Shown: positions 1-64,000 of the stretch, one piece after another
Numbering within the stretch: position 1 is the first letter of the stretch
Layout of the letters: every line of letters begins with the position of its first letter
NCBI RefSeq assembly: GCF_001613545.1
Contig: NZ_BDCO01000002.1
Location: 682,001-746,000, forward strand
Length of the DNA stretch: 64,000 bases
Direction of reading: 5' to 3'
Source of the DNA: Terrimicrobium sacchariphilum
GTDB lineage: Bacteria > Verrucomicrobiota > Verrucomicrobiia > Chthoniobacterales > Terrimicrobiaceae
Notes under the pieces: generated by a model
Database searches by the model: none
The model's input: only the letters and a program-made list of their open reading frames with translations
Told to the model about the DNA's origin: nothing
Position numbers and translations under genes: made by a program

Positions 1-1
1 G

Positions 2-1963
2 CCGGTGCGGTTCTTTGGAACCAACCTGAACAGCGAAATCGTTACCGGGCTGACTAATGAAGAGTGTGAAATCATTGCCACCCGTATCGCCGCCCTGGGG
101 TACAACGCCATACGCCTGCACCATTTCGATGATACTCTGATCAAGGAGGGTGCCACGCAGCCCGAGTTCGACCCCAAACGACTCGATCGTATGGACTACC
201 TGATATCCTGCCTGAAACGCAGAGGTATCTATCTCGTCACAGATCTCTATATCTCGCGGTTAAAGGGATTCCCTGAGAAATATTCGGATATCACCGAGGT
301 AAAGTTTTCTGCCGCCTTTATTCCCGAGGTTCGCGACAACATCAAGGCTTACGCGAAAACTCTGCTTGAGCACGTAAATCCCTATACAGGCCTGGCTCTC
401 AAGGACGAGCCAGCCCTGGCCACGTTGTCGATGATCAATGAGGATGCTCTGGCAACCCACTATACGATAGACTACCTCAATCGCTATCCCCGCCTGCGAA
501 AAGCTTTTGACGAGAGTTTTGCCATCTGGTGTGCGGAGAAAAATGTCCCTGTTCCAGATACTCCCGCCAAGGATCCCGAGTTGCTCACCCGGTTTCTCAC
601 GGATCGTCAAACCGCTCTCTATGCCGATCTCAGTGCCTTCGTGCGATCACTCGGGGCCATGAAGCCGCTCACGGATATGAGCCATCGGGCGCTGTATGTA
701 ATGGCGATTCCCCGAAACACCTTCGATTTTGTGGAAAATCATGGTTACCATGATCATCCCGAATTTACCGGCACCGCTTTTGCCAGTGATACGATCAATC
801 ACAACAAAAGCGTGCTTGGCGACCTCAGCGAGCTGCTCCGATACGGCGTTCCTCGAATCTTCGGAAAACCGTTCATGCTTACGGAATGGAATTTTTGCTA
901 TCCGAATCGATATCGCAGCGAATCCGGGCCCGTAGTGGGCGCATATGCGGCGTTACAAGATTGGGACGGGATTTTTCGATTCGAATATTCCGGGATGAAG
1001 GTTACTGCCTTTGGTCAGACGCACACCTGGTCCTTCAATACCGTGTGCGACCCGCTCCAGCTTCTGTCCGAGCGGATCGCAGCGCTATTCTTTCTTAGAC
1101 AAGACGTCAGACCGGCGAGCACGCGAATATCTTTCGCCGTCACCCCCGAAGTCTGGAAGTTGCCATTCACTCACGACTACCTCCGTTGGGAGACTCTTAA
1201 AAACGCATGGTTTCCCAGTAATTTCGCTGAGCTGGGAACATTCGCCCAGATTGGAAGTAACCTGGTTACCCCGGAGGTGACTTCGATTCCCGCGGAGGCG
1301 GCAGTGGCATTTGAGGATATCAAGCCCTTGAAGCCAGCGATACCGGTCGTGCCAGCTCAAGGCGATTTCCTCAGGGGCCTTGAGCAGGCTGGAATCATAG
1401 ATGCCTCCGCGATTCGGCCTGACCAGGGGACATTCGCGAGCGAGGGTGGGCAGCTTTTTGCCGATGCGAAGCAACTTTCGTTCCGAGCCGTCACTGCTCT
1501 CAGCGAATGTCTCGTGCAAGCCGGTCCGGTCCAGCACGGAAATGCGCTCGGCGTAAAGGACAACACGACCTTCTCGACAGTGTTTGCCGGCAGTCTCGAC
1601 GGACAGCCGCTGATGGATAGTCGCCGGGTGCTTGTTCTGCATCTGACGGACTTGAGCAACTCGGAGGAAAAACGTTCTGAAATTCGAGGCAAGCTTATCT
1701 TTGCGCGCGGATCGAGCAAATATCCGCTCCTCATCCGGCGCGGCACCGCCGAGATTTCGTTGAAAAACCGCAACTCCGGCACTCCGAAGATCTGGGCCAT
1801 CGATGTCACGGGGCGGCGTCTGCAGGAAGTCGTCTTCCAGGTTCGCGATGGTGAGATCGTCTTCGTCGCCACAACGGCAATGAGTGGAATCACTCCGATG
1901 GCTTACGAAATCACCTGGCCGGCTCCTGCGGCATCGCAGGAAACCGCCCAGTCATCGCTCTAG
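2..1963 (+). CDS. GH5-like cellulase-family glycoside hydrolase (5' truncated)
   Basis: The reading frame is open from the window edge, so the N-terminus is missing. The GTG at 5 lies inside a conserved-looking segment (VRFFGTNLN) that normally sits some distance into such proteins. The (beta/alpha)8 barrel is recognisable: IRLHHFDD early on, an Asn-Glu pair in SMINEDAL (about residue 143) as the likely acid/base, and TEWNFCYPN (about residue 294) as the likely nucleophile Glu. A beta-sandwich-like tail follows the barrel. It leads a tightly spaced plus-strand run ending with a rhamnosidase and a SIS isomerase, so a role in a rhamnose-containing glycan is plausible. The exact subfamily and substrate are not clear. 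Confidence 0.75.
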   Translation, partial: PVRFFGTNLNSEIVTGLTNEECEIIATRIAALGYNAIRLHHFDDTLIKEGATQPEFDPKRLDRMDYLISCLKRRGIYLVTDLYISRLKGFPEKYSDITEVKFSAAFIPEVRDNIKAYAKTLLEHVNPYTGLALKDEPALATLSMINEDALATHYTIDYLNRYPRLRKAFDESFAIWCAEKNVPVPDTPAKDPELLTRFLTDRQTALYADLSAFVRSLGAMKPLTDMSHRALYVMAIPRNTFDFVENHGYHDHPEFTGTAFASDTINHNKSVLGDLSELLRYGVPRIFGKPFMLTEWNFCYPNRYRSESGPVVGAYAALQDWDGIFRFEYSGMKVTAFGQTHTWSFNTVCDPLQLLSERIAALFFLRQDVRPASTRISFAVTPEVWKLPFTHDYLRWETLKNAWFPSNFAELGTFAQIGSNLVTPEVTSIPAEAAVAFEDIKPLKPAIPVVPAQGDFLRGLEQAGIIDASAIRPDQGTFASEGGQLFADAKQLSFRAVTALSECLVQAGPVQHGNALGVKDNTTFSTVFAGSLDGQPLMDSRRVLVLHLTDLSNSEEKRSEIRGKLIFARGSSKYPLLIRRGTAEISLKNRNSGTPKIWAIDVTGRRLQEVVFQVRDGEIVFVATTAMSGITPMAYEITWPAPAASQETAQSSL

Positions 1964-1977
1964 ATTTTCCAGTTATT

Positions 1978-2724
1978 ATGAAAAAAACGCTAATACTTAT
2001 GTTTGCGGCCGGTGTTTTCTTGTGCGGTCGTGCATCCGCTCAGCAGGTCCTGGGGAACGGTCGTTTCGAGAAATGGAGTGACCTCAGCGGCACGCCGCCT
2101 CACGGGCAGGCCCTCGGCTGGGGCGGGTCCACTCCCGTGCAAGCGCCAGCTCTGGCCGGGTCGGGATTCTCCGCCGTGCTGAAAGGGGAAACCATGATCT
2201 ACCAGTTGCTGAACGCCGCCCCCGCGTTTCCCGCCGATTTTCAAATAAGTCAGACCATCGTGGTCATGGAGGGCGATGGGTGGCAGCAGCCACTATGGAT
2301 CACCCTCCAGGAGACAGGGCCTGATGGTGAGGCGGCGGAGAGGCATGACTGGATCCAGCTTCGCGTGGCGGGATCGGGCGGGGTATTTTCGATCGAGGCC
2401 AACACCGGCGCTGCGGGAAGCGCGCGCTGGCAAAGGATCGCGCAAGAGGTTGTCGATGCGTCGGTATACGATCAGGAGAAGAACAAGTTTACGACGAAGA
2501 AGCCCTTTGTGATTACCATCAGCCGTGATCCTAGTAGCGATTCCTATACGGTTTCCTACAGAAAAATCGGAGAAGCTCCTGTGGAGATCCCGAATATCAC
2601 GCATTTCGCACAGCCTTCGAACGGTTCCGGCAAACTCGCCTTTGTCTCTTACTCGGGTGTCGGCTCAGATACTCAATATTTGGCAGCCGTCGGTGGCGTC
2701 GAAATCGTCACAAAAAAGCCCTGA
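1978..2724 (+). CDS. small secreted protein, possible carbohydrate-binding jelly roll
   Basis: A 248-residue protein with a clear signal peptide (MKKTLILMFAAGVFLCGRASA, cleavage probably after Ala-Ser-Ala). The mature part has alternating beta-strand-like segments and begins with a NGRFEKWSDL-type start often seen in secreted beta-sandwich or laminin-G-like domains. No catalytic motif is visible. It begins 14 nt after the upstream glycosidase and ends 8 nt before the next, so it is almost certainly co-transcribed with them. Glycan binding is inferred from context and fold impression only. Confidence 0.65.
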   Translation: MKKTLILMFAAGVFLCGRASAQQVLGNGRFEKWSDLSGTPPHGQALGWGGSTPVQAPALAGSGFSAVLKGETMIYQLLNAAPAFPADFQISQTIVVMEGDGWQQPLWITLQETGPDGEAAERHDWIQLRVAGSGGVFSIEANTGAAGSARWQRIAQEVVDASVYDQEKNKFTTKKPFVITISRDPSSDSYTVSYRKIGEAPVEIPNITHFAQPSNGSGKLAFVSYSGVGSDTQYLAAVGGVEIVTKKP

Positions 2725-2732
2725 TTTCCGCC

Positions 2733-4718
2733 ATGTCTTCTCTTATCGATCCGAGTCAGCTGGATAAAGATGCGGCTCTCTCCACGGCGGAGTTTCTGGG
2801 CTCCGGGATCTTGACGACCGGTGCGAACTACTGGGCCTCGCACGCCGGGATATTCATGTGGCAGGACTGGCGGCCCGATATTGTCCGTGAAGATATGCGG
2901 TTGCTATCGGGCGCAGGCCTGCAAATCCTGCGCGTTTTCCCGCTCTGGTCGGATTTTCAACCCATTCACTCGCAGCGAGGTTACCATGGAAACCACATCG
3001 AGTTTCGCCTGGGCGAGGACCCCTTGCCCGATAACGTCGCGGTGGCCAGCGGTGTGAGTGAGGAGATGCTTGATCGATTCGGCGTGCTTGCCGACCTCGC
3101 CGAGGAGTTCGGGTTGCAACTGATCGTGGGCCTCATCACAGGGTGGATGAGCGGACGCTTTTTCGCGCCGCCCGCGCTTGAGTCGCGCAATGCAATCACC
3201 GATCCGCTTTCCATTCGGTGGCAGGTGCGCTTCGTCAGCGCACTGATCCGGCGATTTGAGACCCATCCGGCCATCCGGGCATGGGATCTTGGGAATGAAT
3301 GCAATTGCATGGGACCAGCCGCACGTGACCAGGCTTGGTTATGGACGGCCACCCTGGCCAACGCCATTCGGGTGGCAGATCCAACTCGCCCGATCATCTC
3401 AGGCATGCACAGTCTCGATGCCGATCCAACCAAGACGTGGACCATCCGGGATCAGGCCGAACATACCGACATCCTCACGACCCATCCCTATCCTTTGTTC
3501 ACTCCGCACTGTCACCGCGAGCCATTGGATACGATGAGGCCGCTGCTTCATGCCTCCGCCGAGACGTGCCTCTATGCCGATCTCTCCGGAAAGCCGACCT
3601 TTGTTGAAGAATTCGGGACTTTGAGCCCGATGGGTTTTGGCGAGGAGGCTAGCGCCGCGATGGTGAAGGTGCGGATGTTCGATCTTTGGGCTCACGACTG
3701 CCGTGCGGCACTTTGGTGGTGCGCGCATGATCAGCGGCATCTCACCCAGGCGCCCTACGATTGGCTGGCAGTCGAGCGCGAATTGGGGCTCTTCCGTGAT
3801 GATGGTTCGCCGAAACCGGTTCTGGATGCTCTTTCCGAAGCGCACACGTCGATTAACAGCCTGCCGATTGACCGGCTTCCCCGTCGCCGTACAGAAGCGG
3901 TTTGTCTTCTCACACCGGGCCAGGATAATTGGGGAGTCGCATACAGCACGTTCGTACTTGCGAAACAGGCGGGCTTTGATTTGACGTTTCACTACGTTGA
4001 TCGCGCATTGCCCGACGCCGGATTGTATCTGCTCCCCAGTATGAAAAGCTATTCCGCGCTCTCCCGCGGCAGGGAACGCGAACTTTGGGAAAAGGTGGCG
4101 GCAGGCGCGACGCTCTATGTCTCCTTTGATGCAGCAGGATTCCTTTCCGATTGGGTGGGAAATTCCGGGATAGAAGTCCTCAACTCCTCGGAGCGTGCTG
4201 GAGAAAGCCGTTTTCACCGTGCGAAAGATGACGTTCCGTTTAGCCTGGCTGCGGCGTGGCGCATACGAGTCAGGACGTCCCGCGCACAAGTACTGGCGTC
4301 GGAGAGCGACGGGAATCCCGTGTTCCTTGTTTCCGAATATGGAAAGGGACGCGTCTATTCCCTCATGCTTCCTCTCGAGGCCTCCGTCGCGGTCGCGCCG
4401 GAAGCTTTTTTACCGGAAACCCTGCAACCGTTCTGGGAACTCTACCGGGACTTCGCGGACCACGCGCTGGCGTCCCGGGTGATTCGGAAAAACTCTCCCT
4501 GGCTCGGCGTGACCGAGCATCCCGACGATGATGATGGAGTGATTGTGGTGTTTATCAACTACTCACCTTTGCCGATGGAAGACGAAGTTTCGGTCGCACC
4601 CGCCTATCGATGGGCGGAGACGTGGCTGGGATCCGAGCCCGTATCGTGCGGAAAAAATCGGTTGCGTCTGCAGATCCCGCCGCATTCCACGGTCGTAGCT
4701 CGAGTCTCCTTGCGTTGA
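2733..4718 (+). CDS. GH5-like glycoside hydrolase, cytoplasmic
   Basis: A 661-residue protein without a signal peptide. The barrel region is typical of clan GH-A: ILRVFPLWSDFQP in the first third, an Asn-Glu acid/base pair in AWDLGNECNCMG (about residue 188), and a nucleophile Glu in PTFVEEFGTLSP (about residue 295). WWCAHDQ, near residue 330, fits the final barrel strand. The C-terminal half resembles a Rossmann-type trimerisation domain plus a small beta domain, as in some beta-galactosidase/mannanase relatives. It starts 8 nt after the preceding gene. Lack of a signal peptide suggests action on imported oligosaccharides. Substrate is not determined. Confidence 0.75.
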   Translation: MSSLIDPSQLDKDAALSTAEFLGSGILTTGANYWASHAGIFMWQDWRPDIVREDMRLLSGAGLQILRVFPLWSDFQPIHSQRGYHGNHIEFRLGEDPLPDNVAVASGVSEEMLDRFGVLADLAEEFGLQLIVGLITGWMSGRFFAPPALESRNAITDPLSIRWQVRFVSALIRRFETHPAIRAWDLGNECNCMGPAARDQAWLWTATLANAIRVADPTRPIISGMHSLDADPTKTWTIRDQAEHTDILTTHPYPLFTPHCHREPLDTMRPLLHASAETCLYADLSGKPTFVEEFGTLSPMGFGEEASAAMVKVRMFDLWAHDCRAALWWCAHDQRHLTQAPYDWLAVERELGLFRDDGSPKPVLDALSEAHTSINSLPIDRLPRRRTEAVCLLTPGQDNWGVAYSTFVLAKQAGFDLTFHYVDRALPDAGLYLLPSMKSYSALSRGRERELWEKVAAGATLYVSFDAAGFLSDWVGNSGIEVLNSSERAGESRFHRAKDDVPFSLAAAWRIRVRTSRAQVLASESDGNPVFLVSEYGKGRVYSLMLPLEASVAVAPEAFLPETLQPFWELYRDFADHALASRVIRKNSPWLGVTEHPDDDDGVIVVFINYSPLPMEDEVSVAPAYRWAETWLGSEPVSCGKNRLRLQIPPHSTVVARVSLR

Positions 4719-6556
4719 AGACCCTGAAGACAACGCGGGGAGGCAAGGCTGTCGCTCCGGTGGTGGATATTTTCCCGCAAATAGCCGTCGGATACCATGA
4801 TCAATCGCGTGTCGCCGAGGAAATGCGGCTGCTGCGGGATCTCGGATTTGAAAGAGTCTATTTTGTGCTCTGCAATCCGGGGTATCCGACGTTTTCAAAT
4901 CCGCTCCTCTGTTTACATCCTCCGGATAGAGCGGGATTCGAGAACCATGCCTTTCGATCGCTGGTGGCACTGGGAGATCCCAATTTCGTTTACGTGCATG
5001 AATGCCATCGTCACGGAATGGAAGCCTTCGCCGTTCTCAAGCCCTATGAAGGCGGCGGCGGCTCCACGGTTCCCCATGGGGCGAGGCTGGACTTTGCCTC
5101 CATGCGGGAGGAAACCATCGGAGGCGAGCGCATCGGGTTCGACGCTCTTTTAAGCCGGCGTCCAGACCTGCGGGTGCAACGGAAACCGATTCCAGACTAT
5201 GAGCGGCTCCTGGCTCAACCGGTGACGGCAATCTCGATTTGTTTCTGCCTGGATGAAATCCCTGGCATCCAGCCCGCCCGTGAAGGGCGCGAGTTGGCAC
5301 CGGCTGGTTTCAAACTTTTCGTGAGCGATGACAACGGCCGCTATGTGCCATATGACGGTCCGTGCTCGATCAGCGACACGATGGAAAGGCGCTCAATCGC
5401 CGACGCGAATGGAACACCGCTGTTTTCGACACCACGCGACTGCCGCGTGGTCACGTTCTCGAACCTGAAGATTTCCGCCTCCGCTCGCTACTTCGCGATC
5501 CTGATCGACGCCGGGGAACGGTTGTTCACCATTCCACAGTCGATGATTGTCCTGCACGGCCCCGAAGGAGACATCCCATCCACGGCAACAGCGCAGGTCC
5601 GCGCAGGAGGCAATGGGATCGAAGCAAAGAAACCTCCTGAGGAGCGCACCTGGGGCATGGAGCAGATGCCTCGGATATTGAAGGACGCCGAGCAGGCTGC
5701 CACCGAATTCTCCACTTGGGGCTTTGAGTTTGACTGGCATGGGAGCGGGTTCTGGGGACCTGGCTGGCAGGACGCCTGTGTCTACGGCATCGCGCGCGGG
5801 AAAAATCTCTGGATGAAAGGCACTCCTTGCGAAGCCTATGCGGAGGTGCGGGAATATTGGAGTGACTGGGTGCAAAAATGTGTCGAGATGGGATACGACG
5901 GCGTGGACATTCGCCTGCAAAATCACTCGGGAATGGTCAGTGATTACGCCGACTATGGATACAATGAGCCTCTAGTTGAAGCCTACCAGAAGCTTCATGG
6001 TGTGGACATTCTCACCAGCCAGGCCGATCCTCTCGAGCTTATGGCCATTCGCGGTGATTTTTTCACCGAGTTCGTCGTGGAGGCGGCGGAGATCCTTCAT
6101 GCCGCAGGGCGCCAACTCCAGGTGCACCTCCGGCATTGTCACGAAGCGCCGCGCCTGAGTTCCGATTTCAATGAACTGGGATTTTGGGCCATGCCAAAAG
6201 TGTGGCTGAGGGACTGGCGTCGGATTGTCGATCTGGCAGATGAAATCACCCTCAAGGACTACCATTTCAACGTCTACAACCATCAAGTCGCCGCTGGCAT
6301 CAAAGAGTATGCCCGATCGAAGGGGAAAAGGGTATGGGTGCACTGCTACATTTCACAGGGGCGCGAGTTGAACGAGCCCTTTTTGCGCAAGGTTGAAGCG
6401 GACGCCAACGTGTCGGGAGTGCTGCTTTACGAAGTCGCCCATTCCGATAACAATGAAGTCAATTTCGGCTTGATCGAACAACATGGTCCCGTCGGCTATA
6501 ACGTTCCGGCGGCGACTGAATTGAAACGGCTTCTTGAGCTTTTCGGATATCGCTGA
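4715..6556 (+). CDS. unassigned TIM-barrel-like putative glycoside hydrolase
   Basis: The frame is open from an ATG at 4610, but that start would overlap the upstream gene by 109 nt. A TTG at 4715 overlaps the upstream stop as TTGA, suggesting translational coupling, and gives about 613 residues. The N-terminal half has the pattern of a beta/alpha barrel (RVYFVLCNPGYPTF, VYVHECHRHGMEAFAV), followed by a beta-rich insertion and a second barrel-like part (FEFDWHGSGFWGPG, GYDGVDIRLQNHSG, VWVHCYISQGREL, GVLLYEVAH). Acidic residues near the strand ends (VHE, YDGVDI, LYE) are candidate catalytic residues. I do not recognise the family. Its position between a GH5-like gene and a GH78 gene argues for glycan breakdown. 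Confidence 0.6.
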   Translation: MKTLKTTRGGKAVAPVVDIFPQIAVGYHDQSRVAEEMRLLRDLGFERVYFVLCNPGYPTFSNPLLCLHPPDRAGFENHAFRSLVALGDPNFVYVHECHRHGMEAFAVLKPYEGGGGSTVPHGARLDFASMREETIGGERIGFDALLSRRPDLRVQRKPIPDYERLLAQPVTAISICFCLDEIPGIQPAREGRELAPAGFKLFVSDDNGRYVPYDGPCSISDTMERRSIADANGTPLFSTPRDCRVVTFSNLKISASARYFAILIDAGERLFTIPQSMIVLHGPEGDIPSTATAQVRAGGNGIEAKKPPEERTWGMEQMPRILKDAEQAATEFSTWGFEFDWHGSGFWGPGWQDACVYGIARGKNLWMKGTPCEAYAEVREYWSDWVQKCVEMGYDGVDIRLQNHSGMVSDYADYGYNEPLVEAYQKLHGVDILTSQADPLELMAIRGDFFTEFVVEAAEILHAAGRQLQVHLRHCHEAPRLSSDFNELGFWAMPKVWLRDWRRIVDLADEITLKDYHFNVYNHQVAAGIKEYARSKGKRVWVHCYISQGRELNEPFLRKVEADANVSGVLLYEVAHSDNNEVNFGLIEQHGPVGYNVPAATELKRLLELFGYR

Positions 6557-6563
6557 ACTCCCT

Positions 6564-8993
6564 ATGGCACGTCCACGATTGGAGCGCTCTGAAGGCGCAG
6601 CTCTTCAATTCCCTGTCGACAAAGCGAAGCGCGAGACCGCAGCGGACATCTTCGGCCAGTCGCGGTGGATATGGCCAAATCGCCATCACTGGGATATCGC
6701 TAATAGCTACGCCCTTTTTCGGAAGTCATTTCAACTCGGGGCGCTCCCACTTCAAGCACCCCTTTTCATCACGGCGGATCAGTCCTACCGCCTGTTTGTG
6801 AATGGGCAATTCGTCGCTCGCGGGCCTGCTCGCGGCGTGCAAAGTCACTGGCCTTACGACGAGATCGACATCCGCAAGTACTTGAAGAAAGGGCGCAACG
6901 TCCTCGCGATCCGCGCCTACAACCCGGGAAGGAGCACCTATCAATATCTCTCAGCCGGATTTGCAGGGCTTCTCGTAGCCGCCTCGTGGGGGAAAAATCA
7001 CATTGTCAGCGATGCGACCTGGAAGTCCATCCGCCAGACAAGCGCCCGTCGGGACACGATTCAGGCGAGCATGCAGCTCTTCAATCAGGAGCATGTGGAT
7101 CTGCGCCTGGAAACAGGGGATTGGACCGCAGTTGATTTCGATGACAGTTCGTGGGAGGAGCCGACTTCGGATAGGGTTTGGAACGGTGGGCCTTGGTATT
7201 CCCTGGAGCCACGAGAGATGCCGATGTTGAGGGAGGAAGAGATTCCGCCAGGGAAACTGATCGGTTCAGGCCAGGGTCCATGCGCAGCTGGCTATCGCGA
7301 CGTGCGGGATGTGGTGGCCTTGCGTTACCAGGAGGACCGAAGTCACTCGGCAACGTCTTCTCCGGCGGAGTTGATAAAGATATCGCCTGTCCCTGCCGGC
7401 GAATTCCGGAGTTATCTCATCGATCTCGGAAAGACGGTCGTGGGTAACTTCACTTTTGAGATTCATAACTGCCGGGGCGGGGAGATTATTGACACTCACT
7501 ACTCCGAGACGATTGACCAGAATACGCTGACTCCGGATCTCGTGCTGTTGAATCACTGCCGGAACTCCATTGGGGACAGACTGGTCTGCCGCCCAGGTGA
7601 CGCGGTACATGTGTTTTATCACCACTACGGATTTCGCTATCTCGCGATTACCGTCAGGGACAGCGCGGTCGATTTTCAAATCGCACTCCGCTTTCGTCGG
7701 GTCGGATATCCGCTTCAGCGAAATGGAAGTTTCCTGAGTTCAGACTCCGATTTGAATAGGATCTGGGAGACATGCGCCTGGACCCAGCAGTGTTGCTCTC
7801 TCGATGCCTATGTTGACACCCCATGGCGTGAGCAAGCTCAATGGTGGGGCGATGCGCGGGTCCAGGCATGGAACACTTTCCATCTCGACGGGGATACCCG
7901 GCTTTTTCGCCGGGGCATCCGCCAGATCGCCGAACAAACGACACCAGATGGTCTGACCTACGGCCATGCGCCCACCATGGCGCACGAGTGCGTGCTGCCG
8001 GACTTTACCTTGATCTGGATGCTCACGATCTGGGACTTTTACTGGCAGACCGGATCGACAGAGCCATTTCTTTCCCACGAAGCCCAGATACAGAGAGCGT
8101 TAGCTTACTTCCGCGGCCGGGTGGACGAGAGAACCGGCCTGATCACTTATGATGAACGTTATTGGCTGTTCCTCGACTGGACCGATATTTACCGGGAGGG
8201 ATCTTCATCTGTCTACAATCTCTGGCTTCTCCTCGCTCTTGAAAAGATGGCGTTGCTCTATCGCAAGACTGGCCAGCGGCAGAAGGCGGCTGCTTTGGAG
8301 AGCTGGGCGGGGGAGCTGCGGCTGTCTCTGAGTCGCTTGATTAACGACAGGGGGTTTCTTTGCGATGGAATTGACCGCGACGGGGAATTGATCCGGAAAA
8401 GCGGCATTCACGCCCAAACGCTTGCCTTGATGGTCAAACTCAAGGGGATCAATCAGAAAAGCGTGATCTCCGATCTTCTTCTCCCGTTTATTCAGGGTAA
8501 TTCGGCACCGGCATCAAAGCCTTCGGCGTATTGGATCACCTATTGTTTCTCGCTGCTGTCCGAGATGGGCTGCGGAGCCGAGATCGTCGAGTTCATCAGG
8601 AAGCACTGGCTGCCCATGGCCGACCACGGAACGACTTGGGAAGACTTCCAGCCGTGTCGTGGGGAACAAAGTTTCTCTCATGCCTGGTCAGCTCATCCTC
8701 TCTATCATCTGATGCAAACCGTGGGAGGTATCACCCAAAGCGCGCCGGCCTGGAGGGAGGTTATCTTTCGCCCACTATTTCATGACAAAAGCTGCCGTAC
8801 GACCATCCCCACTCCTCACGGCAACATTCACTCCCATTGGCAAAAATGCGGAGATTTGGTTGAGGTGGAGCTGGTTCTTCCCGAAGGAATTTCTGCTCGC
8901 GTCGTCCTGCCGGGAGTAAAGAGGCAGATCAGCAAAGGAACCTCCCGCTGGCAAATTTCAGGCCGGAAACAAGCATCTCATGGCTGCAAATAG
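6564..8993 (+). CDS. alpha-L-rhamnosidase, GH78 family
   Basis: About 809 residues. The N-terminal part is a GH78-type beta-sandwich (SRWIWPN, LFITADQSYRLFVNGQFVARGPAR, a lectin-like substrate-side domain). The alpha/alpha-barrel catalytic domain carries DTPWREQAQWWGDARV near residue 418-433, equivalent to the family motif whose final Asp is the general acid. SFSHAWSAHPLYHLMQTVGGI near the C-terminal end of the barrel is also typical, and a closing beta-sandwich follows. A TTG at 6534 would overlap the previous gene; the ATG at 6564, 8 nt after its stop, is preferred. There is no signal peptide, so it probably releases L-rhamnose from oligosaccharides inside the cell. Confidence 0.88.
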   Translation: MARPRLERSEGAALQFPVDKAKRETAADIFGQSRWIWPNRHHWDIANSYALFRKSFQLGALPLQAPLFITADQSYRLFVNGQFVARGPARGVQSHWPYDEIDIRKYLKKGRNVLAIRAYNPGRSTYQYLSAGFAGLLVAASWGKNHIVSDATWKSIRQTSARRDTIQASMQLFNQEHVDLRLETGDWTAVDFDDSSWEEPTSDRVWNGGPWYSLEPREMPMLREEEIPPGKLIGSGQGPCAAGYRDVRDVVALRYQEDRSHSATSSPAELIKISPVPAGEFRSYLIDLGKTVVGNFTFEIHNCRGGEIIDTHYSETIDQNTLTPDLVLLNHCRNSIGDRLVCRPGDAVHVFYHHYGFRYLAITVRDSAVDFQIALRFRRVGYPLQRNGSFLSSDSDLNRIWETCAWTQQCCSLDAYVDTPWREQAQWWGDARVQAWNTFHLDGDTRLFRRGIRQIAEQTTPDGLTYGHAPTMAHECVLPDFTLIWMLTIWDFYWQTGSTEPFLSHEAQIQRALAYFRGRVDERTGLITYDERYWLFLDWTDIYREGSSSVYNLWLLLALEKMALLYRKTGQRQKAAALESWAGELRLSLSRLINDRGFLCDGIDRDGELIRKSGIHAQTLALMVKLKGINQKSVISDLLLPFIQGNSAPASKPSAYWITYCFSLLSEMGCGAEIVEFIRKHWLPMADHGTTWEDFQPCRGEQSFSHAWSAHPLYHLMQTVGGITQSAPAWREVIFRPLFHDKSCRTTIPTPHGNIHSHWQKCGDLVEVELVLPEGISARVVLPGVKRQISKGTSRWQISGRKQASHGCK

Positions 8994-9061
8994 AGTCTCC
9001 ACGATGAGTGTGATTTCCTGGGAGCTTGAAGGCTCATAAAGCACGTCGGGGCGATCCAATC

Positions 9062-9682
9062 ATGTCTTGTCATTTTCAAACCCTCTTCCAGCGATATCCG
9101 GCTCTCGACTGCTGTCGGAAAGACATCCTGCAGGCATATGACCTTCTGTCCTCCTCGTTTAAGAAGGGGGGAAAGCTCATGCTTTGCGGCAATGGCGGCA
9201 GCGCGGCGGATTCGGACCACTGGGCCGGAGAGATGCTGAAAGGGTTCGGTCATCCCAGACCCCTGGCTGAGTCGGCCAGGCAAGGGATGCCGCCAGCGAC
9301 GGCCGCGAACCTCCAGTGGGCATTTCCGGTGATTCCTCTCACTTCCTTTCCGGCCTTCTCCACTGCCTTTTGCAACGACGTGAACCCTGCTTATGTCTTC
9401 GCTCAACTGGTGTTGGCTCTCGGTCGGGAGGGCGATGTGCTGGCAGCTTTGAGCACCTCTGGAAATTCCGCCAACGTATGCCGTGCAGCTGAAGTTGCAC
9501 GCGCACGAAAACTACCCGTCCTTGCGCTGACCGGCCAGACCGTCGGCCAGCTCCAGGAACTGGCCGACGTCTGCATCTGCGTGCCGGCAACGATTACTCC
9601 GCACGTCCAGGAGTTTCATCTGCCGATTTATCATTGCCTCTCGCTCATGCTGGAGGAGGACTTTGTGGGATTTTGGAAATAG
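9062..9682 (+). CDS. SIS-domain phosphosugar isomerase, GmhA-like
   Basis: About 206 residues matching the single SIS-domain phosphoheptose isomerase type: LMLCGNGGSAADSDHWAGEML near residue 38-58 and ALSTSGNSANV near residue 133-143, the two phosphate-binding stretches, then a C-terminal helix EFHLPIYHCLSLMLEE. Known family members convert sedoheptulose 7-phosphate to glycero-manno-heptose 7-phosphate, but here the operon context suggests a ketose/aldose phosphate from a catabolic pathway. The ATG at 9062 is preferred over a TTG at 9026 because homology starts just after it. It is the last gene of the first plus-strand run and converges on the serine hydrolase gene. Confidence 0.8.
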   Translation: MSCHFQTLFQRYPALDCCRKDILQAYDLLSSSFKKGGKLMLCGNGGSAADSDHWAGEMLKGFGHPRPLAESARQGMPPATAANLQWAFPVIPLTSFPAFSTAFCNDVNPAYVFAQLVLALGREGDVLAALSTSGNSANVCRAAEVARARKLPVLALTGQTVGQLQELADVCICVPATITPHVQEFHLPIYHCLSLMLEEDFVGFWK

Positions 9683-9714
9683 CTCAACTGGAGGGGCAGA
9701 TCCCCGCCAGGGCT

Positions 9715-10851
9715 TCAGCTCCGGGGTGTTTCAGAGAGAGCCTTGAAGACCCCATCAAACAACGCCACGTCGATGACCTTGTCTTGTGCCGTCCGGACGA
9801 TGACCAACTGCCACTCCGGGACGATGATGCAGATATTGTTGTTGTTTCCCTGTGCGGCGAAGGTGTTGTCCGGTGCGCTGGGCCATAGCCTCCGGCCGGT
9901 CGAGTCCACGCCGTTGGTCCACCAGCTTAGCCCATAGCGTCCCGGGAGTTGGTGATACCAGTCGGCCGGGTCGTGCATGGGAGTGTGCGGCGAAACGCGC
10001 GCCACGCAGGCATGCTCGATGTACCGCTTGCTGATCAGTTCGCGACCATCCCATTTCCCGTTATTGGCAAAGAGCCAGCCCAGACGGGCGAGGTTTTCCG
10101 CTGTCATGTACATGCCGTTTTCCGGCATGCCTGCACCTCCATTGATGGGTAGTCCATCCCGGGTGTTGACGCTTTTCCATTCCCAGCCTGCGGGAGACAT
10201 GCCGATGGGATCGGCGATGCGCCGCCGGAAGAGCTCGCTGAGCGGTTCGCCCGCAATCCGTGTCAGGATGTAGGCGAGGAGATCGAGCTCCTGGGAGTAA
10301 TGCATCGCGGCGCCGACGGCGAAATTCGGAGGACCGGGATCGAGTGAAAGCGCCTCGAGGTGGATTCCACTGGTGAAGGTCGCCATGTGTCGCAGAGTGA
10401 CCTCGGGGTAATCCCTCGCAAGGCTGGGAAGATAGCGAGCTGCCAGATCATCCGGGGAGCACCTGCCGTCGTCCCAGAGCAGGCCGAGACAGATGCTGTT
10501 TATGGACTTGGTGCAGGACCAGACATGCCCCTTGTGGCTGACGTTTTCTCCCGCCCACAGGAGATAGCCGCGGTGAACGATCATCGTCCCGGAGTTGCCT
10601 TCCGCGCCGACCACGCTCTGCAGGACTTCCAAAGCCTTCCGGACTATCTCTGGCGGAATGACGGGGGCGTCGGGCGTCGGGGTGATCCATCGTCCGGCGG
10701 GAAAGACAGGGTTGGATTGTCTGGCTGCAAGGTAGGACGGGAGAGGGCGCATGAGCGGAGGCAGAGCGGAAGCGGCGACGGTATCAGGCGAGTCCGGGAG
10801 GCGTGATGACATCATGGGGGACGGGCCGTTGGAATGATGTGGTTCTTTCAA
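9715..10851 (-). CDS. beta-lactamase-fold serine hydrolase
   Basis: A 378-residue protein of the class C beta-lactamase/esterase superfamily. The nucleophile motif Ser-x-x-Lys is SCTKS at residues 112-115. TLRHMATFTSGIH is the conserved segment that follows it. The second motif, usually Tyr-x-Asn, appears as HYSQELDLLAYIL, so Asn is replaced by Gln. The C-terminal region RYGLSWWTNG with a later FAAQGNNNNICIIVPE fits the fold. No signal peptide is seen. ATGs at residues 13 and 14 are alternative starts. A LacI-type operator lies 23 bp upstream of the start, shared with the divergent transporter gene. Likely an esterase or peptidase; substrate unknown. Confidence 0.75.
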   Translation of the reverse strand: MKEPHHSNGPSPMMSSRLPDSPDTVAASALPPLMRPLPSYLAARQSNPVFPAGRWITPTPDAPVIPPEIVRKALEVLQSVVGAEGNSGTMIVHRGYLLWAGENVSHKGHVWSCTKSINSICLGLLWDDGRCSPDDLAARYLPSLARDYPEVTLRHMATFTSGIHLEALSLDPGPPNFAVGAAMHYSQELDLLAYILTRIAGEPLSELFRRRIADPIGMSPAGWEWKSVNTRDGLPINGGAGMPENGMYMTAENLARLGWLFANNGKWDGRELISKRYIEHACVARVSPHTPMHDPADWYHQLPGRYGLSWWTNGVDSTGRRLWPSAPDNTFAAQGNNNNICIIVPEWQLVIVRTAQDKVIDVALFDGVFKALSETPRS

Positions 10852-10874
10852 CTTCGGAAAATAACTTGCAATAC

Positions 10875-10888
10875 ATCAAACCATTGAT
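10875..10888. promoter_or_regulatory. LacI-type operator, site 1
   Basis: ATCAAACCATTGAT, with inverted arms ATCAA and TTGAT, lies between the divergent serine hydrolase and MFS transporter genes. A TTGCAA just upstream (10866-10871) and TAACAG 16 bp further on would form a rightward promoter with the operator in its spacer. The site matches the family found eight more times up to 35 kb. Binding by the two LacI paralogs in this window is inferred. Confidence 0.55.
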
Positions 10889-10941
10889 AACAGGTAAAGG
10901 CAAGCTGGAACTCCGGTCTGGCTGACGGCGAATTTCACTTA

Positions 10942-11082
10942 ATGAACCTCTCCTTCCAGTCCCCCCTCATCTCTCCAGCCAGCCGCCGAAGAGAGAAGCA
11001 GGCAATACTATCGTGCCTGATTGGTGCTGCGATCGGAGGCTTCGTGGACGGGAAGATGGCAGTCGGCAGATTGTCGATGTAG
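10942..11082 (+). CDS. possible 46-residue leader ORF before the transporter
   Basis: An ATG at 10942 opens a 46-codon frame that ends with TAG at 11080-11082, directly abutting the transporter ATG at 11083. The predicted peptide is basic in its first half and has a hydrophobic stretch (AILSCLIGAAIGGF). No convincing ribosome binding site is visible. The abutting TAG-ATG junction is what suggests translational coupling; otherwise this is an ordinary 5' untranslated region of about 190 nt. Low confidence. Confidence 0.2.
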   Translation: MNLSFQSPLISPASRRREKQAILSCLIGAAIGGFVDGKMAVGRLSM

Positions 11083-12483
11083 ATGGCGGGCGAACCCAAA
11101 ACGATGCTGCCGCCGGATGAGGCCGCGGCCCCGGACAAAGGGGCGAAGCTCTGGCGCGTAGGCACCCTGGTCTACACCACCGGGGGGCTCGTCGTCCTCT
11201 TTATCTGGCTGCTGGGCGGTGACTTTGCCTGGGCGATCAAGGATCGCTCGGCGAGTCAGATGGTGCTCCTGATGCTGAAGAAATTCGAGGCGTCGGACTT
11301 CCTTGCCGGGCTGCTGGTGGGTTCCCTGCCGCCTGCGATCGCGATCATCCTCGGGCCGATCATCAGCTACAAATCCGACCGCCATCGGGGGCGCTGGGGA
11401 CGGCGCATTCCGTTCCTGCTCATCCCGACGCCGATCGCGGTCATCTCCATGGCGGGCCTTGCCTTCAGCCCGATGATCGGCACGCATCTCCATGAGATCC
11501 TGGGAGCGCGGTCCCCCGGGGCCAATACGCTCGTGCTGCTTTCCTTTGCCGTGTTCTGGATGCTCTTCGATTTTGCCAGCATCACGGCCAACTCGATTTT
11601 CGGAGCCCTGATCAACGACGTGGTGCCCGTCGCTGTACTCGGCCGCTTTTTCGGGGCGTTTCGCGCCCTGAGCCTGATCGCGGCCATCATTTTCAACTAC
11701 TGGCTGCTGGGGAAGGTCGAGGCCTATCATGTCTGGATTTTCCTCGGGATCGGCATCCTGTTCGGGATCGGCTTTACCCTGATGTGCGTGAATGTGAAGG
11801 AGGGGGAGTATCCCCCCGTCCCGGAGGTGCCCGAGGGAGGCGCCACGGGATTTCTGGCAGCGTCCCTGGAGTTTCTGCGCGATTGTTTCGGGAAACCCTA
11901 CTATCTGCTGGCCTTTGTCACCATCGCGGTCCCGGCCATCGCCTTTTTGCCCGCCAATCTGTTCAATATCTTCTTTGCCAAGAGTCTGAACATTCCCATG
12001 GATGACTTGGGCAAGTGGTCGGCGGTGATGTATTTTGTGTCCTTTGTGATGTCCTATCCCCTCGGCGTCTTGGCCGACCGCATCCACCCGCTGAAGCTCG
12101 CTCTCGCCACCCTCGTGATCTACGGGCTGGTTTCTCTCTGGGGCGGATTTTTTATCACCAATCAGACGACCTTTTTTGTCGCTTACCTGGCCTGTGGGAT
12201 ATTGGGCGGAGTGTGGGGGACCACCACGGCGTCGCTCGCGCAGCGGCTCTTTCCGCGAGACAAGTTTGCTCAGTTTCTCTCTGCGGCAGGTATCGTCACC
12301 TGCGTCAGCCAGATCCTGATCGGCCCGGCGCTCGGGGTGTTTCTCGATCTTTCCGGCCATGTCTACCGCCATACCTATCTGGTCGGCTTCGGCCTTACGG
12401 TGCTGTGCCTGCTGTGTGCGCTGAGGTTGTTCTCCATGTTCCAGGCGCTCGGTGGCCCGGCAAACTATCAACCTCCCCGCTGA
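11083..12483 (+). CDS. MFS sugar transporter
   Basis: A 466-residue polytopic membrane protein with about twelve hydrophobic segments. The loop between helices 2 and 3 carries YKSDRHRGRWGRRIPF (about residues 104-119), the signature of the major facilitator superfamily. A central cytoplasmic stretch EGEYPPVPEVPEGG separates the two six-helix halves. The overall look is close to the sugar:cation symporter branch. It is the only sugar transporter visible in the window and is preceded by a LacI-type operator, so uptake of the mono- or oligosaccharides released by the region-2 enzymes is a reasonable inference. An in-frame stop (TAG) directly precedes the ATG, fixing the start region. Confidence 0.85.
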   Translation: MAGEPKTMLPPDEAAAPDKGAKLWRVGTLVYTTGGLVVLFIWLLGGDFAWAIKDRSASQMVLLMLKKFEASDFLAGLLVGSLPPAIAIILGPIISYKSDRHRGRWGRRIPFLLIPTPIAVISMAGLAFSPMIGTHLHEILGARSPGANTLVLLSFAVFWMLFDFASITANSIFGALINDVVPVAVLGRFFGAFRALSLIAAIIFNYWLLGKVEAYHVWIFLGIGILFGIGFTLMCVNVKEGEYPPVPEVPEGGATGFLAASLEFLRDCFGKPYYLLAFVTIAVPAIAFLPANLFNIFFAKSLNIPMDDLGKWSAVMYFVSFVMSYPLGVLADRIHPLKLALATLVIYGLVSLWGGFFITNQTTFFVAYLACGILGGVWGTTTASLAQRLFPRDKFAQFLSAAGIVTCVSQILIGPALGVFLDLSGHVYRHTYLVGFGLTVLCLLCALRLFSMFQALGGPANYQPPR

Positions 12484-12775
12484 CCCCGTAGCGGCGAATT
12501 CCGCCTTACGATGCACGCTGAACGTGTCTTTCTCCCCCATGGCACCCACCTGGCCGATGCCAACGCCATCGCGTGGCACCCCGCTGAAAAGACCCCGGGG
12601 GGAATCGCTTTCGAGCCTCAACCCCGGAAAGCACTGCGTAAAAGGATGATATGCATCTGACTCCCAGTGCGGATCGTTACTTTTGAGAACATCAAACCTT
12701 TTCCCTTGACCTTCCTTTTCTCGACATCTAACCTTTGATCTCGACAGCGAGATTTCACCCCCACCGCTTATTACG
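12484..12775. other. intergenic promoter region before the strand-repeat gene
   Basis: A 292-bp gene-free stretch. A single operator half-site (ATCAAACC at 12691-12698), a candidate promoter and a full operator (12726-12739) lie in its last 90 bp. Nothing else is recognised, and no clear terminator follows the transporter. Confidence 0.5.
12706..12739 (+). promoter_or_regulatory. promoter with overlapping LacI-type operator, site 2
   Basis: TTGACC (12706-12711) and TAACCT (12729-12734) are spaced by 17 bp and fit a sigma-70-like promoter, although the -10 is weak. ATCTAACCTTTGAT (12726-12739) covers the -10 and shares the ATC..A....T.GAT frame of the operator family. It lies 36 bp before the start of the PEP-CTERM strand-repeat gene, which would therefore be repressed by the same regulator. 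Confidence 0.5.
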
Positions 12776-14719
12776 ATGACCACAAAATCACACTTCCCCC
12801 GCTTCGCTCGAGTGAACCAGTTGCACTCGGCGATCGTTGAGCGAATCTCAAAAGGCGTTCTTCTGGCCTGCCTGCCCCTCGGGCTAGTGGCGCAGGCCCA
12901 GGCCACTGAGATTCAGAAGGCTAATAATAGCAATGCTCTTAATCTCACTAGCTCGTGGGTTGGAGGAGTCGTTCCCGGTGCTTCGGATATCGCCTTGTTT
13001 GACAGTACAATGACGTCCACACGGTATACGGCCATCGGCGGAAATGTGAGCTTTGGCGGTATCAAGGTGACTAACCTTGGGTCGGAACAATACCTTAACG
13101 CCACTGCTGGAGCCGCGATGACGCTGGGTTCCTCCGGTATTGATATGAGCGCGGCTACGGCAAACCTGACGATAGGTGCCGTCATGGACCTGAGCGCAAG
13201 CCAGACGTGGACTGTCGCTTCAGGCCGGACTCTCTCTCTCGGCGGCGCGAGCGTAGGCGCAGGTACGATCACCCTGACCGGTTCGGGTACTTATTCCTTT
13301 ACTGGGACTAGCACGGTTACTTCCGGCACTTTTGTCTCGGGCCCGCTGGGCTTGGGCACGGTCAATCTTGAGAATGGTATCCACCTTTCAGCCACTAACA
13401 GTCGGGTGATTGCCAACGCAGTAAATCTCAATGGCAATATCAGCGTGGATATGGCATCGACCAATCTATTGACCTTTAGTGGTGGAATGAATGTCGGGTC
13501 CGGCACCAGGACGATCACAATCAGTAACACCAATGGAAGCGCCACGTCCCCATCGCTCGCTTTTGGCGGTGGACTGGGATCAACGTATTCCCAAGTCACC
13601 GGAAGCGGCGTGTTGGTCTTCAAAAACGGAAATGCCTCAGAGACCCCGATGGTTTCGGTACGTCTCGGCAGCGGAAGTACCAACGACTATACGGTGATCA
13701 GTTCGGATATCACGATCGGCAGTGGGGTTTCGCTAATTACTACTTTGTCCAACACTCTAACCGCGAGCTCGGATGTGACAGTCGAAACGGGGGGAATATT
13801 GAACCTGAGCAACAATGGGGGATCGTCAGCGTCTCAAACCATTGGCTCGCTGTCTGGCGGGGGAATGGTTTTCAACGGAACGACCAATACTACAGGGACT
13901 CCGTTGGCCACGCTCACGATCGATGGCGGGACTAGCGTATCCCGCACCACGTTTTCCGGCGTGATCCAAAATGGCACCCTTGGCAACGTAGCGGTCGTAA
14001 AAACTGGCTCCAACACGCAGGTGTTTTCGGGAGCAAATACCTATCTCGGCGCTACTACGATCAACGGTGGCACTCTGTTGATTGACGGGACGCACATTCA
14101 GGCCCAGGCTCCCGCAGCTGGACTTAATATTGTGTCTTCTTATGTTGTCAACTCTGGAGGGACGCTGGGCGGCACGGGGCGTATTTCCATGTTTAACACG
14201 ACGGCCAATAAAAATGCCGTGGCCGTCGCAACAGGCGGTACCCTGGCTCCGGGTGATGGCGGCACCGGTACGCTCACTCTGGACGGAGCGAATTTTTCCG
14301 GATCCGGTTCCCGCGTGCTGAATATGGCCTCCGGAGCCAAGTTCTCCTTTGACCTTGCGGGTGACGGGACGTCGGCGGATCAAGTGGCCTTCTGGAACTA
14401 CGTGAACGGTGACTTGGGGCTCAACAGTAATGTGATTAATCTCAGCATCACCGGCCCGCTCGTCGAGGGCACCTATACCGTATCGCTCTTCAAGTTCTAC
14501 AGCGACTCCGGGACGACGCTCACGACCAGCGGCATCACCAGCGGTCTGACCATCGGTACGCTCGACTCCTCTTTCCAGGGTACGCCCACGCTGACCTACA
14601 ACTCGGCGGGTGGAACGATCGATCTCACGTACACTGTAGTGCCGGAGCCGTCCACCTGGGCGCTGGTTGCTCTGGGTCTTACCTCGATCCTCGTGCTGCG
14701 TCGTCGCAAGGCCTGCTAA
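12776..14719 (+). CDS. PEP-CTERM autotransporter-type strand-repeat protein
   Basis: A 647-residue secreted protein. It has a long extended signal-peptide region (cleavage probably after AQAQA, about residue 43). The rest is a Gly/Ser/Thr/Asn-rich beta-helix body with the autotransporter-associated strand repeat SGANTYLGATTINGGTLL near residue 420-437. The C-terminus is a PEP-CTERM sorting signal: VPEPSTWALVALGL, a hydrophobic segment and a final RRRK. Family knowledge says an exosortase removes this tail and anchors or secretes the protein; no exosortase is in the window. There is no beta-barrel translocator domain. Surface adhesion or substrate display is the likely role. Confidence 0.85.
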   Translation: MTTKSHFPRFARVNQLHSAIVERISKGVLLACLPLGLVAQAQATEIQKANNSNALNLTSSWVGGVVPGASDIALFDSTMTSTRYTAIGGNVSFGGIKVTNLGSEQYLNATAGAAMTLGSSGIDMSAATANLTIGAVMDLSASQTWTVASGRTLSLGGASVGAGTITLTGSGTYSFTGTSTVTSGTFVSGPLGLGTVNLENGIHLSATNSRVIANAVNLNGNISVDMASTNLLTFSGGMNVGSGTRTITISNTNGSATSPSLAFGGGLGSTYSQVTGSGVLVFKNGNASETPMVSVRLGSGSTNDYTVISSDITIGSGVSLITTLSNTLTASSDVTVETGGILNLSNNGGSSASQTIGSLSGGGMVFNGTTNTTGTPLATLTIDGGTSVSRTTFSGVIQNGTLGNVAVVKTGSNTQVFSGANTYLGATTINGGTLLIDGTHIQAQAPAAGLNIVSSYVVNSGGTLGGTGRISMFNTTANKNAVAVATGGTLAPGDGGTGTLTLDGANFSGSGSRVLNMASGAKFSFDLAGDGTSADQVAFWNYVNGDLGLNSNVINLSITGPLVEGTYTVSLFKFYSDSGTTLTTSGITSGLTIGTLDSSFQGTPTLTYNSAGGTIDLTYTVVPEPSTWALVALGLTSILVLRRRKAC

Positions 14720-14792
14720 GGCCGGCGACATCGCTGTCCGGGCTCTTTGGTCCCGACTTCACTCAATATGCAGGCTCTCCGATCCCGCCTCG

Positions 14793-14815
14793 GGCTCTCG
14801 GTGAGCCTGTTTGAG
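14793..14815 (+). terminator. possible terminator after the strand-repeat gene
   Basis: GGCTC-tcggt-GAGCC forms a 5-bp GC-rich stem with a 5-nt loop, followed by the T-rich run TGTTTGAGTTTT. It sits 74 bp after the stop codon of the PEP-CTERM gene and before the next gene. The stem is short, so the call is tentative. Confidence 0.35.
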
Positions 14816-14876
14816 TTTTCGGACCCGCGTCTCCACGCTGGCTCACGATCCTGCATCGCAGAGAACCTGTTCCTGA

Positions 14877-16340
14877 ATGCTTATGAAGATCCTCCCTCTC
14901 TTCGCCCTCCTGCTCGTCACCCTTGAAGCTTCTCCTGCGGCGACGATGCGGCGGGAGATCAGTCAATATGGGATCACGTGGACGTTTGACCGGGAGTATC
15001 CGGCGGGTCAGTTCGTCACCGGAGACTGGTGGGTGGTGGGGCCGGTGAAAGTGGTGGCTGTCCAGCCGCCACCCGGACCTGTGGAGGCTCATGGAGGGGA
15101 GTTCAAAAGCCGTTATGGCGCATCGGCGGTGGTGGATGATACGCGTATGCGCAATGGCTCCATGATCGTGTTGCGGCCAGACAAGGACCAGGGCTTTGAT
15201 TCGCGGCTGAAAAACTATAACCCGGAGCTGTCGGTCAGTTTTCCGCTCGATCTCGGCGTGAATCGCTCGCTGATCTCCACGATCAGCAATGAGACGCTGC
15301 CCGTGCCGGTTCTCCATGAGGCGCTGATGTGGACGAGTGAAAAGCAGTCGGCGCTGGTGTTGAAATCCGCCGCAGTCCTGACCTGCCTGGCCGAGGAGCC
15401 GCCGAAGGACGCATTTCGTCCGCCTTATGCCGGCACGGAGAAACCGATCTTTGAGGCCAGCAAGCTCCGATGGGATCGTCTCCCCTCGCTCAAGCCTGTG
15501 GGCAATGTCCCGTCGTGGGAGCAGTTTGAAAGATACTTCGCCCGCCCGTGGCTCGATCATCAGGAGAGCTGGCTGTTGCAGCACACGGGGCCGAGTGAGA
15601 ATCAGGTGAACTACGGACGAGAGTTTTCCCGACTCACCTCGATGGCGAGCCTCATGCTGATGCTTGACGTGCCGCGTGAGCGCAAGGAGAAGCTGCTCAT
15701 CGGCTTGGTGCAGTTTGGCATCGACCTGCACGGCCTGGCGGAGACGGGGAGAAAGTGGTCCGCCGATGGCGGGCACTGGAATGGTCGCAAGTGGCCCATC
15801 CTTTTTGCCGGGCTCATGCTGGACGATCCACGGCTGGCCAAGCTTCCCGAGGGTGTTGTCTTCTCCGAGGATCAGCAGATGTATTACGGCACGGGCTGGT
15901 GCGGCCAGACGGCGCTCTACCAGATCGTCTATCACACCGGCGCGAAGCCGCCTCATGAAGAAAAAGCCCCGGAGACCTGGGACAAGGTCGACAAATTAGG
16001 CGAGGGCTATCGCATCACGGTCTCCAGCGGATTGCCGGGCACTGCGCTCGCTGTGCAGCTCATGGGGGCGAAGGCGCTTTGGAACCACGATGCGTTCTTT
16101 GATTACTACGACCGCTGGATGTCTGCCGACGATCCCTATGCGGCCAAGCGCAATGGCATTCCCCGGCCCAAGGAGGAGGGGCGTTCGCTGGACCCCTTTG
16201 TCAATGCGATGTGGACGGCCTACCGGGATAAGGTTCCTGTGCAAGGCGGAGGAAAGGATAACCTGCGCTGGGTCTGGCAGGATGGCGGGCGGCAGGGCGG
16301 TTTCGTTCCGAATCCGAAAGGTGAGAGTGCCGGTCGCTGA
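14877..16340 (+). CDS. secreted protein of unknown function
   Basis: A 487-residue protein with a signal peptide (MKILPLFALLLVTLEASPAAT from the second Met, residue 3). The N-terminal third looks beta-rich (YGITWTFDREYPAGQFVTGDWWVVGP). The C-terminal two thirds look helical, with conserved-looking aromatic/glycine segments (ADGGHWNGRKWPILFAGLML, MYYGTGWCGQTALYQIVYHTG). The helical part recalls the alpha/alpha-toroid of lyases and glycosidases, but I cannot assign a family. No operator of the LacI family is seen directly upstream. It converges on the GH2 gene. Confidence 0.6.
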   Translation: MLMKILPLFALLLVTLEASPAATMRREISQYGITWTFDREYPAGQFVTGDWWVVGPVKVVAVQPPPGPVEAHGGEFKSRYGASAVVDDTRMRNGSMIVLRPDKDQGFDSRLKNYNPELSVSFPLDLGVNRSLISTISNETLPVPVLHEALMWTSEKQSALVLKSAAVLTCLAEEPPKDAFRPPYAGTEKPIFEASKLRWDRLPSLKPVGNVPSWEQFERYFARPWLDHQESWLLQHTGPSENQVNYGREFSRLTSMASLMLMLDVPRERKEKLLIGLVQFGIDLHGLAETGRKWSADGGHWNGRKWPILFAGLMLDDPRLAKLPEGVVFSEDQQMYYGTGWCGQTALYQIVYHTGAKPPHEEKAPETWDKVDKLGEGYRITVSSGLPGTALAVQLMGAKALWNHDAFFDYYDRWMSADDPYAAKRNGIPRPKEEGRSLDPFVNAMWTAYRDKVPVQGGGKDNLRWVWQDGGRQGGFVPNPKGESAGR

Positions 16341-16401
16341 GGCGGAGGGCGTCCGATCCATCCGGAATCCGCCATCGTCCCGACCGATCCGGGGCTGATG
16401 C

Positions 16402-19299
16402 TCAGGCCAGCCCGGTTCGGTCAATACACCGGCGGAGAAGCCGGTGCTCATTCCCGGGACGGATCTGGCTGCCGGCGTAGTTGAGCAGGTTGCGCAGGAG
16501 CTGCCGGGAGAGCGGTGATGTTTCCAGGGTCTGGAGCAGGTTGAGGTGGGAGATAAAAAGCGTGCCCCGACCGATCGGAAGGCGATAAACGGCGGCTCCC
16601 CAGAAATACGTCGCCGGGCGAGTCCACATATTCATCGAGAATGCACCGATCTCCACCGTGCCACCTGCGGCGGTGACGTCATCTGCATTGTCCCAGCGGT
16701 CGCCGAGGATTTCCGAGTAGAGGCGGCCGGCCACGCAGGGTTCCCCCAGGCCGTCGAGAAGCGGGGAGCGCTTCAGGTAGGTGCTGGTGCGCATGACGGG
16801 CTGGACTCCGACGAACTGCGGCAGGAGCCAGCGGTAAAGCATCGGGGTGTCGGGGTTGAGAATCACGGCGGCCCCTCCGGTCTCGACGATGTTGCGGAGC
16901 TGGCCGAGCAACTCCCAATGGGAGTTTGCCGATGAGGCGATGGCGTTCCACTCCAGGAGCACGACTTTGCTCTTGTCGCGATGGTTGTTCCCAAACGGCT
17001 CGCACTGCACCTTGCAGGCGCGGAGCAGGTCCTCCGTGGCTGGACTGGCGAGGCGTCCCGAGATCTCGATCTCCGGGCGATCTGTTTCGTTGATCACGCC
17101 GATTTCCCGCGTCTGGCTGGAAATGGTCCGGTCGCCACAGCGCAGGGTGGCTTCCAGCCGATAGATGCCCGCCTCCTGCATGGGCTGGAGGATTTCCACC
17201 CGCGCCGTGCTTCCCGGAGGAAGGACCGTGCGATGCGATTGCGCTTTCCCGGATGGCCGGTGGAGAGTGATTTCCAGCTCTCCGCCTGGGACGGGTTTGT
17301 CGTCGCTTACGATCCGGACGGTTGCATTGAGTCCCTGCCCGGTGGCCAGCCAGGTCGGAGAAGCCTCGATCCCGATGGCGGGATCGGCGATGGCGGAGGA
17401 GAGTGCTTTGAGCAGCGGCTTGGGGCGGCGCCAGAAGTCCAGGACGCCAAAAAGCTCACCGCTGGCATCGGCCAGCTGGCATAGGCAGAAGCCCGCCACG
17501 TTGGGGTTGTTTCGGATGGCGATCGTGATGTCCGCCACCTCTCCGGCCCGGGCATGATTGACGGCGGTGATCCAGTTTTCAACGGAGCCAAACTCCTCTG
17601 CCAGTCCCGCCGCTTCAAAGCGCTGGCGGAGGGAAGCATAAAAATCGCGATGGAGACGCCAGTCCTCCAGGCCGGTTTCCTGCTCCTGCCGGGTGTAGGC
17701 ATCGAGCACGCGCGGAAAATCCGGCGGCGTCTCAGCGGCGCCGTACTCGGCCAGGAAGAGCAACTGATCGCCGGAGTCGAGCCGGCCGTAATGTTCCACC
17801 GTGTCATTCGTCGGCGGCAGACTGCAGTAAACGTGGACATCCGTGAGCTTCTCGACGACATCGGACTGCGGCGAAAGGAAGCGGGATGAGTCCATGCGCG
17901 AGGTGTCATGGATCATGGTCTCGGCTCCCTGCACGGAGGCTCTCGCATAGCCGCCGGAGGTGTCTATGACGAGGCGGCTGGGATCGCTGGCGCGGGCGAC
18001 ATGGAGCATTCGCTCGGCGAGATCCCTCATCTCGCCCGGGGCATAGCCGAGGAGATGAAAGGATTCGTTGAACAGCCCCCACATCACGATGCAAGTCCGG
18101 GAGCGGTGCGCGGAGATCAACGCCCGGATTTCCCGGGCGATACGGCTTTCGGTCCGGGGGCCGTTGGCGATCCATCCGATGGGCGGCTCCATCATTACGA
18201 GGATGCCGAGGCGATCCGCGATATCGAGATACCACGGTTCCGCAGGCCCGAGATGGATGCGGAGAAAGTTGAGGCCCGCCCGCTTCAGGGTGATGAGTTC
18301 ACGCGCGGCCAGCCGCCATGAGGCGGGTCCGGCGAGTCTTCGCGGGTAGGCGCGCTGCTGGAGGATGCCCTTGAGAACGATCGGCCGGCCATTCAGGTGA
18401 AACTGGCGGTCCCGGATGGTGAACTCACGAATGCCGAATCGCCGATGCACGATATGGGTCGAGTGCCGGGTGGAGATCGAGGCCCGGAGATCGTAAAGCA
18501 CCGGGGTGTCGGGAGTCCACTCTGCCAGGCCGTCGATACGCAGGGAGAACTCTCCGGAATCCGCTGCGTCGCCAGAGAGCACTCGCTGGCCGATTTTCAA
18601 AGTGCGCCCGGATTTCGGTTCGATGACTTCAAAGAAGAGAGAGACATCCTCGGATTCCTCCCCCTTGCCAGCAGTCCATGAAATATCCAGGCGGCTGTTT
18701 TCAAAAGACGGGGTGACCGCAAGGTCGGTGAAATGCACGGGCGGCAGTATCTCCAGCCAGACCTTTCCCCACAGGCCGCCGTAATTGTAATACCAGCCTG
18801 CTTTTCCGACCGGAAGGTCGCTTTGGTTGAGGGGAGCGCCGCTCCGCAATCCATCCACCTCGTGGTTTTGCGGGGGATTGATCACCCGGACGACCAGGTG
18901 ATTTTTTCTTCCGGGGAGGAGCACGTCGCTGACGTCGAAGGAAAAGGAATCGCTCATGCCCTCGTGCTCGCCGATCTTGCGACCGTTCAGCCAGCACTCG
19001 CACCAGTAGCTCACCGCTTCAAAGGTCAGCATGGAGACACTGTTCTCCGTCGCAGCCGGGGCGGTGAATTCCTTCCAGTACCATCCGGCTCCGTCATAGC
19101 CCGGCTCCCAGTATTCCCACGGCATCCCTGTGGTGACCCGGCGGGTTTCCGCAGGCGGGGCCTCCGTCCAGCCGCGCTGCCCTCCTTGATTTTCCGGATC
19201 AACCGCAAAATCCCAGAGCCCGCCAATCTCCCGTTTCAGGGCGTGAAGTTTTTCCGACGATTTCGGACTCGAGGAGAGAACTGAGGTCACTGGCGACAT
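16402..19299 (-). CDS. glycoside hydrolase family 2 enzyme
   Basis: About 965 residues with GH2 architecture: a sugar-binding jelly roll (GYDGAGWYWKEF, CECWLNGRKIGEHEGMSDSFSF), an immunoglobulin-like domain, and a TIM barrel (ITLKRAGLNFLRIH). The acid/base is the Glu of MWGLFNES (about residue 412) and the nucleophile the Glu of FLAEYGAAE (about residue 518). Family members are beta-galactosidases, beta-glucuronidases or beta-mannosidases; the substrate is not resolved. The frame is open to an ATG at 19368, but a perfect operator palindrome lies at 19316-19329, so the ATG at 19299, 16 bp beyond it, is chosen. No signal peptide. Divergent from LacI regulator 1. Confidence 0.85.
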   Translation of the reverse strand: MSPVTSVLSSSPKSSEKLHALKREIGGLWDFAVDPENQGGQRGWTEAPPAETRRVTTGMPWEYWEPGYDGAGWYWKEFTAPAATENSVSMLTFEAVSYWCECWLNGRKIGEHEGMSDSFSFDVSDVLLPGRKNHLVVRVINPPQNHEVDGLRSGAPLNQSDLPVGKAGWYYNYGGLWGKVWLEILPPVHFTDLAVTPSFENSRLDISWTAGKGEESEDVSLFFEVIEPKSGRTLKIGQRVLSGDAADSGEFSLRIDGLAEWTPDTPVLYDLRASISTRHSTHIVHRRFGIREFTIRDRQFHLNGRPIVLKGILQQRAYPRRLAGPASWRLAARELITLKRAGLNFLRIHLGPAEPWYLDIADRLGILVMMEPPIGWIANGPRTESRIAREIRALISAHRSRTCIVMWGLFNESFHLLGYAPGEMRDLAERMLHVARASDPSRLVIDTSGGYARASVQGAETMIHDTSRMDSSRFLSPQSDVVEKLTDVHVYCSLPPTNDTVEHYGRLDSGDQLLFLAEYGAAETPPDFPRVLDAYTRQEQETGLEDWRLHRDFYASLRQRFEAAGLAEEFGSVENWITAVNHARAGEVADITIAIRNNPNVAGFCLCQLADASGELFGVLDFWRRPKPLLKALSSAIADPAIGIEASPTWLATGQGLNATVRIVSDDKPVPGGELEITLHRPSGKAQSHRTVLPPGSTARVEILQPMQEAGIYRLEATLRCGDRTISSQTREIGVINETDRPEIEISGRLASPATEDLLRACKVQCEPFGNNHRDKSKVVLLEWNAIASSANSHWELLGQLRNIVETGGAAVILNPDTPMLYRWLLPQFVGVQPVMRTSTYLKRSPLLDGLGEPCVAGRLYSEILGDRWDNADDVTAAGGTVEIGAFSMNMWTRPATYFWGAAVYRLPIGRGTLFISHLNLLQTLETSPLSRQLLRNLLNYAGSQIRPGNEHRLLRRCIDRTGLA

Positions 19300-19315
19300 G
19301 GGAAGCCTGAATGTA

Positions 19316-19329
19316 ATCACACGTGTGAT
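19316..19329. promoter_or_regulatory. LacI-type operator, site 3 (perfect palindrome)
   Basis: ATCACACGTGTGAT is a perfect 14-bp palindrome with the central CG typical of LacI-family operators. It lies 16 bp before the chosen GH2 start and 82 bp before the LacI regulator 1 start, so it could control both divergent genes and give autoregulation. Confidence 0.75.
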
Positions 19330-19411
19330 GATTTTCAATGCATTTTTCCCGTAGAAGAGGGCGCTCATCTTGTGTTTGACCTATCCCCGCCGGACACCAG
19401 AACATGACCGC

Positions 19412-20455
19412 ATGGTTTCGCTGAAACGCATTGCGGCTGAGTTGGATGTTTCCTACAGCCTCGTCTCCAAGGTGCTCAATGGCAGGCTCGGCACGACGGG
19501 GGTGAGCGCGGCCACGCGCGATGCGATCCAGAAGAAAGCGAAAGAGCTTAACTACGTACCCAACCGTCTGGCGGTGGCGCTGAAGGCGGGACGCCGGGGA
19601 GTGGTCGGGATTTTTTTCCACCACATGGGAATCCCGGGGAGTGATCTGAGCGATCGCTTGCTCAAGGGCCTAGTCGACGGACTCGAGCAGGGTTCATCCC
19701 GTATGTGGCTCCGGTACTTTACCACCGACTGCGAATTCCTCGATGCCTGTGACTCCCGGCTCAGGAATGAGGTGGACGGGCTGATCGTCGCCGGGGTGTA
19801 TCACGCGGGGCTGACGGAGCGCCTGCGCGAGCTCGAGCGCCTGGGCGTTCCCGTGGTGACGATGTTTGACAACGAGCCTGCCCCCTCTGCGGACAATCCG
19901 GTCACGCGGGTGCAGGTTTCCTATTTCTCCCATGGCTATGTGCCGACCAGGCATCTGCTGGACCTGGGCTGCCGGCGGCTCGCCTGCCTGGATACGGACC
20001 AGAGCCGGACGAAGGGATTTTTGCAGGCTCACAAGGATGCCAAGGTGCGGGTCGACCGGTCCCTTGTCATTCCGTCGAAGAAATTCCTGAAAGAGGACGG
20101 GCGCAAAGCGGCCAAGGCCCTCCTTGCGGCGGGCCTGCCCGTGGATGGCATTGTGTGCCAGTCCGATGCGCAGGCCAATGGTGTGATCTGCGAGTTGATC
20201 CTGAAAGGCGTCAAGGTGCCCGAGCAGGTCAAGGTGACGGGGGTGGATAATTCCCCGCTCGCCGAGGAATGCATCGTGCCGATCACGTCGATGACATCGG
20301 AGGTTCGCAAGGCTGGCTTGAAGTCCGTGGAGCTCCTCTTTCAGCGTATCGAGGGCGTCAAAGTAAAGTCTGTCCTGATCGAGCCGAAGCTGGTGGCGAG
20401 AAACTCCACCGGGGAAACTCCCGCCAGGTCGCTGAATCGGGCTGAGTTGGAATAA
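19412..20455 (+). CDS. LacI-family transcriptional regulator 1
   Basis: About 347 residues. The N-terminal helix-turn-helix and hinge helix (KRIAAELDVSYSLVSKVLNG, then NYVPNRLAVALKAGR) are canonical for LacI. The rest is a periplasmic-binding-protein-like sensor with GIVCQSDAQANGV and VTGVDNSPLAEE near the end. Its first 33 residues are identical to those of the second LacI protein in the window, and both proteins have the same length. The frame extends upstream to 19370, but homology with the paralog begins at the Met encoded at 19412, so that start is used. It probably represses the divergent GH2 gene and other units carrying the 14-bp operator. Confidence 0.9.
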   Translation: MVSLKRIAAELDVSYSLVSKVLNGRLGTTGVSAATRDAIQKKAKELNYVPNRLAVALKAGRRGVVGIFFHHMGIPGSDLSDRLLKGLVDGLEQGSSRMWLRYFTTDCEFLDACDSRLRNEVDGLIVAGVYHAGLTERLRELERLGVPVVTMFDNEPAPSADNPVTRVQVSYFSHGYVPTRHLLDLGCRRLACLDTDQSRTKGFLQAHKDAKVRVDRSLVIPSKKFLKEDGRKAAKALLAAGLPVDGIVCQSDAQANGVICELILKGVKVPEQVKVTGVDNSPLAEECIVPITSMTSEVRKAGLKSVELLFQRIEGVKVKSVLIEPKLVARNSTGETPARSLNRAELE

Positions 20456-20459
20456 GCGC

Positions 20460-20483
20460 TCCCGGGATGTGAATCCGCCGGGA
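20460..20483. terminator. possible bidirectional terminator
   Basis: TCCCGG and CCGGGA form a 6-bp stem around a 12-nt loop between the convergent LacI regulator 1 and epimerase genes. No T-tract follows on either strand, so this is weak support for a terminator. Confidence 0.25.
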
Positions 20484-20491
20484 AGCGGATG

Positions 20492-21247
20492 CTAGTCGAC
20501 CGGGAAGGTGTCGAAGCGATACTCCGGGAGCCAGGATAGCTCGGCTTCCGTGCGGGCAACATCGGTGCGATCCTTCGCGCCCGGGCCGGCCACGAGGTAG
20601 TAGGACTCGCAGCCCGCCTGTCCGGCCTCGAAGGCGGCGAGGGCGGCTCGCCCGATGTCGCGCGGGTCGATGAACTGCCAGTTCACGCTCGGGCGACGCA
20701 CGCCGTATTTGTCCTCGAGATTATCCCCGAGGCAGATGTAGGCGGGACGGAGGATGGTGATCTCAAGGCCGGCGCGGGAGTGGTAATACTGCGCGGACTG
20801 CTCCTGCAGGACCTTGGTGAGCCCGTAGATGGAGTCGGGTGCGAAGGGGGTGTCGCGTTCCAGGAACGTTCCTGCCGCGAGAGATTCCTGCACCACCGAG
20901 ATGCTGGAGATGAGCACGACGCGCCTGACGCCGTGGCGCGCGGCGGCGTCGAGAAGCATTGCGGCGCCCTGCACATTGATGGCGAAGGGCAGTTCCGGGC
21001 TGTCATAGACCCCGGGTTGGCGCGGAGCCATGTGCCCGATCACGAGACCGGATACGCCCTCCATGGCGGCATCCACCGCCTTCGCATCCGTGACGGAACC
21101 CTGGATGGCGGTGGGATCGGTGTCGGGTACCCGCACGTCGAAGGGAACGGCCTCGTAGCGGGAACGCAGGACATTCACCAGGTGATGGCCGAGAAAGCCG
21201 CAGCCCCCCGTGACGAGGACGCGGGAGCCGGAGGAGAGGGAGGGCAT
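20492..21247 (-). CDS. NAD(P)-dependent epimerase/dehydratase, SDR type
   Basis: A 251-residue extended short-chain dehydrogenase-like protein. The nucleotide-binding motif TGGCGFLGHH is at residues 13-22, the catalytic Tyr-x-x-x-Lys is YGLTK near residue 143, and the Ser partner lies in LISSISVVQ near residue 117. ILRPAYICLGD and FIDPRDIGRAALAAFE are typical of sugar epimerase/dehydratase relatives; uronate dehydrogenases share this size and look. Because the surrounding genes include uronate-type lyases, oxidation or epimerisation of a sugar acid is possible but not shown. An operator lies 45 bp before the start. Confidence 0.82.
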   Translation of the reverse strand: MPSLSSGSRVLVTGGCGFLGHHLVNVLRSRYEAVPFDVRVPDTDPTAIQGSVTDAKAVDAAMEGVSGLVIGHMAPRQPGVYDSPELPFAINVQGAAMLLDAAARHGVRRVVLISSISVVQESLAAGTFLERDTPFAPDSIYGLTKVLQEQSAQYYHSRAGLEITILRPAYICLGDNLEDKYGVRRPSVNWQFIDPRDIGRAALAAFEAGQAGCESYYLVAGPGAKDRTDVARTEAELSWLPEYRFDTFPVD

Positions 21248-21292
21248 GGACCCAAAATCTCACGCGAAAATCCGTGGAGTCAATTTTAAAAT

Positions 21293-21306
21293 ATCAAACA
21301 TGTGAT
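21293..21306. promoter_or_regulatory. LacI-type operator, site 4
   Basis: ATCAAACATGTGAT, 45 bp before the epimerase start. It is the exact reverse complement of site 5 at 21660-21673, so the two divergent units carry the same sequence in opposite orientation. Confidence 0.65.
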
Positions 21307-21659
21307 TAAACGGCGCGCGGCATCTCGATTGACCGGAAAAAACAAATTTATCCGGTGCGCAGATGACTTCGTTTGAGGGAAGAACGGCAAGCCGGACTCG
21401 AGTGCATCTTCGGCGCATGAGCCGGACTCCGTGACTCCCGGCAGAAGGGTGTTGTCGCCGGGAGCATGGAACCCATTTCATGCTAGCAATCCGCCATGGT
21501 TTGCGAGGGTGCAGCCGACCGAAAATCGAAAGATGGCAATTCCCCTGCGGAGGGCTTATTCTTGGACCGGAGAGCCGCGCAAATGAAGACAGTGGCAAGT
21601 GAGGCCCCGAGGGAACATTTTCTTGACAATGCTTACATGGTAAATACGTTCACCCTTAA
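21307..21659. other. gene-free divergent region with a strong hairpin
   Basis: About 350 bp between operators 4 and 5. It holds an 8-bp perfect inverted repeat, CTCCCGGC (21435-21442) and GCCGGGAG (21457-21464), with a 14-nt loop, and a direct repeat GCCGGACTC at 21391 and 21421, exactly 30 bp apart. A TTGACA (21623-21628) with a weak TACGTT 16 bp on could be the cassette promoter. No ORF with coding character was found. Confidence 0.45.
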
Positions 21660-21673
21660 ATCACATGTTTGAT
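21660..21673. promoter_or_regulatory. LacI-type operator, site 5
   Basis: ATCACATGTTTGAT lies 9-15 bp after the candidate -10 and before cassette 1. Directly after it, GGGGCT (21676-21681) and AGCCCC (21686-21691) form a short hairpin with a TCCG loop, which may affect the 5' end of the cassette transcript. Confidence 0.65.
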
Positions 21674-21750
21674 ATGGGGCTTCCGAGCCCCTTTCGTTTA
21701 TGACGGTTTTCCCCCAGTTTCCATATCACGGACGCAAAAGCTGTCTCCAC

Positions 21751-22179
21751 ATGGTGATCGCCCGGCGGGCGTTTTCGCTCGTCGAGGTGGTGCTCGCCAC
21801 GGGGCTGGTGATGTTTGCGCTCCTGGTGATTTTTTCGCTAATGCCAGCGGGTCTGGCCAGCCTTCAGGAGGCGAATCGCCAGATCGTGGAGACCGAGGTA
21901 TTTGCCTCGCTCGGTGCTGAGCTAACGTCCACTCCGTTTGCCACGCTGGACTCGTATGTGACGAAGAGATTTCCCCTCTATTATGATCGCGAGGGTGCGG
22001 AGCTGACGAGCTCCAGCAACGCGGTGTTCACCGTGCGGTGCGATTTGAAAAACTCTGCCAACCCCGGGGCGGGCGATTTGCGCTGGGCCACGGTGTCGAT
22101 CGGCTTTCATCGTGATCCCAGCGACACCACGGTCAAGGCAGACCGGCGGACTTTTCTGCTGGTCAACCGGGGATTCTAG
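21751..22179 (+). CDS. Verru_Chthon cassette protein B (cassette 1), GspI-like minor pseudopilin
   Basis: About 142 residues from the ATG at 21751; an ATG at 21700 gives 159, but the shorter form leaves a compact prepilin leader (MVIARRA). The processing site is RRA-FSLVEVVLATGL, with Phe1 and Glu5 of the mature protein in place and Ala instead of Gly before the cleavage point. One long hydrophobic helix follows, then a small globular domain. First gene of the B-C-A-D cassette; the next gene starts 2 nt after its stop. By position and type it resembles GspI/PilV minor pilins. It likely sits in the inner membrane and assembles into a pseudopilus. Confidence 0.82.
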   Translation: MVIARRAFSLVEVVLATGLVMFALLVIFSLMPAGLASLQEANRQIVETEVFASLGAELTSTPFATLDSYVTKRFPLYYDREGAELTSSSNAVFTVRCDLKNSANPGAGDLRWATVSIGFHRDPSDTTVKADRRTFLLVNRGF

Positions 22180-22181
22180 AG

Positions 22182-23342
22182 ATGAGACATCGGTGGTTCA
22201 TGGCCCGAGCAGCGCGAGCGTTTACGTTCATTGAACTTTTGGTGGCGATCGCAGTGCTTATGATCGTCATGGTGGTCTTGTTGCAGATCACGGGAAAGGT
22301 GGGGGAAATCTGGCGATCGAGCAGCGGCAAGATATCAGCGTTCCAAAACGCCCGCGCGGCCTTCTCGACCCTGAATCTCCAGATCTCCCGAGCCACCCTC
22401 AACGCTTACAATGACTATGTGGACTCGTCCGGCCAGGGGAGGACGGAGGCCAATGCCGGGACATTCGTTCCCACGCGATTTGCCCGCGCCTCCGATCTCC
22501 ATTTTCTCTCCGGGCCTGCGGCGCAGATCGTTCCGGGAGCCGATGCGGCCGGGAATCCCGGGGATGCGATATTTTTCCAGGCTCCGCTGGGAGAGACGGA
22601 CGATACCCAGCTTGCCAGCCTGAATCGCGCGCTAAACTCGACGGGCTTCTACATCCAGTATGGCGAGGCGGATGCCTCGCTGCTTCCGAACTGGCTGAAA
22701 TCGCTCTTTCCCTCAGACAAGCGGTTCCGGCTGGTGCAGTTTGTCCAGCCCACCCAGGAGCTCGGCATCTACACGGCGACAGCGGCTGGCTCGTATCCCG
22801 CCGCGCCCTCCAGCACATCAAGCTGGCTGTCGGCTTTCAAAACCCCGGTGACCGCGCAGCAGCCGCGAGCCCGCGTGCTGGCCGAGGACGTGGCGCTCCT
22901 GATCATCCGGCCCCGCCTGTCCCCCGGGGAAGAGGAGGCTGTCGCCGGATCGCTGGGCTCCACCTACAATAACACGACGCGCGGCTCGATCCTCTCGCCC
23001 AACTATCATTATGATTCCCGCGCCTGGCAGAGCGGGTATCCCTCCGGTCGGGTGCCGTCGACCGGGTCGACATTGACTCGTCCCCAGCTCATGCGCAATC
23101 AACTGCCGCCCATCGTCGATGTGGCGATGGTCTGCGTGGACCGGAGATCTGTTGCCCGGCTGGGCAACTCCTCGTCCACTCCCCCGGCGGAGTTGAAGGT
23201 GCCGTCCACCCTGTTCACCGACAGTTCCAGGCTCGACGCCGATCTCGCGGCCTATAGCCAGCAGCTGTCGAATGCCAACATCCGTCACCGGGTTTTCCGC
23301 AGCGCGGTCGAGATCCAGGGCGCCAAGTGGTCCAATAACTGA
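22182..23342 (+). CDS. Verru_Chthon cassette protein C (cassette 1), GspJ-like minor pseudopilin
   Basis: A 386-residue protein with a prepilin N-terminus, ARA-FTFIELLVAIAVLMIV (Phe1, Glu5), and a long amphipathic helix. FSTLNLQISRATLNAY recalls the PilW/GspJ pattern. The remainder is a beta-rich globular domain, much larger than usual GspJ proteins of about 200 residues. LLIIRPRLS, QLPPIVDVAMVCVDRRS and NIRHRVFRSAVEIQGAKWS are matched in the second cassette by FVPKLSS, QLPPVVQVTMIAIDENS and NINFRVFTANVVVRAARWS. Tightly coupled to B and A. Confidence 0.85.
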   Translation: MRHRWFMARAARAFTFIELLVAIAVLMIVMVVLLQITGKVGEIWRSSSGKISAFQNARAAFSTLNLQISRATLNAYNDYVDSSGQGRTEANAGTFVPTRFARASDLHFLSGPAAQIVPGADAAGNPGDAIFFQAPLGETDDTQLASLNRALNSTGFYIQYGEADASLLPNWLKSLFPSDKRFRLVQFVQPTQELGIYTATAAGSYPAAPSSTSSWLSAFKTPVTAQQPRARVLAEDVALLIIRPRLSPGEEEAVAGSLGSTYNNTTRGSILSPNYHYDSRAWQSGYPSGRVPSTGSTLTRPQLMRNQLPPIVDVAMVCVDRRSVARLGNSSSTPPAELKVPSTLFTDSSRLDADLAAYSQQLSNANIRHRVFRSAVEIQGAKWSNN

Positions 23343-23343
23343 T

Positions 23344-26300
23344 ATGAAACATCTTCCAAGGCAACGTGCGTTTGCGCTCGTACTCGTCCTGATCGTCATC
23401 GTGCTGGCTGCGACCATGGCGGTGTTCTTCCTGGCGAGCGCGGGCCAGGAGCGCCGGGGAGTCGACCTGTACGGTCGGGGCAGCCAGGCGAGGCATCTTG
23501 CCGGGATGGCGGTGAGCCGGGTGATGGGGCAGATCGGCGCGGCGACAAAGGAAGGCAGCGCATCTGATCCGGTGGCCTGGGCATCGCAGCCGGGGATGGT
23601 CCGCACCTACGGAAAGAATGGAAATCCCAAGAGCATCTATAAACTCTATTCATGGGATACCGATCTGCTCAAGGCGGGGACGGGTTACAATCCCTTTACC
23701 AGCTCGGAGATGCCTCCGGCCGGGTGGAAGAACCAGCCCCAGATGTATACCGACCTGAACCAGGCGATCAATGGCGTGTATCCGATCGTCGACCCCGGGG
23801 CGCTCAATATGGTCGAGGGATTCAGTATCGACTCATCCAATGCAGCGGTGGCCGGGTCTGGATCGCAGGCGCCCATGCCGGTGAAGTGGCTGTACGTCCT
23901 CGAGGATGGCCAGATGGTGGCGGGCAGCGGCGCCTCGGGTTCCTCCGTGACGGTGACGGGTGCCTCGCCGACCAACCCCATCGTGGGGCGCGTGGCGTTC
24001 TGGACGGATGACGAGACGTCCAAGGTAAATGTCAATACAGCCAGCGAGGGAGAGTTTTGGGATACGCCGAAGTCGGCGACGCGGGACGAGATGCAGTTCG
24101 CGGCCAATCCTCCGGTGCGCTATGAGTTTCAGCGCACGCCGGGCCATCCTGCCATGACCTCGCTGAGCGCGGTTTTTCCCGAGTTGATGACGGGGAGCCG
24201 CTGGGGCAGCACCTCGACCTACCGGCAGGAGTTGCGACGTTTGTACACGCTGACCCCCAGGGTGTCGGGCGGGGTGATCGGCGGGAGTGGTGATGGCGGA
24301 TCGGAGGGCGGCACGCTGCCGGTGGCATCCTATACCACTGATTACTCCCTCACGACGCTTCCGACGATTCCGTCCAAGATCACCCTGGATTCGGATCGCC
24401 TTTACGCGACGGTGGATGACTTCTGGTTCAGGCCCGATCGGAGCGCGCAGAGCGCCTTTACCAGCGCTTCATCGCCGGTCAGTGTTTCCTCCTTCGAGAA
24501 GCGCCAGTTTTTCCTGACGGCCAACAGCCGCGCTCCCGAGACCACGCTCTTCGAGACGCCGCGCGTGAGCCTCTGGCCCGTCACCTGGCCGTGGCCCTCC
24601 TCGTATTTTCGCCAGATGAAAAATCCCGCGACCTTCCGGGGCCGCAACTCGGGAGCCGCACCTTCCTCTGTCGATCCTGCGAGCCCGATCGACCAGAACC
24701 CGTGGATGACCGCGGAGGAGAGATTGCTGGCGTTCTGCGCCACGCTCAATGCGACGTCGAGTGCGCCCCTGCGCTATTATTTCCAACGGCAGAATCCCGA
24801 CAGCCCGTCCCATGACTGGACAAACATCCAGCGCAATCAGCAGCTGGTGAATTACCTCCGGACGACATTCGACCGTGACATCCCGGGTTTTGGCGGAAAT
24901 CTCGCCTCTCATTGGGGCTCCGGTGCGGCCGATGCCATCGCTCTGGGAACATTTGATTTCAGCCGCTCGATGATCAACCAGGTGACGATGGCGTCGACCG
25001 CCGCCAACACGGTGACGCCGGGAGCCAACGAGGTCGGCTATTCCTTCACGGGACTGGCGTCTCGCGATATCTGGATCAACGGAACTCGCAGACAAACCTA
25101 CGCCGAGCCCAATGCCTACACGGTGGCTCCGCTCCATGCCACGGTGAACGGGTCGACCTACACCACCCAGGGCAGTTATCCCCGACTGACCGGCGTCTCC
25201 GTGCTCTTTTATGCCACGGCGAGGCGGTTGCCCGTGCCTCCCGCCCCGGCACCCCCGGCGCGGGCAACGGGCGGCAATCCGGAGAACGATTACTACAACC
25301 CCTTCAACTGGCAGTATCTTATCAATGCCGGTCCGACCTATGGTGGTTCCGGGGACTATCCTGTCGGCAGTCAGACGACGCAGATGCGAGCGGTGATGCT
25401 TTTCAACTTTGCGGGTCTGGCCAGCGGGGTCGTCCCTGCCGCGCCGTTTTTCTGGATCAAAGTCAAAGGGGAGTCATTCAAGGTCAATGGCAGCGCGATC
25501 AATCTGCCGTCTGCCACCGGCAGGCAGGTGCAGTGGTCGGCATGGTTGCCAAATGCGACCATGAACCCGCTTTTCTACCCCCTGTTTGACAAGGAGCGGA
25601 ACACGCCGAAGGTCTTCGAGAATACGAGTTCCGCCGCGGGCTATTGGTCGCTGGTGAGTGACCCCATCACGGTCTCGCCCGACAGCCTGCAATTCACCTT
25701 CAGTGGCGAGCCGATCACCGTTGAGATTTACGCCCCGTTTTCCGACAACCTGGAGACGGATCCGACGGGCACGGCGTCCCAGCTCGTATCCTCCCAGGTG
25801 ATTGATTTTGCGCAGTGGTCCCAGACGCTGCCCGTCCCGATCGCTCCGCGCTGGAATGTCCGGGACGAAGGCTCCTCGCCATCGACGCTCCGCCCGGATC
25901 CCCGGGTCACCAACTTCCAGACTCCCGAGGCGAGATCAATGAGCTGGGCGTTTACGGAGATCGCGCCAAACATTACGAATCCGACCCTGCCGATCTCGCC
26001 CGAGCAGATGCGCGATACCACCGTAGCGATGAACACCCGCACGATTCCCTATGCCTACATGGGCTCGACGGGTCTGGTGTCGCCCATTTTTGAAAACCGG
26101 GTGAAAGCTCTCTCCGGGCGAAACGCCGGGGTCTTCTTTGCCGAGAATACCTCCACGAGCCTCGACAATACGACCGTTGACGCTCCGCCCCTGGAGGGCG
26201 TGCCGCTGATTACGCCCTTTGACACGGTGATCAGCATGGTTGCCGATCCGGCCGGAGCGGGAAATGGAGATCCCAGGCTCGGCTCATCGGTGGCGTTCAA

Positions 26301-27621
26301 GCGCATTGACCAGGTGCTTTCCGGTTATCAACCGGACCTGGTTTTTCGAACCTCCCCCGCGGCTCCCAAGGGACCGGCCTATCCTCGTGCGACCGCCCGC
26401 GCCCAGTGGCATCAACTCGGGACGCCGGGTGCGGCGGGTCCCATGAGCACAGGCTATCGGCAGAACCAGCTCACATGGGCGGGCCCCTCCCCGGCACTCA
26501 TGGCGCAAACCGGGCGCAACGGATTTCTTTCCGGGCAGTTGGGCAACCCGGGCGTGCCGCCGACGACCGAAGCCATCGTCGGAGGGATCTTTACCGCCAC
26601 CGGACAGGTCAATCCCAGTTGGGACTGGACCATGATGCCGGGCAATCGCATGGATGGCGGCATGCTGGCCCGCCCGGACCAGGACTACCAGACTCTCTTC
26701 CTGGATTTCTCTGACAAAGCTTTTGTCGGCACTCCGTATTTCCTGCGCTACAGCGCCTACGGCTCCTCGGGATCGAATTACTTCTCGCCCAACAGGCAGG
26801 TGCCTTCGCCTGTCATCCTGGGTACGCTGCCGTCCTCGCTGACGACGGGATGGCAGACGCTGGCCTTTTCTCCCAATCCGGCGGCAGGCAGCAGCCACCC
26901 GGGCTTGACCAGCCCGCCGGATCATTTGCTTCTCGATCTGTTCTGGATGCCGGTCGCGGAGCCTTACCCCATCAGCGATCAGTTTTCCACGGCCGGCAAG
27001 GTGAACCTCAACTACCAGATCGCTCCGTTCAGCTACATCGTGCGCAAGACGGCGCTCCATGCGCTGCTAAAGTCCACCTGGCTGCCTGCTTTGCCAGAGT
27101 CGGCGGCCACGGACTACAAGAGCCACGCCAATATCCGCGGAGCGGTGACCAAGACGCGTTACCCGCTCAATATCAGCGAGACCTTGAAGGATTTCGACAC
27201 GAGGTTTTCGTCGGGCGATGTCTTTCGCTCCGCCTCCCAGCTCTGTGAGATGTACCTGGTGCCGGAGGGGGAGACTCTCTCATCCACCAAGTCGTCCTTC
27301 TGGAATGGCAAGCGCTTCACCGCTGATAACCTTCGCGAGCAGCCGTACGACCACCTTTACTCCCGGGTCACGACGAAATCGAATACCTTCACCGTCCACT
27401 GGCGCGTGCAGTCCCTGCGGAAGTCGCCGGGGTCCGCCGCGACGGTGTGGGATGAATCCAAGGATCGCGTGGCGGCGGAACTGCGTGGGTCGACCCTTAT
27501 CGAGCGCTACATCGATCCCAATGCGACGAACATCCCCGACTACGCCACCTCGACCTCGGCACAGCCCCTGGGCAACTTCTATCGCTGGCGCGTGGTTTCC
27601 GAGACCTTCTTCCAGCCCTGA
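23344..27621 (+). CDS. Verru_Chthon cassette protein A (cassette 1), very large GspK-like protein
   Basis: About 1425 residues; it starts 1 nt after protein C. The N-terminus is RQRAFALVLVLIVIVLAATMAVFFL, a pilin-type helix without Glu at position 5. Blocks shared with the second cassette copy include WASQPGM(V/I)RTY, PMPV(K/R)WLYVL, DDE(T/S)SKVN(V/I)NTASE, IPGFGGN, DHLLLDLFWMP and a C-terminal ERYIDP...FYRWRV. The K-x-N-x-N-T-A block is reminiscent of GspK, the tip pseudopilin that also lacks Glu5, but GspK proteins are only about 300 residues. The large extra region is of unknown function and could bind substrate or cargo. Confidence 0.85.
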   Translation: MKHLPRQRAFALVLVLIVIVLAATMAVFFLASAGQERRGVDLYGRGSQARHLAGMAVSRVMGQIGAATKEGSASDPVAWASQPGMVRTYGKNGNPKSIYKLYSWDTDLLKAGTGYNPFTSSEMPPAGWKNQPQMYTDLNQAINGVYPIVDPGALNMVEGFSIDSSNAAVAGSGSQAPMPVKWLYVLEDGQMVAGSGASGSSVTVTGASPTNPIVGRVAFWTDDETSKVNVNTASEGEFWDTPKSATRDEMQFAANPPVRYEFQRTPGHPAMTSLSAVFPELMTGSRWGSTSTYRQELRRLYTLTPRVSGGVIGGSGDGGSEGGTLPVASYTTDYSLTTLPTIPSKITLDSDRLYATVDDFWFRPDRSAQSAFTSASSPVSVSSFEKRQFFLTANSRAPETTLFETPRVSLWPVTWPWPSSYFRQMKNPATFRGRNSGAAPSSVDPASPIDQNPWMTAEERLLAFCATLNATSSAPLRYYFQRQNPDSPSHDWTNIQRNQQLVNYLRTTFDRDIPGFGGNLASHWGSGAADAIALGTFDFSRSMINQVTMASTAANTVTPGANEVGYSFTGLASRDIWINGTRRQTYAEPNAYTVAPLHATVNGSTYTTQGSYPRLTGVSVLFYATARRLPVPPAPAPPARATGGNPENDYYNPFNWQYLINAGPTYGGSGDYPVGSQTTQMRAVMLFNFAGLASGVVPAAPFFWIKVKGESFKVNGSAINLPSATGRQVQWSAWLPNATMNPLFYPLFDKERNTPKVFENTSSAAGYWSLVSDPITVSPDSLQFTFSGEPITVEIYAPFSDNLETDPTGTASQLVSSQVIDFAQWSQTLPVPIAPRWNVRDEGSSPSTLRPDPRVTNFQTPEARSMSWAFTEIAPNITNPTLPISPEQMRDTTVAMNTRTIPYAYMGSTGLVSPIFENRVKALSGRNAGVFFAENTSTSLDNTTVDAPPLEGVPLITPFDTVISMVADPAGAGNGDPRLGSSVAFKRIDQVLSGYQPDLVFRTSPAAPKGPAYPRATARAQWHQLGTPGAAGPMSTGYRQNQLTWAGPSPALMAQTGRNGFLSGQLGNPGVPPTTEAIVGGIFTATGQVNPSWDWTMMPGNRMDGGMLARPDQDYQTLFLDFSDKAFVGTPYFLRYSAYGSSGSNYFSPNRQVPSPVILGTLPSSLTTGWQTLAFSPNPAAGSSHPGLTSPPDHLLLDLFWMPVAEPYPISDQFSTAGKVNLNYQIAPFSYIVRKTALHALLKSTWLPALPESAATDYKSHANIRGAVTKTRYPLNISETLKDFDTRFSSGDVFRSASQLCEMYLVPEGETLSSTKSSFWNGKRFTADNLREQPYDHLYSRVTTKSNTFTVHWRVQSLRKSPGSAATVWDESKDRVAAELRGSTLIERYIDPNATNIPDYATSTSAQPLGNFYRWRVVSETFFQP

Positions 27622-27664
27622 AAACGCCCCATTTTCCTCTCTCGGCAGGAATTTTCCTTGCAAA

Positions 27665-27678
27665 ATCACACGATTGAT
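27665..27678. promoter_or_regulatory. LacI-type operator, site 6
   Basis: ATCACACGATTGAT lies in the 87-bp gap between cassette proteins A and D, 30 bp before D. TTGCAA at 27658-27663 precedes it, as at site 1. The 14 bp are identical to site 8 before the alginate-lyase-type gene. It implies that D has its own regulated promoter. Confidence 0.65.
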
Positions 27679-27708
27679 TATCTATTGCAATCAAGCACTT
27701 GGTGAGCG

Positions 27709-28383
27709 ATGCTTTCTTCCCCCCACATGTCTTCTTCTCTTTCCAAATCGGCGGTTTTCCGTCGGCGAGCGGCAGGCTTCACATTGATCGAACTGCTGTC
27801 GGTGATGGCGATCATTTCGATCCTTGCGGTAACGACGCTGCCTGCGATCCGTGGCACGCTCGATGGCGTAACGATCAGCGGAGCAGCTGGGGTGGTCGAA
27901 TCAGAGCTCTCCTATGCCCGGCAGGTCGCCATGAGTCGGAATCTCCCTGTCGAGGTTCGGTTTTATAAGCACGATGACGGCAATGGCCTGGCCTGGCGTG
28001 CCGTGGCCTCGGTGATACCATCCTCTGTCAGCGGTGCGACCGGGGACGAGTGGCTGAGCCGGGGCAAGGTGCTTCCGGGAAATGTCATTGCTGACGATGC
28101 CCAGGAATATTCCACCCTTATCTCGCTGGCTGGCTCGGCGTCGACGAACGCAGGTCCCTGGACGGCGACGGAGTCGGCCTCCGCGCCTGGCATCCTGCGC
28201 GGCAAGTCCTATGTGGGATTCCGGTTCCGCCCGGATGGCTCGATCAATCTGCCCAATGGCCAGCCATGGTGCCTGACGCTGCGCAGCTCCACCAGCCGCC
28301 AGTCCGGATCTGCCCCGGCTGACAACTACGTATCCATCGTCCTCGATTCTCTGACCGGGCGCACGATGTCCTACCAACCCTGA
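27709..28383 (+). CDS. Verru_Chthon cassette protein D (cassette 1), GspH/FimT-like pseudopilin
   Basis: A 224-residue protein; an ATG at 27727 is an alternative start. The prepilin site is RAAG-FTLIELLSVMAIISI (Gly before the cut, Glu5 present), followed by SGAAGVVESELSYARQVAMSRNLPVEVRFY, a pattern typical of GspH/FimT (the helix plus 'A-R-x-x-A-x-x-x-x' segment). SYVGFRFRPDGSINLP is matched in the second copy by WSFRFRPDGSANVP. Unlike the copy in cassette 2, which overlaps A by 4 nt, this gene is separated from A by 87 bp containing an operator. Confidence 0.85.
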   Translation: MLSSPHMSSSLSKSAVFRRRAAGFTLIELLSVMAIISILAVTTLPAIRGTLDGVTISGAAGVVESELSYARQVAMSRNLPVEVRFYKHDDGNGLAWRAVASVIPSSVSGATGDEWLSRGKVLPGNVIADDAQEYSTLISLAGSASTNAGPWTATESASAPGILRGKSYVGFRFRPDGSINLPNGQPWCLTLRSSTSRQSGSAPADNYVSIVLDSLTGRTMSYQP

Positions 28384-28413
28384 AGCGGGTGAGGGCTGGC
28401 CCTCGCAAATCTC

Positions 28414-29334
28414 ATGAAGAAATCGCTAGTGATCTGCTGCGGAGCCATGCTCGCGCTTGGCAGCCCGATGAGCCGGGCGCAGGGAGGCGCGCCGGTCCAA
28501 CAAGGCAGCGAACTCGTGCGGGGGGTGAACTGCGGGTTGCCGGCGGACGCGGTGCTGGAAAAGGCGACAGAGACGGTTTTCAAAGAGCCGGTTGTCATTA
28601 CTGGAAAGCTACTGGGACCAGTCAAAACAACGCACAGCGAAGGCGTCGTGAAGTTTGTGAAGTGCCGTTTTGTCAATACGGGCTATGTGCCTCTCTCCGA
28701 AGGGGACAAGGCCTCGCCGGGGACGGCCTACTTTACTGTGCAGCGGGCAGGGAAGGGATCGGTCGAACTGGAGGATTGTGAAGTGCTGGGAGGCAAGAGC
28801 GTGGCGATCATGGGCGTCGACAAGATCACGCGGACCTATGTGGCCGGAGGCAACGACCTGTTCCGCCCCCCCGAGGGAGAATCGTTTTACACAGAGGTGC
28901 TGGGGGAGGGGCTCATCATGGACAGCCCTGCGTCGCATAGCGACATCCTGCAGGTCACCTTTGGCAAGGACCGCACGCCGGATAACCCGGCGGTCGCAAC
29001 CATCCATCTGCTGCGCTGCAAGTTTGACGCCCGGGGCCGCGCGGGTGGGGATGGCAGGTCTCTGGATGCCGTGAACGGCGCCATTCAGCTTGGGAGTTTT
29101 GGGCCAAACACGGGAGTGACGGGTGAGATCACCGACTGCTATTTCGACGGGGGCGCGTTTTCGCTCGCCGGGGGAGATCACGGTGATGCCGGGAAGCCGA
29201 TTGTCCTGCGGGGTAATAAATTCGGGCGGCTTTCCAAGTACGGCCCCATCAATCCCCGCTGGCGGGAAAATCAGGATATTGACGACTCCAATGTCTGGGC
29301 CGACACCGGCGAGCCGGTCAAGGGCAGGCAGTAG
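28414..29334 (+). CDS. secreted beta-helix-like protein
   Basis: A 306-residue protein with a signal peptide (MKKSLVICCGAMLALGSPMSRAQ). The mature part reads as short repeated strands with turn asparagines and glycines (VKFVKCRFVNTGYVPL, SVELEDCEVLGGKSVAIMG, IHLLRCKFDARG, GEITDCYFDGGAFSLAGG, IVLRGNKFGRLS), which is the pattern of a right-handed parallel beta-helix as in pectate-lyase-like folds. No catalytic motif can be assigned. A short GC-rich inverted repeat (28391-28404) lies in the 30-bp gap after cassette protein D, so co-transcription with D is likely but not certain. The deacetylase follows 23 nt later. Confidence 0.65.
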   Translation: MKKSLVICCGAMLALGSPMSRAQGGAPVQQGSELVRGVNCGLPADAVLEKATETVFKEPVVITGKLLGPVKTTHSEGVVKFVKCRFVNTGYVPLSEGDKASPGTAYFTVQRAGKGSVELEDCEVLGGKSVAIMGVDKITRTYVAGGNDLFRPPEGESFYTEVLGEGLIMDSPASHSDILQVTFGKDRTPDNPAVATIHLLRCKFDARGRAGGDGRSLDAVNGAIQLGSFGPNTGVTGEITDCYFDGGAFSLAGGDHGDAGKPIVLRGNKFGRLSKYGPINPRWRENQDIDDSNVWADTGEPVKGRQ

Positions 29335-29357
29335 GTATTTTCGCACGCATCGATTTC

Positions 29358-30431
29358 ATGAAAACCAAACGACACATTCTTTCTCTTTGTCTGGCGCTGC
29401 CGCTGGTGCTGCAGGCGGCCACGGCTGATCCCAAAAAAGCTGGAGAGCGATTCAAGGCCGGGGAGATTACCTGGCCGTCATCGCCGGGCGACGCCGAGAT
29501 CTGCATGTGGAAGGATGACAAGATCGCGCCCGTGAGCGTGACCGTGGATGACAACTGGGCCTCCGAGGTGCCGTGGTGGCTGGAGCAAAGCGCGAAGTAC
29601 GGGAACTTTCCCGTCACGTGGTTCATCATCTCGCATAAAGTCGGAGGCCGCAGCGATGGCGGCACCTGGGCTCTTTGGAGTGACGTGGTCGCCAAGGGTC
29701 ACGATGTCCAGTCCCATACCCACACCCACCTCCAGACGGAAGATCCCGCCTGGCTGGGCATGGAGGGGGAATACTCGGAATCCAAAAAGATCATCGAGGC
29801 AAACATCCCCGGGCATCGCGTGCGGATGCTCGCCTATCCCGGGGGGAAAGGCATGGAGATGAACAGCGAGGAACTCGCGGCCAAGTATTATGCCGGGGCG
29901 CGGTGGGCCACTGGCACTCTGGTACCTGCGGGCGCCATCCCATTCATGGGCATACGCGCGGTCACGGAAAGCTCCTTCAACAACCCCGCGGCAAATTGGG
30001 CTGATCCCAAGCGCATCCTCGATCCCTCCGACAAGATGTATCGCACCTGGTGCGTGATGATCTACCACGGCGCCGGGGACAAGGTGGCGGATCGCCCCTT
30101 CTTCCACTGGCTGGCGGACAACCAGGATAAGCTTTGGCTCTCCCGGTTTTGCGATGCCTCCCTGTACGGGCAGGAGCGCGAAGCTGCAGCTGTGAAGGTG
30201 ACGGAAAATGGACCGTCGAAGATCGAGTTTGAGCTTACGGATACCCTCGATAATGCGGTTTACGATCAGCCTCTGACGGTCAAGGTCCGCTTGCCGGACG
30301 GCTGGAAGGCCGTCGCGGCCACCCAGGGCGACCAGCCTGTGGAGGCGAAGTTTATCACCAAGGACGGCAGCCCGTACGCGCTGGTGGACGCCGTCCCCGA
30401 CAAGGGCAAGGTCTCCCTGGTCTCCCGGTAA
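29358..30431 (+). CDS. secreted polysaccharide deacetylase, CE4-like
   Basis: A 357-residue protein with a signal peptide (MKTKRHILSLCLALPLVLQAATA). The NodB-type deacetylase motifs are present: VSVTVDDNW with the catalytic/metal Asp pair at about residues 64-65, and the metal-binding SHTHTH at about 119-124, followed by MLAYPGGKG. A small C-terminal beta domain follows. Family members remove N- or O-acetyl groups from polysaccharides such as chitin, peptidoglycan or xylan. Here it probably removes acetyl groups from the glycan attacked by the neighbouring lyases, but this is inference. Confidence 0.8.
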   Translation: MKTKRHILSLCLALPLVLQAATADPKKAGERFKAGEITWPSSPGDAEICMWKDDKIAPVSVTVDDNWASEVPWWLEQSAKYGNFPVTWFIISHKVGGRSDGGTWALWSDVVAKGHDVQSHTHTHLQTEDPAWLGMEGEYSESKKIIEANIPGHRVRMLAYPGGKGMEMNSEELAAKYYAGARWATGTLVPAGAIPFMGIRAVTESSFNNPAANWADPKRILDPSDKMYRTWCVMIYHGAGDKVADRPFFHWLADNQDKLWLSRFCDASLYGQEREAAAVKVTENGPSKIEFELTDTLDNAVYDQPLTVKVRLPDGWKAVAATQGDQPVEAKFITKDGSPYALVDAVPDKGKVSLVSR

Positions 30432-30571
30432 GGCAGTCTTTGGAGGTCTCGCTCATCGGCCTGAGAGAGGCTTCCTTTGCCGCAACCCGGAATTGGCCGC
30501 CTGGAAAGTGCATTGCCCAGTCCTTGGATTCCATGCGATCTCATAAATTCAGTTCTCCCGCAGGCCTTGTA

Positions 30572-30585
30572 GTAACACGTTTGAT
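30572..30585. promoter_or_regulatory. LacI-type operator, site 7
   Basis: GTAACACGTTTGAT keeps the right half (CGTTTGAT) of the consensus and part of the left half. It lies 42 bp before the start of LacI regulator 2, which suggests autoregulation. Confidence 0.5.
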
Positions 30586-30627
30586 TTGACCTTTGAGGCC
30601 TTCCGGATGCACATTTGTCCCAACTCC

Positions 30628-31671
30628 ATGGTTTCACTGAAACGCATCGCGGCGGAACTCGATGTTTCCTACAGCCTGGTTTCCAAGGTGCTGAACGGGC
30701 GGCTGGGAACGACGGGAGTAAGTGCCAAGACCCAGGACGCAATCCGGAAAAAGGCGCGCCAGTTGAACTACGTACCCAACCGGCTTGCCGTCGCGTTGAA
30801 GGCGGGGCGCAAGGGCGCGATCGGCGTCTTTTTTCATCACCTCGGCACGCCGGGCAGCGACCTGAGTGATCGCCTGCTCAAGGGGCTGGCGGAGGAACTC
30901 GACAAGATCGCCGTCCGCATGTGGCTGCGCTTCTTCTTTACCGATGAGGAATTTGCCGAGGCCTGCGACTCGCGGCTCAAGAGCGAAGTCGACGGTCTCA
31001 TCGTTACAGGAGTGTATCACCCGGGGCTCTGGAAAAAACTGCGGGAGCTGGAGGAGAGCGGGTTGCCGGTGCTCACGCTGTTCAACGATGTGCCGGAGGG
31101 CTCGTCCGACGAGCGCGTGACGAGCGTGAGGGTCTGCTATGAGACGCATGGGTATCTCCCGACCCGGCATCTGCTGGAGCTCGGGCATCGCAGGCTGGCC
31201 TGCGTGGCTACGTTCGAAAGCCGCACCGCCGGGTTTGAGCGTGCTCATCGGGAGGCGGGCGTGCCGATCGATCGACGGATGATTATCCCGACGAAGGGAT
31301 TTCTCATGGAGGATGGCCGCTTCGCCGTGGAGAGGCTCTGCAAACTCGGCCAGATGCCGGAGGGAATCGTCTGCCAGTCCGATGCCCAGGCCAATGGCGT
31401 GATCAACGAACTCATGATCCGGGGACTGAGGGTGCCTGATGATGTCAAGGTCACCGGCGTCGATAACTCGCCGCTGGCTGAAGACAGCATCGTCCCGATC
31501 ACATCGATGACCTCTGAGATGCGCCGGGCTGGTCACAGGGCCGTAAAGCTCCTCATGCAAAAGATCGAGGGAAAGGCGGTCGAATCCGTCGTCTACCAGC
31601 CAAAGCTGGTGGGCCGCACCTCCACCGGCATGCCCGTACTCCGCGGAGTCGATCGCAGCCTGCTCGAATAA
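30628..31671 (+). CDS. LacI-family transcriptional regulator 2
   Basis: About 347 residues, the same length as LacI regulator 1. The helix-turn-helix and hinge are identical through the first 33 residues and nearly so to residue 65. The sensor domain is clearly homologous (IGVFFHHLGTPGSDLSDRLLKGL, GIVCQSDAQANGVINEL, VTGVDNSPLAEDS) but differs at many positions in the middle, where ligand contacts are expected. Thus the two proteins should read the same operators while responding to different or overlapping inducers. The frame reaches 30586, but the Met at 30628 matches the paralog's start. Confidence 0.9.
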   Translation: MVSLKRIAAELDVSYSLVSKVLNGRLGTTGVSAKTQDAIRKKARQLNYVPNRLAVALKAGRKGAIGVFFHHLGTPGSDLSDRLLKGLAEELDKIAVRMWLRFFFTDEEFAEACDSRLKSEVDGLIVTGVYHPGLWKKLRELEESGLPVLTLFNDVPEGSSDERVTSVRVCYETHGYLPTRHLLELGHRRLACVATFESRTAGFERAHREAGVPIDRRMIIPTKGFLMEDGRFAVERLCKLGQMPEGIVCQSDAQANGVINELMIRGLRVPDDVKVTGVDNSPLAEDSIVPITSMTSEMRRAGHRAVKLLMQKIEGKAVESVVYQPKLVGRTSTGMPVLRGVDRSLLE

Positions 31672-31725
31672 AATCGGCGCTTAATATCTCTCTCTCCATG
31701 GACTTGGAAAATCAGGTTGCAGTGA

Positions 31726-31739
31726 ATCACACGATTGAT
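31726..31739. promoter_or_regulatory. LacI-type operator, site 8
   Basis: ATCACACGATTGAT, identical to site 6, 77 bp before the alginate-lyase-type gene. TTGCAG (31718-31723) and TAAGGT 17 bp further on would be a promoter with the operator inside its spacer. Confidence 0.65.
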
Positions 31740-31816
31740 TAAGGTAAGAAAATCACCCGCTTCCGGCGGGCTGGCCGCGGAGCCGAGACATCCCGCGCGC
31801 AACATCCCTCCCCCCT

Positions 31817-34384
31817 ATGCAGACTTCCCGAACGAGCATCTTTCTGGCCGTGATCGCGGCAGGTGTGACCTGTGCCATGGCGCAATCGTTGACCTACACG
31901 CCGCAGATGAGCCCCGCGAACATCGCGCCGACCCCCGCCACGACCGCGGGGAGTGCCGCGAAAGTCTCCGGCGAGCCTCGCATGACCAAGGGGCATCCCT
32001 GCACGCTCTGGGACCAGCAGGATATCGATGATCTGAAAGGCCGGCTGGCCGACAGCAAGGAGATGCAGGACAGCCTCGCCAGGCTGAAGCGGGACCTGGA
32101 CAAGTCTCTTGGCCAGGCCATCACGCCGGTCGCGCAGGGCGGCGAGCCGCCGACCAAGGAGGACTACCGCAGGCATCGGGACAGCTCCGCGACCATCTCC
32201 GACATGGGGATCGGCTATGTGATGACGGGGAATGAAGAGTATGGGGAGTACGCGAAGAAGCTCCTTCTCGAATATGCCCGGGGCTACAAGAACATGCCTC
32301 ATCCCAAGGACTGGACGGAGAAGCGTTATCGCAGCGCCCAGGATGGACGTCTCACCGGGCAGTTCCTTGAGGATGGATTCTGGCTGGCTCGCGCTGCCTT
32401 CGGAGCGGACCTCATTTACAACCTGAAATCGTGGACGCCGGAGGAGCGCCAACAGGTGAAGGACTTTTTCGCCGATGTAGCCTCCCAGTTTTATCACCCT
32501 GTGATGACGGGAAACACCTACATCAACGCGACCCATAATCGCGCGGCGCTGTGCACATCGGCGGTGCTGATGGCAGGATACGCGACGGATAATGAGGATC
32601 TCGTCCATATCGCGCTCTATGGAGAGGGCGGCACGAAGGAAGCGCCGACCGGAGGCGTGCTCGGCACGCATTTCACCTCGAAGTGCATCCGCCCCGACGG
32701 GCTGTGGGTCGAGGGGGCTCCGGCCTATCAAGCGGGAATCGCCTCGTGCGGACTGCTCAACGATGCGGAGACGCTCTGGCATCACGGTATTGACCTCTAC
32801 CGCTACGACAATGGTGCGTTGAAGCGGTTGCTCGATTCCGCCATCGTACTGGCATACCCCACGCCCAGGCTCGACATCCCGGCCCTGCACGACTCCGCTC
32901 CGTTTGAACTGCTCCCCGAGGCCGACTGGCAGAGCAATGAGGTGGGCATGCCGTACATGTACGGCTATCGGCGCTATCAGGATCCCGCCTACATCCCGAT
33001 CGTGAAAAACGCCTCCAAGCAGCTTTCGATGACGATTCACGCCGGTCCTCCGTCGCTCTTTCCGGAGCTGGCAGATTCCTCGGCAGCGGTAAAGCGCAGC
33101 GCCGAGAGCGCCAACTATTTTGCGGTGGGTTATGGAGTGCTGCGAGTGCCGACACCCGAGAATTGGAACCAGGTGCTGATGGAGTACGGGGAAAGCGGGA
33201 GCCACGGCCATCCCTCGAAACTCGCCATCGACATCTTCGCGATGAACGAGGTGCTGTCACCTTTCCCCGGCGTGATCTTTCCGTACAACGACCCGATGGA
33301 CCCGAAGTGGTACTGGACCACTCTGGCAAACTGTGCGCTCACGGTGGACGAGAAATCGCAAGTCTTCTCGGGCAATATCTACAAGCAGCCCAAGGGGACG
33401 CCGCTACCCGTGGCGGAGCAGATGGTCTTTGCCCCGGCGGAAACCATGGGAATGCAGCGGGCGTGGTCCGATACGCTCGCGGTGGACAAGATCTCTCAAG
33501 ACCGGGCCCTTTTCATCACGCCGAACTACCTCGCCGATCTCTTCGCCGCAGCCGGTGACAAGGAGCACAAGTACGATCTGGCCTGGCATTTCCGGGGCAA
33601 GCTCGACGTGGGGCTCAAGATGTCGCCCTTTACTTTTCCGGAGCCGGTCAACGACGGATACAATGCCCTGGGAAACCCCACCCGTTCGGAGGTGACCGAT
33701 CAGGCGTGGACGGCGAATATCACGACTCCGGGCGGCAAGGCGGCGCGGTTCTTTGCCGCGGGTGGCGCTCCCACCGAGGTGGTGGCGGCCGATGGGCACT
33801 TCCGGGTCAAGGGCAAGGATGAGTTTCCTCCGACCCTGCTGGAGCGGCGTTCCGGAGCGAAGGATGTCCTGTTCGGAAGTGTTATTGACTTTTCCTGCGG
33901 AGCTTCCGCCAGCGTCAAGGAGGTGAAGCAAAGCGGTGGTATCGCCGAGGGGTATGGCGCTCTGGAGATTCAGACCGCGACGGGGAATGACGTTTGCTTC
34001 GTTTCCTACCGTCCTGCCGGTGTTCTCAAGGCGGCTGGCATCGAGACGGATGCCGTGCAGGCCTACTCACGCATCGAGGCGGGAGCCGTTACCGCGCTTT
34101 ACCTGGCCGGAGGAAAATCCCTCAAGAGCGGAGACGGTCAGATCTCCCGGAGCGAACCCGGCCTCGCCTACGTGGAGAAGGATGCGTCGGGACAGTTTAT
34201 CGTGGGAAATCCTTCGCCGACAGATGCGGTCGTGACCGTCACCCTGCCTGCTCTGGCGGGACTCGTGGCGCATGAACTTCATCCCGATGGAACGACGGGA
34301 GCCTCGGTCGAAACGGGAAGCGGCAGCGGGGGCATCGAGCTCAAGCTCAAGGCCGGAGCCCGGGTGCGGTTCGCCAAAGGCTAG
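31817..34384 (+). CDS. alginate lyase / heparinase II/III-type polysaccharide lyase
   Basis: An 855-residue secreted protein (signal peptide ending near CAMAQS). The N-terminal half is an alpha/alpha-toroid as in alginate_lyase domain proteins, with NTYINATHNRAALCTSAVLMAG near residue 234-255, carrying the Asn-x-x-x-Asn/His type residues used by PL15/PL17 enzymes. The C-terminal half is heparinase II/III-like beta-sheet, with GESGSHGHPSKLAIDIFAMNEV near residue 457 including a conserved-looking His. These enzymes cleave uronate-containing glycans by beta-elimination. Alginate, heparin-like or other uronans cannot be told apart by eye. A LacI-type operator precedes the gene. Confidence 0.8.
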   Translation: MQTSRTSIFLAVIAAGVTCAMAQSLTYTPQMSPANIAPTPATTAGSAAKVSGEPRMTKGHPCTLWDQQDIDDLKGRLADSKEMQDSLARLKRDLDKSLGQAITPVAQGGEPPTKEDYRRHRDSSATISDMGIGYVMTGNEEYGEYAKKLLLEYARGYKNMPHPKDWTEKRYRSAQDGRLTGQFLEDGFWLARAAFGADLIYNLKSWTPEERQQVKDFFADVASQFYHPVMTGNTYINATHNRAALCTSAVLMAGYATDNEDLVHIALYGEGGTKEAPTGGVLGTHFTSKCIRPDGLWVEGAPAYQAGIASCGLLNDAETLWHHGIDLYRYDNGALKRLLDSAIVLAYPTPRLDIPALHDSAPFELLPEADWQSNEVGMPYMYGYRRYQDPAYIPIVKNASKQLSMTIHAGPPSLFPELADSSAAVKRSAESANYFAVGYGVLRVPTPENWNQVLMEYGESGSHGHPSKLAIDIFAMNEVLSPFPGVIFPYNDPMDPKWYWTTLANCALTVDEKSQVFSGNIYKQPKGTPLPVAEQMVFAPAETMGMQRAWSDTLAVDKISQDRALFITPNYLADLFAAAGDKEHKYDLAWHFRGKLDVGLKMSPFTFPEPVNDGYNALGNPTRSEVTDQAWTANITTPGGKAARFFAAGGAPTEVVAADGHFRVKGKDEFPPTLLERRSGAKDVLFGSVIDFSCGASASVKEVKQSGGIAEGYGALEIQTATGNDVCFVSYRPAGVLKAAGIETDAVQAYSRIEAGAVTALYLAGGKSLKSGDGQISRSEPGLAYVEKDASGQFIVGNPSPTDAVVTVTLPALAGLVAHELHPDGTTGASVETGSGSGGIELKLKAGARVRFAKG

Positions 34385-34456
34385 GTCGGCGACCAGACCC
34401 ATCCGCAGATATGCGCCTCACCGGCAGGCTATCCGGACCTTGCCGGGGCGGACGAT

Positions 34457-34813
34457 TCAGCGCGCTCTCCCCGGTTTTTCCTGCCAGGGCCAGCGACCGC
34501 TGACCTCCATCTCGAGAGAGAAACTCAGGAACGTCCGGATCACGACGATGAGGCCGAGCACGGCGAGATTTTGCAGCGTCGGGGCCACGGCCACGGTGCG
34601 GATGATGTCGCCGGCTACGAGGAGCTCCAGGCCCAGGAGGATGGCTCGTCCCAGCCGCTGCCGGTAGATCGTATAACGATCCGCTCCCTTTGGGCCGGGA
34701 GAGGGGAGGATCGCCTTCAGCGAAGCCACCAGGATTCCGACGACGATGACCAGGACGCCTGCCGCGTCGACAGCCATGCCGACTTGCTCGACGATCGATT
34801 GAAAATGCTCCAT
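34457..34813 (-). CDS. DUF1622 family small membrane protein
   Basis: A 118-residue protein with three hydrophobic segments (VDAAGVLVIVVGILVAS, AILLGLELLVAGDIIRTV, LAVLGLIVVIRTFLSFSL). The segment LGRAILLGLELLVAGDIIRTVAV, then NLAVLGLIVVIRTFLSFSLEMEVSGRWPW, is characteristic of the DUF1622 family as I remember it. Function is unknown. It is convergent with the lyase gene and divergent from the heparinase-type gene, and looks like an unrelated housekeeping insertion in this locus. Confidence 0.8.
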   Translation of the reverse strand: MEHFQSIVEQVGMAVDAAGVLVIVVGILVASLKAILPSPGPKGADRYTIYRQRLGRAILLGLELLVAGDIIRTVAVAPTLQNLAVLGLIVVIRTFLSFSLEMEVSGRWPWQEKPGRAR

Positions 34814-34952
34814 GCGGTTTCCTTAGCGAAAATCCGGGCGTCGGCACAGCTTCTCCTTCCCGGCAGGGAGCGCCATTTCGCGATGGCGGCCGTTTCCGGC
34901 CTGGAGAATTTCCGGTTGCTTCCAACCCGGGGTTGACAGGATTCCGCTTTTA

Positions 34953-34966
34953 ATCAAACATTTGAT
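34953..34966. promoter_or_regulatory. LacI-type operator, site 9
   Basis: ATCAAACATTTGAT is palindromic at all but the central base pair. It lies 14 bp after a good -35 (TTGACA, 34933-34938), so it would cover the -10 region. The heparinase-type gene starts 66 bp downstream. Confidence 0.7.
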
Positions 34967-35032
34967 ATTGCTGTGATTGCCCAGATGCCGTGATAGAGGT
35001 ATCTGAGGTTCTGGCGAAAAACTATCCCCTGG

Positions 35033-37780
35033 ATGAAAGTCTCTCTTGCACTTCTTTGCGCGGCGGTCGTTTCGCTTCATGCGGAAACGGTGGCTGATTT
35101 GCAGCATTGGAATCTCACCGGCGGAGTGGAGATGGATTCCGCCCGCCCCGGTCCCTCCGGTGGGCCGTCGATGAAGATCCCGCCGCGCTCGACAGCATCC
35201 CTCAAGCTCCGGGACTCCGACGGGTCCGGCAAAGTCAGCTTCCTGGTTTATGACGATGGCACGATCGCGAGCCCGGGAAAGGCGCGCGCGGTGGGGCCGC
35301 GATGGGGCACGGGGGAGGCGAATGGCCGCATCTGCGTCGGGGCGATCATGTATGCCGGCTTCCTTCAGCCCGAGGGGTCGTATTGCCTGATCGATTGTCT
35401 GCCCTCCGATCGCATGGCGTGGCAGGCCATGAAGTTCCTCGGAGCGCGCGGGTCCGCTGGCTGGAAAAAATGGGAGTTCGACTTTGACCCGGCGAAAGGA
35501 CTGACGGTCTCCATCGATGGGAAGGAAGTCCCGAAGCGATATTTCGATTGGAACTCGTCGCAGATCACCGGGTTCAACGCGCTCACGTTCTGGGGGGATG
35601 ATTCTCCCGCGGGATCGGCCCAGACCATCTGGATCGCGGATATCAGCTATGATCTGGGGCCACCCATGACGGTGAAGCCGGGGGACGTTCCCCAGCCCAA
35701 GCCCCCTCTGCCGGTGGCCAAAGGCCCTGCGCCCGAGGAAGAGACGGAGAAATCCTCCGAGCCTCCTGTGATGGCGCGGATGGACGGTTATGCTCCGGCG
35801 ACCACCCTGCTTGGAGATCTCAAGGGGCTGAAGGTCGCTCTTGCCGAGGGCTATGCCGCCCGCCATCCGCGGCTGCTGTTCTTTTCCGATGACCGGGAAG
35901 CCCTCCAGAAAAGAGCGCTCGAGCGCCCGGATCTCTGGAACGCCGTATTGGCCAACGCCGAGGGAGTGAGAGCAGAGCAGGGAACGCCCAACTCCGATCA
36001 GGTGCGCGGCGGGGCGAAATACTGGCGTGTCGAACGGATTGAATCAGCCGCCCTCGCCTGGTTTGTGACCGGTGATGCATCCTATGCCGAGGGAGCGATC
36101 CGCTGGATGGTGGCGCATTGCAAGGAGGATACGTGGGGCATTCACTACCGCCCCAACCTCGATCTCGAAGCCTCGTGGTATCTCTATCATATCGCGGTCG
36201 GCTACGACATCCTGCGCGACCAGATGAGCGAGGCGGACCGCGCCATCGTGCGCAATGGCCTGATCGAGCACGCCCGGTATGTCTACCTCGACCATGACCC
36301 GAACAAGACGGAAAAGGTCCCCTTTGATCAGAATCACACGTACATCCCGGCTGTCGCCTTGATGGCTACGGCGCTGGCCCTGATCGACGATGTGCCGGAG
36401 GCAAAATACTGGCTCACCCGCAGCTACGCGATCCTCCGCCGCTCCCGATACGTGCAGAGCGAGGATGGCTACTACTATGAGGGCTTTGGCTACTGGACCT
36501 ACGCGCTGAACTGGCAGGCTCGCGGAGCGGAACTCCTGGCGCGTGCGACCGGGGAGAATCTCTTTCAGATTCCCGTCCTGCGGGACTCCTGGCTCTTCGG
36601 CCTGCACCTGAGTCTGCCCGGTACGCCGGGCGCATTCGGCATCGGGGACTCCGTAGGCTGGACCGAGGGCAAGCTGGGGCCGCGCAAGACCAACAACCAC
36701 GCCATGCTCTGGGAGATCGCTGCCCAGGCGGGATCGCCCGAGAGCCGTACCGTGGGAGATCTCTACCAGCGCCGCACTCCGGAGCAGGATTATCCAGCCA
36801 CCGCCTTTCTGTGGTTCAATCCCACGCCCGAGCCCAAGCCTCTCGACCAGATACCGCCCTACCATTACTTCCCCGACCACGATGTCGTGGCGTGGAGATC
36901 AGGGTGGGGGGATGATGCCACCAGCTACATTTTCCGCTGCGGCCCGCCGCTGGGGCACAAGGCGGCGGACAAGATGAAGCAGATGACCGACTGGGTGCTC
37001 AACTGCGGGCACGTCCATCCCGATATCGGCAGCTTCTGGATGTTTGCCAAGGGAGCCTATCTCGCCATCGATACCGGATACACGGCGGCAAAGTGGACCC
37101 GCGATCACAATACGCTCCTCGTCGATGGCAAGGGACAGGGACAGGACGGGACGTACTGGAACGAAAAAGGCATCCCCTACAAGGACTTCGATGAGGCGCG
37201 GATCATCAGTCAATACCTGGGCGCTGACTACGGCTTCGCCCGTGGCTCCTTCGGTTCCGCCTACCGGCGCAATGCGCCCGGCGTGGACCTGACTCGGAGC
37301 CTCGTCATGACCAAACGCTGGCTGCTTGTCGTCGACGACATGGCGGCCGACAAGGCCCGCTCGCTCACCTGGCTCTGCCATTCCATTGGGGAGTTCTCGA
37401 GGGACGGAGCCTCCTATCTCTCCCGGCAGGCGGGTGCCGCCCTCGCGGTGCTGCCCTTGTTCCCCGTGGATGCGGCTGCCGTTTCACAGCCGACCATCGT
37501 GGCGGCCGGTAATGCGCCCGGGCCGGGAAAACAGGAGCAGCGCGGCTATCAGCTCGCGATCAGCACCTCCGCACCGACGGACCGCACCCGATTTGTGAAC
37601 CTGCTCGTTCCGCTCGGCCCGGATGAGCATCCCCCGGTGGCGAAGTTGCTGAAGAACGACGGTGATCTCCTGGAATGGGAGGTCCTCTGGAGCGACGGAA
37701 AGACGGAACACATCGCAGTCGATCTGGGATGGAAACAGGGAGCGACACCCGGCCCGGTCACCATCACGTCTCGCCAATGA
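35033..37780 (+). CDS. heparinase II/III family polysaccharide lyase
   Basis: A 915-residue secreted protein (MKVSLALLCAAVVSLHA signal). Residues about 20-210 form a separate beta-sandwich-like domain. A Pro-rich linker follows (DVPQPKPPLPVAKGPAPEEETEKS). After it come an alpha/alpha-toroid (DQNHTYIPAVALMATALAL with the Asn-His pair near 428-429; YYYEGFGYWTYALNW) and a heparinase II/III beta-domain (YHYFPDHDVVAWRSGWG; NCGHVHPDIGSFWMFAKG with His near 659-661). These fit beta-elimination of uronate glycans. The extra N-terminal domain may bind substrate. A near-perfect LacI operator lies 66 bp upstream. Confidence 0.85.
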   Translation: MKVSLALLCAAVVSLHAETVADLQHWNLTGGVEMDSARPGPSGGPSMKIPPRSTASLKLRDSDGSGKVSFLVYDDGTIASPGKARAVGPRWGTGEANGRICVGAIMYAGFLQPEGSYCLIDCLPSDRMAWQAMKFLGARGSAGWKKWEFDFDPAKGLTVSIDGKEVPKRYFDWNSSQITGFNALTFWGDDSPAGSAQTIWIADISYDLGPPMTVKPGDVPQPKPPLPVAKGPAPEEETEKSSEPPVMARMDGYAPATTLLGDLKGLKVALAEGYAARHPRLLFFSDDREALQKRALERPDLWNAVLANAEGVRAEQGTPNSDQVRGGAKYWRVERIESAALAWFVTGDASYAEGAIRWMVAHCKEDTWGIHYRPNLDLEASWYLYHIAVGYDILRDQMSEADRAIVRNGLIEHARYVYLDHDPNKTEKVPFDQNHTYIPAVALMATALALIDDVPEAKYWLTRSYAILRRSRYVQSEDGYYYEGFGYWTYALNWQARGAELLARATGENLFQIPVLRDSWLFGLHLSLPGTPGAFGIGDSVGWTEGKLGPRKTNNHAMLWEIAAQAGSPESRTVGDLYQRRTPEQDYPATAFLWFNPTPEPKPLDQIPPYHYFPDHDVVAWRSGWGDDATSYIFRCGPPLGHKAADKMKQMTDWVLNCGHVHPDIGSFWMFAKGAYLAIDTGYTAAKWTRDHNTLLVDGKGQGQDGTYWNEKGIPYKDFDEARIISQYLGADYGFARGSFGSAYRRNAPGVDLTRSLVMTKRWLLVVDDMAADKARSLTWLCHSIGEFSRDGASYLSRQAGAALAVLPLFPVDAAAVSQPTIVAAGNAPGPGKQEQRGYQLAISTSAPTDRTRFVNLLVPLGPDEHPPVAKLLKNDGDLLEWEVLWSDGKTEHIAVDLGWKQGATPGPVTITSRQ

Positions 37781-37794
37781 GCGCTTCCCGCCGC

Positions 37795-37821
37795 CAGGGA
37801 GGGATCTTGTCTCACTCCCTG
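37795..37821 (+). terminator. intergenic hairpin after the heparinase-type gene
   Basis: CAGGGAG (37795-37801) and CTCCCTG (37815-37821) pair perfectly around a 13-nt loop, 14 bp after the stop codon. It is followed by AAAACG rather than a T-tract, so it may be an attenuator or an mRNA end-stabilising hairpin rather than a terminator. Confidence 0.35.
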
Positions 37822-37874
37822 AAAACGACCATGATTTCTCAACCCCCAGCAACCAGTAACCCCGAAAGCGCGAG

Positions 37875-38525
37875 ATGAAGACGAAGCGAACCCCACGGAA
37901 AATAGTTTCAGCCACAAGCCTCCTGCACACTGTATCCCGGATGCGAACACTGCGACTCGCATTGCTCGCGGGGATGCTGAGCCTGGGAGCAGGCCGCCTG
38001 GCCGCCCAGACTCCCATCGAGGGGGAGGACTTCGAAAACGTGAAAGCTCAGTTGGTCGACTGGAGTGCAACCTGGCAACCGGCGGGTGAACCGGCGGTCT
38101 ATCGTCCGGCAGCCAAGTGGGACAGCCCCTTTACCATCGTGGCCGACTCGGCTGACGCCCATTCCGGAAACCAGGCGCTCAAATGGGAGTTCTCGGGGGA
38201 AATCCAGGGGATGGTGTTGCTGAATTTCCCGCCCTTGCAGGTCAATGCCACCGAGCTGGAACTGCGGTTTTTTGTCAAGACCCGGGGCATCGACAAGGCC
38301 GGGCGTCTGGCGGTGGACGAGGCGGACTCCTCCGGAAAGCGTCTGAAGAGCAACTGGGCCGCAGTGCTGGTGCAACCCTCCGATTCCTGGACGGAGGTCG
38401 TCTGGCGTGGGAAGGTGGGTGGAGACACCAGCCGGCTCCGGGTCTTTCTCGCCTATGACGGCATGCCCGCAGGAGCCACCGTCTGGATCGACGACATCAC
38501 GGTCAAGCCGGTCCCGGGCAACTGA
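37875..38525 (+). CDS. small secreted carbohydrate-binding-like protein
   Basis: A 216-residue protein. From the first ATG the N-region is long; an ATG at 37941 gives a cleaner signal peptide (MRTLRLALLAGMLSLGAGRLAAQ). The mature part begins EGEDFENVKAQLVDW and contains DSADAHSGNQALKWEFSGE, LELRFFVKTRG and TVWIDDITVKP, a sequence of features typical of CBM4/9-like or related jelly-roll domains. No catalytic residues are evident. It lies 94 bp after the heparinase-type gene behind a hairpin, and probably helps binding of the same glycan. Confidence 0.65.
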   Translation: MKTKRTPRKIVSATSLLHTVSRMRTLRLALLAGMLSLGAGRLAAQTPIEGEDFENVKAQLVDWSATWQPAGEPAVYRPAAKWDSPFTIVADSADAHSGNQALKWEFSGEIQGMVLLNFPPLQVNATELELRFFVKTRGIDKAGRLAVDEADSSGKRLKSNWAAVLVQPSDSWTEVVWRGKVGGDTSRLRVFLAYDGMPAGATVWIDDITVKPVPGN

Positions 38526-38795
38526 CGTCCGACGTGTTCCCAGGGTGTCTGGGCCTGATCGGAAAGTGCGGACTTTTCCGGTCCAGCCTTTGGCGGACGG
38601 CGCACTCGAGCATGGCGTGCCTCGCGGCTAGCCGCGGGTATCCAGGGCGACAAAGCCCAGTCCCGGAATCGGGATGGAGCTCGGGCCAAAAAAGCGCGTC
38701 GCCCGGCGCGAAGGCCGTATCACATTCCCATGCGGATCAAACCCGCATCGCCTGGGTTGGCGATGGAGGTTCCTTTTGCGAAAGGCCGGTGGATG
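38526..38795. other. intergenic region between convergent genes
   Basis: A 270-bp gene-free stretch between the small secreted protein and the isomerase. It contains a perfect 14-bp palindrome, CGCGGCTAGCCGCG (38623-38636), which could fold at the 3' ends of both transcripts. No T-tract and no ORF with coding character were seen. Confidence 0.4.
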
Positions 38796-39779
38796 TTACA
38801 GCTTAGCCAGGAATGTCCTGCGCGCGTATCGGGTCGTCGCAGTCGCGTCGCCGGCTGCGATCAGATCGCGGAGTTCAGATTGGCGGGTTTCCGTCAGGAG
38901 GGCTTCCACGTTCTGAAGGAATGCCACGCTTTCCCGCACGGCGGCAGCACCGTCCTCCCGATAGGGATATTGATCCATCGAGTACCAGCCTGCATAGCCG
39001 GTCTCTCGCAACCAATGCAGCAGCTCGACGTATTCAACCCAATGTACCGATCCCACGATCATATCGTCGTCCCATGACCGATAGTTATCATTGAAGTGCA
39101 TGTGGAAGAGCTTCTCTCCGTGATGCTGGAGCAGGACCGCGGATTCCGCCACGTTCTCCCCGGCCATGAAAGCGTGGCCGACGTCAATACATACTCCCAC
39201 ATTGGCGAGACCGGTTTCCTTCGCCATCAGCAGGGTATCGGCTGCCCGGGCCTGGAAGGAGAAGTTTCGGGGTTCCTTGGGCTTGTATTCCAAGGCGAAG
39301 CGAATCTCCGGGAATTCGGAGGCGATCAAGTGAATGTTTTCCGCGAGATAGGCGCGTTGGGAGCGGTAATCCGCCGTGAGCGGGTAGTCGTAACCGTCCT
39401 GCCCGAGCCAGAGATTAATCAAGGGGCAACCAATCTGCCTCGCGATGCGAGCCACCGACCGGCACTCCTCCAGCGCCGCGCGGCGGGTCTCGGCGGATTT
39501 GGCCGAGAGGCTCCCCAAACCCCATCGTCTTTGTGAAAACAGATCCGGGATGATCGAGACGCACGCCAGACCGGCGTCGTTGAGCCAGCCATCGATCTCA
39601 CCGGCGTTGGCCTCGGTGATATCCCAGGTGCCGACGAGTTCTATCCCCTCGATGCCGGGTATCGCCGCAGCCTGATGGATCATTTCCAATTTGGGAACGA
39701 CTTCCTTGTAGCCGCTGGGTAGAAAGCGATCACAGGTATTGCCGAGATTTCCCAGGATGACGGAATAACGATTTTTCAT
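38796..39779 (-). CDS. sugar phosphate isomerase/epimerase, xylose-isomerase-like TIM barrel
   Basis: About 327 residues from the ATG at 39779, which overlaps the stop of the upstream GH78 gene as ATGA. The barrel shows IEGIELVGTWDI, CPLINLWLGQDGYDYP, IRFALEYKPKEPRN (metal Glu), GVCIDVGHAFMAGE (Asp/His) and LFHMHFNDNYRSWDDDM (His), the usual metal-site pattern of the AP_endonuc_2 fold. No signal peptide. Last gene of the eight-gene minus-strand operon, downstream of a rhamnosidase, so an aldose/ketose isomerase for L-rhamnose or another released sugar is a fair guess. Confidence 0.82.
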   Translation of the reverse strand: MKNRYSVILGNLGNTCDRFLPSGYKEVVPKLEMIHQAAAIPGIEGIELVGTWDITEANAGEIDGWLNDAGLACVSIIPDLFSQRRWGLGSLSAKSAETRRAALEECRSVARIARQIGCPLINLWLGQDGYDYPLTADYRSQRAYLAENIHLIASEFPEIRFALEYKPKEPRNFSFQARAADTLLMAKETGLANVGVCIDVGHAFMAGENVAESAVLLQHHGEKLFHMHFNDNYRSWDDDMIVGSVHWVEYVELLHWLRETGYAGWYSMDQYPYREDGAAAVRESVAFLQNVEALLTETRQSELRDLIAAGDATATTRYARRTFLAKL

Positions 39780-42520
39780 GAAAGTTGCCTCACTCCCTTG
39801 GGAGCTTCGATGGAAGAAAGAACCTTGCGACCATCCCTGTGCCAACTGATGCGGATCGGGCCGTCCGCTGTGGGCAGCGCACCATCAACCTTGCGCACCA
39901 TGGAGGGCGGCTGAGGGTGAAAGCGGAACTCTTTCATTCCGACTCCCACCGGAACGATTCCCAGGAGGTACTTGCGGAAATACTTGAGGATGTAAGTGGA
40001 GAATGGATGGCATCGACTCCGGGTGGGGAATCGCTTGTTTTCATGTTCAGGAAAGTGTTCCCAAGCCGTCTTGTCCCCGGCCTCGATCATCTGGCTCCAT
40101 TTCCGAAGGATCGTCGTAAAGATCGCCTCTGTCTCGCCATGGAGGTCGAGGAACTCGAGGACGTAAAACAGGCCCATGGGACTCCCGATGGGGAGTAAGT
40201 CGCCTTCCTCCTTTGTCAGACGCTGGAGCAGACGTTTTCTCCATGCCTGTGATCCGACCCCGTAATAAGCCAGAGCAGCATTACTGGCCGCGCTGCTAAC
40301 CCTTGAGATCGAACCATCCTGATGGATGCTGTCGGCGTAGGCATCCCGCTGCGGGACCCAAAATCTGCGATGAATGGACTCCCTCAACCGACGTGCCGCA
40401 TCGAGCCAGAGCCGAGCTTGTGCCGGGCTGCCAGCCAACGCCGCGCCTGCCTCCAGGGCCCCGACAAAGAGTGCCTGCTCGGCGGAGACAAAGGGACGCC
40501 CGATATCATCACGGTCCGGGTGCCAGTCAATAATATGCCAGGGTTCCTCATCCGCTGGCCAAAGCATCAAACCTCCCGGCTCGATCATCTGTAATGACTC
40601 ATCCAGCCCTCGCGCAACCTGGGGAAAGACGGTCTCAAGAAATCCCTGGTCGCCCGTATGCTCGTAGAATTCCCGACAAAGCAGAATCCAGTGAAAACTG
40701 AATGCAGGGATGCGGTTATCCCATGCGCTCGGAGTATGCGAGCGGACCAGGCCCGGGTACTGTGGATCGCGGCCATATTGCTCGATCGTATTCCGCAGCA
40801 GCGGGATGTTTCGCATGGTGACGAGATCCGACATGGCGCCCAGGCGATTGTCGAAATTCCAGTTCACCGCCTCATATGTCGGACAATCGGTCAGCGTGTC
40901 GTCGGTCGATGAAATCAGTGTCTGCTCGCAGAGCGCGTAAATCGCATTGAGCATGCTGTTGTCGGACCGAAACGCCCCCTGGGGAAGGTTGCCGCAGTTG
41001 GCGGACAGCATCTCCACAGACGCGAGAGCGACGGAGTGCTCCCCTTGATGGTGAATGATCAGGTACCTGCCGCCATAGGCGAAAAAGCTCTCAAAGGATT
41101 GCCACCCATCGTGAAGCTCGTAGCGCAGCGAGTTGTTAACCGGACCGGGCCAGTTCAACGTCAAAGGAGCTCCTTGATCGATCGCCTCAACCAAGGAAAA
41201 GATCAGCGTGCTGCCTTTGTGTCCGAAGCACTTGAATGCGAGCCATCCGTTTTGCACGGCACCCAGGTCCACGATCAGGCGGATGGCGGTATTGCCGACA
41301 GCCGGAAGCAGTTTCCATCCGAGGTTGGTCCGCAGAAAGGAGTTGCTCTTCTTTTCCAATGTCTCTGCGTTGGCAACCAGATCATGAAAGTTCGCCCCCG
41401 GGGAGGTGTGCCGTGAATCCATCCTGGGAAGCGCCCCTGCGGCTATTCTCCTGGAAAGATCCTTCCCAAGACGCTTGCCGCATCTTTCGACTTCCTCCCG
41501 CGTCGTAGGGATCACCTGAAAGCCTCCGGCTCCAAACGGGTTCCGGACCGAGAGAGGTTTCGGAGCAAACGCTGCGAGGTGAGTTTCGGAAAAGTGATCA
41601 TTCCCATGCACGCCCACGAGGCGGTTGGCGCCTTTCTTCAGGTTCAGCAATACCTTGGGGACGCCCGGCTCATCGCGAGTCCATCCAGAGGAAACTCCGA
41701 TCAACCGGTCCTCAAGATACCACCTCGCTCCACCCGGAGCGGCCAGCCAGGCGATTGTCTGGTCTTCCTCCGAGATCAGGTCGGTCACAATGTACGCAGG
41801 AGTATCGAAGATATTGCAACGGCGCGCTTGATCCGGCGGCACCAGATAGGGCTTGGTGAGGAAACTGCAGATAAACTCCGGCAGCTTCACGACCTCGTGC
41901 GCCACGATCCTCTGCGGAACGAGAGGATACCGCGACGCCTGACGCACGGGGCGAGGAATCAGCCTGCACTCTTTGGAAACAACCTGGGCCGCCTCCCATC
42001 GGGAGCTCCCACGCTGTTGGGAGATGTCCTCGATGTTCGGCATGATCCAGCGTCGTACGGTTCGGCGTTTACGGCGGGCATCTCTCTGCACCAGAGTCTT
42101 TTCATCGCTCGCGATGTTTGCTTCGGGCAGTTGAACCTCAAATATCAGTCCCGCCTCGCCAAGGCTGTAGTTCATCGTGCCCGAGCCGAGGCTCAACACC
42201 AGAATCTCGAGCATGTTCTCTCCCGCCACCAACCACTGGCCGATATCGTAGGCGTCCACCATTCTCTCTCCCGGCGGAGATTTGGCCGGACCATGACCGA
42301 GGACGACGCCATTGAGCCAGACCTGATAATAGGCGTCGGCGGTGATCTTCAACGATGATGCACCGGGGATCTGGGCGCGAAGCCATTCCTTCGCCCCCAG
42401 TCGGAAAGCTCTTTTTGCCCGGAGATAATAATGATCGGAGAGACGGTCGCTGGTATCCCATATCCACCGCGCAGCTTTTGAGAACAGCTCCGGCGTCTCC
42501 TTGACGAGTGCTTCCTTCAT
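39776..42520 (-). CDS. alpha-L-rhamnosidase-like glycoside hydrolase, GH78
   Basis: About 914 residues from the ATG at 42520, which has GAGGA about 11 nt upstream; a GTG at 42538 would overlap the upstream stop. The N-terminal part has the GH78 sugar-binding sandwich (ARWIWDTSD, LKITADAYYQVWLNGVVLGHGPAK). The catalytic (alpha/alpha)6 barrel carries DTLTDCPTYEAVNWNFDNRLGAMSD near residue 545-570, equivalent to the general-acid motif, and PTRSRCHPFSTYILKYF near 845. C-terminal sandwich present. It differs considerably from the other GH78 protein at 6.6-9.0 kb. No signal peptide seen. Confidence 0.83.
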   Translation of the reverse strand: MKEALVKETPELFSKAARWIWDTSDRLSDHYYLRAKRAFRLGAKEWLRAQIPGASSLKITADAYYQVWLNGVVLGHGPAKSPPGERMVDAYDIGQWLVAGENMLEILVLSLGSGTMNYSLGEAGLIFEVQLPEANIASDEKTLVQRDARRKRRTVRRWIMPNIEDISQQRGSSRWEAAQVVSKECRLIPRPVRQASRYPLVPQRIVAHEVVKLPEFICSFLTKPYLVPPDQARRCNIFDTPAYIVTDLISEEDQTIAWLAAPGGARWYLEDRLIGVSSGWTRDEPGVPKVLLNLKKGANRLVGVHGNDHFSETHLAAFAPKPLSVRNPFGAGGFQVIPTTREEVERCGKRLGKDLSRRIAAGALPRMDSRHTSPGANFHDLVANAETLEKKSNSFLRTNLGWKLLPAVGNTAIRLIVDLGAVQNGWLAFKCFGHKGSTLIFSLVEAIDQGAPLTLNWPGPVNNSLRYELHDGWQSFESFFAYGGRYLIIHHQGEHSVALASVEMLSANCGNLPQGAFRSDNSMLNAIYALCEQTLISSTDDTLTDCPTYEAVNWNFDNRLGAMSDLVTMRNIPLLRNTIEQYGRDPQYPGLVRSHTPSAWDNRIPAFSFHWILLCREFYEHTGDQGFLETVFPQVARGLDESLQMIEPGGLMLWPADEEPWHIIDWHPDRDDIGRPFVSAEQALFVGALEAGAALAGSPAQARLWLDAARRLRESIHRRFWVPQRDAYADSIHQDGSISRVSSAASNAALAYYGVGSQAWRKRLLQRLTKEEGDLLPIGSPMGLFYVLEFLDLHGETEAIFTTILRKWSQMIEAGDKTAWEHFPEHENKRFPTRSRCHPFSTYILKYFRKYLLGIVPVGVGMKEFRFHPQPPSMVRKVDGALPTADGPIRISWHRDGRKVLSSIEAPKGVRQLS

Positions 42521-42534
42521 CGAGCTATGGTTCC

Positions 42535-43644
42535 TCACCTTTTCGCAGCTTCCCCCGAGATGCAGGAAAGCAGGGCATCCGCGTAAAGCTTGTGCCCAAA
42601 ATCATTGGGATGATTGACCCCGTTTCCCGTCAAGCTCCAGAATCCCTTGCGGTCCACCAGGAAGGTCCACGTCGTACGCACATCGCAGACGGCAACGCCT
42701 TTTCCCTTCAGCCGCTGCAAGGCTTTCGGATAAGTCTCCCGGATCTCGGGATTGCTCAGATTCCAGTCGGGGTTCGGAGTCATGCCATTGATGATGACAA
42801 ATTCCGTTTCCGGAGAATCACGGCGGATCGTGCTGATGATGGAATGGATATTCTGGCTGAAATCCTCGGCCTTCAGGCTGGCGGAGCCGTCGTTCATGCC
42901 GAAGCCGATGATCACCAGGTCCGGCTTTTCCGCTGCCACGGAGGCCGCCTGCGCCACCCCATAGGGCGTCGACTCGCCACCCTTGGAGTGATTGGTCACA
43001 CTCACGGTCGAGCCTGTTTTGTGCCCGAGCATGTCGGCGAGGCGGGTGAAATAGGGAGGTTCCCGGAAGGCATCCGACCCGGCGGAAATGCTATCACCGA
43101 GAATGGCGAGGGATACCGGCTTCCCCGCCTTGAGCTTCTCCTGCAGTTTTGGCAAAAGCGCGCTCTGATCTTCCGGCGGAGCCGGCGACCACGTCTCGTC
43201 TGTCTGGTAATCGAAACAAAGCTGCCTCTCGGGGAGGAACGCCCCGGGGGCATAGAGGAGATACTTTTTTCCATCCTTGTACCATCCGATGGCATTGCCG
43301 TTATTGGACTCGGGAAACAGCTCGGCCTCCTCCAGGCAAGGAAGACTCTCGGAACCGATGTACTCGACTCGATTTCCCGAAATCTGAAAATCCGAGACGG
43401 AATAGTCGCGGCTGCCATCGCCGGAATAAATCCGGAGCACTTTCTTTCCCGAGAGAGCCAGCATTCCGACCGGATGTCCTCCACCCGTGGGCCGGACAAA
43501 GGCCACGGGCTCTCCACGTCTCTGGCCTCCTTGCTTCCACACGGCCTCAACCACTTCGTCGGCGGCGTGTGCCACGCCTCCAACATTCACGCCCGCCGCC
43601 AAAATGACGGCGAATGACATAGATCTCAACATGCCTGGATTCAT
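42535..43644 (-). CDS. secreted SGNH/GDSL-type esterase
   Basis: A 369-residue protein with a signal peptide (SFAVILAAGVNVGGVAHAA). The first half is a beta-rich domain of about 150 residues; the second is an SGNH hydrolase with block I LGDSISAG (Ser near 185), block III GFGMND near 246 and block V NHPNDFGH near 345. Such enzymes remove acetyl or other acyl groups from polysaccharides, e.g. rhamnogalacturonan. It starts 1 nt after the pseudopilin gene ends and is followed directly by the rhamnosidase, so deacetylation of a rhamnose-containing glycan is likely. Confidence 0.82.
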   Translation of the reverse strand: MNPGMLRSMSFAVILAAGVNVGGVAHAADEVVEAVWKQGGQRRGEPVAFVRPTGGGHPVGMLALSGKKVLRIYSGDGSRDYSVSDFQISGNRVEYIGSESLPCLEEAELFPESNNGNAIGWYKDGKKYLLYAPGAFLPERQLCFDYQTDETWSPAPPEDQSALLPKLQEKLKAGKPVSLAILGDSISAGSDAFREPPYFTRLADMLGHKTGSTVSVTNHSKGGESTPYGVAQAASVAAEKPDLVIIGFGMNDGSASLKAEDFSQNIHSIISTIRRDSPETEFVIINGMTPNPDWNLSNPEIRETYPKALQRLKGKGVAVCDVRTTWTFLVDRKGFWSLTGNGVNHPNDFGHKLYADALLSCISGEAAKR

Positions 43645-43645
43645 A

Positions 43646-44284
43646 CTAGGGTTCCCAATAGGTCGGACGGTTGCTCAGGTTCTCGCCGCTGGCCTCGACA
43701 TGGCCGTCTGCGAAAAGAAAATTCGAGAATACTCCATGAGCGTGATGGGCAAACTCTGGCATCCACGGCGTCTTTCCTGTTCCTGAAGCGGATATGCTGG
43801 CGATCGGCCATTCACAATAAACATGCACCTCGTAAAGCAGGATCTTTTTGGAGGGATTATTGACTTGGGCCATCTTCAGGCCACCAGTTTCTGGAGCTTT
43901 CAATAACTCGCTGTTACCGCGATAGCTGAAGGAACCCGGGGCTTCGGTGTGATTCGGGCAGTGCATGATGGTATGCGCCGCCAGGGAGGCCCGATCCGAT
44001 CCCTGCTGCCAGTTCACGTAAGGAGCGACCTGGCTCCAGAACGAGGAGCTTACATTGCCGTCGACACCAATGTCATGAGTGGGCAGGCGGCCATCATTGT
44101 CAGCCGCATAGAGACCGAAACCGACTCCGGCCTGCTTGAGGTTATTCGCACAGGCAGCGGCCCGTGCATTGTCCCTGACCTTGAAAGCAACAGGAATGAT
44201 CAGAATGGAAAGCGCGCCAATAATGCCGAGAGTCACGAGCAACTCGATCAGCGTAAAGGCCGATGACCTGGGGGAGGCACCCAT
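43646..44284 (-). CDS. type II secretion-type pseudopilin with C-terminal ADGHV box
   Basis: A 212-residue protein. The prepilin N-terminus is SSA-FTLIELLVTLGIIGALSIL with Glu5 and Ala before the cleavage site. ACANNLKQAGVGFGLYAADNDGRLP follows, and the C-terminus has HHAHGVFSNFLFADGHVEA, the box common in the abundant Planctomycetes/Verrucomicrobia G-type pseudopilins. It is embedded in a catabolic operon, 12 nt after an upstream secreted-protein gene and 1 nt before an esterase gene. It may form or join a pseudopilus that is made only when this glycan is used. Confidence 0.85.
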   Translation of the reverse strand: MGASPRSSAFTLIELLVTLGIIGALSILIIPVAFKVRDNARAAACANNLKQAGVGFGLYAADNDGRLPTHDIGVDGNVSSSFWSQVAPYVNWQQGSDRASLAAHTIMHCPNHTEAPGSFSYRGNSELLKAPETGGLKMAQVNNPSKKILLYEVHVYCEWPIASISASGTGKTPWMPEFAHHAHGVFSNFLFADGHVEASGENLSNRPTYWEP

Positions 44285-44296
44285 AAGGTGGAAATA

Positions 44297-44932
44297 TTAG
44301 TGATTTACTACGACGGAAATGAACGAGTCTGGAGAGGGGCCGCCTTGGGGATCTGTGCTCGTGAGCACCGCCCAATAGCCGCTGTCGCTCTGGATGTCCG
44401 TGCCCTCGGCGTGGCCGATGCGTAGATAGAACTCCTCCACTCCTGCTCCATCGATCTCCTTCTCACAGACAAATTTCGAAATGATTTTCGCGTCCGTCCT
44501 GGTGCCAAGGTTTTCGATCTCTTCGATCGGAGTCCAGGTTTGTCCATCCAGGCTAAAAGAAACGGCGACCTTGTCGTCACCTTCCCCGCTCTTCGCTCCG
44601 TCGAGGATGATCTGAGCCAGGCCCAGCGTGACCTTTTTGGCGCTGTACCCCGGCGGCAGAGCCACTTTCCAGATCACCCAGCTGTCGGTGGATCCGGCAT
44701 CGGTCATGCACAGGCGATTGCCGTAGAGCAGGCTTACGCCCATGGCATCCCAGGCCAGGGTGTCGGGAGCGGTCGGTTCCGCGGAATAGATGGCGAGGGG
44801 CTTGGTGGCTGTACCCGACGACAACTCATCGCTGGAAAACTTGAGCTCCCGATCCAGGGTCAGGCCGCCGGCATATGCGCCGGGCAGCCCCAGGATGGCG
44901 GCCATGCAAACTGTCTGAAAATATCTGGGCAT
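44297..44932 (-). CDS. secreted protein of unknown function
   Basis: A 211-residue protein with a signal peptide (MAAILGLPGAYAG). The mature part is beta-rich (WVIWKVALPPGYSAKKVTLGLAQIIL, KVAVSFSLDGQTWTPIEEIENL, EEFYLRIGHAEG), like a discoidin/F5-8 or galactose-binding jelly roll. No catalytic motif. It lies 4 nt after the GH39 gene and 12 nt before the pseudopilin gene in the same operon. A glycan-binding accessory role is likely but unproven. Confidence 0.65.
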   Translation of the reverse strand: MPRYFQTVCMAAILGLPGAYAGGLTLDRELKFSSDELSSGTATKPLAIYSAEPTAPDTLAWDAMGVSLLYGNRLCMTDAGSTDSWVIWKVALPPGYSAKKVTLGLAQIILDGAKSGEGDDKVAVSFSLDGQTWTPIEEIENLGTRTDAKIISKFVCEKEIDGAGVEEFYLRIGHAEGTDIQSDSGYWAVLTSTDPQGGPSPDSFISVVVNH

Positions 44933-44936
44933 ATCT

Positions 44937-46610
44937 TTATTTGGTTTCGAGGGGTTTCAAATCGATCGTGAGGAAAGCCACGCTGCATTTGGGAAGGAGG
45001 AGGGAATACTTATTGCCGCTCCCCGACAGGGATTTTTCCTCAACAGTCTGGAGACGGCTGCCTTTATCGACGTTTGCGGTCTTTTGGTAGATCGTCCAGG
45101 AGTTCGAGAGATTCTCACTGACCATCTGGGTCGAGACCTTGTCGGCCGCCATTCTCCCGCCGGGGCGGGATATCAGTTGGTCGAAATCCAGCTCCACCCG
45201 CAGGTCCTTCCCCAGATTTTCCGGGGGGCTCGTTTCCGGGATCTCAGCGGCATAGTTCCACAGCATGATCGTCAGCTTGTTCCTGTCGAGAGACGCGACG
45301 CCGTCGATCGCCTTGTTGGCGCTCGTCAAGGTGACACGTTCTCCAGACAACCGGGCTGCCATGTCCAGGATGTGAGCCGGGGTTTTGGGCCACGGCTGGC
45401 CGAAGACCTGAGGATTCACAAACAAGGAAGGCCAGCCCCACCCATTCGCCGCCAAGCCCGACGTGTTGGCGAGTTGCAGATCCGTAGTGACGAGGAAGAT
45501 CGCTTCGTCGATCTCCTGCTCAGCCATCAGCTTGAGAAACGCAGCGCTCCATGCCGAGGCGATATTCGTGGCGTTCACATATCCGCAGGGGTCATTCTGC
45601 GTGTGATAGCTCGCCCCCCACTCCGTGATTTGAAACGGAATTCCCGGGAACGTCGCATCTCTCACGGACTTTGCCGCCTTCAGCATTTTGACAAAGGACG
45701 GGAAATTCATCGGATACTCGCCATTCAGGGACGATACGTTTCCATAGTAATGCACCCCAATGAAGTCGACGCGCAGCTTGTCCTTTGCCGCGTCTTTCAG
45801 GAACCGGTCCAGCCATTTGAAATCGCCGTACTTTTGAGTGAAAGCCCAGGCCAGAGCTGGGCCGCCGATCACGACGCGCAAACCTGGATACTCCTTTTCA
45901 AACTGCTCCGCCGCTTTCACGACGTTGGTATAGGTTTCGTAGTAGAGGCCGTAGAGCGCGGCGCTTCCCGCAGGCGTCTTCTCCGGAGTCAGTCGGCGTG
46001 CGAAGACGCCGCCGATGTCCGGTTCGTTGCCGATCTCGAAACGGGCGTTGAGGAAACCTTGATCCAGGAGGATGTACTTATAAAGCGCCCGCCAGTAAGC
46101 CCTCAGTTTTTGCCAGTCTCCGTTGAAATAAACGACCTGCCCCTCCTGCTGACCCAGGACAGAGACTCGCTCCTCGACATCCTTCGCTGTCGCCTGAAGT
46201 TCGCCAGGTACGCTTTGTCCGAAAATGATATGCGGTACGGCGCCCAGCTCCTTGCAGGTATTAAGATTCTGGTCGAGCCTCTCTGTTCCACCAGTGATGC
46301 GAAAGGTTCCATCCGGCTCAAAGATGCCGGTGACGCCATCCACATTGATACAGCGTATCGTCTTGACCCCAAATCGCTTGAGTTCCGCCGTCGTTTCAGC
46401 ATTCGGATCGAACTCCCATCCGACGGCACCGGCAAGCTTCTTGAAGTGACTTAGCGAGTCATACTTTCCATTATACTCGCGGTCTTTCAAAATCGTGACC
46501 TGGACCGTTTTGCCCGCACCCTGAGGGGCTACCTCAGAGTGCGCAATGAAGCTCAGATTCATCATCGTCAAGAGAGCGCCCAGACAAAGGCTCCTGGCCA
46601 TTTTCTTCAT
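44937..46610 (-). CDS. GH39-like secreted glycoside hydrolase
   Basis: About 557 residues from the ATG at 46610 (a TTG at 46631 is possible). Signal peptide: MARSLCLGALLTMMNLSFIAHSE. A clan GH-A TIM barrel is visible: TIRCINVDG, FEIGNEPDIGG with the acid/base Glu near residue 196, DFIGVHYYGN, and PFQITEWGASYH with the nucleophile Glu near 330. A C-terminal beta-sandwich follows. GH39 enzymes include beta-xylosidases and alpha-L-iduronidases; I cannot say which. It follows the PEP-CTERM gene by about 22 nt in the operon. Confidence 0.75.
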   Translation of the reverse strand: MKKMARSLCLGALLTMMNLSFIAHSEVAPQGAGKTVQVTILKDREYNGKYDSLSHFKKLAGAVGWEFDPNAETTAELKRFGVKTIRCINVDGVTGIFEPDGTFRITGGTERLDQNLNTCKELGAVPHIIFGQSVPGELQATAKDVEERVSVLGQQEGQVVYFNGDWQKLRAYWRALYKYILLDQGFLNARFEIGNEPDIGGVFARRLTPEKTPAGSAALYGLYYETYTNVVKAAEQFEKEYPGLRVVIGGPALAWAFTQKYGDFKWLDRFLKDAAKDKLRVDFIGVHYYGNVSSLNGEYPMNFPSFVKMLKAAKSVRDATFPGIPFQITEWGASYHTQNDPCGYVNATNIASAWSAAFLKLMAEQEIDEAIFLVTTDLQLANTSGLAANGWGWPSLFVNPQVFGQPWPKTPAHILDMAARLSGERVTLTSANKAIDGVASLDRNKLTIMLWNYAAEIPETSPPENLGKDLRVELDFDQLISRPGGRMAADKVSTQMVSENLSNSWTIYQKTANVDKGSRLQTVEEKSLSGSGNKYSLLLPKCSVAFLTIDLKPLETK

Positions 46611-46632
46611 ATCGCGCCGGAAAATGATCAAC

Positions 46633-47370
46633 TCAAAGGCTCCGCTCGCACGAAGGACGCCGGAATCGACGACGCATGATGACTACGGAAAGGAGACTCA
46701 ATCCCAGCAATACGGAAGTCCCGGGTTCCGGCACGGCCGTCACATCGACCACGATGTTGTCGAATCTCGCATGACCGTTCAGCCCGACCTGCTGGAGAAC
46801 AAGCTGGTTGAAGGTATCATACTGCAGCCCGGGGCTGGTGCTGATGACGAGATCGCCGCCCTGATAGCCTCGCAAGGTCGTTCCATCCCAGGTCAGGGAA
46901 GCTCCCACCAGAGGCTGGCCTCCCGACTCTGAAGGCGCGTTGCCGCTCACCAGCAGCGATGTGTCCGCTCCCCCGGTGACGGTGAACAGTTCATATTTAT
47001 ATCCGGCAGCGGCCTGGCGAATGGTGTAGGCATATCCGTTTCCGCCATTGTCGAGCAGCTTGACTCCGAGCTGAAGAGTGAAGTCGTTCACACCCCATTC
47101 CCATCCGTAATCAAAATTGATCGTGAATGCGCTCACGATGGATGAGGAAAAGACAGTCTGGAGCTGGCTGTTTCCGCTGGTTGCCTCGGCCACATTGGAA
47201 CCGTTAAAGTCTATGACGCTCCAGCTTCCTGAAACCACATTCCAGCCATCGAGGGTTCCGCTTGAGAAGTCGTCATTAACGACGACTGCGGCCTGTGCTG
47301 CGCCAGAGAAGGCAAGGACGGTTCCGCTTACGAAGCAGGCGATGGTTTTTACATAAGTACGCGTTTTCAT
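46633..47370 (-). CDS. PEP-CTERM sorted protein with concanavalin-like domain
   Basis: A 245-residue protein with a signal peptide (IACFVSGTVLAFSGAAQAA). The body, NDDFSSGTLDGWNVVSGSWSV ... HARFDNIVVDVT, is the pattern of a LamG/concanavalin-like beta-sandwich. The C-terminus is a PEP-CTERM signal: VPEPGTSVLLGLSLLSVVIMRRRFRR. It begins 7 nt after the mannosidase stop. Probably anchored to, or released through, the outer surface after exosortase processing, perhaps as a glycan-binding component of this degradation set. Confidence 0.82.
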   Translation of the reverse strand: MKTRTYVKTIACFVSGTVLAFSGAAQAAVVVNDDFSSGTLDGWNVVSGSWSVIDFNGSNVAEATSGNSQLQTVFSSSIVSAFTINFDYGWEWGVNDFTLQLGVKLLDNGGNGYAYTIRQAAAGYKYELFTVTGGADTSLLVSGNAPSESGGQPLVGASLTWDGTTLRGYQGGDLVISTSPGLQYDTFNQLVLQQVGLNGHARFDNIVVDVTAVPEPGTSVLLGLSLLSVVIMRRRFRRPSCERSL

Positions 47371-47377
47371 ATAGTTA

Positions 47378-49954
47378 TTATTGGAGGGTATTTTGTTTGG
47401 AGGACTTTATGAAATCTGGCTTGTCTTTCGCCCGGACCAGCTCCCAGGCGGCTATCTCATGCGGCAGCATTTTCGTGAGTTCAAAATCCGCCCCGAAGCA
47501 CCGCCCCGTAATGCGGGAGATGGGTGCATCCGACAGATTTTGCAGCCTGATGATCACAGTGCTTCCGCTTCCCTTTGTGACTCCCAGGAGCCGGATGCAG
47601 GGCTGATCGAGGTGGAACATGGAGTCCCTCGCCGGGAGCTCGGCTTCAGCGCGGGCCGCAAATGCCGGCACTGTAAGGGAAACAAGCGGGGTCTGCAGCT
47701 CGTCGGACCATCGTGCCAGTGAGTCCACGGTTGGCGTCAGCATGGCGCGAAAGACGTGCTCCCCGAGATCGGCGCACGGCTGCCATGGGCGCTCATGCCG
47801 GGCATAGTGGACATCGCTCGCGTACCGCGAAGTGCGTGCGATGGTGGCTCGGAGTTCGTCTTTCGTGGTATCAAAGCCGTAGAGAACATCGCTGGCGAAA
47901 CCGATCCGGTTCTCGCCACTCCCGGCGCGCACCCACAGATTCCCGGAAACTTCCCCGCAAGCAGCACGAGCCACCTCGCCGCCCGGCACGGCATACTCTG
48001 CCCAGCCGTTGGCACCGGTCGCAGGCACGACCAGCTTCATGCGCACGCCGCGGTCGGCCAGGAGAGCCCGTCCGCTGATCTGAATGGCATCAGTCCTACC
48101 GTCGATCTGAATGGTGAGTTCGATCGTGGATCGGACATCCTTGCCCGCAAAACGAACCCACGTGGCAAACCGAAGAGGGCCGCTCTCCACCACCTCCGTC
48201 TCAACGATCGTCAGTCGCTCGATCTCTTTGGTGAGAAGCCAGGAGTCCTGCTCCTCATTCATCCCGCCCCATGCACCCCAGGTATCCTCGTAAAGACGGA
48301 TCTGCATTCCCCCCGGCAGCCAGGCATTTCCCTCCCGCGTGAAATGGACGGCATCTTCACCGACGACGGCATCGCAGCGGAAACGAGGGGCTGCGGGACT
48401 CATCTCCGGCGCTTCCACGTTCGCACCCGGATCGATACCCATCTGCAGCAGTGTCCAGCCAAGGGGAGGGACGTCCACCGGCACCACGACCCGGCGTCTC
48501 CACGGGATATGGCGGAAGGAATCATGCTCCTCAGCGATGATCTGATGCGGCAGGGCCTTTCCTTGCGCGGCGTCGACGACGACGAGGGGAATTTCCTCGG
48601 TCCTGCCCTCGTAGGGCCAGAGCGGTCGATGGTCGAGGGAAACCTCCACCTCGACCTGAGAGCGGATCGCCCAGGGGTGGGGGTTCCATACGATCACTGG
48701 CTGCGGCTGGGCATGATCGGGGGGAACAGTCCATGCTCCGCTCCTGGTGTCGATGCGCCTCGCGAGTTGAAGAAGCGCGGATGTCTCCTCATCCTGCGCC
48801 TTCGTCGCGGCAAAACCAAGCTGAGCGAGTTGATCAGCATAGGCTCGTTCAATGCTGCTCCCCGGCAGGATGTCATGAAAGGCGTTGAAAAGCACAGCGT
48901 CCCAGGCATCCTTCAACCCCGTGAATCCGTCCGATGCCTCATCCGGGAGCCCGCAAAATGTCGAGGCGCGTTCGGCCCGCATGAGCTGCGCCTCGGTACG
49001 GCGGTAGGCGTATTTAAAACGAGCTACAGAAGCACTGCAGCCACGCAGGCAGAAGTTTAGCTCCCCTTCCACCGTCGGGATGGAATCTTCACCTCGCCTG
49101 TCCAGTTCCGCTCTTAACTCTCCAAAAAAGCTGTGCAGGCCGGAATGCCTTACCTCCACCTCGGGATGTTGACTGATCCACTCACGTATCTCCCGCAAGT
49201 GCCGCCGGGATGGGCCGCCCCCGTGATTGCCCAATCCGTAGAACAGCGCCGCCGTCTCGGCACCCTCCTCCTCCGCCCGCTCCAGGCAGGCATCGAGCCG
49301 CTCCCCAATGCCGGCTCGCTCGCTCGCATACCAGCCATCATGAGGACGGTAAGCCAGGATGCGCGCTCCACTGCGGGACCTCCACCAAAAGGCCTGTGAA
49401 GGAAGAGGGAATATCGCGGCTTGGGGCCGGGTGAATGCAAAGTTCTCCATGCCAGCGGCCTTCAATATCTCGGGAAGACCGGCGGAATGCCCGAAAGAGT
49501 CCGCCGCCCACGCCGTCCTCACCTCGACTCCAAAGGTCCGTCGAAAGTACTCCTTGCCGCGAATAAACTGACGAAGCATGGCCTCGGTGGAGGGGAGATT
49601 CGTATCGGGTTGAATCCAGTTGCCGCCGACAACATCCCACCGCCCCTCCTGAATCAGCCCGGCGATATCTGCGAAGAGATCCGGGGCATGCTGCTCGATG
49701 TAGCTGTAGATCGCAGCCTCCCCGCGAATAAAACGAAACTCCGGAAATTCCCTCAACAGCCCAACCATCGCCCGGCAGGTTGCGATTCCTTCATTCATTC
49801 CCTCGCGCCGATCCCACAGCCAGACGGGATCGAGATGCGCGTTGCCGATGAGGTGCAGCGTCAGCTTCACCGGAGACGCATCTTCGCAATCCGTCGTCGC
49901 GAGAGAATCGCACGATGAAGACACGTCGTTGACGGCCAGGGGGGAGGACAACAT
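47378..49954 (-). CDS. alpha-mannosidase, GH38 family
   Basis: An 858-residue protein. The GH38 zinc-site motif is GNAHLDPVW near residue 37-45, and the nucleophile Asp is in AADSFGHSAGLPEIL near residue 152. GGNWIQPDTNLPS and FHDILPGSSIERAY are also typical of the family. The C-terminal half is the expected all-beta region. No signal peptide, so it acts on imported or intracellular mannosides. It is the first gene of an eight-gene operon; a 28-bp palindrome ends 18 bp before its start codon. Confidence 0.88.
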   Translation of the reverse strand: MLSSPLAVNDVSSSCDSLATTDCEDASPVKLTLHLIGNAHLDPVWLWDRREGMNEGIATCRAMVGLLREFPEFRFIRGEAAIYSYIEQHAPDLFADIAGLIQEGRWDVVGGNWIQPDTNLPSTEAMLRQFIRGKEYFRRTFGVEVRTAWAADSFGHSAGLPEILKAAGMENFAFTRPQAAIFPLPSQAFWWRSRSGARILAYRPHDGWYASERAGIGERLDACLERAEEEGAETAALFYGLGNHGGGPSRRHLREIREWISQHPEVEVRHSGLHSFFGELRAELDRRGEDSIPTVEGELNFCLRGCSASVARFKYAYRRTEAQLMRAERASTFCGLPDEASDGFTGLKDAWDAVLFNAFHDILPGSSIERAYADQLAQLGFAATKAQDEETSALLQLARRIDTRSGAWTVPPDHAQPQPVIVWNPHPWAIRSQVEVEVSLDHRPLWPYEGRTEEIPLVVVDAAQGKALPHQIIAEEHDSFRHIPWRRRVVVPVDVPPLGWTLLQMGIDPGANVEAPEMSPAAPRFRCDAVVGEDAVHFTREGNAWLPGGMQIRLYEDTWGAWGGMNEEQDSWLLTKEIERLTIVETEVVESGPLRFATWVRFAGKDVRSTIELTIQIDGRTDAIQISGRALLADRGVRMKLVVPATGANGWAEYAVPGGEVARAACGEVSGNLWVRAGSGENRIGFASDVLYGFDTTKDELRATIARTSRYASDVHYARHERPWQPCADLGEHVFRAMLTPTVDSLARWSDELQTPLVSLTVPAFAARAEAELPARDSMFHLDQPCIRLLGVTKGSGSTVIIRLQNLSDAPISRITGRCFGADFELTKMLPHEIAAWELVRAKDKPDFIKSSKQNTLQ

Positions 49955-49971
49955 GGAGCGAATGCTGATCT

Positions 49972-49999
49972 ATTTTGGTATTATTGTAAATACCAAAAT
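49972..49999. promoter_or_regulatory. 28-bp palindromic operator before the eight-gene operon
   Basis: The arms ATTTTGGTATT (49972-49982) and AATACCAAAAT (49989-49999) are perfectly complementary around a 6-bp centre. The site lies 17 bp before the mannosidase start and 215 bp before the divergent GntR/LacI-type regulator. It is the obvious binding site for that regulator, although a role as an RNA hairpin cannot be excluded. Confidence 0.7.
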
Positions 50000-50141
50000 C
50001 CAATTGAATGAAATTTCCTGCGGAACGCAAGGAATCGGCGGCCATCGTCTTCATCACACGCGATGCCAATGGATCACCATGGCATTCTTGCGATCTCTTC
50101 AGACTTCGGTTCCTCACGAAATCCCTCTTCTTGGTCTTTTT

Positions 50142-50155
50142 ATCATGACAATGAT
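50142..50155. promoter_or_regulatory. possible autoregulatory site of the GntR/LacI-type regulator
   Basis: ATCAT-gaca-ATGAT is a short inverted repeat 59 bp before the regulator start. It does not resemble the 28-bp palindrome, so a different binding protein or chance is possible. Confidence 0.3.
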
Positions 50156-50214
50156 GAGAAGCATTTATAGAGTTCCGACGATCCTGCGCTCATAGCCTCG
50201 CGTCCCACCACCTC

Positions 50215-51345
50215 ATGCCCTTCAACGATCAAAGTCTGCTGCCCGCCTACGCACGGGTGTCCAAAGAGCTGCAGTCGCGGCTTTCCCGGATGGCCGTCGG
50301 GGCTCGAATGCCATCGGAGAGAGAACTTTGCATCGAGATGGGCGTCAGCCGAGTGACCTTGCGCAAGGCCATGGAACCATTTCACCGGGGTGGCTTCCTG
50401 GAAACCCGCCGGGGCGGCGGCACCTGGCTCGCCAAGGAGGTCACCGCTCCGCGCAACGACGCGGAGACTCCGGCGAGGCTCATCGGACTCGTCGTTCCGT
50501 CTGTAGCCATCAGCCTGCCAGCCCGCATTGTCCAAGGCGCGGAAGCCCTGGCCGCAGAGCGGGATTTTCACGTGGCACTGGCCCATGACCACGGCGACAT
50601 GGACTACCAGATCAAGCAGCTCGCCCGCATGGTCGACGGCAATCTCGCAGGGATCGCGGTATTCCCCGATGTGGCAAATCTCGAGCGTCCGGTATTTCGG
50701 GACCTGATCAAGCGCATCAAGGCAAAGTCGATCCCTCTCGTCATGATCGATCGTTATCTGCCCGATATCGACACACCCAGCGTCCTTTCCGACAACGTCG
50801 CGGGGGCCTACGCGGCCACCGAGCACATGATTCTCAAGGGCCATCGCCGCCTGGCCCTCCTCTCCTTTGGCGAACGTTCCGGCGTGAGTGATTATGAGCG
50901 TCGCAAAGGATTCCTCAATGCCCTGCAGGATTATGGGATCAGGGCAAACCCCATTCATGAAGCCGCGCTAGGTGGAGTCAACCACGAGGAACTGGCCAGG
51001 AAGGTCGTCGGCGAATGGCTTGCAGCCGATGCCGCCCGAGGCGCGGTCCGCCCGCAGTTCGACGGGATATTCTGCATGCAGGATAACATGGCCTACGGAG
51101 CCTTCCTGGCGCTGCGAGAGGCGGGATTCTCCGTACCCAAGGACGTCGCCCTGGTGGGGTATGACAATCTTAACCGCGAGATTTTCCAGGCTGCCGGGCT
51201 GAATCTCACGAGCATCGATCAGCCGGCGGAAAAAATCGGTCGCCGGGCGGCAGCCCTCCTGATTGATCAGATCGAGGAACGCTCTGCAGCCCCCAAGCCC
51301 CGCCACATTTTGCTGCGACCGCAGTTGATCGTCCGGGACACCTGA
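50215..51345 (+). CDS. GntR-type DNA-binding / LacI-type sensor regulator
   Basis: A 376-residue hybrid repressor. Residues about 8-78 form a GntR winged helix (RMPSERELCIEMGVSRVTLRKAMEPFHRGGFLETRRGGGTWLA). From about residue 85 a LacI/periplasmic-binding-protein sensor follows (LIGLVVPSVAISLPARIVQGAEALA, VFPDVAN, DGIFCMQDNMAYGAFLALREAG, LVGYDNLNREIF). This is the architecture of the arabinose repressor AraR. It is divergent from the eight-gene mannosidase-rhamnosidase operon and probably represses it through the 28-bp palindrome until a sugar ligand binds. The ligand is unknown. Confidence 0.88.
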   Translation: MPFNDQSLLPAYARVSKELQSRLSRMAVGARMPSERELCIEMGVSRVTLRKAMEPFHRGGFLETRRGGGTWLAKEVTAPRNDAETPARLIGLVVPSVAISLPARIVQGAEALAAERDFHVALAHDHGDMDYQIKQLARMVDGNLAGIAVFPDVANLERPVFRDLIKRIKAKSIPLVMIDRYLPDIDTPSVLSDNVAGAYAATEHMILKGHRRLALLSFGERSGVSDYERRKGFLNALQDYGIRANPIHEAALGGVNHEELARKVVGEWLAADAARGAVRPQFDGIFCMQDNMAYGAFLALREAGFSVPKDVALVGYDNLNREIFQAAGLNLTSIDQPAEKIGRRAAALLIDQIEERSAAPKPRHILLRPQLIVRDT

Positions 51346-51397
51346 GCGCCTTTCCACTGTCCTCATACGAGTACGCCCACACCAGCCCGAATCCGAA

Positions 51398-52102
51398 GTG
51401 CAACATTTCTTCGACCGCATCCAGGAAAAATCCCGAGACTTCTCGAAGCCGACGGTACGTATCGTCGCCTTTGGCGACAGCGTCACACAAGGCGTGATGG
51501 AACAACATGTCCTCGACAGCTCCAGTGTCTATCACCGGCAGGTGCAGATGAAGCTGGAGGATATTTACCCGACCGCCAGCTTTTCAACCTTCAACGCGGG
51601 AGTCTCCGGTGACAATGTGACGAATGCTCTCAAGCGCCTGGAGCGGGATGTCTTGAGCCAGAGGCCCGACCTTGTCCTGATTGCCTTTGGACTAAACGAC
51701 TCCCTCAAGGGAGAACCGGGACTCGCCGAGTTTTCAGCAGGTTTGTCCGAGATGGTCCGCACCATTCGCAAGGAGACCGAGGCCGACATCATGCTATTGA
51801 CTCCTCCTTTCATGGCCCGGAAGCCGAGCTTCCGCATCCATCCGGACCATCTCGGCATGGCGGATGCGATCATCACAATCCAGAGCACAGGCGTGCTGGA
51901 GCGGTATGCAGATGTCATTCGCGCCATCGCCCGCGAGCACAACATTCCGCTGGCAGATATTCACAAGGAATGGGCGCGGTTGGCGGCCAGCGGGCTGGAC
52001 ACCGACGTGTGGCTCATCAATGGACTCAACCATCCCGATCACCGGGGGCATCGACTTGCCGCCCATCTGGTGTTTCATCACCTGCTCGCCTGCCGCCCCT
52101 GA
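51398..52102 (+). CDS. SGNH/GDSL hydrolase, cytoplasmic
   Basis: A 234-residue protein starting with GTG at 51398, 52 bp after the regulator. Block I is FGDSVTQG (Ser near residue 28), block II has GVSGDNV, block III is FGLNDS, and block V is LNHPDHRGH, so the full Ser-Gly-Asn-His set is present. No signal peptide is seen. Carbohydrate esterases of this type remove acetyl groups. It is probably co-transcribed with the regulator and processes acylated oligosaccharides after uptake. Confidence 0.82.
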   Translation: MQHFFDRIQEKSRDFSKPTVRIVAFGDSVTQGVMEQHVLDSSSVYHRQVQMKLEDIYPTASFSTFNAGVSGDNVTNALKRLERDVLSQRPDLVLIAFGLNDSLKGEPGLAEFSAGLSEMVRTIRKETEADIMLLTPPFMARKPSFRIHPDHLGMADAIITIQSTGVLERYADVIRAIAREHNIPLADIHKEWARLAASGLDTDVWLINGLNHPDHRGHRLAAHLVFHHLLACRP

Positions 52103-52340
52103 AGATCCGCACTATCCAGGCATGGGACGCTCGACGTGAGTCGCCTGGGCGAAGCTGGCCTCGATGGCAGTTTCATTTTACCTGGATAGGCGGCAATGCC
52201 ATGTTGAAAATCCGCGTCGGCCCGGCGGCTTTTTGTTTTTCGGAGCGACTGCGCTGCTTGGGGCGACAAGAGGGCGATGTCAAGGAAGGTCATCCCAGGA
52301 AGAACCTCCGTGCTACCTCCAGCGGAAATCGGCTTTTTGC
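52103..52340. other. intergenic region with inverted repeat and T-tract
   Basis: Between the convergent SGNH and GH28-like genes. CTATCCAGG (52112-52120) and CCTGGATAG (52181-52189) are a perfect 9-bp inverted repeat 60 bp apart. A GC-rich stretch followed by CTTTTTGTTTTT (about 52219-52240) could end transcription from the left, but the stem there is weak. Confidence 0.35.
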
Positions 52341-53642
52341 TTACTCAAAGGTCACGCCATGGGCGTGGCGGGTGACAAGATCGAGCTGATCCGCGTTTTG
52401 GACCCGGCGGCCGCCCAGCACGAAGTTCTGAAAGCGCACGTTTTCGATGGCATGGTCCGCGTCGTATCCCGCGATCACGCTGAGCGTGTAGCCGACGTTG
52501 GGCGCGATCTGCGTGACCGTGATGTTTCGCAGGAGGAGGTTGCGGGCGTGTCCTCGCTCGGCATCCCGGTTCCAGCGGGACCAGACCAGCCGGAAGTCTA
52601 CGAGCTTGTCGTAGTGGTGCTCGACGCGGATGTTCTCCCACGTGATGTTTTCCACCAGGGCGCGGTCGCCGCTGTGAATGCCGAAGACCGAGCCGAAGTT
52701 GTGCACCGCGAGGACGTCGATGTCGTCAAACCGGACATTGCGTATGGACTCGGTACTCGTCTCGTAGCCGATCTCCATGGCGGACCCGCCGTGAATGTTG
52801 TAAAACGCACAGGAGGACACGACGACATCCTCCACGGGGTTGTTCCAGTTTTCGTGATTCTGCCCCGGGTTGTCCTTCAGGGCCTTGATGGCGATGTTGT
52901 CGTCGCCGTTGTGCAGCATGCAGCCCGAGATGCGGACTTCCCGGGAGCCGACGATGTCGATGCCGTCGGAGCTCACATCGTCGGCGATCTGCCGGACGCC
53001 GCGAACTCTTGCGTTTTCGCAATTGGCGAGCACGACCATCCAACTCGTCGGCCCCAGCATCAGCAGGTTCTCCACGGAGCAATCGCGGCAGTTTTCGAAG
53101 ACGATCGACTTTAGCCGCCTGCCCTCGTGCCGGGGCCAGAAGCTGCCCTCGAAAATACCGTAGCCGCCAACGCGCACGCCCGAGCAGCCCTGCGCCCGTA
53201 TCGCCCCGCTCACCACCGCTCCGGGCTCGATCCAGCAGATCTCTCCATCATTGAGGGTGATCATTCCCGCCTCATGGATGCGCCCGGCCTCAAACCTCTT
53301 CACATGGGCTCCGGCAGGTGCTTCCTGTGCCGGAGGGAGAGCGTAAAGATACAGCAGGGGAAGACCTGCGACCTCCACTTGCAGGAGTGTCGGGCCGGGG
53401 ATCTCAAAACGCGCTTTCCGGTCCGTGATCTCGACGGTGATTCCGTGGCGGAGCGGACGCACCAGGACGCTCTTTACCGGCTGGGCAAAGGTGATCTCGA
53501 TGGCGACGGAGCCATCGCATTCGAACGACGCATGGTGCGCCGCCGTGTGGTGCAGGACATCCAGCGATTCGCCGGAGGTCGTGATTTGAAAGACATCGGA
53601 ACGAGGAAGTTCCTTGGGGTAGCGGTGAGGGAGCGGGGTCAT
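52341..53642 (-). CDS. GH28-like right-handed beta-helix glycoside hydrolase
   Basis: A 433-residue protein. After a beta-sandwich-like N-terminal part of about 110 residues comes a parallel beta-helix with repeated strand-turn units (GVRVGGYGIFEGS, SIVFENCRDCSVENLLMLG, NARVRGVRQIA). Two acidic motifs match the polygalacturonase pattern: SDGIDIVGS near residue 224 and HNGDDNIAIK near residue 243. The usual Gly-His-Gly and Arg-Ile-Lys motifs are not apparent, so this is a divergent GH28/GH49-type member. No signal peptide. Its start overlaps the GH116 stop by 4 nt, so the two are translated together. Confidence 0.75.
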   Translation of the reverse strand: MTPLPHRYPKELPRSDVFQITTSGESLDVLHHTAAHHASFECDGSVAIEITFAQPVKSVLVRPLRHGITVEITDRKARFEIPGPTLLQVEVAGLPLLYLYALPPAQEAPAGAHVKRFEAGRIHEAGMITLNDGEICWIEPGAVVSGAIRAQGCSGVRVGGYGIFEGSFWPRHEGRRLKSIVFENCRDCSVENLLMLGPTSWMVVLANCENARVRGVRQIADDVSSDGIDIVGSREVRISGCMLHNGDDNIAIKALKDNPGQNHENWNNPVEDVVVSSCAFYNIHGGSAMEIGYETSTESIRNVRFDDIDVLAVHNFGSVFGIHSGDRALVENITWENIRVEHHYDKLVDFRLVWSRWNRDAERGHARNLLLRNITVTQIAPNVGYTLSVIAGYDADHAIENVRFQNFVLGGRRVQNADQLDLVTRHAHGVTFE

Positions 53643-56224
53643 ACAGGGATTAGTTCTCGGGAAAGCGGTGAGAGGGACGTGAGGGTGAGCGTTTCCCCCG
53701 CGGGGATCTGGAGTTCCCGGGAGAAGTCAAAACAGAGAAACCCGTCCCTCAGGGTGCCGGGGTGCTCCTCGCTCCCGGCGGCCAGCACCTGGTTCTCTCC
53801 GCTCCAGGCCTCGGCCGGGTGCGCGCGCAGGCGCAGCGACCGCACCTTCAGCACGCCGGAGACAACCTCGATGGAGGCAGACCTCCCGGTCCGGCGGAAC
53901 AGACCATACGACTCGCTCGTGGTGAAAAAGAGGCGGCAGTCGCCCGAGGCATCCGTGATCCTGGGGGCGATCGTCATCACGCCGTTGACCAGCGTGAAGC
54001 CCAGCGCGGCCGGAATGATGGCCCACGCCGACATGGGGCGGAAGTAGTGGCCGCCAAATTCCTGGTGATCCCAGTAGATGCCCCATCGGCGGTAGCGTTC
54101 GTCGATGTTGCGTACGATGTCGAGGCCCTCGGCGGTCATGCCTTCGTAGATGAGGAGTGAGGCAAACGCCAGTTCGACTCCGCTCCAGCATGTGTTTGCC
54201 TGGTCGACCCAGCAATCCTCCGGTACGTCGTGGAGAAAGGTGTCGCCGGGCCACTGGCAGTTGCGCAACCCCTGGTCGGGAGCGTAGTTGTGGCGCAGGA
54301 TCGCCTGCAGCGACGACCGCACCCGCTCGGGTTTGAGAAAGCCGGGCAGATTGAGCAGCAGCGCCGCCCAGTGGCCGATGATCTGGTCGGTCATGCAGCC
54401 TGGGTCGGATTTGTCACCATCCACGTAAAGATCGTAGTACGTCCCGTTCCATGCGTGATCCTCGACCACCCGGGAGGCCTGCTGGAGGACGGAGCGATAC
54501 CGTCGGGCGGATGCCTCGTCGCCGACGAGCGGGGCCGCAGTGGCGGCGGCGGCATAAGCAGCGAGCCACTGTGTCGCCACATAAGGGGCCACCCCGTACA
54601 TGGGAAAATTATCGTACGAGCACATAATGCCCTCCATGTCCGGCAGCCCGTCGCCATTCTTGTCGCGTCGGGCGAGTCCATACTCCAGCGCCTTGACCAC
54701 GGATGGCCATACCTCGGCGAGGAACTCCGCATCGTCGGCCCAGAGACCGGCGCGCAGCGCCATATAGGCGTGCTGTGCGGGCATGTCGAGCCGCAGGCCC
54801 GACGCCTCCAGCGGACTCTTCATCTGGAAGTTTTGCCGGATGGAATGAACCACCGAGCCATCGTCGTTCTGGAACCGCACGTGGGAGCGGATGACAGCGC
54901 GCTCCAGCTCGGGAAAGAGCAGCGCCGTGGCGATGCCGCCATACATCGCGACATCCATGGTCGACAGCCCCGCGTAGGCGCGGGTCGGCCCGAGCCCTTC
55001 CAGCAGCCCGAAATCGCCCCGGGAGGTGAACCAGCTGCTCGTGCGAAAGGTGTTGAGATGGGAGTTGATCTGGTCGAGCGCAAACCCCGGGAGCGTCGAG
55101 GCAAAGAAGGTGTCGTGAAAAAGGCGCGACTCGTCCCGCAGCCGCGTGATCTCCTCGGCGCAGTAGCCAGCGACTTCGGCGGCGGACCCAAAGAAGTTGC
55201 TGTAGTAGTGCCCCTCGATGAGTTCGCTCTCCGCGCCATCAGGCTGCGCTTCCGTGCCCGAGGCAGCCGCCTCCAGGTAGCCAGCGGGGCCGATGCCGGG
55301 ACACCGCGCCGGGATGGCATGGCGGTTCGGGAAATCCCAGGTGGCGAGAAAGGTGTGGTCCGCTTTCTGCCCACGCTTCTCCAGGCGGAAGGCACGGCCG
55401 ATGCTATTGAAGCAGTTATGGATGGCCCGCAGCTTTCCTGTCCTGGGATCGATCGCGTTGCGGGCGTCGGTATCGTCCAGATCGGGGAGGTCGGGCTGTC
55501 GCAGGAGGCGCTCGTAGTAGGGATGGGGATGCCCCCAGCCGCAGTAGTACCGCGACTCCGGGTGCAGGGAGGACAGCCCCATGCTGCCGAAGGATTCGCG
55601 GGTGCGATCCATGCCGTCGCATGACATCTCGCACGTTCTTCCCCAGGGTGCGTCGACGATCCGATTCCTCCACGTCTTGTCCGGCTCGTCGTAGCCGACC
55701 CAGTTTCTCATCGAGGAGAGCAGCAGCACGTCGACCGGCTTGCCGCAGGTGGAGCGGAGGGAAAAGTCAAAGAACGCGGCGGGCAGCGCCGAGTCCTTTG
55801 CATTGCGGGGAATGAAGGGAGACCATGCGCGCAGGGTCACCTCCAGGGGCATGTTCGCGGCGGAGTACTTCAGGTCCGCAAAGGGGAACGAGGCTTCGTA
55901 ATGAATCGCATCCACTCCGCTCAGCCAGGGGAAGATGTATTGGAACTCATGCTCCTCCAGCCCTGCGACCCCATGGCTCTCCTCGATCTGCAGCAGGCAC
56001 AGGCGCGGCGTTTCTCCCTCGACCTGGTATCGAATGACGAAGAATAGAGCCGATTGGGAATTCTCAAGAAAATAGGAGCCCTGGGCGATGGGGCGGTTAT
56101 TAAAGATCCGCCAGTTGTAAAATTGCCCATCCTGCCGCAACTCGAACCATCCGCAGCCCAAGCCGCCCATCGCGATGCCGCTGCGGGGCTTTTGCGCGCG
56201 GGTCATTGTTACTGAATAGGCCAT
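53639..56224 (-). CDS. GH116 family beta-glucosidase/xylosidase-like enzyme
   Basis: An 861-residue protein resembling bile-acid beta-glucosidase GBA2. The opening PRSGIAMGGLGCGWFELRQDGQFYNWRIFNN is characteristic of the N-terminal domain. The (alpha/alpha)6 C-terminal domain has DGLPDMEGIMCSYDNFPMYG near residue 535-555, whose Asp in SYDNF aligns by eye with the known acid/base Asp, and GCMTDQIIGHWAALLLN near 633. Known members hydrolyse beta-glucosides, beta-xylosides or GlcNAc. No signal peptide. A conserved 16-bp element lies 48 bp before the start codon, shared with cassette 2 and the GH74-like gene. Confidence 0.82.
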   Translation of the reverse strand: MAYSVTMTRAQKPRSGIAMGGLGCGWFELRQDGQFYNWRIFNNRPIAQGSYFLENSQSALFFVIRYQVEGETPRLCLLQIEESHGVAGLEEHEFQYIFPWLSGVDAIHYEASFPFADLKYSAANMPLEVTLRAWSPFIPRNAKDSALPAAFFDFSLRSTCGKPVDVLLLSSMRNWVGYDEPDKTWRNRIVDAPWGRTCEMSCDGMDRTRESFGSMGLSSLHPESRYYCGWGHPHPYYERLLRQPDLPDLDDTDARNAIDPRTGKLRAIHNCFNSIGRAFRLEKRGQKADHTFLATWDFPNRHAIPARCPGIGPAGYLEAAASGTEAQPDGAESELIEGHYYSNFFGSAAEVAGYCAEEITRLRDESRLFHDTFFASTLPGFALDQINSHLNTFRTSSWFTSRGDFGLLEGLGPTRAYAGLSTMDVAMYGGIATALLFPELERAVIRSHVRFQNDDGSVVHSIRQNFQMKSPLEASGLRLDMPAQHAYMALRAGLWADDAEFLAEVWPSVVKALEYGLARRDKNGDGLPDMEGIMCSYDNFPMYGVAPYVATQWLAAYAAAATAAPLVGDEASARRYRSVLQQASRVVEDHAWNGTYYDLYVDGDKSDPGCMTDQIIGHWAALLLNLPGFLKPERVRSSLQAILRHNYAPDQGLRNCQWPGDTFLHDVPEDCWVDQANTCWSGVELAFASLLIYEGMTAEGLDIVRNIDERYRRWGIYWDHQEFGGHYFRPMSAWAIIPAALGFTLVNGVMTIAPRITDASGDCRLFFTTSESYGLFRRTGRSASIEVVSGVLKVRSLRLRAHPAEAWSGENQVLAAGSEEHPGTLRDGFLCFDFSRELQIPAGETLTLTSLSPLSRELIPV

Positions 56225-56272
56225 TTGGGTTGTTAACTATCCTTCGCCAACCAGGCAGAACCAGTGCGACGT

Positions 56273-56288
56273 CACGCATATTGATGCA
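56273..56288 (-). promoter_or_regulatory. 16-bp conserved element, copy 1 (before GH116)
   Basis: On the minus strand it reads TGCATCAATATGCGTG, 48 bp before the GH116 start. It is identical to copy 3 and differs from copy 2 in one base. The core GCATCAATATGC is an imperfect palindrome. Confidence 0.7.
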
Positions 56289-56362
56289 GTGCGGAACTTT
56301 CTTTCCGGCAGGGAAAACAGAGCTTCCGCGCGGGAGGATGGGCGGCCGGGGCGGGCTGATCT

Positions 56363-56977
56363 TCAGGGCCGCCACGTTGTGACGTTGCCGTTCACGGCAT
56401 CCATCACAAGGGTGACATAATTTGCCGGCGGCTTGGCCAGGTTGTCTCCGTCGCGTACGTCATGCAGCGTGAGAAACCAGGGGGTGCCGGGGAAGGGGGG
56501 GACATTGGCGCTCCCGTCGGGCCGGAACCGGAAAGACCACGCCTCGTACGAGGTGCCGACGCCGGAGACCGGCGGTTTCGTTTCGGAGCCCCAGGCCTTT
56601 TTCAGCGAGGGATCGGCGAGGGTGGAGAGGGTCGTGCCGGAGTCGATGAGGATCTGGGAGGGGAGTTTTTTGAGGCGGCTGACTGCGATGGCCTGGCCGT
56701 CCGTGTTATAAGTGAAAAGCTGAAATGCGCCGAGCCGCTCCTCGGTGCCCGGCGCGGAGGGGTCTTTGAAGCGGATGAGCCGTACCTCGACCTCCTGGTT
56801 CTGCGCGATGGCGGTTTGCCGGGCCAGCGAGAGCATGGAGGTGAGTTCGTTTTCAGCCGAGGAGAGAGCCGATGCTCGCTGGATGGAGCTGATCGCGGGG
56901 ACGGCCAGGGTGGCCAGCAGGCCGATGAGCGCCATGACGACGAGCAACTCGATGAGGCTGAAGGCTCGGCTTCTCAT
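56363..56977 (-). CDS. Verru_Chthon cassette protein D (cassette 2), GspH/FimT-like pseudopilin
   Basis: About 204 residues from the ATG at 56977, which overlaps the stop of protein A as ATGA. The longer upstream frame is inside protein A and is not credible. The prepilin site is SRA-FSLIELLVVMALIGLLATL (Glu5 present, Ala before the cut), followed by SSAENELTSMLSLARQTAIAQNQEVEVRLI, the GspH/FimT pattern. FRFRPDGSANVP matches the copy in cassette 1. It ends the B-C-A-D unit; a gap of about 138 bp with the 16-bp element separates it from GH116. Confidence 0.85.
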   Translation of the reverse strand: MRSRAFSLIELLVVMALIGLLATLAVPAISSIQRASALSSAENELTSMLSLARQTAIAQNQEVEVRLIRFKDPSAPGTEERLGAFQLFTYNTDGQAIAVSRLKKLPSQILIDSGTTLSTLADPSLKKAWGSETKPPVSGVGTSYEAWSFRFRPDGSANVPPFPGTPWFLTLHDVRDGDNLAKPPANYVTLVMDAVNGNVTTWRP

Positions 56978-59900
56978 GGGGTGAACCGTTTCACGTTGGC
57001 CACTCGCCAGCGGTAGAGTCCTTCCACGCTCTGGCTGCTTTGCGTTGCAAAATCCACAATCGCCGGGTCCTCGGGATCGATGTAGCGCTCGATCATCGCG
57101 GACCCCCGGTACTCGCCTGCGACGATGTCCTTGCCCTCGACCCATTGATCGACCGGCGTCGAGGGAATCTTCTTAAGGTTCTGCACGATGAAGTGCACGG
57201 TGAAGACATTCGACTTGGTCGTCACTCGCGGGTAGATCGTTGTGTAAGGCCGCTCGCGCACGTTGTCCCCGGTGAGCATGTGGTTTTCCCAGTAGGTCTT
57301 CATCGTGCCTGATGTCGCGGAGGAGTCCGTCGTATCGCCGGGCACGAGGTCGATCGAGCAGATTTCGCTCGCGGACCGGAAGATGTCACCCGCGGTGAAA
57401 CGCTTGGAGAATCCCTTCAAGGTCTCGTCGGCGTTGATCTTGAAACGCTGGTCGGGATTGGTGGCTGCGTTCCAACTGCTTTTGCTGGTCGTCTTTGCGC
57501 CGCTCTTTCCGGTGATGGCGAGCATGCGCTCGGAGGCGAGCACGGCGCGCATACCGGTTTCCCTCGTGATGTAGGAGAAGGGCATGATCTGGTAGTTCAT
57601 GTTAATCTTGCCCGCGGTGGAAAAGGGTTCGCTGATGGCGTAGGGCTCGACGATTGGCATCCAGAAGAGATCAAGCAGCAGATGATCGGCGGGGCTTTGC
57701 GCTCCGAAATGTTTCCCGGTGGGATCGGGCCGGAAGAGCAGGGTCTGCCACGATGCCCCTTTGGTGGTGCCCGTCGGCAGCGAGCCAAACATGCCCGGCG
57801 AAGGCAGCTGTTTGTTGGGTGAGGTGATGTTCTTGTCGGGGGGGTAGCCGTCCCAGTCGAAATACGGCACACCGCCGCCGGCGGAGGAATACGCCAGCCC
57901 CTCGTCGGCTTTGTTCAGGTACGCGCCATCGGGCGACCGGCCGAAGCCATTGTTCCAATCTCCCGGGGCATCGGAGGGGGAGCCTGTGGTCGAAGCGTAG
58001 ACTCCGTTGATCTCGCCGCGGACGAAGGGATAGTAGCTCGGCTCGTTGTTCCAGACGTTCGGCGGGCTGTCGACGGCCCAGTTGATGTTTGGCACGAGGT
58101 TCCCCCCGCGGGTGGCGTCGGGCATCGGATTGCCGTTGCCGTCGCGCAGTCCATGGGCGCGTCGTGCCTCGCCATCGTAGTCTTTGTGCTTGGAGAACCA
58201 GCTCGCGGGGACATTGGCCATGTAGGAGAGGCGGCGGAAATCCCCGCCCACGTAATCGCCCGAGGACGTTTTGTCGACCAGTTGGACCGACCGCACGACA
58301 TCGCCGTAGTCCGTGCTGGTAACGGTCTTGAGCGGGTCTGTCGGGTTGACATCCCGGTTGTCGATCAGGAGCACGCCGTTGTTTTGCGCCTTGCCGCCCG
58401 CTCCGTCGATGTCGGGAGCCGCCTGTTGATAGCCCAGGAGCGTGCCTTGGGCGTTGTAGTTTCCGCGCACGACGGGCCTGGGGATCGGCAGTTTCGCGAC
58501 GTCGGGAAAGTTGAAGGTGTAGGTCTGGATGGTCTCGCCATCGGCAGAGCGCAAGGTCACATCAAAGGTTCCCCCCTTGAGGTTCCAGCGCGCCTTCACG
58601 GGATCGCCCCTGATCACAGGTGTGGCGGCCGAGACGAGTTCGAAGCGCCTCCGGGCATCGGACTCGCTGATGGCGTGATCCGCCAGCGCTGAGTACGAGT
58701 GGTTGCCGCCGAAGTTTCGCCGGTTGCCCTGTCCCATGGCGCGCTCGTTGGCATTGGCCCATTGCGTCACGGTGGATCCGTTCTTGAAGAAGTTGAACGG
58801 CTCGTTGGGCTGGCCGCTGACCAGCGATGCGGACTTGGCGGGATCGGCATCGGCCACGGGGAAGCAGGTGAACGTATTGGTGGCGGTGACGGTCAGCTGC
58901 AAGTTGGTAAAGCTCACCATGAAGCCCTGCATGGCGTTCATGAAGTTGAAATAAAGCGCCGCACGGAACTTGGTCTCGGTGTCCTTCGCCTGGCCGCTGG
59001 GCGGCGTCGTCGGGATGCCGACGCAGTAAAAGACGAGGAAGGCCTGGTCGATGACGGGGAATCTCCCCGCGCCCTTGGTGTCACTGATCTTGATGGGGAC
59101 GACGAGGCCTGGCGAGCGGTAGGGCGAGGTGGAGGGGCTGTACCATGTGCCGCCGATCTTGTACGAGTCCGAGTAGGTGCCGCTGGTCGGCAGGTTGGGA
59201 TCGTTGAGATTGCATGAGCGGATGTAGTCAAAGATTTCCGTGAGGATCTGGTCCCGCTCTCCCGAGCCGTATTTGCTGGCAAAGTTTCCGCCGAAGCCCG
59301 GGATGTTTCGCGACGTGATATCCTGGAGGTAGGAATAGAGGCGCTGGTTGCGGGGGATGCCCTGGTAGTCGTTGGACGTGCTCTTGGAGTCGTAACGCTG
59401 GAAGTAAAACGGATAGGAGTTTGATGATCCGGAGGCGCTGCCGAGGGTGGCGCACCGGGCGATGAGCCGGTCCTGGGCGGTGCGGTGATCGGAGTCGTCG
59501 GTCTTGTGAATCGGCCAGATGGCCACTCGCGGCAACCCAAAGAGATTGACCTCCGGCGCGCGATTGTTGGCCGTGAGAAAGAAGCGGGCCCGCTCCAGCA
59601 CGTCGTTGGTGATCGAAGGGTCCGATCCGGCGAGATCCGGCGCGTAAAGCATCTCGTCCACGCTGCTGTAGAGGCGCTCGGTTTTCTGCGCCAGCGGAGC
59701 CACCGCGCCCGAGGTCATGGTCGTGATGACGGTGCCTCCCTCGGTGCCGCCGAAGCGGTAGCGCGGGGTGAGCTTGAGGTAACGCTTCAGCCGCGTGCTG
59801 ATCTCGTCGGCTGCACTCGGGGCGATGCGCGTGGTGGCGGCGGACATTCCCGCTGGCTTGTAGTTGGTGTCGTAGGTGATGGGCACGTCGTTGATCGACG

Positions 59901-60837
59901 GGATCCAGGGCTTGAGCACCGTGCTGAGCGCGGTGTTTGAGGGGTGCCCCGGGTAGCGTTGAAACTCGTTCACGGTGGGGGAGAACATCGACAGCACGAA
60001 GTCCGGCGCTCCGGAGTAGTGTGGGAGGTCGTAATACGTCGCCTCCGATGCCGTGTTAATGTTTACCTTGGAGGACTCGTCATCGACCCAGTAGGCGATG
60101 CGGCCCACGATGGGATTGCTCTTGGAGGGCTGGACCGGTCCGGTGAAGGTGATCGTCCCGCTCGTGCTGTCGTCGGGATGAAGGAGCTGGCCGTTGGCCA
60201 GCACATACAGCCACCGCACCGGCATCGGAAGACGCTGGTCGTTTGGCGAACCGCCCGGGCCGACGATGCCATTGATCGTCCCGCTGGTGTAGTTGAACCC
60301 CTCGATGCTGGTGGCGGCCGCGCCTGTCTGGGCGCGAGGGTCCACGATGGGAAACTCCAGCGATTGATTCCCTCCGGATTCGGTGCGGATCACGGGGCTG
60401 TTGAGATCGACATAGACGCCTTTTTGCTTGTTCCAGTTGACCGGCGGCAGTTCATCCCCCGGCTTGAATGAGCTGCCGGGCACGGAATCCGAAGACGCCG
60501 AGTAAAGCCGGTAAAATGTGCCGGGCGAGCCTGTCGACGTGTAGGTGCGGATCATGCCCGGCTGCGACGCCCAGGATACCGCAGGAGAACCCGGGTCGCT
60601 CGGATCTGTCAGCCCCGATGTGGCCTCGCGGATGCGCGAGATGGCGATCTGCGGCACGGAGTCCGCCAACTGCCGGACGTTTACGGAATTGGCCTGGGCC
60701 GAGGACGAAAAGGTCTCGCCGGAGATACTGCTCAGGAATGAAACGGCCAGCGCGGTGACGATGAGCAGAAAGGCCAGCGCAATGATCAATGCCGCGCCCT
60801 TGCTTTGGCGGGGCCTGCGAGGAAATGTATGGGCCAT
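56974..60837 (-). CDS. Verru_Chthon cassette protein A (cassette 2), very large GspK-like protein
   Basis: About 1287 residues from the ATG at 60837, 1 nt after protein C. The N-terminus RQSKG-AALIIALAFLLIVTALAVSF resembles GspK/PilX pilins and has no Glu5. Shared with cassette 1: WASQPGM(I/V)RTYT, PMPVRWLYVLANGQLL, DDESSKVNINTASE, NIPGFGGNFASKYGSG, ADHLLLDLFWMPIVEPYAIS and the C-terminal ERYIDPEDPAIVDF...YRWRV. Between these blocks the two proteins differ greatly, consistent with different binding specificities on one scaffold. Probably the tip component of a pseudopilus. Confidence 0.85.
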   Translation of the reverse strand: MAHTFPRRPRQSKGAALIIALAFLLIVTALAVSFLSSISGETFSSSAQANSVNVRQLADSVPQIAISRIREATSGLTDPSDPGSPAVSWASQPGMIRTYTSTGSPGTFYRLYSASSDSVPGSSFKPGDELPPVNWNKQKGVYVDLNSPVIRTESGGNQSLEFPIVDPRAQTGAAATSIEGFNYTSGTINGIVGPGGSPNDQRLPMPVRWLYVLANGQLLHPDDSTSGTITFTGPVQPSKSNPIVGRIAYWVDDESSKVNINTASEATYYDLPHYSGAPDFVLSMFSPTVNEFQRYPGHPSNTALSTVLKPWIPSINDVPITYDTNYKPAGMSAATTRIAPSAADEISTRLKRYLKLTPRYRFGGTEGGTVITTMTSGAVAPLAQKTERLYSSVDEMLYAPDLAGSDPSITNDVLERARFFLTANNRAPEVNLFGLPRVAIWPIHKTDDSDHRTAQDRLIARCATLGSASGSSNSYPFYFQRYDSKSTSNDYQGIPRNQRLYSYLQDITSRNIPGFGGNFASKYGSGERDQILTEIFDYIRSCNLNDPNLPTSGTYSDSYKIGGTWYSPSTSPYRSPGLVVPIKISDTKGAGRFPVIDQAFLVFYCVGIPTTPPSGQAKDTETKFRAALYFNFMNAMQGFMVSFTNLQLTVTATNTFTCFPVADADPAKSASLVSGQPNEPFNFFKNGSTVTQWANANERAMGQGNRRNFGGNHSYSALADHAISESDARRRFELVSAATPVIRGDPVKARWNLKGGTFDVTLRSADGETIQTYTFNFPDVAKLPIPRPVVRGNYNAQGTLLGYQQAAPDIDGAGGKAQNNGVLLIDNRDVNPTDPLKTVTSTDYGDVVRSVQLVDKTSSGDYVGGDFRRLSYMANVPASWFSKHKDYDGEARRAHGLRDGNGNPMPDATRGGNLVPNINWAVDSPPNVWNNEPSYYPFVRGEINGVYASTTGSPSDAPGDWNNGFGRSPDGAYLNKADEGLAYSSAGGGVPYFDWDGYPPDKNITSPNKQLPSPGMFGSLPTGTTKGASWQTLLFRPDPTGKHFGAQSPADHLLLDLFWMPIVEPYAISEPFSTAGKINMNYQIMPFSYITRETGMRAVLASERMLAITGKSGAKTTSKSSWNAATNPDQRFKINADETLKGFSKRFTAGDIFRSASEICSIDLVPGDTTDSSATSGTMKTYWENHMLTGDNVRERPYTTIYPRVTTKSNVFTVHFIVQNLKKIPSTPVDQWVEGKDIVAGEYRGSAMIERYIDPEDPAIVDFATQSSQSVEGLYRWRVANVKRFTP

Positions 60838-60838
60838 A

Positions 60839-61885
60839 TCAGTTCGACTGTTCGGTGCTCCAGCGTGCGGCTCGCACGACGACATTGGCGGTGAAGACGC
60901 GGAAATTGATGTTTTGTTTCGCGAGGTGATCCTGGAGATCCTGGAGGTCCTGCTCGACCTTGGCGGCGGCTCCGGAGCCGAAGGCGAACTTCCCGGCGAG
61001 CCCGAAGTCGGGAGGCGAGGTGCCTGTGGTCAGGCGGGCCGCGGAGTTTTCGTCGATGGCGATCATCGTCACCTGCACCACGGGGGGCAGCTGATTCTTC
61101 GGATTGATCGAGGCGTCGGTCCTGGCGTCGGTGGAGTCGTAGAGCAGCTCCGGCGCCAGACGGCTCTCCGTTTGGTCATCCTGGGACGACAACTTGGGGA
61201 CAAAGACCAGGGCGATGATGTTGTCGGCCAGGATGTGGACCGGGCGCGTCGACCCGGCCAGGCTGGAGGTGAACCAGTTTCGTCCCGTGTACGACGGCTG
61301 GCCGGAGGTCTCCTTGTAGATGCTCAGGTCGTCCCGGGGTTGGATCAGCTCGTAGAGCCTGCTGCGGAACCGGGGCTGTGAGAAGGGCGGGCGCGCGGCG
61401 GTGTTGTCTCCAAACTCCACGAAGTAGCCGCAGGTATTGAGGAGGTTGTTGAGGCCTCCTCCATCCACGGTCGCATTCGGGTTTACCAACCCCGCCGGGG
61501 ACTGGAAAAATATGCCGTGCGTGGACCATGTTTTTCCCGATGGCGCCGCGCCTGCGATCTTGTCCATCGGCCCCGAGAGGAAGCGTAGTTCCGACTGCCG
61601 GATGTAGCGCTGTGGGTTGGCCGGGTTGTCGTAATCCCAATAGGTGTTGAGCGTAGCTTCCGCGAGGCGGCGCGTGATGGTGTCAAATGCCTCCCGCGCG
61701 GCGCGGAATTGCTCGACCTTGGCCGACGTGCGGAGCCACACCTTGCGGGTCAGGTCGGTGATCGATGCCAGGATCACCACCAGCAGCGAGATCACCGCGA
61801 CGGAGATGAGCACTTCCATCAGGCTGAAGCCTGTGGCTCTCCTCGCGTGATGCCTGCGGCAGCCGCTATCTCGTCCGCGCCACAT
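60839..61885 (-). CDS. Verru_Chthon cassette protein C (cassette 2), GspJ-like minor pseudopilin
   Basis: A 348-residue protein with a prepilin site ATG-FSLMEVLISVAVISLLVV (Gly before the cut, Glu5). AREAFDTITRRLAEATLNTYWDY is the GspJ/PilW-type segment also seen in cassette 1 C as ARAAFSTLNLQISRATLNAY. Shared downstream blocks: LRFLSGP, FVPKLSS, QLPPVVQVTMIAID, NINFRVFTANVVVRAARWS. The start overlaps protein B by 20 nt. Confidence 0.85.
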   Translation of the reverse strand: MWRGRDSGCRRHHARRATGFSLMEVLISVAVISLLVVILASITDLTRKVWLRTSAKVEQFRAAREAFDTITRRLAEATLNTYWDYDNPANPQRYIRQSELRFLSGPMDKIAGAAPSGKTWSTHGIFFQSPAGLVNPNATVDGGGLNNLLNTCGYFVEFGDNTAARPPFSQPRFRSRLYELIQPRDDLSIYKETSGQPSYTGRNWFTSSLAGSTRPVHILADNIIALVFVPKLSSQDDQTESRLAPELLYDSTDARTDASINPKNQLPPVVQVTMIAIDENSAARLTTGTSPPDFGLAGKFAFGSGAAAKVEQDLQDLQDHLAKQNINFRVFTANVVVRAARWSTEQSN

Positions 61886-62354
61886 AGAACGTGCGGCGAA
61901 TGCAGGTCGCGGCTGATTTCTCGGGAGCCATAAACCCCCCGGTGGCGGGGTCCCGGCTCAGGGTGCCGGTGCCGGGTGTCTTCACGATGTCAACCACCAC
62001 GGTGGCAAGGCTCGACGATGCATTGAGCTTTGCGCCCACCGCGACCTGAAATACCGGATTGTCCGCGCTCGTGCACTCGAGGCCCTGCTCGCTAAAGTAG
62101 CGGACGGGCAACTGGGTCGTTCCCGGGTGGGACGAGGTGAGCGTCGAAAAATCCGCCTGCCCCGCGTCGGCAGCTGCTCGCTGATAGATCTGCGACGTCA
62201 CCGAGGTGTCCATCGCATGCTGGAAGCTGGAAAGGCCAACCGGCAGCAAACCCATGATCGGCAGCACTGCGACAGCCGTGACGGCCAGAGCAATCATGAC
62301 CTCAACGAGACTGAACGCGTCGGGCGTTGGAATTCTTCTGGGGGGGCGATTCAT
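61866..62354 (-). CDS. Verru_Chthon cassette protein B (cassette 2), GspI-like minor pseudopilin
   Basis: About 162 residues from the ATG at 62354. The frame is open to an ATG at 62408, but that codon lies inside the 16-bp conserved element; from 62354 the element is 47 bp upstream, matching its spacing at two other genes. The prepilin site is TPDA-FSLVEVMIALAVTAVAVL (Glu5, Ala before the cut), followed by LPIMGLLPVGLSSFQHAMD, closely similar to cassette 1 B (SLMPAGLASLQEA). First gene of the second cassette. Confidence 0.83.
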   Translation of the reverse strand: MNRPPRRIPTPDAFSLVEVMIALAVTAVAVLPIMGLLPVGLSSFQHAMDTSVTSQIYQRAAADAGQADFSTLTSSHPGTTQLPVRYFSEQGLECTSADNPVFQVAVGAKLNASSSLATVVVDIVKTPGTGTLSRDPATGGFMAPEKSAATCIRRTFYVARTR

Positions 62355-62401
62355 TCTGGGGTGAATGTCACGTGCTCTCTTATCATAAACAAGGGGAGAT
62401 G

Positions 62402-62417
62402 CACGCATATTGATGCG
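62402..62417 (-). promoter_or_regulatory. 16-bp conserved element, copy 2 (before cassette 2)
   Basis: The minus strand reads CGCATCAATATGCGTG, 47 bp before the cassette 2 B start. A shorter palindrome with similar half-sites, GCATATATGC (62430-62439), lies 12 bp further upstream and may be an accessory site. Confidence 0.7.
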
Positions 62418-62736
62418 CTCTTTTCCTAGGCATATATGCGGGGCTCGCTGGCAGGCGGCCGACGCGGGAGAGGCTAAGTCAATATTCCCTTGCGTAAGGC
62501 GGCATGATGCTCGCGGGGCGACGGGGGGTTATTAATATATGTGTCCGGGCGAGGAATAACGCAAAGGGAGACGCTCGATGTTTGTTATTAGCTCTTGGGT
62601 GATGTCTAGCGGAATGGCGGTCGCTTTTCTTATGTCCCGGGATCGGCCGGTCTGATCGGGTCACGCCTGCCAGATTCATGCAGGGAGGTCAAAAAATGAC
62701 GTCAATGCCACTGTCGCATTGTCTTGAACAGCTCCC
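62418..62736. other. divergent intergenic region between cassette 2 and the GH74-like gene
   Basis: About 320 bp flanked by copies 2 and 3 of the 16-bp element. It has an AT-rich patch (GGTTATTAATATATGTG near 62525-62541) that could carry a promoter. A well-placed GGGAGG precedes an ATG at 62696, but that frame runs into the GH74-like gene in another phase and has no coding character. Confidence 0.4.
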
Positions 62737-62752
62737 TGCATCAATATGCGTG
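62737..62752 (+). promoter_or_regulatory. 16-bp conserved element, copy 3 (before the GH74-like gene)
   Basis: TGCATCAATATGCGTG on the plus strand, 46 bp before the GH74-like start and identical to copy 1. Orientation relative to the gene is the same as for copies 1 and 2. Confidence 0.7.
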
Positions 62753-62798
62753 CACACCCGCTTGCGATCGACGGCAGGCGTTCGGATGATGTGGCGGT

Positions 62799-64000
62799 AT
62801 GCTTATTTCCCTCAGCAGCTCTATCCTGCATGTGTTTCCCGCGAGGTGCATTCGCCCCGGCCTTGCGGCGGCCTGCCTCTTCGGTCTTGGAGCAGGCCAT
62901 ACCGCTGCGGCGGCTGATCTTTCCGCGGAGTATGAGTGGAAGCCCGTGCGGATCGGTGCGGGAGGATTTGTCACCGGGCTGGTCCTGCATCCGGAAGACC
63001 CCGCCATTCGGTATTGTCGCACGGATGTCGGCAACGCCTACCGGTGGGACGAGCAGGCCCAGGAGTGGTTTCCCATGGTGATCCGGACCGCCTCGGGTGG
63101 GCTGCCGGAGTCGGCCGCCGTCGCGCCGAGTCGCGGGGGCGTCACCGCCCTCGCCACCGATCCCAACGACAAAAAAGTGGTGCTCATGGCCCGACCATTC
63201 AAATTCAGCGGGGACCTGAAACTCGACGCAATCAAGGGAACCGTTTTTCGCAGTGACGACGGTGGGCGTTCCTTCGTCGGGAGCGACCTGAATGTGCCGA
63301 TGAACTCCAACGGCAGCGGGCGCAACGTCGGCGAGCGGCTGGCTGTCGATCCGAACGACGGCAGGATCGTTTTCTTCGGCTCGCAAGGCGCGGGACTCTG
63401 GAAAAGCGTCAACGGCGGCCTGGCCTGGACGCAGGTGACGGGCGGCGGCGCGCCGGAGGCCAGTGCCGACATCCTCGGCGTTCGCTATGACAAGGTCGAT
63501 ACCCAGAAATCGATCATCTATGTCGTTCTCGCGGGCAAGGGGATTCTCCAGTCCCTCGACGGAGGGGTGAACTGGGAGGATATCACTGCGGGCAGGGACG
63601 GTGCCGACAAGATCGCGAATGTCACCGTCGACGCGCTGGGAAATCTCTACGTGCCCGTCGCGAAAAGACCGTCGGAGATGTGGAAGAAGACGCGGGCCGG
63701 GGAGTGGACATCGAGCCCGGTGAGCCTCGGCTCCTCGGGCAATTCCCTTTTGTCCGTGGCCGTGGACCCGGCCAACCCGGAGCGCCTCTTTGCCATCGGC
63801 AGCGGCGGCGCGCAGTCGAGATCCCTCGATGGCGGGAAGACCTGGGAGTTCCTGGGGAATACGTTTGTGTTTGCAAATTCCGTGGGCTGGATGCCGCAGC
63901 ACGTCAATGGCTCGCCGCTCGGCTGGCGCTCCAACGGCGGCATCTATTTCGATGCCCGCGGAAATCTCTGGGCTCCGCAGGGCAACGAGGGCGTGCTCAC
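62799..64000 (+). CDS. GH74-like secreted xyloglucanase/BNR-repeat hydrolase (3' truncated)
   Basis: The frame runs off the window end after about 400 codons. The ATG at 62799 follows an in-frame stop and gives a signal peptide ending near HTAAAADLS. The mature N-terminus FVTGLVLHPEDPAIRYCRTDVGNAYRWD closely matches the opening of GH74 seven-bladed propellers, where the Asp after RT is a catalytic residue. Asp-box (BNR) repeats follow: FRSDDGGRSF, WKSVNGGLAW, LQSLDGGVNW, SRSLDGGKTW. GH74 enzymes cleave xyloglucan; the second propeller is outside the window. Together with GH116 this suggests a beta-glucan with side chains. Confidence 0.8.
   Translation, partial: MLISLSSSILHVFPARCIRPGLAAACLFGLGAGHTAAAADLSAEYEWKPVRIGAGGFVTGLVLHPEDPAIRYCRTDVGNAYRWDEQAQEWFPMVIRTASGGLPESAAVAPSRGGVTALATDPNDKKVVLMARPFKFSGDLKLDAIKGTVFRSDDGGRSFVGSDLNVPMNSNGSGRNVGERLAVDPNDGRIVFFGSQGAGLWKSVNGGLAWTQVTGGGAPEASADILGVRYDKVDTQKSIIYVVLAGKGILQSLDGGVNWEDITAGRDGADKIANVTVDALGNLYVPVAKRPSEMWKKTRAGEWTSSPVSLGSSGNSLLSVAVDPANPERLFAIGSGGAQSRSLDGGKTWEFLGNTFVFANSVGWMPQHVNGSPLGWRSNGGIYFDARGNLWAPQGNEGVL

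Follow-up and report, generated by a model that had tools for sequence, protein, structure and literature searches.

A 28-bp palindrome as the most likely operator of a divergent GntR/LacI-type regulator beside a putative glycan-use operon of Terrimicrobium sacchariphilum

Introduction

What governs a tight run of genes for glycosidases, surface proteins and an isomerase-like protein, and which glycan theme they share, is the question raised by a locus of Terrimicrobium sacchariphilum within the 64-kb stretch of DNA that was analysed as a whole (hereafter, the window). Verrucomicrobiota carry many pseudopilin and PEP-CTERM genes, the use of which is unexplained, and one of each stands here in a sugar operon. 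The reading that seems likely is that of a locally controlled glycan-use operon, which would be repressed by a GntR/LacI-type regulator at a 28-bp palindrome and induced by a sugar.

Results

The palindrome and the divergent regulator

The features of the locus are collected in Table 1. The palindrome, ATTTTGGTATT-ATTGTA-AATACCAAAAT, has perfect 11-bp arms around a 6-nt spacer and ends 17 nt from the ATG of the GH38 gene and 215 nt from that of the regulator. The initial annotation had placed a single perfect palindrome with 11-bp arms before the first gene, and this is borne out: it is the sole perfect inverted repeat with arms of at least 11 bp and a gap of at most 16 in the whole 64 kb, no such palindrome arises when the 260-bp intergenic region is shuffled 1000 times under a first-order Markov model, and TTGGTAT-N0-16-ATACCAA occurs once in the entire 4.75-Mb genome. 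No second exact copy (0 mismatches) was found in that genome and sites with three mismatches are about as frequent as in the control, thus a larger regulon there was rejected.

Table 1. Coordinates (window positions) of the genes and the proposed operator
Feature	Coordinates	Strand	Basis
Xylose-isomerase-like TIM-barrel protein	38796..39779	-	PF01261; best solved relative 3ktc
GH78-type alpha-L-rhamnosidase	39776..42538	-	Pfam; alignment with Rhamnosidase B 2okx at four acidic residues
Secreted SGNH/GDSL esterase	42535..43644	-	PF13472
Pseudopilin-like protein	43646..44284	-	N_methyl and partial DUF1559
Secreted protein, 211 aa, outside Pfam/TIGR families	44297..44932	-	No family match
Secreted GH39-like glycosidase, clan A type	44937..46610	-	Profile search; single-sequence Pfam score below cut-off
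PEP-CTERM surface protein (exosortase substrate)	46633..47370	-	PF07589, TIGR02595
GH38 alpha-mannosidase	47378..49954	-	Pfam; alignment of catalytic motifs with GH38 structures
Proposed operator, 28-bp palindrome	49972..49999	.	Core TTTGGTAT-N8-ATACCAAA at 49974-49997
Regulator, GntR winged HTH and LacI-type sugar sensor	50215..51345	+ (divergent)	Pfam, TIGR, structural relatives, tree
Second SGNH esterase	51398..52102	+	PF13472; 52 nt 3' of regulator gene

The regulator has an N-terminal GntR winged HTH (residues 12-70; PF00392, 39.4 bits against a cut-off of 27) and a C-terminal LacI-type sugar-binding domain (PF13377, 106.9 against 26.5 bits), which is the build of AraR. The name AraR-like, given at first, holds for this domain architecture but not for the operator, the half-sites of which are spaced as GT-N12-AC and not GT-N4-AC; moreover, no arabinose genes were recognised in the operon by Pfam and TIGR scans. 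The regulator belongs to a clade (support 99/98) of seven proteins in six genomes, whose other members are 40-62% identical to it and whose HTH is two residues shorter than that of AraR; 72 residues instead of 74 align to 4egy.

Recurrence of the operator beside clade regulators

The six clade genomes are that of the window and those designated L124, L125, G273, G607 and G496, the last two added later through regulator similarity; the regulators of L124 (62% identical) and L125 (60%) were found without reference to the palindrome. A perfect NNNNGTAY-N8-RTACNNNN stands at the fetched locus in five of the six genomes, at gap 8 alone among gaps 0-20: GTAY repeats give five sites at this gap and zero at the 20 others (shuffle mean 0.025). 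As a counterpoint, perfect arms of 8 bp that lack the GTAY core turn up one to six times at each gap. The half-site spacing in the window and four other genomes is GT-N12-AC. L124 has TTTGGTAT-N8-ATACCAAA, with arms and gap identical to those of the window, overlapping the ATG of its regulator, and these sites are the sole exact 16-bp matches in the respective genomes of the window and of L124. In G273 (regulator 43% identical) the outer bases are altered, AGTGGTAC...GTACCACT. G607 and G496 each have a perfect site preceding a PEP-CTERM gene, with perfect outer palindromes of 10- and 12-bp arms, respectively; in G496 the half-site deviates (TGATGTAT), and some 6.4 kb separate it from the regulator gene. 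No perfect site was found at the L125 locus, which has degenerate copies near 123, 6054 and 9088.

TGGTAY-N8-RTACCA is present in three of the eight genomes searched, G273 among them, at one site each, always preceding either a regulator of the clade or the operon divergent from it; a reversed control pattern gives five matches in the same genomes, thus the position of the site is informative and its count is not. The N8 site is absent from all 13 of the remoter homologues (L111-L123); a classical site, TGTTGTAC/GTACAACA, is seen in L115, and L111 has the HTH deletion and no palindrome. Palindromes before the relatives' other GntR/LacI regulators have none in common with the window's site. In three congeners (G000, G001, G002), AAAGTTT-N10-AAACTTT stands before one and the same orthologous regulator, so that wide spacing extends beyond the HTH-deletion clade and the case for tying the deletion to the spacing is weaker.

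This recurrence of the footprint beside clade regulators agrees with the earlier proposal of a regulatory site tied to the divergent regulator, and the most likely role of the palindrome is that of an operator for this protein. It is possible, though somewhat improbable, that the true operator is a canonical AraR/HutC-type GT-N4-AC box (TTGT-AAAT-ACCAA within the palindrome) with an extra outer half-site, the wide palindrome being a by-product of a third half-site. TTGT occupies spacer positions 3-6, on either strand, in three of the five perfect sites (window, L124 and G273) and also in two of the three degenerate L125 sites, and additional half-sites 7-12 nt from the centre have been reported for GntR regulators (PMC4494728). 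However, the pattern was noticed post hoc, and the sites of G607 and G496 lack TTGT there, yet have perfect outer palindromes.

One transcript or several

In the ORF list of the 64-kb window, eight genes follow each other in tandem on the minus strand from 38796 to 49954, and the layout first described stands: all eight ORFs are real and are separated by at most 22 nt or overlap. If the likeliest start codons are taken, neighbouring genes lie 7, 22, 4, 12, 1, -4 and -4 nt apart, the isomerase more probably starting at ATG 39779, in a 4-nt overlap with the rhamnosidase stop, than at the listed TTG 39845, and the GH39-like gene more plausibly at ATG 46610, its ORF itself extending to TTG 46631. 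Such spacing, with two 4-nt overlaps, argues for a single transcript and makes it unlikely that the genes form several transcription units, with the palindrome governing the GH38 gene alone or the first few. Promoter-like matches in the region, 7 against 4.4 (sd 2.3) in shuffled sequence, are also near expectation, in a scan that may not cover the promoters of this phylum, as are terminator-like matches (16 against 12.4, sd 4.1); internal promoters are thus neither proven nor excluded. Several units would be consistent with the weak Shine-Dalgarno-like sequences across all operon genes and with the L125 and G607 sites, which are distributed across several transcription units.

Glycosidases and isomerase

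The three glycosidases retain their catalytic residues. The GH38 enzyme (PF01074, 194.8 against 25 bits) has the catalytic/zinc motifs H-x-D, D-x-F-G and F-H-D, and the GH78 enzyme (six-hairpin domain PF17389, 102.3 against 24.5 bits) conserves all four acidic residues aligned with D567, E572, D579 and E841 of 2okx, which have a catalytic role. Judged by eye, both are predicted to be cytoplasmic, the former having no evident signal peptide. For the third enzyme, the initial assignment to GH39 fails at the level of the single sequence (22.9 bits, cut-off 26) but is favoured by the family: a profile of six sequences matches the GH39 enzyme 2bs9 (E 1.5e-13), and the NEP and TEW/TEY glutamates (acid/base and nucleophile) align with those of GH39 beta-xylosidases and are invariant in 6/6 homologues. 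Its gene is found in 5 of 58 genomes at E<=0.001, the own match alone being strong, and in four of 387 genomes of the phylum, its own included, at E<=1e-10. A link to Psl/PslG (mannose, rhamnose, GH39) was dropped, this name being absent among the profile matches. The isomerase scores below the cut-offs of the L-rhamnose isomerase models TIGR02635 (RhaI; 72 against 531 bits) and TIGR02629 (36 against 647).

Surface and secreted proteins

The PEP-CTERM protein has the C-terminal sorting motif (PF07589, 22.5 against 20.7 bits; TIGR02595, 21.4 against 16) and the genome has one exosortase (PF09721, 153 bits, G000 C2:146836), while the pseudopilin has the prepilin N-terminal motif (PF07963, 22.8 against 21.2; TIGR02532, 17.4 against 16.3). 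The 211-aa secreted protein is found in one of 58 genomes, its own, and structure models of it and of the PEP-CTERM protein (mean pLDDT 39.5 and 32.5, respectively) are too poor for use. A PEP-CTERM gene lies near the GH39-like gene in three of six loci (window, L086, L088) and a pseudopilin in its tight run in two (window, L088), both kinds of gene being common in such genomes.

Substrate theme

The initial annotation proposed a full pathway for an acylated glycan with mannose and rhamnose. The mannose/rhamnose/acyl-ester theme is sustained; completeness is not, as the operon holds no transporter, kinase or aldolase and its isomerase is not a recognised RhaI. The theme holds because of a second locus in the same genome, with a LacI regulator, a GH2 beta-mannosidase, a GH78 enzyme, a paralogue of the operon's isomerase (77%) and an SGNH esterase, and because of the regulated cluster of G607, in which a degenerate operator accompanies GH38, RhaT, two GH78 enzymes, an MFS transporter and GH28. 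The second SGNH esterase of the window likely belongs to the system; at the paralogous locus (L065), the esterase, 63% identical to it, directly follows the isomerase paralogue. Pfam scans of 38 ORFs of the window, a set without the smaller and overlapping ones, show no SusC/SusD pair of the Bacteroidetes-type PUL. Operon-wide conservation was rejected, since the 57 relatives have neither the secreted protein nor a close GH39-like gene; no orthologous operon was found and, thus, the function of the operon cannot be read from conservation.

Discussion

Proposed mechanism

Without inducer, a regulator dimer would sit on the palindrome near the GH38 start and block transcription of the eight genes, until a sugar or oligosaccharide, probably containing rhamnose or mannose, binds the LacI-like domain and frees the DNA. 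Binding, deacylation and cutting of the glycan may take place outside the cytoplasm, through the SGNH esterase, the GH39-like enzyme, the PEP-CTERM protein, the secreted protein and the pseudopilin; following import by a transporter encoded elsewhere, GH38, GH78 and the isomerase could complete the breakdown inside the cell.

It is quite improbable that the regulator is instead an activator, or that the palindrome is the site of another factor: the evidence comes from sequence, and 215 nt separate site and regulator gene in the window, but the site co-occurs with the clade in five of six genomes and its position beside or over a start codon fits a repressor. That the palindrome acts at the RNA level, as a hairpin in the leader of the GH38 transcript that controls translation or termination, with no DNA operator, is the least credible alternative, since the 11-bp stem of the minus-strand RNA (-15.2 kcal/mol over 71 nt, z -3.1) is expected of any perfect palindrome, the GTAY core is retained while outer pairs vary, the site shares bases with the regulator's ATG in L124 and precedes different genes elsewhere, no U-tract follows, and the window has no Rfam match.

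Beyond local repression, a broader idea is doubtful and put forward tentatively: a Verrucomicrobiota clade of GntR/LacI repressors may have moved its operator from a GT-N4-AC to a GT-N12-AC spacing, with an accompanying deletion of two residues in the winged helix, and may use it to switch on glycan-specific surface kits (an exosortase-anchored protein and a dedicated pseudopilin) with glycosidases, so that each glycan locus would build a surface or secretion device of its own, based on a pseudopilin. With a defined and comparatively supported operator, one regulator and one sugar could probe whether pseudopilin and PEP-CTERM proteins are glycan-specific tools. Moreover, the operator spacing in six genomes and the clade-wide HTH deletion make a compact case for how a GntR domain shifts half-site spacing.

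Comparison with known systems

Searches of open-access PMC papers brought up no title or abstract on the operon or the N8 operator. In Verruconatronum alginivorum, also of the Verrucomicrobiota, a substrate-induced pseudopilin is over-expressed along with polysaccharide-degrading genes and the genome is reported to have 67 homologues of a cluster pseudopilin (PMC13274419); however, the substrate is alginate, the gene cluster differs, and the over-expressed pseudopilin is one of three genes outside two clusters (PMC13274419).

Bacillus subtilis AraR joins a GntR HTH to a LacI-type sensor and binds At(T/A)tGTaCGTAcaa(A/T)T (PMC4218819). The window's regulator resembles it in its two-domain build, in an AT-rich operator that is palindromic and close to the gene it targets, and in local sugar regulation, but its half-sites lie 12 nt apart (GT...AC) and not 4, its HTH is two residues shorter and its operon lacks arabinose genes. 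Half-sites distant from the palindrome centre are shared with GntR HTH proteins of the YtrA subfamily (PMC4494728) and with BusR, which binds GAC-N22-GTC (PMC8517857); their effector parts are a short C-terminal domain (PMC4494728) and a coiled coil with RCK_C (PMC8517857), respectively, instead of the LacI-type sensor seen here. The half-site TGGTAT / ATACCA of NanR, NagQ and GabR has the same letters TGGTAT, in direct repeats (PMC4494728), whereas those of the window are inverted with an 8-nt gap. Thus, the type of system is already known, and the operator layout is unusual for a GntR/LacI regulator.

Organization of the Operon

The window corresponds to C2:682001-746000 of a 4.75 Mb genome in three contigs. 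The initial annotation placed an eight-gene run behind one palindrome, and this was borne out by eight minus-strand ORFs, encoding, in order, a GH38 alpha-mannosidase, a PEP-CTERM protein, a GH39-like enzyme, a secreted protein without a family, a pseudopilin, an SGNH/GDSL esterase, a GH78-type rhamnosidase, and a xylose-isomerase-like protein. Taking the plausible start codons, neighbouring genes are separated by 7, 22, 4, 12, 1, −4, and −4 nt, and all eight genes would be carried on a single transcript. The 28-bp palindrome is perfect and is the sole one of such strength across the 64 kb, and the product of the divergent gene joins a GntR HTH to a sugar-sensing domain of the LacI type. A second SGNH esterase gene begins 52 nt past the regulator gene. 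It is probably part of the system, since at another place in the genome a paralogue of it (63%) comes after the paralogue of the isomerase gene.

Coordinates of the features discussed (in the window unless a locus is named)
Feature	Location	Remark
Operon	38796-49954 (−)	eight genes
Palindrome	49972-49999	28 bp
GntR/LacI regulator	50215-51345 (+)	divergent
Verru_Chthon cassettes	22182-28383; 56363-61885	
Polysaccharide genes	1-38525; 52341-56224	
LacI regulators	19370; 30586	
Paralogous sugar locus	L065 2509-10601	G000:C2:3536000-3554000
AraR-type palindrome	L115 1372-1387 / L131	genome G124
940-1130 aa proteins	L155 4344-7727, 9120-12353; L125 1679-4957, 6199-9018	no Pfam family; adjoin clade regulators
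Degenerate copies of the site	L125, near 123, 6054, 9088	

Probable Pairing of the Regulator with the Palindrome

When public genomes were searched with no query but the regulator, two relatives emerged, with identities of 62% and 60%. At one of these, locus L124 from Verrucomicrobia bacterium Tous-C9LFEB, TTTGGTAT-TAACAAAG-ATACCAAA overlaps the start codon of its own regulator, the window counterpart being TTTGGTAT-TATTGTAA-ATACCAAA, and the exact 16-bp form has no further copies in either genome. A homologue in genome G273 (41–43% identical) has AGTGGTAC-N8-GTACCACT ~50–80 nt upstream of the regulator. Across eight genomes searched, TGGTAY-N8-RTACCA occurs once each in the window's genome, in G273, and in that of L124, and is absent from the remaining five; a reversed control pattern gave five matches in the same eight and, thus, weight rests on position beside the regulator and not on the number of matches.

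With a threshold of E ≤ 1e-45, a class-wide regulator search retained 4 of 384 genomes, those of the window and L124 included, and newly added G607 (two regulators) and G496 (one regulator). In both, a perfect NNNNGTAY-N8-RTACNNNN site lies ahead of a PEP-CTERM gene start, by ~19 nt in G607 and ~52 nt in G496. Moreover, the second regulator of G607 is separated from a GH38 gene by a region with a degenerate site, TGGTCT-N8-ATACCA, which lies ~10 nt ahead of the GH38 start. After this GH38 gene come RhaT, two GH78 genes, an MFS transporter, and a GH28 gene. Locus L125, from a sixth genome, has degenerate copies only, of which the second precedes a pseudopilin gene and the third a long family-less gene.

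When gaps of 0–20 were counted in the loci of the clade (seven related regulators from six genomes), five NNNNGTAY/RTACNNNN sites were found at gap 8 and zero at any other gap, against a shuffle expectation of 0.025 on average (first-order, 40 rounds). The GTAY core was derived from the first sites, and only G607 and G496 test the pattern after it was set, the G496 site matching just the looser GTAY form. In 150 other loci (806,688 bases, many covering the same places repeatedly), all nine matches at gap 8 fell on the already known sites of the window, L124, and G273, and other gaps gave two at gap 0 (a single site, counted twice) and one at gap 16. Perfect 8-bp arms without the GTAY core occurred 1–6 times per gap, at every gap. 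The case for a putative operator lies in core, fixed gap, and place taken together, and comparison across genomes supports the regulator–palindrome pairing well. We infer that the regulator acts as a repressor and that a sugar inducer would release it.

The seven regulators group as a single clade (support 99/98) in a tree of 20 homologues. In the same alignment, they and the L111 regulator have two residues fewer in the stretch joining the first HTH helix to the strand after it, a shortening absent in eleven other homologues, while L123 does not span that place; the AraR HTH aligned over 74 residues, compared with 72 for the window's regulator. This deletion could possibly be linked to the wider operator spacing. 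Two observations weaken that link: no site is visible at L111, which shares the deletion, and a same-genus regulator without it has AAAGTTT-N10-AAACTTT, another wide-spaced palindrome, kept in three congeners, where it fronts the orthologous GntR/LacI regulator (L096, L070/L099, and L102). In G124, a regulator homologue with 30% identity is preceded at ~115 nt by a palindrome of the classical AraR type, ATGTTGTAC/GTACAACAT, and a pseudopilin gene lies immediately after the regulator.

Enzymes and Putative Substrate

In the GH78 protein, all four acidic residues of the active site of Rhamnosidase B (2okx) are kept, and the metal and nucleophile motifs of the GH38 protein match solved alpha-mannosidases in alignment. 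The GH39-like protein falls under the Pfam cut-off as a single sequence, and a six-sequence profile reaches GH39 beta-xylosidases (E 1.5e-13) with both catalytic glutamates aligned. Family profiles did not recognise the operon isomerase as an L-rhamnose isomerase. The proposal of a full pathway goes too far, since the operon contains no transporter, kinase, or aldolase gene. The genome has one exosortase gene; cell location was called by eye from N-termini, PEP-CTERM and prepilin motifs excepted. Genome G363 contains three GH39-like paralogues (L086, L087, and L088), one locus carrying, in this order, a GntR/LacI regulator (33–34% identical to the window's), a PEP-CTERM gene, and a GH39-like gene, and another a 718-aa protein, a GH39-like protein, and a pseudopilin, with overlaps of 4 nt.

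At L065, a LacI-type regulator is divergent from a GH2 beta-mannosidase, a GH78 protein, the isomerase paralogue (77%), and the SGNH esterase paralogue (63%), so that mannosidase, rhamnosidase, isomerase, and esterase co-occur twice in the genome; its intergenic region contains a 16-bp perfect palindrome, AAAGTTAC/GTAACTTT. Because this four-enzyme set occurs twice and a rhamnose transporter is present as well in the cluster of G607, the gene content supports a rhamnose- and mannose-containing, acylated glycan as the predicted substrate.

Polysaccharide genes are abundant throughout the window (GH5, GH78, GH2, alginate lyase, two heparinase II/III-type, GH28, GH116, and polysaccharide deacetylase). 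The two Verru_Chthon cassettes, with proteins A, C, and D over NCBIfam cut-offs, are pseudopilin-like gene sets on either side of the sugar loci.

Comparison with Known Systems

In Verruconatronum alginivorum, 17 genes, a pseudopilin among them, were reported to be over-expressed on alginate (PMC13274419), which would suit glycan-induced pseudopilins. The B. subtilis AraR operator is given as At(T/A)tGTaCGTAcaa(A/T)T (PMC4218819). According to PMC4494728, GT to AC spacing is 2–4 nt in the FadR and HutC subfamilies, NanR, NagQ, and GabR use TGGTAT or ATACCA arranged as direct repeats, YtrA operators are long, and extra half-sites are reported 7–12 nt off centre; BusR recognises GAC-N22-GTC (PMC8517857). 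Thus, YtrA, BusR, and the off-centre half-sites provide precedent for a wide GntR operator. As an operon for glycan use, the locus is of a known kind; its operator layout is unusual and, in contrast to these wide GntR operators, the wide site here would belong to a GntR/LacI chimera.

Follow-up and report, generated by a model that had tools for sequence, protein, structure and literature searches.

The window, that is, the whole 64,000-nucleotide stretch of DNA analysed here, contains three copies of a 16-bp element, placed by a pattern scan and by their distances to open reading frames (ORFs). Copy 1 (TGCATCAATATGCGTG, 56273..56288, - strand) precedes a GH116-family gene (PF04685/PF12215; 53639..56224, -), the ATG of which lies at offset 64 from the start of the 16-mer. 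Alignment of the sites revealed a -35-like TGGTTC (56258..56263, -) located 9 nt past the 16-mer, or 11 past its 14-bp core, and a 17-bp spacer together with the pooled column bias at the same offset would place a weak -10-like stretch at 56235..56240 (-). Copy 2 (CGCATCAATATGCGTG, 62402..62417, -) is located before a Verru_Chthon cassette and is followed by a -35-like TTGTTT (62387..62392, -; site alignment) and by a weak -10-like GACATT (62364..62369, -; upstream reading and alignment). The genes of this cassette are arranged in tandem in the order B, C, A, D. The pseudopilin-like protein B, encoded by the first gene (61866..62354, -), scored 49.2 bits against TIGR02598, just below the NCBIfam cut-off of 51.4, whereas proteins C (60839..61885, -; TIGR02599), A (56974..60885, -; TIGR02600, E 3e-295) and D (TIGR02596 and gene call; ORF as listed 56363..57145, -, with a true start probably at ~56977) scored above theirs. 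Copy 3 (TGCATCAATATGCGTG, 62737..62752, +) precedes a GH74-like gene with BNR/sortilin repeats (ORF and domain search; 62799..64000, +) that continues to C2:747123. Here, upstream reading and alignment gave a -35-like TTGCGA at 62762..62767 (+) and a -10-like GATGAT at 62785..62790 (+). Beyond the window, domain searches identified a GH32 gene and then a LacI-family gene, P0001, downstream of the GH74-like gene.

All three copies share the same orientation relative to the gene that follows and lie 48, 47 and 46 bp from the chosen ATG, exactly as the original prediction had described them. A search of the whole genome with up to 2 mismatches returned 10 matches, against 0 for a reversed control pattern. 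Eight of the 10 fall within G000:C2:738273-766712, a stretch of 28.4 kb that begins in the window and extends 21 kb past its right edge; five of these are exact and three carry 1-2 mismatches. Outside this cluster, the whole-genome scan found no match at 0-1 mismatch. Two weak matches with 2 mismatches are located at G000:C2:2364176 and C2:3509310. With a weight matrix applied to 816 kb of sequence, the eight cluster copies scored at least 24 bits and everything else remained below 15 bits. Every cluster copy precedes an ORF in the same orientation, at distances of 48, 47, 46, 52, 57, 89, 46 and 44 bp to start codons that are themselves predicted. Hence the constancy of 46-48 bp proposed earlier holds for the copies in the window but loosens in the full set, in which seven copies lie 44-57 bp from the start codon and the remaining one at 89 bp. 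Judged by copy number, we did not observe many copies unrelated to gene starts, the outcome that was to count against the prediction.

The cluster encodes, besides the GH116, GH74-like, GH32 and LacI-family proteins and the Verru_Chthon cassette (B, C, A, D), a feruloyl-esterase-like protein, a GH9, a PATR/PEP-CTERM protein, SASA-type esterases, a CE2, a GH20 and a nucleoside hydrolase. P0001 is located at G000:C2:748683-749768 (possibly starting at the internal ATG at 748737), in the same direction as the GH74-like and GH32 genes that precede it behind copy 3. It lies 2.7 kb past the window edge and in the middle of the set of 16-mer sites, in good agreement with the earlier suggestion that a dedicated factor might be encoded just past the right edge. 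P0001 has an N-terminal LacI-type helix-turn-helix (HTH) domain (PF00356, E 1.4e-17). Its C-terminal ligand domain had no Pfam match; nevertheless, it appears to be of the periplasmic-binding-protein-like type characteristic of the LacI/GalR family, because Lac repressor, RbsR, PurR and CcpA are the best structural matches of the predicted fold (pLDDT 83.5). No close orthologue of P0001 was present in 213 genomes of the order (best ~35% identity), none was found in GTDB contigs, and a scan of 57 relatives gave only scattered single or paired 1-mismatch matches to the 16-mer and no second such regulon. Therefore, the P0001 regulon itself has no phylogenetic footprint.

When the eight sites were aligned on the 16-mer, they had nothing in common upstream. 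We rejected the 16-mer itself as a -10 or -35 box, as no common partner hexamer precedes it. Downstream, all eight sites carry T in column 25 and G in column 27 (TTG at six, TGG at two), so that T(T/G)G is found 11 bp past the 14-bp core, or 9 nt past the 16-mer, in every case. Shuffling or rotation gave no common triplet at six or more sites in 10,000 controls. We infer that T(T/G)G marks the start of the -35 box. Assuming a 17-bp spacer, the -10 element would occupy columns 48-53 and transcription would start at about column 60-61, placing the centre of the repeat at about -53.5. The -10 elements of the regulon, partly read by eye, are weak. As seven of the eight start codons lie at columns 60-73, the predicted transcription starts point to transcripts that are leaderless or nearly so, and the constant distance between 16-mer and ATG seems to result from a fixed promoter distance combined with very short leaders. 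The original prediction had offered two possibilities, an activator site or a promoter element, with a dedicated factor to read it. Because T(T/G)G keeps a fixed distance from the sites, a position suited to activation is favoured over one that blocks transcription. A promoter element as such did not hold up: the evidence supports an inverted repeat of the LacI-operator type.

The core of the 16-mer is a 14-bp inverted repeat, CGCAT-CAAT-ATGCG, and thus has the even symmetry (CGCAT-N4-ATGCG) of LacI-family operators. In the PurR operator, ACGCAAACGTTTGCGT, the half-site CGCA lies at the same distance from the centre; PurR represses, and its operator has CG where the 16-mer has CA/AT. The central CG pair that is usual, but not universal, in the family is absent here, the centre being CAAT with A/A at the central step, and a central-CG operator was rejected on this ground. 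This pair occurs in 1173 of 1303 surveyed LacI-family motifs, with 49 that differ, in a survey without Verrucomicrobiota (PMC4052901). The local LacI-family sugar regulons of that RegPrecise survey likewise combine an even inverted repeat, a local cluster and a site 30-140 bp from the start codon, but central CG is typical there and the usual mode is the opposite of the one predicted for P0001 (PMC4052901).

The genome contains 44 LacI HTH matches. Among non-coding sequences around LacI genes, the strongest repeated 14-bp inverted repeat is the core of the 16-mer (6 members, 1 mismatch). Private repeats were also found near the LacI genes C2:807623 (CACATCCGGATGTG), C2:2295676 (GTCAAACTGTTGAC), C2:2790410 (GTTGACGTGTCAGC), C2:1216855 (AGAAAnTACTTTCT) and C3:559737 (CCTACnnGTAGG), and near the pair C2:701421/712637 inside the window (ATCAnACnnnTGAT). 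In the paralogue C2:254483 (recognition helix QSTVSRALR), the gene start bears CGCATCACGATGCG, a repeat conserved in the congener G002, and C3:327778 (GSTVSRALR) has YGCAACGNSATGCR-N11-TTG at three places. The helix RSTVSRALK is shared by C1:51334, associated with CGCAACGAGGTGCA-N11-TTGTCT, and by a LacI protein of G089, a genome from another family of the order, where YGCAACGRGGTGCR-type sites are each followed by N11-TTG. By proximity, the paralogues closest to P0001 in the recognition helix appear to carry the closest repeats.

Some features of these repeats are recorded here as side observations. At C2:254633 and at C10:461262 of G002, one side of the CGCATCACGATGCG repeat abuts the start of the LacI gene, while the other is followed after 11 bp by a TTG, and an ATG lies at offset 60; one such site could possibly repress its own LacI gene and activate the divergent gene. 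The two arms of the repeats differ, and the difference keeps its side relative to the promoter at the eight P0001 sites, at C3:324286/325718/328872 and at L153/L148 of G089; in the sister regulons, GCAAC is distal and GCAT or GCAC proximal. A second regulon lies in the window, where two LacI-family genes with near-identical HTH (19370-20455 and 30586-31671, both +) accompany seven ATCA-N6-TGAT inverted repeats at ~10875, 19316, 21293, 21660, 27665, 31726 and 34953. Several of these lie between -35 and -10 and are of the repressor type.

With a probability of roughly 0.78, we consider the 16-mer to be the operator of P0001 in activator position, serving eight promoters of a plant-polysaccharide cluster. 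Binding of P0001 to the 16-mer is strongly suggested by the sequences, activation moderately so, and a sugar would presumably act as the inducer. According to this model, a P0001 dimer would occupy the inverted repeat, centred about 53.5 bp ahead of the transcription start. It would sit just beyond the -35 box, the TTG-type sequence of which follows after 11 bp, at promoters whose -10 is poor. Bound in one fixed orientation, it would assist sigma70 RNA polymerase at the promoters of the GH116 gene, the Verru_Chthon pseudopilin cassette, GH74-like/GH32/lacI, feruloyl-esterase-like/GH9, the PATR/PEP-CTERM protein with a SASA esterase, the CE2 esterase and a divergent pair. Fixed promoter geometry and near-leaderless transcripts would then account for the constant distance to the ATG. 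Activation would also reinforce itself, since lacI is read in the same direction as the GH74-like and GH32 genes and lies downstream of them.

The activator position is proposed because each site lies wholly upstream of the -35 box at a fixed helical phase, as does that of CcpA at ackA; this arrangement was found at 8/8 sites, given the putative -35, and the fixed orientation of the imperfect repeat was likewise seen at all eight. CcpA activates ackA, pta and ilvB from sites upstream of -35 and represses from sites that overlap the promoter; activation is reported to depend on the helix face (PMC3463425). P0001 thus resembles CcpA acting as an activator in Bacillus subtilis in being a LacI/GalR-family protein with a site upstream of -35. 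Conversely, CcpA acts globally, mostly as a repressor, and requires phosphorylated HPr, whereas P0001 would be a private regulator of one cluster with every site in activator position. For Cra/FruR of enterobacteria, we know of no constant single geometry. Some genes are activated by this LacI-family protein (PMC4052901), as proposed for P0001, but it is a global and dual regulator.

The foremost alternative, which we regard as unlikely, is that P0001 binds the 16-mer as a repressor and is released from DNA when it binds the sugar. Most characterised LacI-family members do repress, and at several LacI loci of this genome whose proteins have a canonical hinge, the repeats fall between -35 and -10 (for example TTGACAatCACATCCGGATGTGatTTATT at C2:807902), which is a repressor position. 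By contrast, none of the eight P0001 sites overlaps the -35-like element: each lies upstream of it across a 9-nt gap, so that the core promoter would stay uncovered, and the promoters themselves look weak. From these few cases, the type of hinge seems to be linked to the position of the repeat.

We observed that the layout found at the P0001 sites, a palindrome followed by N11-TTG, is enriched near other LacI genes of the genome and of the congener, and more weakly in another family. Before genes near other LacI loci, weak inverted repeats had TTG at offset 25 in 27 cases, P0001 sites left out, against a mean of ~12 per offset. With the offset fixed beforehand, G002 gave 33 against 11.9, a partly independent replicate since some orthologous loci are in common. 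The same single-site test was not significant in G089 (9 vs a mean of 5.8). Furthermore, we carried out a test for pairs of repeated sites (two sites in a region that agree at 12/14 positions or more, are loosely palindromic and have unlike spacers), in which offset 25 ranked first in each of the three genomes: 18 vs 3.7 in the genome itself, six of the 18 being P0001 pairs, 12 vs 4.1 in G002 and 10 vs 3.5 in G089. The strict-palindrome subset (6/6 pairs) showed no peak at offset 25. These observations suggest that activator repeats are imperfect, and that among perfect ones there are repressor-type sites and probably hairpins. Pooled non-P0001 sites had a -10 bias at columns 49-54, being A/T-biased and carrying T at columns 52-54. 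Identity across eight orthologous pairs was 96% for the repeat together with TTGnnn, 81% for the -10 stretch and 65-67% for the spacers; the repeat and TTG were partly selected for here, unlike the final three letters of the -35 hexamer.

Another regulator encoded elsewhere might read the 16-mer, with P0001 as a bystander. The link between the two comes from sequence, and both a near-identical recognition helix and a CGCAT/ATGCG repeat are found for at least one paralogue (C2:254483). That paralogue is ~0.5 Mb away with its own adjoining site of different centre, and the LacI gene that the cluster contains is P0001, which makes this explanation improbable. Less probable still, the 16-mer would be the -35 region of a promoter read by an alternative sigma factor (ECF or sigma54). 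Such a promoter would account for the fixed orientation and spacing, and the constantly spaced TTG is reminiscent of the TTGC half in sigma54 promoters. Against it, the core is an inverted repeat; the sigma54 signature of GG at -24 and GC at -12 is not present, as GG is absent at -24 and TGAC, TGCA or TGAG occurs where TGGC is expected; T(T/G)G and an A/T-biased stretch 17 bp on fit sigma70; the copies are limited to one LacI cluster; and the same offset occurs with unrelated inverted repeats at other LacI genes. If the copies were a mobile or duplicated repeat with no part in regulation, this would explain their near-identical sequences, but hardly the unrelated flanks, a same-orientation gene behind every copy and the lack of 0-1 mismatch copies elsewhere, and we give this reading almost no weight.

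Beyond P0001 as an activator, we lean towards the view that the order harbours a large clade of LacI proteins with a non-canonical hinge that are dedicated local activators, with private oriented repeats always 11 bp upstream of -35 and very short leaders or none, and that Verru_Chthon cassettes belong to these polysaccharide-induced regulons. The genome has 13 cassette-A genes, eight of which lie within 10 kb of a LacI gene; with 16% of the genome within that distance, this gives a binomial p of 2.7e-4. A repeat followed by N11-TTG directly precedes the first gene in five of nine cassettes looked at, two of the five having been read by eye from the upstream sequence, and a sixth has a repressor-type repeat. 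Cassettes directly preceded by a LacI-type operator include those at C1:51556, C3:328872 and C2:2301317. A search of one literature library found no paper on Verru_Chthon cassettes. Our results suggest that they are produced together with polysaccharide-degrading enzymes.

LacI-family regulators are thought of mainly as repressors, and a lineage in which dozens per genome seem to share one activator geometry would revise this picture. The layout would provide a simple rule, an inverted repeat, 11 bp and TTG, for the regulons of poorly studied polysaccharide degraders. Furthermore, if Verru_Chthon cassettes are tied to the sugar-induced breakdown of polysaccharides, their role becomes testable.
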